Of a stretch of 32,107 nt of DNA, positions 1 to 32,107 are shown piece after piece. The DNA lies in contig DXAM01000044.1 of NCBI GenBank assembly GCA_019117025.1, forward strand, positions 1-32,107, in the 5' to 3' direction. Positions within the stretch are counted from its first letter, which is position 1. Each line of letters opens with the position of its first letter. The position numbers and the translations under genes are program-made. The stretch is from Candidatus Microbacterium stercoravium. GTDB taxonomy: Bacteria; Actinomycetota; Actinomycetes; Actinomycetales; Microbacteriaceae. A model generated the notes under the pieces. That model was not told where the DNA came from and did no database searches. It saw nothing but the letters and a program-made list of their open reading frames with translations.

Positions 1-327
1 GAGCGCGAGCGACTCCATCGTCGGCTCGTCCTGCTGGATGAACGACGTGAACGTCGAAGCGCCGATGTTGTCGCCCGACGACACGAACAGGGTGTTGGGG
101 CTCTCCGACTCGAACTGGCGCACCGCGCCGACGAGCGAAGCGGCTCCCGCCACACCGCCGGCGGGATCGGCCTCGATGCGGCCGTGGAAGTCGTTGATGC
201 CGACGATGCGCACGTCGGTCGTGTCGCCCTCGACAGCCGCCGTCGCCGCTTGCGGCACGAGGATTAGGCCGCCGACGACGGCGAGCGCGGCGCAGGCCCC
301 GAGCCCGCGATTCATGGGTGATCGCAT
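1..327 (-). CDS. 5'-nucleotidase / 2',3'-cyclic phosphodiesterase-type metallophosphatase, N-terminal part (runs off the window)
   Basis: Reverse-strand reading gives MRSPMNRGLGACAALAVVGGLILVPQAATAAVEGDTTDVRIVGINDFHGRIEADPAGG...FVSSGDNIGAST: a signal peptide followed by the NDFHG and SSGDNIG metallophosphatase motifs. Confidence 0.85.
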   Translation of the reverse strand, partial: MRSPMNRGLGACAALAVVGGLILVPQAATAAVEGDTTDVRIVGINDFHGRIEADPAGGVAGAASLVGAVRQFESESPNTLFVSSGDNIGASTFTSFIQQDEPTMESLAL

Positions 328-445
328 TGCAGTCCTTCGAACAGGGATTCGCGTCGCCCCGGTTCAGGGCGTCAGAACTTGTTCTAGCGCGCTTGGGCGC
401 CGAGCGCGAGACCCCTCGGTGAACGGCAGGTGAAGTCGGGCGGCC

Positions 446-1213
446 TCAGGCGTCGCCGCGGCCGGCGGCGTACCCGTCGGCGAAGGCCTCGTCGTACCCC
501 TTGCGGAACATGTCCGTCGGCCCCGTGCGCGGAATCGTTCGGGCGCCGGGCAGGTCGAGGGATCCGACGAGATCCGCACGCCCGCGCACGACGGCGACCG
601 GTCGGCCCGTCGCCTTGCCCTTCACGAGATCGGCGGCCGAGCACAGCTCGTCGGCGACGCACGGCAGCGTGACCGACAGCTCGCGGCCCTGCGCGTCGGT
701 CGTGCCGCGCAGGTCTTCGAACACGGTGACGCCGGCGGATCCGATGGCCTGGTCGGTCTGTCCGTCGCGCCAGGCGCGCCCCAGCGTGTCGCTCACGAGC
801 ACGCCCACGTCGACGCCGAAGCGCGCGCGGAGGCTCGCCGCGAGCGCGCGCGCCGAGGCATCCGGATCCTCGGGCAGCAGCAGGATCGTGCCCTCGGGCG
901 TGTTCGACGCGTCGACGCCCGCGGCCGCAGCGACGATGCCGAGGCGGCTCTCGACGATGCGCGTCGTGGATCCGGTTGCGGGGTTGGTGCGCGAAGCGAC
1001 GACGCGCACGGTCTCGGCCGTGATCGCGTCTTCGCGGTCATCGGCGTCGACGAAGCGCCCCTCGGCCTTCGAGATGATCTTGCTCGTGACGACGACGATG
1101 TCGCCCGGCGCGATGCCCTCGTCGCCGGCAGCGAGCGCGTCGCCGATGACGACCGCGAGGTCGGTTCCGGCGGTGATCTCCCCGATCCCCTCCGGAGCCC
1201 AGATCGAGATCAC
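446..1213 (-). CDS. cofE: Coenzyme F420-0:L-glutamate ligase (CofE-like), stand-alone
   Basis: Motifs [17 protein letters not shown] and [24 protein letters not shown] are typical of CofE. 255 aa, with no nitroreductase domain fused. Confidence 0.85.
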
Positions 1214-1716
1214 CGGCTGAAGCGGATCTCGGTGAGGTGCTCGCCGAGGAACGGCTCGGTGCGCTTGGTGCCGTCGATCGTGAAGCCGCGCTTCTCATAG
1301 AAGCCGGTGCCGCCGGGGTAGTTCTCGGCGATCCATCCGTACAGCGGCTCATCGTCGTCGACCACGGCGTCGAACAGCTTGCGCCCGATGCCCTTGCGGT
1401 GCCACGAGTCGAGCAGGAAGACGAAGTACAGCTCGCGCGGCGCGGGGGCGTCGTCGTCGCGCGCGGGGCCCGACGCGGCGAAGCCGACGATGTGTCCGTC
1501 GACCAGAGCCGCGGCGTGGCGGTGATCCTCCCCGCGAGCCGAGTAGTTGCTCCACAGATCTGCGAGCCGCTTGGGCGAGACGGCCTCGAGCGCGGCAGAC
1601 GAGATCATGCCGTCGTACGTCTCGTGCCACACCTGCGCGTGGACGCGTCCCATGTCTGCGGCATCGGCGTCGCGGATGGGGCGGACAAGAACCTCAAGCT
1701 GTGTGTTGGTGTCCAT
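1210..1716 (-). CDS. GNAT family N-acetyltransferase
   Basis: [37 protein letters not shown]...[23 protein letters not shown]...FYEKRGF: GNAT acetyl-CoA loop RKGIGRKL. 4-nt overlap with the downstream cofE start. Confidence 0.85.
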
Positions 1717-1761
1717 GGCGCGAGCATAGGGCGCGCCCGTGCGAGACGCGAATCGGCGTGA

Positions 1762-1774
1762 CACAATAATTGTG
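1762..1774. promoter_or_regulatory. Perfect 13-bp palindrome CACAAT-A-ATTGTG in the divergent promoter between the GNAT and DDAH-like genes
   Basis: Read directly: gtgaCACAATAATTGTGgcg. AT-rich in a very GC-rich context. Confidence 0.5.
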
Positions 1775-1857
1775 GCGTGCCTGAGCGAAGGCGTTGAGTC
1801 GCTCCGCCGGGCCAAGGGGACAGCGTCCGCCATTCGTTTCACGACGAGGAGCGTCAA

Positions 1858-2727
1858 ATGTCCGAGATCATCGAGGCGCCGACCCCGACGCCGGTGCGCA
1901 CGCAGCATCCGCGCCGGTATCTGATGTGCCGGCCCGAGCACTTCACGGTGTCGTACTCCATCAATCCATGGATGCATCCCGCCGATCCCACCGACACGGC
2001 GCGCGCGGTCGCGCAGTGGCAGACCCTGTACGACGCGTACCGCGCCCTGGGGCACGAGATCGAGCTGATCGCGCCGCAGCCGGGGCTGCCCGACATGGTG
2101 TACACCGCGAACGGCGGGTTCATCATCGACGGCGTCGCGTATCCGCCGAAGTTCCGCCACGCTGAGCGCCAGGGCGAGGAACGGTACTTCACCGAGTGGT
2201 TCCAGGAGCGCGGGCTCGACGTCGTCGAGCCGCGCACCACGAACGAGGGCGAGGGCGACTTCCTGCTCGCGGGCGAGGTGATCCTCGCGGGGCGCGGATT
2301 CCGTTCGTCTGACGAGAGCCACCGCGAGATCGCCGACATCTTCGCGCGCGAGGTCGTCTCGCTGACGCTCGTGGACCCGCGGTTCTACCACCTCGATACG
2401 GCGCTGTCGGTGCTGGATCCCGTGGTCGCGCCCGGCGCGGAGCCGACGATCGCATACCTGCCGGGCGCGTTCGACGAGCCGAGCCGCCGTGTGCTGGAGG
2501 AGCGCTTCCCGAACGCGATCCGCGTGGCGGACGCCGACGGATCCGTCTTCGGCCTCAATTCGGCGAGCGACGGGCAGAACGTCTTCATCTCGCCGCGCGC
2601 GACGGGCTTCGAAGCGCAGCTCGCCGAGCGCGGGTACACGCCCGTGACCATCGACCTGTCCGAGCTGCTGCTCGGGGGCGGCGGCATCAAGTGCTGCACG
2701 CTCGAGCTGAGAGGAACCGCATCATGA
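1858..2727 (+). CDS. Dimethylargininase / amidinotransferase-superfamily (guanidino-modifying) hydrolase
   Basis: RYLMCRPEHFTVSYSINPWM, PDMVYTANGGFI, EGEGDFLLAGE, and C-terminal GGGGIKCCTLELR with the catalytic Cys region. Similar organisation to mycobacterial ddaH-rocD. Confidence 0.8.
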   Translation: MSEIIEAPTPTPVRTQHPRRYLMCRPEHFTVSYSINPWMHPADPTDTARAVAQWQTLYDAYRALGHEIELIAPQPGLPDMVYTANGGFIIDGVAYPPKFRHAERQGEERYFTEWFQERGLDVVEPRTTNEGEGDFLLAGEVILAGRGFRSSDESHREIADIFAREVVSLTLVDPRFYHLDTALSVLDPVVAPGAEPTIAYLPGAFDEPSRRVLEERFPNAIRVADADGSVFGLNSASDGQNVFISPRATGFEAQLAERGYTPVTIDLSELLLGGGGIKCCTLELRGTAS

Positions 2728-3896
2728 CCTCGCACATCGCGCGCAACTACGCGCCCCTGCCGGTCGAGATCGCCTCGGCCGACGGGGCCTGGACGACCGA
2801 TACCGAGGGGCGCCGCTACCTCGACATGCTCGCCGGGTACTCGGCGCTGAACTTCGGCCACCGCAACGCCGATCTCGTGAAGGCGGCGAAGGATCAGCTC
2901 GACCGCGTGACGCTCACGAGCCGCGCGTTCTCGAGCGACCGGCTCGAGCCGTTCGCCGCCGCGCTCGCGGACCTCTGCGGCAAGGACCTGGTGCTTCCGA
3001 TGAACACCGGCGCGGAAGCGGTCGAGACCGGCATCAAGGTGGCGAGGGCGTGGGGCTACCGCGTCAAGGGGATCCCCGAGGGCCGGGCCAAGATCGTGGT
3101 CGCCGAGAACAACTTCCACGGGCGCACGACGACGATCGTGGGCTTCTCGAACGACGACGACGCCCGCGCCGACTTCGGGCCGTTCGCGCCCGGATTCGTC
3201 ACGGTGCCGTTCGGCGACGCCGACGCGCTCGCCGCGGCGATCGACGACGACACGGCGGCCGTGCTCATCGAGCCCATCCAGGGCGAGGCGGGCATCGTCG
3301 TGCCGCCCGATGGGTACCTCACCGCCGTGCGCGAGGTCACGCGATCGCGGAACGTGCTGATGATCGCCGATGAGATCCAGTCGGGGCTCGGCCGCACCGG
3401 TCACACGTTCGCGTGCGATCGCGAGGGAGTCGTGCCCGACATGTATCTGCTGGGCAAGGCGCTCGGCGGCGGCATCGTGCCGGTGTCGGCCGTCGTCGCC
3501 GACGAAGACGTGCTGGGCGTCATCGAGCCGGGCCAGCACGGATCGACCTTCGGCGGCAATCCGCTCGCAGCGGCGGTCGGGCACGCGGTCGTGACGATGC
3601 TCGCGACCGGCGAATGGCAGGAGCGCGCGCGGCGGCTCGGCGAGCACCTCGAGGGCCGCCTCGCTCCACTCATCGGCAGCGGGGTGACCGAACTGCGCTG
3701 CGTGGGCCTGTGGGCCGGCATCGACGTGGACCCGTCGCTCGGCACGGGCCGTGAGATCAGCGAGCGGCTGCTCGCGCGCGGCGTGCTCGTGAAGGACACG
3801 CACGGCCAGACGATCCGCATGGCCCCGCCCCTGACGATCCGCCCGACCGAGCTCGACTGGGCCGTGGAGCAGCTGGCGCTCGTGCTGCGGACGTAG
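2724..3896 (+). CDS. rocD: Ornithine--oxo-acid aminotransferase
   Basis: Class III aminotransferase: MLAGYSALNFGHRN, NTGAEAVETGIKVARAWGY, NNFHGRTTTIVGFS, LIADEIQSGLGRTG-type motif, LLGKALGGG, HGSTFGGNPLAAA. ATGA overlap with the upstream gene. Confidence 0.9.
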   Translation: MTSHIARNYAPLPVEIASADGAWTTDTEGRRYLDMLAGYSALNFGHRNADLVKAAKDQLDRVTLTSRAFSSDRLEPFAAALADLCGKDLVLPMNTGAEAVETGIKVARAWGYRVKGIPEGRAKIVVAENNFHGRTTTIVGFSNDDDARADFGPFAPGFVTVPFGDADALAAAIDDDTAAVLIEPIQGEAGIVVPPDGYLTAVREVTRSRNVLMIADEIQSGLGRTGHTFACDREGVVPDMYLLGKALGGGIVPVSAVVADEDVLGVIEPGQHGSTFGGNPLAAAVGHAVVTMLATGEWQERARRLGEHLEGRLAPLIGSGVTELRCVGLWAGIDVDPSLGTGREISERLLARGVLVKDTHGQTIRMAPPLTIRPTELDWAVEQLALVLRT

Positions 3897-3919
3897 GGAC
3901 GGGAGCGGACCGCCCTACG
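3892..3919. terminator. Possible bidirectional hairpin between convergent rocD and lacI-family genes
   Basis: CGTAGGG (3892-3898) ... CCCTACG (3913-3919). The arms contain both stop codons. No T tract. Confidence 0.4.
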
Positions 3920-4952
3920 CCCCCGAGCTCTCGCGCACGACGAGCGACGGCTGCATCGTCACGGTGCGGTGCGTGTGCTCGTCGGGGGTGAGGATCTCCT
4001 CGAGCAGCAGCGCGGCAGCGGTGAGCCCCATGTCCTGGCCCGGCTGGGCCACGGAGGAGATGGGGACCACGTTGTCGTGCGCGAAGTGGTTGTTGTCGTG
4101 GCCGATCACCGCGATATCGCGCGGCACGTCGATCCCGCGCACCTGCAGCGCGTGGATCGCGCCGGCCGCCAGCGCGTCGGCAGCGGCGATCAGGCCGTCG
4201 GGGCGCAGGTGCGCGCTGCGCGCCGAGAGCTCGTCGCCGAGCTCCGTGCCGCCGCGCATCGTGATGCGCTCGGTCTCGATGACCTCGAGCGACACGCCGG
4301 CCTCCTCGGCGACGGCGCGCTGCGCACCGTGCAGGCGGTCGGAGATCGCACGGAGGCCGAACGGCCCTCCGGCGAACAGCAGCCGTGTGCGTCCGTTCTC
4401 GATCAGGTGCCGCGCCGCGATGTAGCCGCCGAACTCGTCGTCGTTGACGACGCCGCACGCATCGTCGGCGCCCGGCCAGTTGACGAGCACGAGCGGCGTG
4501 CCGCGGTCGCGCACGGCATATGCCGCGTCGAGGGGGGCGTCGAGGGGTGCGAGGATGAGCCCGCTCAACTGGGATTCCTCGAACAACGTCAGGTGCGCGT
4601 TCTGCTTGTCGAGGTCGACGTCGCTGTTCGCCAGCACGAGCTGCCGCGACTGCTCGTCGAGTCCTGCCTCGATCCCGCGCGTGATATCGAGGAAGAACGA
4701 GTTGCCGAGGTCGACGACCACGAAGCCGACCGTGTGGGAGCGCCCGACGGCCAATCGCCGAGCGGCCTCGTTGCGCACGAACCCGAGGTCGGCGATCGCC
4801 TTCTCGACGCGCTCGCGCGTGGCATCGGTGACGACGGTCGGGTTGTTGAGGACGTTCGAGACCGTGCCCATCGACACGCGGGCGTGCCGCGCGACATCTT
4901 TCATCGACGGGCGACTGTGTCCGCCGGGCGTGGTGAGTTTCATATTGGTCAC
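3915..4952 (-). CDS. LacI-family transcriptional regulator
   Basis: N-terminal HTH SMKDVARHARVSMGTVSNVLNNPTVVTDATRERVEKAIADLGFVRNEAARRLAVGRSHTVGFVV, then a periplasmic-binding-protein-like domain. Confidence 0.93.
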   Translation of the reverse strand: MTNMKLTTPGGHSRPSMKDVARHARVSMGTVSNVLNNPTVVTDATRERVEKAIADLGFVRNEAARRLAVGRSHTVGFVVVDLGNSFFLDITRGIEAGLDEQSRQLVLANSDVDLDKQNAHLTLFEESQLSGLILAPLDAPLDAAYAVRDRGTPLVLVNWPGADDACGVVNDDEFGGYIAARHLIENGRTRLLFAGGPFGLRAISDRLHGAQRAVAEEAGVSLEVIETERITMRGGTELGDELSARSAHLRPDGLIAAADALAAGAIHALQVRGIDVPRDIAVIGHDNNHFAHDNVVPISSVAQPGQDMGLTAAALLLEEILTPDEHTHRTVTMQPSLVVRESSGA

Positions 4953-4978
4953 ATTCTCTCGCGGATCTTCCGACGCAC

Positions 4979-5020
4979 TTGCAATTGAACCGCTTCAAAC
5001 ATAGCGTTGAACCGCTTCAA
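4979..5020 (+). promoter_or_regulatory. Promoter with two tandem LacI-type operators (TTGAACCGCTTCAA x2)
   Basis: Identical palindromic 14-mers at 4985-4998 and 5007-5020, 22 bp centre to centre. Candidate -35 TTGCAA (4979-4984), 17-bp spacer consisting largely of operator 1, -10 TAGCGT (5002-5007). Confidence 0.75.
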
Positions 5021-5061
5021 ACCGCACGCGGCCGTGTTCGACCGCGAATCAAGGAGGATTC

Positions 5062-6357
5062 ATGAGACTCACGCGCAAGACTCTGACGCGAAGTGCGATG
5101 GCTGCCGTGGCCGGCACATCGGCGTTCGCCCTGATGGCATGCTCGGGCGGAGGCGCCGGCGGCGGAGGATCCGCCGACGCGTTCTCGGTGCTCGTCAACG
5201 TCGAGAACGCTGAGGTTCCCGCGGTGCTCGACACGCTCGCCGCCGGCGCGTGCTCGGAGCAGGCCGACACCCTGCCGCTCGAGGTCGAGACCACCCCGCA
5301 GACGAACCTCGACCAGCAGCTCCAGCTGCAGGCCGGGCAGGCTGCGCTCCCGGTGCTGTTCTCCGCGGGCAACGCCCCCTCGCTCACCGCCGAGCTGGCG
5401 GATGCCGGTCACGTCGCCGACTTCGAGAAGGTGCTCGGCGACCTCGGCATCGCCGACCAGATCGAGCCCGCCGCGGTCTCGACGATCGAGAGCCTGTACG
5501 GCGGATTCCGCGCACTGCCGTTCGAGTACAACGTCGAGGGCATCTGGTACAACAAGCAGATCTTCGAAGAGAACGGCATCGACGAGCCGCAGACGTTCGA
5601 CGACATGGTCGCGGCGGCCGAGACGCTGAACGACGCGGGCGTGCAGCCGTTCTCCGCGAGCGGCGAGCAGGGATGGCCCATCACGCGCCTGATCTCGAGC
5701 TACCTCTTCCGCGACCTCGGCCCCGACGCGATGCAGAAGGTCGCCGACGGCGAGGCCGAGCTCACGGACCCCGAGTACGTCGCCGCCGCCCAGGCGATCG
5801 CCGATCTCGGCGCCGAGGGCTGGTTCGGCAAGGGCGTCGGCTCGATCGACATGGCGACCAGCGAGAACCAGTTCCTCAACGGATCCGCCGCGATGTTCTA
5901 CATGGGCAGCTGGTTCCTCAGCGGCCTCAACGACCCCGAGATGAACCAGATCGGCGTCGAGAACGTCGGCTTCATGCCCTTCCCCGCCGTCGAGGGCGGC
6001 GCGGGCGACCGCTCGCAGCTCGCCGCCAACGTCGGCCTGCCGCTGACGATGAACGCGAATCTCGTCGACGACGACACGTCGGGCTGGCTCGAGTGCATCG
6101 TCGAGAACTACGGCGCGACGGCCCTCGAGCAGGAGAACCGCGTGTCGGGCTTCGCGCTGAACGACGAGGTCGAAGACGTTCCCGAGCTCACGAGCATGGT
6201 GCAGCAGCAGGTCGCCGACACCGAGACGACCGTGCTCTGGTTCGAGGCCCTGTTCTCCGCGGAGGCCACGACCACCAGCCAGCGCAACGCCGCTCCCCTC
6301 GTGACCGGATCCCTCTCCGCCGAGGAGTTCATGCAGAAGGTCCAGGCCGACCTGTGA
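5062..6357 (+). CDS. ABC transporter extracellular solute-binding lipoprotein (carbohydrate family)
   Basis: Lipobox ALMAC followed by a Gly-rich linker; YNVEGIWYNKQIFEENGIDEPQTFDDM; ENVGFMPFPAVEGGAGD. AAGGAGG Shine-Dalgarno upstream. Confidence 0.92.
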   Translation: MRLTRKTLTRSAMAAVAGTSAFALMACSGGGAGGGGSADAFSVLVNVENAEVPAVLDTLAAGACSEQADTLPLEVETTPQTNLDQQLQLQAGQAALPVLFSAGNAPSLTAELADAGHVADFEKVLGDLGIADQIEPAAVSTIESLYGGFRALPFEYNVEGIWYNKQIFEENGIDEPQTFDDMVAAAETLNDAGVQPFSASGEQGWPITRLISSYLFRDLGPDAMQKVADGEAELTDPEYVAAAQAIADLGAEGWFGKGVGSIDMATSENQFLNGSAAMFYMGSWFLSGLNDPEMNQIGVENVGFMPFPAVEGGAGDRSQLAANVGLPLTMNANLVDDDTSGWLECIVENYGATALEQENRVSGFALNDEVEDVPELTSMVQQQVADTETTVLWFEALFSAEATTTSQRNAAPLVTGSLSAEEFMQKVQADL

Positions 6358-6363
6358 TCCGCG

Positions 6364-6387
6364 TGAGGGCGGCGAGAGCCGCCCTCA
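6364..6387 (+). terminator. Intercistronic hairpin after the SBP gene (possible attenuator or 3'-stabiliser)
   Basis: TGAGGGCGGC-GAGA-GCCGCCCTCA: perfect 10-bp stem with a GNRA-type tetraloop, 7 nt after the stop codon. Confidence 0.65.
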
Positions 6388-6409
6388 TCGCCGGGAGGAG
6401 ATTTTCCGG

Positions 6410-7303
6410 ATGAAGAACATTCTCGGTGACAGGCGAGCCGCTTTCGTGCTGCTTGCGCCTGCGCTGCTCGTCTACTCGGTGATCATGCTGGTGCCCGTCG
6501 TGGTGTCGCTCGGTTACACCGTGTTCGAAGGCAACGCGATCAGCGGCTTCGAATTCGTCGGCTTCGACAACTTCGTGCGCCTCATCGGCGACGCCAGGGC
6601 GCACCAGGCGCTGCTGTTCACCCTCAAATACGCGCTCGTCGTGACGATCGGCCAGGTCGTCGTCGGGTACATGCTGTCGCTGCTGTACGTGTTCGGCCTG
6701 AAGCGGGCCTCGAGCGTCGTGCGCACGCTCGTGTTCTTCCCGATCGTGATGCCGACCGTCGCCGTCGCGCTGCTGTTCCAGCAGCTCTTCTCGATCGCAC
6801 CGACCGAGGGCGTCGTCAACTCGATGCTGGCCGGCTTCGGCGGCGTGCCCGTCGACTGGTTCGGCGACGGCGGCAGCGCCTTCGTCGTGATCGCGATCAT
6901 GGACATCTGGCGCTCGATGGGCTTCTACGGCGTGCTGCTGTACGCGGGTCTCGTCGACATTCCCGAAGACGTGCTCGAGTCGGCGCGCCTCGACGGCGCG
7001 AGCGGTTGGCGCCTCGTGAAGCACATCGTGCTGCCGCTCTCGCTGCCCGTGCTGATCTCGTCGATCATCTTCTCGATCAACGGCACGCTCAAGGTCTTCG
7101 ACAGCGTCATGGCGCTGACCTCGGGCGGTCCCGGCACCAGCACCAGCCCCCTCACGATCTCCGTGTTCGACCACGCCTTCACCTACGGCGAGTACGGCTA
7201 CGGATCCACCCTCGCGATGCTGCTGACGATCATCTGCCTCATCGTGACGATCTTCATCTTCCGCGGCTCGCGGCGCGATCTGACGAAGGACGGCCCCCGA
7301 TGA
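6410..7303 (+). CDS. ABC sugar transporter permease (MalF-like)
   Basis: Multi-span hydrophobic protein. Permease signature ESARLDGASGWRLVKHIVLPLSLPVL. Confidence 0.92.
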   Translation: MKNILGDRRAAFVLLAPALLVYSVIMLVPVVVSLGYTVFEGNAISGFEFVGFDNFVRLIGDARAHQALLFTLKYALVVTIGQVVVGYMLSLLYVFGLKRASSVVRTLVFFPIVMPTVAVALLFQQLFSIAPTEGVVNSMLAGFGGVPVDWFGDGGSAFVVIAIMDIWRSMGFYGVLLYAGLVDIPEDVLESARLDGASGWRLVKHIVLPLSLPVLISSIIFSINGTLKVFDSVMALTSGGPGTSTSPLTISVFDHAFTYGEYGYGSTLAMLLTIICLIVTIFIFRGSRRDLTKDGPR

Positions 7304-8208
7304 ACACCACGCAGTCCACCAGGATGCTGACGACATCCGGATCGCGCCGCCAGCGCTTGCGCGTGCCGCGCCGCCGCTCGGTCAACCGCTTCCGACGCCT
7401 GCCGCTCTGGATCGCGGTCACGGTGCTGCTCATCGTGGTCGGCTACCCGCTCATCTGGCTCCTGCTGGGGTCGTTCAAGTCGCAGCGGGAGTTCCTCGAG
7501 GAGCCGACCTGGGCGCTCCCGCAGCAGTGGAGCTTCGAGAACTACGCCACGGCGTGGGACACCGCGGGGCTCGGCTCGGCGCTGTTCAACAGCACCATCA
7601 CCGTCGTACCCGCGCTGTTCTGCATGCTGCTGTTCGGCACGGCCGCGGCGTTCGCGCTCGAGGTGCTCGTGTGGAAGGGCCGCGGCGCCGTGCTGATGAT
7701 CTTCCTCGCGGGCATCATGGTCCCCGCGCAGATGATCCTGCTGCCGCTGTTCAGCGCCTATTTCCAGACGGGTCTCACGGGCTCGCTGTGGCCGCTGTTC
7801 CTGACATATACGGCAACCGGCATGCCTCTCACCGTCTTCCTGATGGCGACATACTTCCGTGCAATCCCGCGCGAGGTGTTCGAAGCGGCGACGCTCGACG
7901 GGGCATCGATCTACCGGCAGTTCTTCTCGGTCGCGGTGCCGATGATGAAGAACGGCCTGTTCACCGTCGGCCTCGTGCAGTTCTTCTTCTTCTGGAACGA
8001 CCTGCTCATCTCGCTCACGTTCGCGAACTCGAGCAAGCTCCGCACGCTCCAGGTCGCGCTCCTGAACTTCAACGGCAACTTCGGCACGACGCAGTACGGT
8101 CCGCTCTTCGCGGCCGTCAGCATCAACGTATTCGCGCTGCTCATCATCTATCTCCTGCTCAACCAGAGCATTCAGAAGGGCTTGACGGCCGGCGCCGTCA
8201 AGGGATGA
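7300..8208 (+). CDS. ABC sugar transporter permease (MalG-like)
   Basis: PREVFEAATLDGASIYRQFFSVAVPMMKNGLFTVGLVQFFFFWND signature. ATGA overlap with the upstream permease. Confidence 0.92.
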   Translation: MNTTQSTRMLTTSGSRRQRLRVPRRRSVNRFRRLPLWIAVTVLLIVVGYPLIWLLLGSFKSQREFLEEPTWALPQQWSFENYATAWDTAGLGSALFNSTITVVPALFCMLLFGTAAAFALEVLVWKGRGAVLMIFLAGIMVPAQMILLPLFSAYFQTGLTGSLWPLFLTYTATGMPLTVFLMATYFRAIPREVFEAATLDGASIYRQFFSVAVPMMKNGLFTVGLVQFFFFWNDLLISLTFANSSKLRTLQVALLNFNGNFGTTQYGPLFAAVSINVFALLIIYLLLNQSIQKGLTAGAVKG

Positions 8209-8231
8209 TCGGCGTGCAGAGAGGAACACAT

Positions 8232-10796
8232 ATGCGCGTCACCGCGCCCCGCTTCGAACAGGCCGAGGACTCCCTCGGCATCGGTGTCCGCGCTCCGCGC
8301 CTGTCCTGGCGCATCGATGCGGCGCCGGGATGGCGCCAGGCCGAATGGGAGGCCGAAGCCACGCGCGGCTCCGACGTGACGACGGCACGCGGATCCGGTG
8401 CCGACCAGGTGCTCGTCGCCTGGCCGTTCGCGCCGCTCGCCTCGCGCGAGCGCGTCGGCGTGCGCGTGCGCGTTCGCGGATCCGACGGCGTGTGGTCGGA
8501 CTGGAGCGAGGCGTCGATGGTCGAGGCGGGCCTGCTCGAGCCCGACGACTGGCGCGCCCAGCCGGTCGGCGCCGGGTGGCCGGAGGCCGCCGACACCGAG
8601 CGTCGCCCGGCGCTCGTGCGTCGCGGATTCTCGCTGCCCGGCGAGATCGCGAGCGCGCGGCTCTACGTCTCGGCGCACGGCCTCGCCGAGGTCGAGATCA
8701 ACGGCCGCCGGGTGGGCGATCACGAGCTGACCCCCGGTTGGACGGTCTACGGGCAGCGGCTCGTGTACTGGACCTTCGACGTCACCGATCATCTCGTGCC
8801 GGGCGACAACGCGATCGGCGCGTGGCTCGGCGACGGCTGGTACCGGGGCCGCCTCGGATTCAACGGCGGGTACCGCGACCTGTACGGCATCGACCAGGCG
8901 CTGATCGCGCAGCTCGAGGTCACGCTGCAGGACGGATCCGTCGTGACGGTCGCGACCGACGCCGACTGGCGCGCTGCGCTGAGCCCCATCCTCGTTTCGG
9001 GTCTGTACGACGGCGAGGTCTACGACGCACGGGCGGAGATCCCCGCGTGGTCGTCGCCCGGCGAGGTCACGGGGGAGTGGTCGCCCGTTGCGGTCGGGCA
9101 CCGGGATCCCGCCACGCTCGTCGCGCCCGTGCTGCCGCCCGTGCGCGTCACGGAGGACCTCGCGCCGGTCTCGATCACGCGGCTCGACGACGGCGGTCAC
9201 CTGCTCGACTTCGGCCAGAACCTCGTCGGACGGCTGCGGATCATCGTCGACGGCGAGGCCGGGCGGACGATCGAGCTGCGCCACGCCGAGGTGCTCGAGA
9301 ACGGCGAGCTCGGGGTGCGTCCGCTGCGGCGCGCCGCGGCGCACGACGTGCTGAAGCTCGACGGCGGCGGATGCCGCACGTGGGAGCCGAGGTTCACGTT
9401 CCACGGGTTCCGCTACGCGACGGTGCACGGCATCGACGAGATCGCGGAGGGCGCGGTCATCGCGCGCGTGATGCACAGCGACATGCGGCGCACCGGATAC
9501 CTGCGCACCTCGAACCCCGAGCTCGACCGCCTGCACGAGAACGTCGTGTGGGGCACGCGCGGCAACTTCGTGAGCATTCCGACCGACTGCCCGCAGCGCG
9601 ACGAGCGGCTGGGGTGGACGGGCGACATCCAGGTGTTCGCGCCGACGGCGTCGTTCCTGTTCGACAGTGCCGGGTTCATCGAGAACTGGCTCGCCGATGT
9701 CGCGATCGAGCAGCTCGACGACGGAACCGTGCCGTGGTTCGTGCCCACGATTCCCGGCGGGCCGACCTGGAATCCCATCAGGACCGGCGCGGTGTGGGGC
9801 GACGTCGCGGTGCTGACGCCGCTGACGATGCACGAGCGGTTCGGCGACGCGCACGTGCTGGAGGCGCAGTTCGACAGCGCCACCGCCTGGGTCGAGCGCA
9901 TGATCCGCGAGGCCGGGCCCGAGCGGCTCTGGCGCACGGGCCACCAGCTGGGCGACTGGCTCGACCCGGCGGCGCCGCCCGAGGATCCGGCCGACGCCCG
10001 CACCGACCGCTTCCTCGTCGCGCAGGCCTACTTCGCCTACTCGACCGCCCGCATGGCGCAGTTCGCCCGGGCCGTCGGGCGCACCCTCGAGGCCGAGCGA
10101 TACGCACGGATCGCGGGGCAGGCTCGCGATGCATTCCGTTCGGAGTATGTGCTTCCGGACGGGCGCCTGACGAGCGACGCGCAGGCGGCGTACGCTCTGG
10201 CGATCCGGTTCGATCTGCTGTCGGCCGACGAGCGCACCGCGGCGGGCGACCGCCTCGCCGAGCTCGTGCGCGAGGCGGGGAACCGCATCGCGACCGGCTT
10301 CGCGGGCACCCCCGTGATCTCGGACGCGCTCACCGATACGGGCCACCTCGACGAGGCATACGCGCTGCTGCTCGAGACGGAGTGCCCGTCGTGGCTGTAC
10401 ACGGTGCGCATGGGCGGCACGACGATCTGGGAGCGCTGGGACTCGATGCTGCCCGACGGCACCGTGAACCCGGGCGACATGACGTCGTTCAACCACTACG
10501 CGCTCGGATCCGTCGCCGACTGGATGCACCGCGTCATCGGCGGCCTCGCGCCCGCCGGGCCGGGGTACCAGCGCGTGCTCTGGGCGCCGCAGCCGGGCGG
10601 CGGGCTCGACCACGCGGAGGTGCGATTCGACTCGCCGTACGGCGAGATCCGCGGATCGTGGCGCCGCGAAGCGGGCGGGATCCGCTACGTGCTCGAGACG
10701 CCCACCGGCGTCGACGCGCTCGTGCGCCTGCCCGGCGCGGACGAGCAGACGCTGGCCCCGGGATCCGTTCTGGAGCGCTTCGTCCCCACCCCGTGA
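8232..10796 (+). CDS. GH78 family alpha-L-rhamnosidase-like enzyme (no signal peptide)
   Basis: GYLRTSNPELDRLHENVVWGTRGNFVSIPTDCPQRDERLGWTGDIQVFAPTASFLFD, MGGTTIWERWDSMLPDG and FNHYALGSVADWMHRVIGGL motifs. Confidence 0.92.
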   Translation: MRVTAPRFEQAEDSLGIGVRAPRLSWRIDAAPGWRQAEWEAEATRGSDVTTARGSGADQVLVAWPFAPLASRERVGVRVRVRGSDGVWSDWSEASMVEAGLLEPDDWRAQPVGAGWPEAADTERRPALVRRGFSLPGEIASARLYVSAHGLAEVEINGRRVGDHELTPGWTVYGQRLVYWTFDVTDHLVPGDNAIGAWLGDGWYRGRLGFNGGYRDLYGIDQALIAQLEVTLQDGSVVTVATDADWRAALSPILVSGLYDGEVYDARAEIPAWSSPGEVTGEWSPVAVGHRDPATLVAPVLPPVRVTEDLAPVSITRLDDGGHLLDFGQNLVGRLRIIVDGEAGRTIELRHAEVLENGELGVRPLRRAAAHDVLKLDGGGCRTWEPRFTFHGFRYATVHGIDEIAEGAVIARVMHSDMRRTGYLRTSNPELDRLHENVVWGTRGNFVSIPTDCPQRDERLGWTGDIQVFAPTASFLFDSAGFIENWLADVAIEQLDDGTVPWFVPTIPGGPTWNPIRTGAVWGDVAVLTPLTMHERFGDAHVLEAQFDSATAWVERMIREAGPERLWRTGHQLGDWLDPAAPPEDPADARTDRFLVAQAYFAYSTARMAQFARAVGRTLEAERYARIAGQARDAFRSEYVLPDGRLTSDAQAAYALAIRFDLLSADERTAAGDRLAELVREAGNRIATGFAGTPVISDALTDTGHLDEAYALLLETECPSWLYTVRMGGTTIWERWDSMLPDGTVNPGDMTSFNHYALGSVADWMHRVIGGLAPAGPGYQRVLWAPQPGGGLDHAEVRFDSPYGEIRGSWRREAGGIRYVLETPTGVDALVRLPGADEQTLAPGSVLERFVPTP

Positions 10797-10805
10797 ACGG
10801 GTCGT

Positions 10806-10847
10806 CGAGAAGTGCTGCTTCACGCCACCGCGCAGCAGCACTTCTCG
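10806..10847 (+). terminator. Stem-loop after the GH78 gene
   Basis: CGAGAAGTGCTGC (10806-10818) and GCAGCACTTCTCG (10835-10847): perfect 13-bp stem, 16-nt loop, 9 nt downstream of the GH78 stop codon. Confidence 0.75.
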
Positions 10848-10864
10848 GCGATCCTCAGCCTGAG

Positions 10865-10921
10865 TTGCTCATGCATCCCGATGATGTAAAGTCTCGCGAC
10901 GGCGCGTGAATCGTTTCAAAC
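10865..10921 (+). promoter_or_regulatory. Promoter with LacI-type operator for the MFS gene
   Basis: Candidate -35 TTGCTC (10865-10870), 16-bp spacer, -10 TAAAGT (10887-10892). GTGAATCGTTTCAAAC (10906-10921) matches the TGAAnCGnTTCA pattern of the 4985/5007 operators. Confidence 0.6.
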
Positions 10922-10962
10922 GCGCCCATAACTTCAACGAGGAAACAGGCAGGCAAGAGCAA

Positions 10963-12243
10963 ATGGTGCGCATCGGTGCGAAGAAGACGACGGGCTGGAA
11001 GGCCACGATCGCCGTCGCGATGTCCAACTACATCGAAGCCGGATCCATCATCGCGATTTCGACGTCGATGATCTTCTGGCAGCAGGCGTTCGGGTTCGAC
11101 AACGCCTTCGAGGGGCTGCTCGCGGCCCTCAGTGCGAACGCGTTCGGCGCCGCGATCGGCGCGATCATCGGCGGGCCCCTCAGCGACCGGTTCGGCCGCA
11201 AGTTCATCTACACCTACGACCTGATCCTCTACATGGTCGGCGTGCTCATCGCGGCCTTCGCCGTGAACCAGTGGATGCTGCTCGTGGCGTTCATCCTCAC
11301 GGGCATCGCCGTCGGTGCGGGAGTTCCCGCTGCGTGGACGTACATCGCCGAGGAAGCGCCGAGCGAACGGCGCGCAGCCCACGTCGGCATGGCGCAGCTC
11401 GCCTGGTCGGTCGGCCCGGCCATCGGCTTCCTGCTCGCCGCCTTCCTCGCGCCGGCGGGCCTTGTCGGCGCGCGCATCATCTTCCTGCACCTGTTCGTGA
11501 TCGCCTTCGTCACCTGGTGGGTGCGTCGCGGCCTCGAAGAGTCGAAGAACTGGACGGACACGAAGGCGCTCCGCACGAAGCAGGGCGCGAAGGCTGCGGC
11601 CGGTCGCGGCTTCAAGGCGCTGCTCGGCCGCAAGCAGAACCTGCTCGCGATCGCGTTCCTCATCGGCGTCTACGCCTTCTGGAACACGGTGGCCGGACAG
11701 GCCGGCATGTTCATGCCGAACGTCTATCGCGCCTCGGGCCTCACCGACTCGGCGCAGCAGTACTTCCTGCAGGCGTTCCTCTGGACGATGACGGTCGTGG
11801 GCACGGGCGTGTTCATGTGGCTCGGCGACCGCATGTCGCGGCGCCTGCTGTTCTTCATCGGCGCCGTGCTCGGCATCGCCGGCTGGGTCGTTCTCGTGTA
11901 CCTGCCGGACGGGCCGCTGCCGCTGTGGGGCTTCGCGATCCTCTGGGGCTTCGCCTCGGGCATCGGCGCGCAGGCTTTCTACGGCCTCTGGACCGCGGAG
12001 CTGTTCGCGACGCAGTACCGCGCCTCGGCCCAGGGACTGCTGTTCTTCGCCGCCCGCATCATGGTCGGTGTGCTGAGCTTCGGGTTCCCGGTCTGGCTCG
12101 ACGTGCTGGGCCTGCCGACGCTCGGCGCGATCCTCATCGGGATCCTCGCGGTCTCGCTGCTCGTCGGCACGATCTGGGCGCCGAACACGCAGGGCAAGAC
12201 CCTCGAGCAGATCGAGCGCGAGCGCTACGGCGCAGACGCCTGA
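10963..12243 (+). CDS. MFS sugar transporter
   Basis: MVRIGAKKTTGWKATIAVAMSNYIEAGSII..., GGPLSDRFGRKFIYTYDL, WLGDRMSRRLLF and C-terminal APNTQGKTLEQIERERYG. Start set at the ATG; the upstream in-frame GTG lies in the operator. Confidence 0.9.
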   Translation: MVRIGAKKTTGWKATIAVAMSNYIEAGSIIAISTSMIFWQQAFGFDNAFEGLLAALSANAFGAAIGAIIGGPLSDRFGRKFIYTYDLILYMVGVLIAAFAVNQWMLLVAFILTGIAVGAGVPAAWTYIAEEAPSERRAAHVGMAQLAWSVGPAIGFLLAAFLAPAGLVGARIIFLHLFVIAFVTWWVRRGLEESKNWTDTKALRTKQGAKAAAGRGFKALLGRKQNLLAIAFLIGVYAFWNTVAGQAGMFMPNVYRASGLTDSAQQYFLQAFLWTMTVVGTGVFMWLGDRMSRRLLFFIGAVLGIAGWVVLVYLPDGPLPLWGFAILWGFASGIGAQAFYGLWTAELFATQYRASAQGLLFFAARIMVGVLSFGFPVWLDVLGLPTLGAILIGILAVSLLVGTIWAPNTQGKTLEQIERERYGADA

Positions 12244-15047
12244 TCGTCGCCGACCGCGGGCCGCGGCCGCGTCGCCGCCTCGAGCAGTTCGAGGATGTGG
12301 CCGTACTGCTGGCCCGTGGCCCGCGTCATTCCGAGTTCGCAGGTGCGGTTGCACGACGCGTGGGCGTCGGCGTTGAGCTCGCGCACCTCGGCCGCCTCGG
12401 CGGCGGTCGCCGAGGCGGTCAGCTCGGGGTGCAGCATGCCGCGGTCTCCGGCGAAGCCGCAGCATCCCCAGGCGTCCGGCACGACCGCTCGCCGCGCGAC
12501 GGCGGATCCGAGGCGCTCGAGCGCGGGGTTCAGCCCGAGCTGCATCGACGAGCACGTCGGGTGCAGGGCGAGGGTGTCGACGACGGCGCGCGGGTGCAGT
12601 CGAGGCAGCAGCACGCGGTCGGCGAACGCGACGGCGTCTTCGACCTGCGCGTGGAAGCCCGCATCGGCGAACATCTTCACGAACCCCTCGGTGCAGCTGG
12701 AGGCGTCCGAGACGATCGTGATCGCCCCGTCCGACGTCGCCCGCCGGGCGATGCGCGTGACGCGCTCGAGCATCGTGTCGCGGCCGCTCGTCATGCCCTT
12801 CGACGTCCACGGGGTACTGCAGCAGACCGCGTCGATCCCCTCGGGGATCACGAGCTGCACGCCCGCGCGCTCCGCCAGCGCGGCAAGGGCGCGGGCGACG
12901 CCGACGCCATCGTCCGCGGGGCCGAACATCGTATTGACGCAGGCGGGGATGTACACGGCGGCGACCTCGCCGGACCCGAGTGAGCTGCCGAGCTTCTTCC
13001 GCGCGGATCCGCCGCCCGGCAGATCCGCGGAGTACGCCGGGACGGCGTCGTCGCCGAGGACGCCCCGCGCGAGTGCGGTGGCGCCGGCCACGAGCGGTGC
13101 GGGAACGAACCGGGCGGCGGTGAGCGCGGCGGATGCGGCGCGCGTTCCCGCACCCCACGCCTTCGCCGCCGCGTTCCAGCCGGCGTCGGCCGCCTTTCCG
13201 GTGCGCTCTCCCCGCAGCCGCTTGACGAGGGATCCGGTGTCGATCAGCACCGGGCACGCCGTCTGGCACATGCCGTCGACCGCGCATGTGTCGAGCCCCG
13301 AGTAGTCGTAGTCGCGCTCGAGCTCGCGCACGAGCTCGAGGTCGCCGTCGGCACGCGCGCGCTCGATCGCGCGCCGCGTGACGATGCGCTGGCGGGGCGT
13401 GAGCGTGAGGTCCTTGCTGGGGCACACCGGCTCGCAGTACCCGCACTCGACGCAGCGGTCGGCCTCCTCCTCGATCTCGACGGGCACCTTGATGTTCGTG
13501 AGGTGCGCGTTCTCGTCGTCGGCGATGATGACGCCCGGGTTGAGAATGCCGCGCGGGTCGACGAGGCGCTTGAGCGCGACCATCACCTCGTACAGCTCGT
13601 CGCCGTACTGGCGCCGGACGAACGGGGCCATGGCGCGTCCGGTGCCGTGCTCGGCCTTGAGATTGCCGCCGGCGCCCAGCACCAGGTCGACCATGTCGTC
13701 GGTGAACCCGGCGAGGCGGCCGATCTGATCGTCGGTCTCGAACCGGTCGGTCAGCATGAAGTGGATATTGCCGTCCTTCGCGTGCCCGAAGATCACGCTG
13801 TCGCGGTAGGCGTACTGCGCGAACAGCTCCTGCAGCGATGCGCATGTGTCGGCCAGGGCGCCCACCGGCACGACGATGTCCTCGAGCAGGGCCGTCGTGC
13901 CCTGCGGCCGGGCGCCGGCGACCGACGCGTACAGTCCCTTGCGCAGCTTCCATGCGCTCGCGCGCGCACGGGGATCCGCTGACGGCGCCGCGGGAGCGCG
14001 CAGGTTCTCGGCGGCGAGCGCCCGGGTGCCGGCATCGACGAGCGGCGCGAGCTGCTGTTCGTCGGCCGACTGGTATTCGAACAGGAGGGCGGCCTCGGTC
14101 GTCGGGTCGAAGCCGCGGATGGCCGCCGGGGCATCGGGCAGCGACTGCCCCACCCGGATGCTCGTGGAGTCCATGAGTTCGAGCGCGACCGCGCCCGTCT
14201 CGACGAGCGCGGGGAGGGCGCGCGCGGCCGCGTCGAGGTTCGGGAACAGGGCGAGGCCCGCGGCGGCGTGCGGGCGGATCGGCACCGTGCGGAAGGTCGC
14301 CTCGGCGACGAAGGCGAGTGTGCCCTCGCTGCCGATGATGAGGTGCGCGAGCAGGTCGGCCGGCGAGGTGTAGTCGACGAACGCATTGACGCCGTACCCC
14401 ATGGTGTTCTTCATGGCGAAGGCGCGGCGGATCCGCGACATCGAGTCGGCGTTCTCGGTCACGCGGCGGCGCAGCCGTTCGAGGCCCTGCACCAGCTCGG
14501 GCTCGGCGCGGCGCAGCTGCGCGTCGGCGTGCGGATCGGCGGTGTCGACGGTCGTTCCCGAGGGCAGCACGAACACGAGCGACTCGAGGGTCTCGTAGGT
14601 GTTCTCGGTCGTGCCGCACACCATGCCGCTGGAGTTGTTGTTCACGACGCCGCCGATCGTGCACGCCGCCTCGCTCGCCGGATCCGGACCGAGCCGGTAT
14701 CCGCGCCGCGCGAGCATCGCGTTGACCTGCCGCACGGTCGCGCCGGGCTGCACGCGCACGCGCGCACCGCCGTCGAGCACCGTGACGCGACGGAACCCGC
14801 GCCGCACGTCGACGAGCAGATCGTCGCCCGACGCCTGTCCCGACAGACTGGTGCCGCCGGAGCGGAAGGTGAGGGCGGATCCGGAATCCGTCGCCGCGCG
14901 CATCAGCTGCGCCACGTCGGCTGCGTCGTTCGCGATGCTCACCCCGCGCGGCGTGAGCAGATAGTGCGAGGCGTCGCTGGCGTTCGCGATACGGTCGATC
15001 GCGCGCGTCGAGACGGCCACCGTGCTGATCGACGTCGACCTGGGCAT
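12225..15047 (-). CDS. FAD-binding and Fe-S oxidoreductase, D-lactate dehydrogenase (Dld-II / GlcD-like) type
   Basis: FAD-PCMH region LTFRSGGTSLSGQASGDDLLVD; FGHAKDGNIHFML; 4Fe-4S motif CVECGYCEPVCP plus CAVDGMCQTACP; CCG-type WGCCGFAGDRG at the C-terminus. Confidence 0.88.
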   Translation of the reverse strand: MPRSTSISTVAVSTRAIDRIANASDASHYLLTPRGVSIANDAADVAQLMRAATDSGSALTFRSGGTSLSGQASGDDLLVDVRRGFRRVTVLDGGARVRVQPGATVRQVNAMLARRGYRLGPDPASEAACTIGGVVNNNSSGMVCGTTENTYETLESLVFVLPSGTTVDTADPHADAQLRRAEPELVQGLERLRRRVTENADSMSRIRRAFAMKNTMGYGVNAFVDYTSPADLLAHLIIGSEGTLAFVAEATFRTVPIRPHAAAGLALFPNLDAAARALPALVETGAVALELMDSTSIRVGQSLPDAPAAIRGFDPTTEAALLFEYQSADEQQLAPLVDAGTRALAAENLRAPAAPSADPRARASAWKLRKGLYASVAGARPQGTTALLEDIVVPVGALADTCASLQELFAQYAYRDSVIFGHAKDGNIHFMLTDRFETDDQIGRLAGFTDDMVDLVLGAGGNLKAEHGTGRAMAPFVRRQYGDELYEVMVALKRLVDPRGILNPGVIIADDENAHLTNIKVPVEIEEEADRCVECGYCEPVCPSKDLTLTPRQRIVTRRAIERARADGDLELVRELERDYDYSGLDTCAVDGMCQTACPVLIDTGSLVKRLRGERTGKAADAGWNAAAKAWGAGTRAASAALTAARFVPAPLVAGATALARGVLGDDAVPAYSADLPGGGSARKKLGSSLGSGEVAAVYIPACVNTMFGPADDGVGVARALAALAERAGVQLVIPEGIDAVCCSTPWTSKGMTSGRDTMLERVTRIARRATSDGAITIVSDASSCTEGFVKMFADAGFHAQVEDAVAFADRVLLPRLHPRAVVDTLALHPTCSSMQLGLNPALERLGSAVARRAVVPDAWGCCGFAGDRGMLHPELTASATAAEAAEVRELNADAHASCNRTCELGMTRATGQQYGHILELLEAATRPRPAVGDDQASAP

Positions 15048-15072
15048 AATCCTCCTCGTCCGACTAGCATGG

Positions 15073-15097
15073 TAACGCATTCATAGTTGAATCGTTA
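15073..15097. promoter_or_regulatory. Imperfect inverted repeat TAACGcATTCA-TAG-TTGAATCGTTA in a divergent promoter; possible degenerate LacI-family site
   Basis: TGAATCGTT is identical to part of the 10906 operator. The opposite arm AACGcATTCA carries a 1-nt insertion. Lies between the Dld-type and AKR genes. Confidence 0.4.
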
Positions 15098-15118
15098 TGC
15101 ACCATGAAGGGACTTCGG

Positions 15119-21090
<5,972 letters not shown>

Positions 21091-21119
<29 letters not shown>

Positions 21120-21765
21120 GCATGGTGCGGAACTCTCCCGGAGTGCGGTGGAGATCCCAGATGCGGTCGGCGACATCGTCGATGCCGTTCTCGAGGCGCA
21201 GTTTCGGGATCGCGCCGGGAATCACGAGCTGGGCGACGCGGATGCCCTCGTCTGAGAGCGCTTCGTGCAGCATCTCGCCGTAGGCGCTCTCCGCGGGGAA
21301 CGCGACCGAGGTGCCGGAGAATCCGGCGCGCGACTTCACGGACGTCCCGCCGTTGATCAGGATGATGTTGCCGCGACCCGATTCGCGCATCGACGGAAGC
21401 ACGGCGCGCACAGAATGAATGAGCCCGAGCGCGGAGAACCGCAGCGCTTCGAGCGCCAACTCCGGGGTCAGTTCGAGCACGTTCTTGAGGTACGTCTTCG
21501 CGGGGAGCGGGCTGTACTGGAGGGTCGTGATGGGCCCGAGGTCGGACGCGGCACGTTCGAGCGCTGACTCGAGGGCGGCGCCATCCCGCACGTCGGCGGC
21601 GTATCCGTGCGCCGTCGCGCCCTCGTTCTGCAGCTGCCGGGCGAGGGCGTCGAGCTTCGTCTGATCGCGCGAGATGAGCGCGATCGAGTACCCCTCGCGA
21701 GCGAAACGACGGGAGACAGCGGCCCCGAGTCCGGGCCCGGCTCCGATGATCGCAATGGTGGGCAT
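21091..21765 (-). CDS. Atypical short-chain dehydrogenase/reductase-like protein
   Basis: N-terminal TIAIIGAGPGLGAAVSRRFAREGYSIALISRD Rossmann motif. The expected YxxxK is replaced (VAFPAESAYGEML). Confidence 0.8.
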
Positions 21766-21789
21766 TGTGCGTCTCCTTCTCGTCGACTC

Positions 21790-23106
21790 TCAGTTATCGC
21801 GCACGGCCTCGAAGAGGTCGTCGTCGCCGACCTGCCCGCCCTTGAGCAGCAGTTCCGCGCCATCGATGGCGGGGTCGGCGGCGTGCGCCGTCAGCAGCAC
21901 GACGTTATCCCAGGGGTTGGCGGCGATCGAGAGCGACGCGACACCGAGCTGTGTTGCGACGCGGCTCGACGTATCGCCGCCGCACACGATGATGCGCCGC
22001 GTGGCGCCGGCGCGGAGGGCGGCATCGACCGCCCGGGCGCACGCGGCGGAGATCGCCGGGAGCAGCTGGTCAGCCGGGAGCAGTGACGCATCGGCGTCGT
22101 CGGACGTCAGGACGACGCTTCGCCCCGCGCTGAGCGCCTCGAGCACGTCGTCGAGGTGCGCATCGGCTCCGAGCGACAGCGGGCGCACGAGCCACCCCGC
22201 CGCACGCGCCGCATCGGCCTGACGGCGCGTCTGCGCGGATCGGCTGCCCGATACCGCGAGCACAGGACCGGTCTCGTGCCCGCGCACGGGGATCGGATCC
22301 GCCTGACGCGGGTGCGCGATCGCGATCGCGTGGCTGAGGCCGCCGGATCCGATCGCGAATACGGTTCGTCCGAGAGAGGCGACGGCCTCGCCGATCACGC
22401 GCAGGTGATCGTCATCGAGCGCGTCGAGCACGACGCCGGCGGCGTCGGTCGACTGCAGGCGCTCCGCGAGCGACGCACCGGCGGAGACGCGCCCGACCGG
22501 TGAGGTCTCGTCGCCGTCCGCCGCGTGTCTGTGAGGTTCCGCCGGACTGTCGTAGGAGGTGAAGGGAATGCTGTCAATCGCGAGGTCGGTCTGCTCGCTG
22601 AGGTGCCGAGCGAGGTCTGATTCGCGCATCGGGGTCGACGGATGCTGCGACATCGTCGGCTGACGGTCGAGTCGGTAGACGGTGCCCTGCTCGGCCGCGA
22701 AGTGGTGGCCGAACGCCGTGTACCTGCCGAAATCGGGCTGCGCGAACAGGATCGGCGCGGGGCCCGGCACCCTGTCCCGCGCGATCTCGAGCACGCGGCC
22801 GATGCTGCCGATCTCGGGTGACGAGTCGGCCGTCGAGCAGGCCTTGTACTGCAGAACGTGCGGGGCGAGCGTGAGCAGCAGGTCGAACGCGGGCCCCACC
22901 TCATCGGCGATCTCGGCGGTCGCGAGCGATCTCGCGATGCCCGCAATGCCCACCGCATCATTCGTGCGAGCGGCATCGGCGAGCGCCTCGGGGGAGGGGC
23001 GTCCGACGAAGAGGCGGGCGCGCTGGCCGCGCCTCGCGAACTGCAGCAGCACGTCGACGCTTCCCGTGAAGTCATCGCCGTAGAACGCGACGCGCACGTC
23101 AGACAC
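21790..23106 (-). CDS. DUF1537-family (four-carbon acid sugar kinase / OiaK-like) kinase
   Basis: N-terminal YGDDFTGSVDVLLQF, YKACSTADSSPEIGSIGRVLE, C-terminal VCGGDTSSRVATQLGV and LLKGGQVGDDDLF. GTG start at 23106 gives an 8-bp overlap with the RLP gene. Confidence 0.88.
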   Translation of the reverse strand: MSDVRVAFYGDDFTGSVDVLLQFARRGQRARLFVGRPSPEALADAARTNDAVGIAGIARSLATAEIADEVGPAFDLLLTLAPHVLQYKACSTADSSPEIGSIGRVLEIARDRVPGPAPILFAQPDFGRYTAFGHHFAAEQGTVYRLDRQPTMSQHPSTPMRESDLARHLSEQTDLAIDSIPFTSYDSPAEPHRHAADGDETSPVGRVSAGASLAERLQSTDAAGVVLDALDDDHLRVIGEAVASLGRTVFAIGSGGLSHAIAIAHPRQADPIPVRGHETGPVLAVSGSRSAQTRRQADAARAAGWLVRPLSLGADAHLDDVLEALSAGRSVVLTSDDADASLLPADQLLPAISAACARAVDAALRAGATRRIIVCGGDTSSRVATQLGVASLSIAANPWDNVVLLTAHAADPAIDGAELLLKGGQVGDDDLFEAVRDN

Positions 23107-24355
23107 GAATGCTGCCGAACCTCTCTGCCGCGCGTCGGATGGCCGCGGACGATGCGAAGGCCTGTTCGGCCGTCTCACCGCGTTCGGCCGATGCCCACGC
23201 CTCCCGCATGCTGGCGACGCCGCCCGCAATGCCGTCGGGATGACCGTGGATGCCGCCTCCCGACAGCACGAGCATATCCGCGGTTCCCGTCGCGCGGAAC
23301 GTGGCGTGCGCGAGGCCCGCCCACTGGCCCGAGCTCAGCACGGGAACGGTGGGGGTGAGGCCGTGCAGCGGCGTTCGCACATCGGCGATCGCGTCGATCA
23401 CCTGCTCGTCCGACTCGTAGAACTTGTTGCTGATGCCGTTGGTGTGCAGATGGTCGGCGCCGGAGAGCCGCGCGAGCTTCTGCCACGCACGGAACGCGAT
23501 GCCCACCTGGTCGCTGCGCGCGATGGATCCGAGCATCGCGCGGTGCCCGTGGATCGGCACCTCCGCGTGGTTCCGCAGGAACTCCAGCCCCGACAGTCCC
23601 ACCATGTTGATGCAGGCCATGACGCAGGTGCCGCCGGCGGCGAGCACGAGGTCGTGGTTGCGCTCGAGGCGGTCGATGTCGTCGGTGATGTTGAAGGCAT
23701 ACATCGGCATCGTGCCGGTGCGGTCGGCATGTCGATGGAGCACGGGCATGATCGCCTTGACGCGCTCTTCGAGGGGAGAGTGAGGGCCGTTGCCCTGTAG
23801 CTCGTCGTCCTTGATGAAGTCGATGCCCGCCGCGGCGAGATCGGCGACGACCTCCGCCGTCTCCTGCGGCGTCAGGCCGATGCTGGGCTTGATGATGGTG
23901 CCGAGCATCGCCCCCTCGGTGCGCCCCGTGAGCCGGCGGGTGCCCTCGACGCCGAACGCGGGGCCGGCATACCGGTCGGCGAACTCACGAGGCAGATCGA
24001 GGTCGACCAGACGGATCGCGGCGAGCTCCTTGATCTCGAACAGGTTGCCGGCGACCGCCGCCAACAGATTGGGCAGCGACGGGCCGAAGTTGTCGAGCGG
24101 GAACTGCACGCGCACACGGGCCCGCTTGCGGTCGCGCGGGTCGCCGATGGTGCCCGGAAGCGGTGCGGATCCGCTCGGCGGAAGCTCTTCGATCTGCACG
24201 ACCTGTGCGGCGAAGCGCGCGCGGATGTCGTCGGACTCGCGCTCGACGCGCACGAAGGTGCCCGTCGACTGCTCGCCCGCGAGCACTTCCGCCGCCTGCT
24301 GCAGGGGCAGGGACGTCTCGATGATGTAGGTCGCGATGACCCGGCTGCTGCTCAT
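23099..24355 (-). CDS. RuBisCO large subunit-like protein (form IV RLP)
   Basis: GEQSTGTF, GTIIKPSIGLTPQETAEVV, GIDFIKDDELQGN, HGHRAML, DHLHTNGISNK, SGGGIHGHPDGIAGGVASMREA. These are RuBisCO-fold signatures with key substitutions. Confidence 0.93.
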   Translation of the reverse strand: MSSSRVIATYIIETSLPLQQAAEVLAGEQSTGTFVRVERESDDIRARFAAQVVQIEELPPSGSAPLPGTIGDPRDRKRARVRVQFPLDNFGPSLPNLLAAVAGNLFEIKELAAIRLVDLDLPREFADRYAGPAFGVEGTRRLTGRTEGAMLGTIIKPSIGLTPQETAEVVADLAAAGIDFIKDDELQGNGPHSPLEERVKAIMPVLHRHADRTGTMPMYAFNITDDIDRLERNHDLVLAAGGTCVMACINMVGLSGLEFLRNHAEVPIHGHRAMLGSIARSDQVGIAFRAWQKLARLSGADHLHTNGISNKFYESDEQVIDAIADVRTPLHGLTPTVPVLSSGQWAGLAHATFRATGTADMLVLSGGGIHGHPDGIAGGVASMREAWASAERGETAEQAFASSAAIRRAAERFGSIRV

Positions 24356-24363
24356 GCGCGCGA

Positions 24364-26346
24364 TCACCACACCACCGGAAGCCACACGGACATCTCGCCC
24401 GGCCCGCGGTTGCCCCATGCGAAGTAGGGCACGAGCCGCGCCGGAGCCGTGCTCACCGCGTCATCCTCCAGATCGTCGTAGAGCGCGTCGGAGTCGGCGA
24501 TCGGCAGCACCTGCAGCTCGCCCTCGAGCGCCGTCACGCGCGTGCCGGCGATCTCGGTCGGCACCGGCGACAGAGCGGATCCGCGGCGCCACGCCGCCTG
24601 TTCGAGCAGCACGCCGTCCGGCACATCGGCGCTCTCCAGGCAGTACACGACGGGGCCCCGCTGCACCGCGATCTGTCCGGTCAGCTCTTCGGCGAGCCGG
24701 TGTCCGCGCAGCACGCGGACCGGCATCGGCAGGTCGAGCACGATCTCGTCGCCGGCCCGCCACTCGCGCTGCACCCGCGTGTAGGTGCCGGGATCCGTGA
24801 CCGCGACGCCCTCGCCGTTGATCGTGAGAGAGGTGCCCGACGACCAGCCGGGGATCCGCAGGTTGAGGGGCAGGGATCCCGTCGCAGCGGTGACCGTGAA
24901 CGCGATGCGGCCGCTCCACGGATAGTCGCTCTCCTCGCGGAGCGCGAGGCTCGCGCCGTCGCGCGAGACGGAGATCTCGCTCCCCCCGTACTGGTTGACG
25001 AACAGGCCGTCCGCCCCGATGGACGCGGCGCGGGTGTGGAAGCTCGCGAGGGTCCGGGCGATGTTCGGCGGGCAGCAGAAGCACGTCATGTACTCCTGGC
25101 GCAGGCGCTCGTCCGACGGCGGCGGCGACGGCACGACCGGCTGGCCCGTGTCGCCGGGGCGGCGCAGCTCGAAGGGCAGTCGGCGCACCTGACGCAGCGC
25201 GTTGGTGTAAAAGTAGGCGTCGCCCGAGAGGCTGATGCTGGCGAGCAGGGCGTTGTACGCGATGCGCTCGATCACATCGGCGTACTGCGCATCGCCTGTG
25301 AGGGCGAGCATCCGCTCGCTCCAGAAGATCATTCCGATGTTCGCGCACGACTCGGCGTGCGCCGTCGTGTTCGGCAGCTGATAGGCGCGGCCGTACGCCT
25401 GGTGCACGCGGCTGATCTCGCCCTGCCACGGGTGGCCGTCGGGCGATGCGCCGTCGTACAGGGCGCCGCAGCCGCCGGTGAGATACATCTTCGTGTCGAC
25501 GACATCGGTCCACAGGCGCTCGAGAACGGCGCGCAGCTCGGTGTCGCCGGTCTCGAGCACGAGGTCGGCGAGGCCCGCGTAGAGGTAGTTCGCGCGCACG
25601 GCGTGGCCGGCGACCGCGTACTGATCGCGCACGGTGATGCGGTCCTGGTTGTCGTCGCCGCCCTCGTCGAAGTCGTCGCGCACCCGCAGGAAGGTCTGCG
25701 CGAGTTCGAGGTAGCGGCGGTCGCGCGTCAGTCGGAACAGCTCCATGACCGCCATGTAGTGCGACGGGCAGATCGCGCTGCGCGCGAGCTCGAGCGGCTT
25801 GTCGTTCGCCAGGTGCTCGAGGAATCGCGCGGCGTTCTTGCCGATCGCGAGCAGTGATTCGCTTCCGGTCACCTCGTAGTGGCGCACGCCGGCGCTGATC
25901 AGGTGGCCGAGGTTGTAGGTCTCGAAGTTGAAGCGGTCGGCGAGCGCCGTCACGGCATCGCCGTTGCGCTCGGCGATCGTCGTGGGCGTGTGCACGTAAC
26001 CGTCGTCGCGCTGCACCCGCGAGATCATCCCGGCGAGATGCTCGATCCGGGCGGCGAGCTCATCGTTCGGATCTGTCTCGAGGCTGTCGATCGCAGCCTC
26101 CATCCACTTGTACATGTCGCCGTCCATGAACGGAGGGCCGATGTGCTGCCCCTCGCGCTCGCCGAGGGCGATCTGGAAGTTGCGGAGCCCGGGGCTGATC
26201 TCGGGGTCGCTGAGGCTCGCCCAGATCTGCGGAATCGTCACGTCGCGCGTGCGTTCGTGGATGCGGCCCCAGAAGCCGTTCGACCATTGAGCTTCGGCGG
26301 CGCTGAGGTGCGTCATCGGGGCTCTTTCGCGGGGTGCCGCTGTCAT
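24364..26346 (-). CDS. GH127 family (DUF1680) glycoside hydrolase, beta-L-arabinofuranosidase-like, no signal peptide
   Basis: NGFWGRIHERTRDVTIPQIW, QRDDGYVHT, AESCANIGMIFWSERML, YMTCFCCPPNIARTLASFH. Glu/Cys/Cys-Cys residues consistent with the GH127 Zn-Cys site. Confidence 0.92.
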   Translation of the reverse strand: MTAAPRERAPMTHLSAAEAQWSNGFWGRIHERTRDVTIPQIWASLSDPEISPGLRNFQIALGEREGQHIGPPFMDGDMYKWMEAAIDSLETDPNDELAARIEHLAGMISRVQRDDGYVHTPTTIAERNGDAVTALADRFNFETYNLGHLISAGVRHYEVTGSESLLAIGKNAARFLEHLANDKPLELARSAICPSHYMAVMELFRLTRDRRYLELAQTFLRVRDDFDEGGDDNQDRITVRDQYAVAGHAVRANYLYAGLADLVLETGDTELRAVLERLWTDVVDTKMYLTGGCGALYDGASPDGHPWQGEISRVHQAYGRAYQLPNTTAHAESCANIGMIFWSERMLALTGDAQYADVIERIAYNALLASISLSGDAYFYTNALRQVRRLPFELRRPGDTGQPVVPSPPPSDERLRQEYMTCFCCPPNIARTLASFHTRAASIGADGLFVNQYGGSEISVSRDGASLALREESDYPWSGRIAFTVTAATGSLPLNLRIPGWSSGTSLTINGEGVAVTDPGTYTRVQREWRAGDEIVLDLPMPVRVLRGHRLAEELTGQIAVQRGPVVYCLESADVPDGVLLEQAAWRRGSALSPVPTEIAGTRVTALEGELQVLPIADSDALYDDLEDDAVSTAPARLVPYFAWGNRGPGEMSVWLPVVW

Positions 26347-26393
26347 GGGGATCCTTCCGGAGAACGTCGTGTAATGTCGATTGAGTCACAGTT

Positions 26394-26446
26394 TGGATAA
26401 AAATTCAACCCCGAGTGTTGACGCGAACACGAATCTTTCCTACTGT
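26394..26446 (+). promoter_or_regulatory. Promoter of the second ABC operon with candidate SorC-family operator
   Basis: TGGATAAAAATTCAACCC (26394-26411) matches 14/18 with a site upstream of the SorC gene. -35 TTGACG (26418-26423), 17-bp spacer, -10 TACTGT (26441-26446). Confidence 0.65.
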
Positions 26447-26482
26447 TCTCGCGTACCCCGCACCACGTCAAGGAGGACGCTC

Positions 26483-27805
26483 ATGACCATCCGCAACTCA
26501 CGCAGACGCCTGGTTCTCACAGGCCTATCATTCGTCGCTGTCGCAGCTCTCGCCGGTTGCTCCGGAGGATCGAGCGACCCGTCCGGCGGCGCCGATGGTT
26601 CGAGCGACGAGCCTGGCTCGTTCACGGTGCTCACCGCGAACGAGAACCAGGCGCTCGAGGATCAGCTCACCGCACTCGCCGAGGGGGCATGCTCGGAAGA
26701 GAACGAGGCGATGCCGCTCGAGCACCAGAAGACGGCGCAGGCCGACACGGTGCAGAAGGTCACGCAGCTCGCGAGCCAGGGAGCGCTGCCGCAGCACTTC
26801 ATCGCGGGCACCGACATGGTGCGGCCGGACGGCGACCTCGGCTCGGGCGGACTCGTCGCCGACTACGAAGAAGTGCTGGGCGATGCGTTCGACAACATCC
26901 TCCCCGCGGCTGCATCGACCGTGGAAAACGTCTACGGCGGCATGGTCTCGTTGCCGTACCAGTACAACCTCGAGGGCATTTGGTACAACAAGCAGATGTT
27001 CTCGGAGGCCGGGGTCGACGAGCCCCAGACCTTCCAGGAGCTGCTCGACGCCAGCGCGGCCCTCGAAGAGGCGGGTTATCAGCCCCTCACGACGGCGGGC
27101 GCTGACGGCTGGCCGATGACGCGGCTCATGGGCATGTACATCTTCCGCAACGTGGGCCCGGATGCGATGCAGAAGATCGCCGACGGTGAGGCGAAGCTCA
27201 CGGATCCCGAGTACCTCGCGGGCGCCGAAGCGCTCAAGCAGCTCGCCGACGAGGGTTACTTCGGCGACGGGTTCTCGACCATGGACTCGGGCACGTCGGC
27301 CGCGGCCTTCCTCACGGGCAAGGCGGCGATGAAGTACGACGGTTCGTGGCTGCTGAGCAACATCAATGACCCCGAGCAGAACGAGATCGGCGAAGAGAAC
27401 GTCGGCTTCATGCCCTTCCCCGCTGTCGAAGGCGGTGCCGGTGACATCAACCAGTGGGCCGCGAACGCCGGCGCCGCGATGTCGGCGAACGCCGAGACCA
27501 TGGGGCCGAACACGACGGCCTGGTTCGAGTGCATCGCAGAGAACTACGGCGCGCAGGCGCTCAACACGGCGGGCATCGTCTCCGGCTTCGCGATCAACGA
27601 TGAGGTGACGGACGTGCCTGCTGCGACCGCCGTCGTGCAGGAGAAGGTCGAGGGCATCGACGAGACGGTGCTCTGGTTCGAGGCATTGTTCGACGCCAAG
27701 TCGAACTCGCTCGCTTCGACGAACGCGAGCCTGCTCGTGACTGATCAGATGAGCGCCGAGGACTACATGGCCGAACTCCAGGCGAGCATCGAGGCGTCGC
27801 TCTAA
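26483..27805 (+). CDS. ABC transporter extracellular solute-binding lipoprotein (paralogue of 5062-6357)
   Basis: Lipobox ALAGCSGGSS; YNLEGIWYNKQMFSEAGVDEPQTFQEL; EENVGFMPFPAVEGGAGD. AAGGAGG Shine-Dalgarno. Confidence 0.92.
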   Translation: MTIRNSRRRLVLTGLSFVAVAALAGCSGGSSDPSGGADGSSDEPGSFTVLTANENQALEDQLTALAEGACSEENEAMPLEHQKTAQADTVQKVTQLASQGALPQHFIAGTDMVRPDGDLGSGGLVADYEEVLGDAFDNILPAAASTVENVYGGMVSLPYQYNLEGIWYNKQMFSEAGVDEPQTFQELLDASAALEEAGYQPLTTAGADGWPMTRLMGMYIFRNVGPDAMQKIADGEAKLTDPEYLAGAEALKQLADEGYFGDGFSTMDSGTSAAAFLTGKAAMKYDGSWLLSNINDPEQNEIGEENVGFMPFPAVEGGAGDINQWAANAGAAMSANAETMGPNTTAWFECIAENYGAQALNTAGIVSGFAINDEVTDVPAATAVVQEKVEGIDETVLWFEALFDAKSNSLASTNASLLVTDQMSAEDYMAELQASIEASL

Positions 27806-27816
27806 ACCCCCACATC

Positions 27817-27846
27817 GCCCGGCCCTCCGATCGAGGAGGGCCGGGC
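27817..27846 (+). terminator. Intercistronic hairpin after the SBP gene (possible attenuator or 3'-stabiliser)
   Basis: GCCCGGCCCTCC-GATCGA-GGAGGGCCGGGC: perfect 12-bp stem, 6-nt loop, 11 nt after the stop codon. Confidence 0.7.
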
Positions 27847-27868
27847 CACGACACGGAAGGTGCGGTAG

Positions 27869-28750
27869 ATGTCGCGTGTCTTCGGGGATCGCAAGACGGT
27901 CCTCATCCTGCTCGTGCCCGTGCTCGCGGTGTACGGCCTGCTCAAGGTCGTGCCGGTGCTCTGGTCGCTCGGCCTCTCGTTCTTCGAGGGAAACACGCTG
28001 CGCGGGTTCGAGTTCGTCGGCTTCGACAACTTCACGACCTTCTTCACCGATGGCCCCGCGCTCCATGCGCTGTGGGTGACGGTGTACTTCGCGGTCGTGA
28101 TGACGGCCGCTCAGGTGGTGATGGGATACCTGCTCGCCCTGATGTACGTGTTCGTGCTGCGCAAGGGCTCGGCGTTCCTCCGCACCGCGGTGTTCTTCCC
28201 GATGGTGCTGCCGACCGTCGCCGTGGCGATGCTGTTCAAGAGCTTCGTCGCCGTCGGCGACAACCAGGGCCCCGTCAACGATGTCATCAACCTCTTCGGC
28301 GGCGACAGCGTCGAGTTCCTTGCGACGACGTCGGGCACGATGACCGTCGCGATCCTGATGACGCTGTGGACCTCGATGGGCTTCTACGCGGTGCTGCTGT
28401 ACACGGGGCTGCTCGACATTCCCGACGAGGTCATCGAATCGGCGCGCATCGATGGCGCGAGCGGGCTGCGGCTCGTGCGTCACATCGTGCTGCCGCTGTC
28501 GGCGCCGATCCTGCTGTCGTCGATCATCTTCAGCTTCAACTCGACGCTCAAGGTGTTCGACAGCCTGCTCGCGCTGAACAACGGCGGACCCGGTACCTCG
28601 ACCTCGCCACTCACGCTGTACATGTATCGCACCGCTTTCGAGTACGCCGAGTACGGCTACGGCTCGACGATCGCTCTCGTGCTCACCCTGCTCTGCCTGG
28701 TGTTTACGGTGACCGTATTCCGGTCGTCGGCGAAGCGGACGGAGGACTGA
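27869..28750 (+). CDS. ABC sugar transporter permease (MalF-like)
   Basis: Multi-span protein. ESARIDGASGLRLVRHIVLPLSAPILLSSIIFSFNSTLKVFD signature. Confidence 0.92.
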   Translation: MSRVFGDRKTVLILLVPVLAVYGLLKVVPVLWSLGLSFFEGNTLRGFEFVGFDNFTTFFTDGPALHALWVTVYFAVVMTAAQVVMGYLLALMYVFVLRKGSAFLRTAVFFPMVLPTVAVAMLFKSFVAVGDNQGPVNDVINLFGGDSVEFLATTSGTMTVAILMTLWTSMGFYAVLLYTGLLDIPDEVIESARIDGASGLRLVRHIVLPLSAPILLSSIIFSFNSTLKVFDSLLALNNGGPGTSTSPLTLYMYRTAFEYAEYGYGSTIALVLTLLCLVFTVTVFRSSAKRTED

Positions 28751-28751
28751 G

Positions 28752-29657
28752 ATGAGCGCTACCCAGAACCTGATTCAGGCCGAGCCCGTCTCGCGCAAAC
28801 TCCCGCGTCGGGCGGCGTCGCGGCGCGCCAAGCGAATCCTGCGCCGGATCCCGGTGTGGCTGTCGGTGACCGTGCTGCTGGTCGTCGTGCTGTACCCGAT
28901 GCTGTGGATGATCCTCGGATCGTTCAAAACGCAGGGCGAGTTCTTCGCGAACCCGACCTGGGCGCTGCCGGAGAGCCTCAACTTCGCGAACTACATCGAG
29001 GCGTTCACGCGAGGCAACATCGCGCTCAACTACCGCAACAGCCTCATCGTGACGATCCCCTCGGTCGTGCTCATCATCTTCCTCGGCGTCGCCGCCGGAT
29101 ACGCGCTCGAAGTCATGGTCTGGAAGGGCCGCCGACCGACGCTGCTGCTCATCATGGCGGGCATCATGGTGCCCGGACAGATGATCCTCGTGCCGCTGTT
29201 CACCGCGTACTTCAAGATCGGCATCACCGACAGCCTGCTGCCGATGATCCTCACCTACACAGCGATGGGCATTCCTCTCACGACGTTCCTCATGGCCGCC
29301 TATTTCCGCTCCGTGCCGCGCGAGCTGTTCGAGGCGGCGACGATGGACGGGTCGAGCCCGCTCCGATCGTTCTTCGTGATCGGGATTCCGATGATGAAGA
29401 ACGCCATGCTGACGATCGGCCTCGTGCAGTTCTTCAGCGTGTTCAACGATCTGCTCATCGCACTGACGTTCACGACGAGGCCCGACCTCGCGACGATCCA
29501 GGTCGGTCTGCTGAGCCTGTCCGACCAGTACGGTGGGACCAACTACGGTGCGCTGTTCGCAGCCGTGAGCATCAACATCGTGGCGCTGCTGATCGTGTTC
29601 ATCTTCCTCAATAAGAAGATCATGGCGGGCATGGCCGCCGGATCCGTGAAGGGATAG
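28752..29657 (+). CDS. ABC sugar transporter permease (MalG-like)
   Basis: PRELFEAATMDGSSPLRSFFVIGIPMMKNAMLTIGLVQFFSVFNDLL signature. Confidence 0.92.
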   Translation: MSATQNLIQAEPVSRKLPRRAASRRAKRILRRIPVWLSVTVLLVVVLYPMLWMILGSFKTQGEFFANPTWALPESLNFANYIEAFTRGNIALNYRNSLIVTIPSVVLIIFLGVAAGYALEVMVWKGRRPTLLLIMAGIMVPGQMILVPLFTAYFKIGITDSLLPMILTYTAMGIPLTTFLMAAYFRSVPRELFEAATMDGSSPLRSFFVIGIPMMKNAMLTIGLVQFFSVFNDLLIALTFTTRPDLATIQVGLLSLSDQYGGTNYGALFAAVSINIVALLIVFIFLNKKIMAGMAAGSVKG

Positions 29658-30313
29658 TGCCGATGACGAAGATCGCGTTTCTGCATACCGGGGCCGTTGT
29701 GATCCCGCCGGTGATGGAGCTCGCCCGCGAGCTGCTGCCGGGGGCGACGCCCATCAACTACCTCGACGACCGCATCGTCGCCGACCTGCGCGACCCCGTG
29801 CTCGCCGAGTCGGTGCCGCAGCGGGTCGCGAACCTCGTCGAGAGCGCCAAGGCGGCCGGAGCCGATGCCGTGATGCTCACCTGCTCGTCGATCTCGCAGC
29901 TGGCCGCGCCCACAGCCGAGCGCGCCGGGATCGACGTGCTGCGGATCGATGAGGCGATGGCCGATGAGGCGGTCGCCGCGGGCGAGCGGATCGCCGTGGT
30001 CGCGACGCTGCCGACGACCTGTGAGCCGACGGCAGCGCTGATCCGCGAGCGCGCATCGCTCGCCGGAACGGATCCGCGGATCGAGGCCGTCGTGGTCGAC
30101 GGGGCGTTCGAGGCCGTGGCCGCGGGAGAGCGCGAGACCCACGATGCTCTCGTCGTCGCGGCGATCGAGCGGGCCGCCGAAGCGGTCGACGTCGTCGTGC
30201 TGGCGCAGGCCTCGATGGCGACCGCGGCCGAGAAGGCCGAGGTCGCTGTTCCCGTGCTCACGAGCCTGCGGCCCGGGATCACACGGCTCGCCGAGCGGTT
30301 CGCGCGCGGCTGA
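29657..30313 (+). CDS. Asp/Glu racemase-superfamily-like protein (function uncertain)
   Basis: ADAVMLTCSSISQLAAPTAERAGIDVLRIDEAMADEAV, IAVVATLPTTCEPTAALI, VDVVVLAQASMATAA. Starts at GTG 29657, overlapping the permease stop, or at ATG 29663. Confidence 0.7.
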   Translation: MPMTKIAFLHTGAVVIPPVMELARELLPGATPINYLDDRIVADLRDPVLAESVPQRVANLVESAKAAGADAVMLTCSSISQLAAPTAERAGIDVLRIDEAMADEAVAAGERIAVVATLPTTCEPTAALIRERASLAGTDPRIEAVVVDGAFEAVAAGERETHDALVVAAIERAAEAVDVVVLAQASMATAAEKAEVAVPVLTSLRPGITRLAERFARG

Positions 30314-30326
30314 CGCAGCGGTCCCG

Positions 30327-30357
30327 GTCAGAGGTGCTCGTCGCCGACGAGCACCTC
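30327..30357. terminator. Perfect hairpin at the convergent racemase-like/SorC junction (candidate bidirectional terminator)
   Basis: CAGAGGTGCTCGTCG-C-CGACGAGCACCTCTG: 15-nt arms (effective loop 3 nt or more). It overlaps the last codons and stop of the SorC-family gene. Confidence 0.7.
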
Positions 30358-31338
30358 TGCCGTGCGCACGTCGGTGATGAGCGTGGTGATCCATCCGCCC
30401 GCGAGAGCACCGCGGATCGCCGGGATCTTCCGGGGACCGCCGGCGAGGCCGACGCGGCGCGGGATGCGCATGATCGCCTCGGTCGGGATCGCGATGATGC
30501 GGTCGTCGAGGTCGCCCTCCACAAGAGATCCGTCGGCCCGGAAGATTCGGTGGCAGATGTCTCCTACGGCGCCGCTGTCGAGGAGCTGGCGGCGCTCTTC
30601 CGACGAGAACGCGTTGCCGCTCGACTCGAGCACGTCAGACGGCTCGATGCTGCCGATACCCATGATGGCGACCGAGAGCTCCTGCCAGTGGCGCGTGACC
30701 TCCTGCATCGAGACATCGCGCAGCAGGCTGTCGCGCATCGCGGTGTCGGCAACGATCCCCGGTGCCGACACGTAGACGGGATCCGCCCCGATCATCCGTG
30801 CCAGCTCGCCGAGGATGCGGTTCGAGTGGCTCTGTGCTTCTGGCGCCCCGAGGCCGCCGAGCAGCTGTATGACTTCCTTGGCGCCGCGCGGATTGAGCGG
30901 ACGCATGCGGTCGACCATCGCGAGGACCGTCTGGCTCCACGACGAGACGCCGACGCGATCGTTGCCCGAGAACGACGCCTCGAGGTAGCCGGCGGCGCCG
31001 GCGCCGATCGCTGCCAGCACGTCACCGTCGTCGGCATCGTCTTCGACATCGACGATCACGGCTTCTTTGAGGCCGAAACGCGCTTCGAGTTCGTCTTCGA
31101 GCTCGCCGTACACGCCCGGAGCGGAGCTCACGATCGTCCGGATGATGCCGGCCCTCTCCGCGCGCTTGAGCAAGCGGGAGACCTTCGCCTGCGAGATGCT
31201 CAGGGTGGCGGCGATCTCGGCCTGACGAATGCCGCGCTCGTGGTACATTCGCGCAATCTTCGTCATGAGGCGCGTCTGGCCGTCGGCCTGGGGAAACGAT
31301 GTCGGTGTCACGCGAGCTCCATTGTCCGAGGTCCGCAC
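30328..31338 (-). CDS. SorC-family (sugar-binding) transcriptional regulator
   Basis: HTH MTKIARMYHERGIRQAEIAATLSISQAKVSRLLKRAERAGIIR, then a sugar-binding domain (VGVSSWSQTVLAMVDRM, IIAIPTEAIMRIPRRVGLAGGPRKIPAIRGALAGGWITTLITDVRTAEVLV). Confidence 0.9.
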   Translation of the reverse strand: MRTSDNGARVTPTSFPQADGQTRLMTKIARMYHERGIRQAEIAATLSISQAKVSRLLKRAERAGIIRTIVSSAPGVYGELEDELEARFGLKEAVIVDVEDDADDGDVLAAIGAGAAGYLEASFSGNDRVGVSSWSQTVLAMVDRMRPLNPRGAKEVIQLLGGLGAPEAQSHSNRILGELARMIGADPVYVSAPGIVADTAMRDSLLRDVSMQEVTRHWQELSVAIMGIGSIEPSDVLESSGNAFSSEERRQLLDSGAVGDICHRIFRADGSLVEGDLDDRIIAIPTEAIMRIPRRVGLAGGPRKIPAIRGALAGGWITTLITDVRTAEVLVGDEHL

Positions 31339-31363
31339 CTGCGGCAGTGCGTGGGAAATCTCA

Positions 31364-31387
31364 GGGCAGAATCTTTATGCAGATTCT
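31364..31387 (-). promoter_or_regulatory. Candidate SorC-family autoregulatory operator
   Basis: Inverted repeat AGAATC-tttatgca-GATTCT (31368-31387). The reverse complement TGCATAAAGATTCTGCCC (31364-31381) matches the 26394 site at 14/18. Confidence 0.6.
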
Positions 31388-31484
31388 AGCGCGATGAGCT
31401 CGGATCCTCGTATGCGACGAGCATAGTCGGCGCAGTGATCGAGTGTGATCGAACGGGCGGAGGCGCATGTTGCGGCTGCGTTAG

Positions 31485-31497
31485 TGTTCCGGGAACA
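31485..31497 (+). promoter_or_regulatory. 13-bp palindrome TGTTCC-G-GGAACA upstream of the acyltransferase gene
   Basis: Read directly, 20 nt upstream of the ATG at 31518. Confidence 0.4.
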
Positions 31498-31517
31498 GAC
31501 GCTCTGAAGGGACGACG

Positions 31518-32107
31518 ATGCCGACCTCCCCGTTCGACAGGAACCACTTCGACTATTCGCCGTGGTTCTTCTGGGACCACGCCGATGACGACGCGAAGCA
31601 GCGGCAGGTCGATCTCCAGCAGCAGCTGATGGCCGCCGAGCCCGACACCCGCATCGCGGAGCGGTGCTTCATCTCCGAGGTCGCCGCGGTGCAGACCGAC
31701 CGACTCGATCTCGGGTACAGCTCGTACATCGCAGGCCACGCGTACGTCACGGGCACGCTCGTGACGGGCACGAACTGCACGATCAACCCGTTCACGGTGG
31801 TGCGCGGCGAGATCACCCTCGGCGATGCCGTGCGCATCGGCGCACACACGTCGATCCTCGCCTTCAACCACACGATGGACGACCCGGACACCTGGGTCTT
31901 CAAACAGCCGCTCACGTCGAAGGGCATCGTGATCGGCGACGACGTGTGGGTCGGATCCCATGTCATGATCGTCGACGGCGTGACGATCGGCGATCGTGCC
32001 ATGATCGCGGCCGGATCCATCGTCACGAAGGACGTGCCGGCGGGCGCCGTCGTCGCCGGCAACCCGGCCCGCGTGAAGCGCTGGCGCGTGGCGCCGGATG
32101 CGCCCGC
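31518..32107 (+). CDS. Left-handed beta-helix (hexapeptide-repeat) acyltransferase, partial at 3' end
   Basis: TVVRGEITLGDAVRIGAHTSILAFNHTMDD...KGIVIGDDVWVGSHVMIVDGVTIGDRAMIAAGSIVTKDVPAGAVVAGNPARVKRW. Open to the window end. Confidence 0.88.
   Translation, partial: MPTSPFDRNHFDYSPWFFWDHADDDAKQRQVDLQQQLMAAEPDTRIAERCFISEVAAVQTDRLDLGYSSYIAGHAYVTGTLVTGTNCTINPFTVVRGEITLGDAVRIGAHTSILAFNHTMDDPDTWVFKQPLTSKGIVIGDDVWVGSHVMIVDGVTIGDRAMIAAGSIVTKDVPAGAVVAGNPARVKRWRVAPDAP

Follow-up and report, generated by a model that had tools for sequence, protein, structure and literature searches.

A candidate locus for rhamnogalacturonan-II side chains in Candidatus Microbacterium stercoravium, combining a probable variant of the D-apionate pathway with a possible aceric acid route

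Gene content of the locus

The window, a 32,107-nucleotide stretch of DNA from Candidatus Microbacterium stercoravium (contig DXAM01000044.1), encodes two ABC importers, several glycoside hydrolases and a leftward gene set around a RuBisCO-like protein. The host is a soil-type actinobacterium. The genes considered here are:

5098–8208, + strand: second ABC importer, with its own SBP and a pair of permeases (PF01547, PF00528), upstream of GH78
8232–10796, + strand: GH78 alpha-L-rhamnosidase (Pfam Bac_rhamnosid domains; NCBIfam rhamnosidase, 712 bits)
12225–15020, − strand: FAD/Fe-S oxidoreductase, GlcD/D-lactate dehydrogenase type (FAD_binding_4, FAD-oxidase_C, Fer4, CCG)
15119–16072, + strand: aldo-keto reductase (AKR; PF00248)
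16069–19044, + strand: GH2 beta-galactosidase, LacZ type (Pfam GH2 domains; NCBIfam Bga2A, 670 bits)
19041–21119, + strand: GH42 beta-galactosidase-type enzyme (PF02449/PF08532)
21091–21765, − strand: atypical SDR (PF00106), probably accessory
21790–23106, − strand: DUF1537 kinase, OiaK-like (PF07005/PF17042; start GTG at 23106)
23099–24355, − strand: RuBisCO-like protein (RLP), OiaX-like (PF00016/PF02788; start ATG at 24355)
24364–26316, − strand: GH127 resembling the aceric acid hydrolase BT1003 in type (Pfam GH127 catalytic, middle and C-terminal domains)
26483–27805, + strand: sugar-type solute-binding lipoprotein (SBP; PF01547; lipoprotein-like N-terminus; conserved in relatives)
27869–28750, + strand: ABC permease 1 (PF00528)
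28752–29657, + strand: ABC permease 2 (PF00528; conserved in relatives)
29657–30313, + strand: Asp/Glu-racemase-fold protein (RACE; PF01177), one catalytic Cys
30328–31338, − strand: SorC/DeoR-type sugar-sensing regulator (PF04198; conserved in relatives)

A Pfam profile search of the window proteins found every named gene with its expected domains. The gene positions given in an earlier sequence-only reading were correct, and so was the tight spacing it described (a GH127–RLP gap of 8 nt, an RLP–kinase overlap of 8 bp and a kinase–SDR gap of 24 nt). No signal peptide was seen in the GH127, GH2 or GH78 sequences.

The best PDB match of GH127 was 5mqo (BT1003; 603 bits), the next GH127 scoring 349 bits. 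Against the NCBIfam model AcerHdlse (NF049879) it reached 734.9 bits, below the equivalog cut-off of 950. The Zn ligand and nucleophile residues E322, C324, C414 and C415 are present in all 38 linked GH127s aligned. At the acid/base position, all 38 carry a glutamine (Gln306), as does BT1003, and a common extra loop precedes this residue in both GH127 and BT1003; the usual glutamate is retained in the GH127 structures 4qjy, 6ex6 and 3wre. BT1003 is described as an aceric acid hydrolase in two reports (PMC5698469, PMC10850190). The closest structure and the shared glutamine uphold the earlier suggestion of an aceric acid-type GH127, and the substrates of this enzyme are probably aceric acid glycosides.

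The RLP keeps the carbamate lysine, the KDDE metal site and the loop-6 lysine, with the motifs TIIKPS (152), FIKDDE (179), HGHR (268), NKFY (309) and GGGIHGHP (365). Its best PDB sequence match was 3nwr (378 bits). In a comparison that covered the OiaX and MtnW models, it scored 416.2 bits against OiaX (NF042437), below the NCBIfam equivalog cut-off of 700; RLPs from related loci likewise fell under this value. The kinase scored 246.9 bits against OiaK (NF042436), again below an equivalog cut-off of 700. Judged by these profile scores, which support the earlier assignment, the RLP most resembles OiaX and the kinase OiaK, two enzymes of the D-apionate pathway, in both cases below equivalog level. 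Searches of the genome found a single RLP and a single DUF1537 kinase, both inside the window.

The predicted structure of RACE (AF2 pLDDT 96.8) appears nearest in fold to Asp/Glu racemase, allantoin racemase and arylmalonate decarboxylase, at 13–22% identity. Cys74 is invariant, and the second cysteine site reads AQ[AG]S in 48 of 48 sequences. We rejected a classical racemase because the second catalytic cysteine is replaced; the fold search gave the superfamily only. RACE accompanies the RLP and the kinase across phyla. The SDR had been counted among the core enzymes of the pathway, a role we dismiss: its YxxxK motif was not found, and no other related locus examined has a counterpart beside the RLP. 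It is probably accessory. For the FAD/Fe-S protein, the nearest PDB entries were glycolate oxidase and lactate dehydrogenases.

Conserved linkage and apionate genes

The GH127, RLP and kinase genes adjoin on the same strand, mostly overlapping or a few bases apart, in more than 30 actinobacterial loci, and their linkage is kept through three different gene orders. Among 250 sampled genomes of the same family, close GH127 and close RLP homologues (60–77%) are confined to the identical six genomes. This conservation and exact co-occurrence indicate that the association is not due to chance. All 35 GH127-linked RLPs fall into one clade of the RLP tree; in this clade, it is with GH127, and not with ApnO, that the kinase and RLP genes form an operon.

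The conserved unit extends further than had been stated. It also takes in GH78 (28 loci), GH2 (25 RLP loci), the AKR (10 loci) and the FAD/Fe-S oxidoreductase, which accompanies the RLP in 22 loci and is present in 33 of 43 genomes. GH42 occurs in the wider loci, and homologues of 48–50% identity adjoin GH140 in two of them. Permease 1 is 72–86% identical in close relatives having the same transporter set, and a homologue of the second importer shares an operon with GH127, RLP and kinase in five loci (L062, L064, L071, L072 and L078). Loci L056 and L074 carry GH78, GH2, GH127 and a GH140-like gene all together.

Genes for the apionate steps had not been recognised in the earlier reading, which allowed for a different substrate. 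Homology searches of the same genome overturned this absence: ApnL, ApnO, LerI-like and DerI-like genes form one operon on contig C34, and a GH140-like apiosidase is encoded on contig C32, which completes the glycosidase set for a rhamnogalacturonan-II (RG-II) locus (GH78, GH2, GH127, GH140-like) across the window and C32. ApnO is 85% identical to the copy in genome G057 and has TIM-type, RpiB/DerI-type and Dak genes as neighbours. It was found in 30 of the 38 RLP-bearing genomes searched; in relatives where ApnO and GH127 share a contig, their median distance is 19 kb, with 23 of 26 cases within about 50 kb.

One genome, G107 (98% complete), keeps GH127, RLP, kinase, RACE and the FAD/Fe-S protein, and a search of it returned no ApnO, ApnL or GH140 and no close LerI, only a 37%-identical TIM. 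It is the only clean genome having the module without apionate genes. Three other cases are less clean: the G271 assembly is fragmented and includes a LerI-like gene, that of G285 is a MAG, and in G279 GH127 lies on a separate contig.

Substrates of the kinase and the RuBisCO-like protein

RG-II occurs across vascular plants, and the microbes that feed on it must dispose of its aceric acid. The gene content makes it quite likely that the locus serves RG-II side chains, chain B being the most likely target. We read it as a variant D-apionate pathway within an RG-II side-chain locus, with a candidate aceric acid route. For the side-chain assignment, the GH127 type and the apionate parts taken jointly, leaving the aceric acid step aside, we put the probability at roughly 0.6. 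The kinase and RLP in this genome likely serve apionate; since they are its only DUF1537 kinase and only RLP, and apionate genes are present, D-apiose is their most likely source. A GH2 of B. thetaiotaomicron cleaves Gal-beta-1,2-aceric acid (PMC11739564), and the conserved GH2 of this locus speaks for the RG-II reading.

From the genes, their homology, conserved linkage, co-occurrence and active-site residues, we infer the following reactions. The ABC importers would take up an RG-II side-chain oligosaccharide for intracellular utilisation, in keeping with the import proposed earlier. Cytoplasmic GH78, GH42 and GH2 would remove rhamnose and galactose-type sugars, GH127 would release L-aceric acid, and the GH140-like enzyme would free D-apiose. 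D-apiose would be oxidised and its ring opened to D-apionate (ApnL), which ApnO would convert to 3-oxo-isoapionate. Phosphorylation by the DUF1537 kinase and decarboxylation by the RLP would then give L-erythrulose 1-phosphate, and two isomerases encoded with ApnO, one LerI-like and one DerI-like, would lead from there to erythrose 4-phosphate.

The ketose of L-aceric acid, HOCH2-CO-C(OH)(COOH)-CHOH-CH3, is 3-oxo-isoapionate plus one methyl group, which makes dual use of the pair chemically natural. Because the operon that holds the kinase and RLP genes is that of GH127 rather than that of ApnO, the two enzymes may well also handle this ketose, an unproven step to which we give somewhat less than even odds. 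Aceric acid would be isomerised, or reduced and re-oxidised, to the 2-ketose; the kinase would phosphorylate it, the RLP would decarboxylate the product to a 5-deoxypentulose 1-phosphate, and an aldolase would cut this into dihydroxyacetone phosphate and acetaldehyde. No clear aldose-ketose isomerase gene for aceric acid was found among the genes of the locus. We tentatively suggest that the GH127–RLP–kinase–RACE module is an L-aceric acid pathway whose kinase and RLP also serve D-apiose in most hosts. Both the GH127 active site and genome G107 lend weight to the aceric acid substrate raised in the earlier reading, but in this genome as an addition to apiose and not as its replacement. Our searches of an open-access library turned up neither a breakdown pathway for aceric acid nor, the apiose pathway apart, any RLP reported from a locus of this kind.

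A serious competitor, about as plausible as dual use, is that the kinase–RLP pair handles nothing but 3-oxo-isoapionate derived from D-apiose, aceric acid being exported or degraded by other genes; GH127 would share the operon because the same side chain needs both. The D-apionate gene set of this genome and most relatives fits this, as does OiaX as the nearest relative of the RLP, but the placement of the pair outside the ApnO operon and the G107 module argue against it. It is unlikely that the RLP is instead of OiaT type, a transcarboxylase/hydrolase yielding 3-phosphoglycerate and either glycolate (from apiose) or lactate (from aceric acid), with the FAD/Fe-S protein oxidising the 2-hydroxy acid formed. 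Such an RLP is known from Xanthobacter (PMC6302742), and the RLP-linked FAD/Fe-S protein is nearest glycolate oxidase and D-lactate dehydrogenases. However, the LerI-like and DerI-like genes beside ApnO match the decarboxylase product, and the C4 chirality of L-aceric acid, we reason, implies L-lactate and not D-lactate.

Still less probable is a GH127 with beta-L-arabinofuranosidase or other specificity (arabinan or extensin) whose RLP and kinase neighbours are coincidental. The family does include beta-L-arabinofuranosidases and 3,6-anhydro-D-galactosidases, as PMC5698469 and PMC10850190 state, yet the features shared with BT1003 and the exact co-occurrence with the RLP speak against it. MtnW of methionine salvage and tetronate catabolism, named earlier as outcomes that would count against the proposal, have only folds in common with the pair and were rejected as highly improbable on model scores (RLP: OiaX 416 bits, MtnW 154–192; kinase: OiaK 247, oxo-tetronate kinase 125, threonate kinase 55), and no mtn or otn genes were identified among the window proteins scanned.

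Comparison with known systems

On breakdown of RG-II side chains, a single kinase and a single RLP would probably receive the rare branched sugars, apiose and, less certainly, aceric acid. If the dual-use reading is true, one RuBisCO-like enzyme serves two branched sugars, and the range of reactions known for the RuBisCO superfamily grows. A further gene of the locus points to a companion of these RLPs across phyla that is, by its structural model, a racemase-fold enzyme.

The D-apionate pathway ApnL–ApnO–OiaK–OiaX was reportedly described by Carter et al. in 2018 (cited in PMC6302742). The likeness lies in the OiaK-like kinase and OiaX-like RLP, with ApnL, ApnO and the LerI- and DerI-like genes on another contig. 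Here, however, the kinase and RLP are divergent, below the equivalog cut-offs, and share an operon with an aceric acid-type GH127; RACE and the FAD/Fe-S oxidoreductase are extra. With the RG-II system of B. thetaiotaomicron (BT1003, BT_0993), the locus has in common a BT1003-type GH127 with the acid/base glutamine, a GH2 (here a candidate) and a GH78. In contrast to that system, the enzymes are apparently cytoplasmic, behind ABC importers, the host belongs to the Actinomycetota, and genes catabolising the released sugars lie in the same cluster. The RLP of 3nwr, the best sequence match, has no function stated in its PDB entry. RACE shares its fold and one catalytic cysteine position with the Asp/Glu racemase superfamily, arylmalonate decarboxylase included, but keeps the first cysteine only, the second site being the invariant AQ[AG]S.

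Gene content and linkage of the locus

The window is an entire contig of a 2.43 Mb assembly (158 contigs, 95% complete). All genes named in the sequence-only reading were confirmed there, with the same positions and domains, and its spacings were correct: GH127 lies 8 nt from the start of the RuBisCO-like protein (RLP) at 24355, RLP and kinase overlap by 8 bp, and the SDR follows 24 nt on. The observation of a gene cluster is sound.

446-1213, left end, gene of the CofE (F420-0:gamma-glutamyl ligase) family with no relation to the sugar locus
10906-12243, MFS transporter, convergent with the FAD/Fe-S gene, the reading frames overlapping by 19 bp
12225-15020 (-), FAD/Fe-S oxidoreductase
21091-21765 (-), SDR
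21790-23106 (-), DUF1537 kinase
23099-24355 (-), RLP
24364-26316 (-), GH127
29657-30313 (+), Asp/Glu-racemase-fold protein (RACE)

The conserved neighbourhood exceeds the gene set first described. Related loci repeatedly carry GH78, GH2, the FAD/Fe-S oxidoreductase, an aldo-keto reductase, the importer, RACE and the SorC regulator; a GH140-like gene and an 'EPI' gene of the extended-SDR type recur among them too. The SDR did not recur in any related locus examined, and conservation of the MFS transporter was not found in relatives.

Among 250 Microbacteriaceae genomes sampled, a close RLP (60-77%) and a close GH127 (E below 1e-150) occurred in the identical six genomes and in none other; three more genomes of the same genus lacked both. 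A collection-wide scan yielded 80 RLP loci, and in over 30 of these GH127, RLP and kinase are same-strand neighbours. Three gene orders were found: GH127-RLP-kinase, RACE-GH127-RLP-kinase and RLP-kinase-GH127-RACE. Every one of the 35 RLPs linked to GH127 fell, in the RLP tree, within a single actinobacterial clade of 43 rows (99/96); the RLPs adjacent to ApnO, from other phyla and from other Microbacteriaceae, lay outside it. The linkage label clustered far above shuffles, an effect to which near-copies add. The GH127-RLP association exceeds chance.

Five other Microbacteriaceae loci (L024-L028) pair a kinase with RLPs of separate clades, so RLP-kinase loci of at least two kinds exist in the family; three of the five carry ApnO, ApnL and a ribose-type importer within one cluster. 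L065, a contig recorded under Planococcus sp. APC 4015, bears an RLP, 79% identical, that nests within Microbacteriaceae in the tree; the contig is probably a contaminant or misassigned. A zinc alcohol dehydrogenase adjoins RLP and kinase in loci from Kribbella, Bacillota and one Microbacteriaceae (L086:9033-10001, L090:13344-14366, L028:8374-9426). No ApnO was seen near these three loci, whose composition suggests oxidation of a branched hydroxy acid without group migration. In four Kribbella loci (L082, L083, L086, L099), RLP-kinase adjoins GH140-like, GH28, GH78 and BNR-repeat proteins and large proteins without a Pfam match, and ApnO was not found genome-wide; judged by gene content, this is another, differently composed pectin side-chain locus.

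Kinase, RLP and the D-apionate genes

The top models were OiaK for the kinase (247 bits) and OiaX for the RLP (416 bits). Because both fell short of the curated cut-offs (700 each), the proteins are filed as OiaK-like and OiaX-like, not as OiaK and OiaX. The OiaX model is narrow, since RLPs of other sampled clades also miss its cut-off. Tetronate kinases and MtnW were rejected as identities, the OiaK and OiaX models scoring far higher; the grouping of the RLP with MtnW, which the sequence-only reading had held would count against it, was not what we found, OiaX lying well above the MtnW models.

That reading had recognised no genes for apionolactonase, apionate oxidoisomerase or a GH140 apiosidase; candidates for all three lie on two other contigs of the genome:

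C34, a single run: ApnL (truncated at the contig edge), classical SDR, ApnO homologue, xylose-isomerase-like TIM barrel, second triose-phosphate-isomerase-like gene (LerI-like), RpiB/DerI-like gene, Dak-type kinase
C32: GH140-like protein, EPI gene

ApnL was named through NCBIfam NF049900, with a score under the cut-off. The ApnO homologue, 85% identical to ApnO of another genome (G057), was named from its PF16896/KARI-like domains and from the neighbours it has in other clusters, namely ApnL, RLP and kinase; the NCBIfam search found no ApnO model match. In relatives, the ApnO and GH127 operons share a contig in 26 genomes (no more than about 50 kb apart in 23 of them; median distance 19 kb), and a close LerI-like gene follows ApnO occurrence in most genomes tested. 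Since the whole genome holds one RLP and one DUF1537 kinase alongside apionate genes, this pair most likely completes the D-apionate route to erythrose 4-phosphate. In our judgement, the locus would be a variant D-apionate pathway set within an RG-II (rhamnogalacturonan II) side-chain locus of Actinomycetota.

The module without ApnO, and RACE

About 36 genomes carry this type of GH127, and four of them (G107, G271, G279, G285) lack ApnO of this kind. Three are weak cases, because G271 is a fragmented genome that holds a LerI-like gene, the GH127 of G279 is on a separate contig, and G285 is a MAG. G107 (98% complete) retains FAD/Fe-S-RLP-kinase-GH127-RACE-SorC; its GH127 is also nearest 5mqo, with Gln at the acid/base position, and searches for ApnO, ApnL, GH140 and a close LerI found none. 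It is the one clean case of the module without apionate genes. In Leucobacter (G283, L091), MFS-RLP-kinase-RACE and FAD/Fe-S are present; neither this GH127 nor ApnO is.

All 48 RACE homologues keep Cys74 (TCSS), with AQ[AG]S at the second racemase cysteine site. The AlphaFold2 model is confident (pLDDT 96.8), and a fold search returned aspartate, glutamate and allantoin racemases and arylmalonate decarboxylase (13-22% identity). RACE is not specific to aceric acid, because single-cysteine racemase-fold proteins 34-46% identical to that of the window also adjoin OiaX-like RLPs and DUF1537 kinases, at times with ApnO, in Acidobacteria, Verrucomicrobia, Rhodoferax and Paenibacillus (L094, L102, L105, L110, L112, L115, L128, L129 and L132). 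Our guess for the role of RACE is proton transfer on a pathway intermediate.

Aceric acid and the GH127 active site

The same kinase and RLP may also process aceric acid, a reading with a real if unproven basis. By our own reasoning, L-aceric acid, OHC-CHOH-C(OH)(COOH)-CHOH-CH3, has a 2-ketose, HOCH2-CO-C(OH)(COOH)-CHOH-CH3, that would be the OiaK substrate with CH2OH replaced by CHOH-CH3. No gene stood out as the isomerase that would form this ketose. The 2-ketose 1-phosphate would be decarboxylated to 5-deoxypentulose 1-phosphate, which could then yield dihydroxyacetone phosphate and acetaldehyde. A comparable split has been proposed for 5-deoxyribulose 1-phosphate (PMC6302742).

In RG-II breakdown, BT1003, a GH127 of Bacteroides thetaiotaomicron, is reported to be the aceric acid hydrolase (PMC5698469, PMC10850190). 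The window GH127 had a single NCBIfam family match, the aceric acid hydrolase model; because it missed the equivalog cut-off (735 vs 950 bits), we label the protein BT1003-type and do not treat it as a proven aceric acid hydrolase. Its metal and nucleophile positions are, by alignment, E322, C324, C414 and C415. Its top solved relative is 5mqo, which we take to be BT1003 (603 bits; other GH127 structures at most 349). Gln stands at the acid/base position in 5mqo, the window GH127 and 38 of 38 cluster GH127s, against Glu, the acid/base of characterised beta-L-arabinofuranosidases such as HypBA1, in the 4qjy, 6ex6 and 3wre chains. The loop directly ahead of this residue is common to the window GH127 and 5mqo, whereas the arabinofuranosidases lack it.
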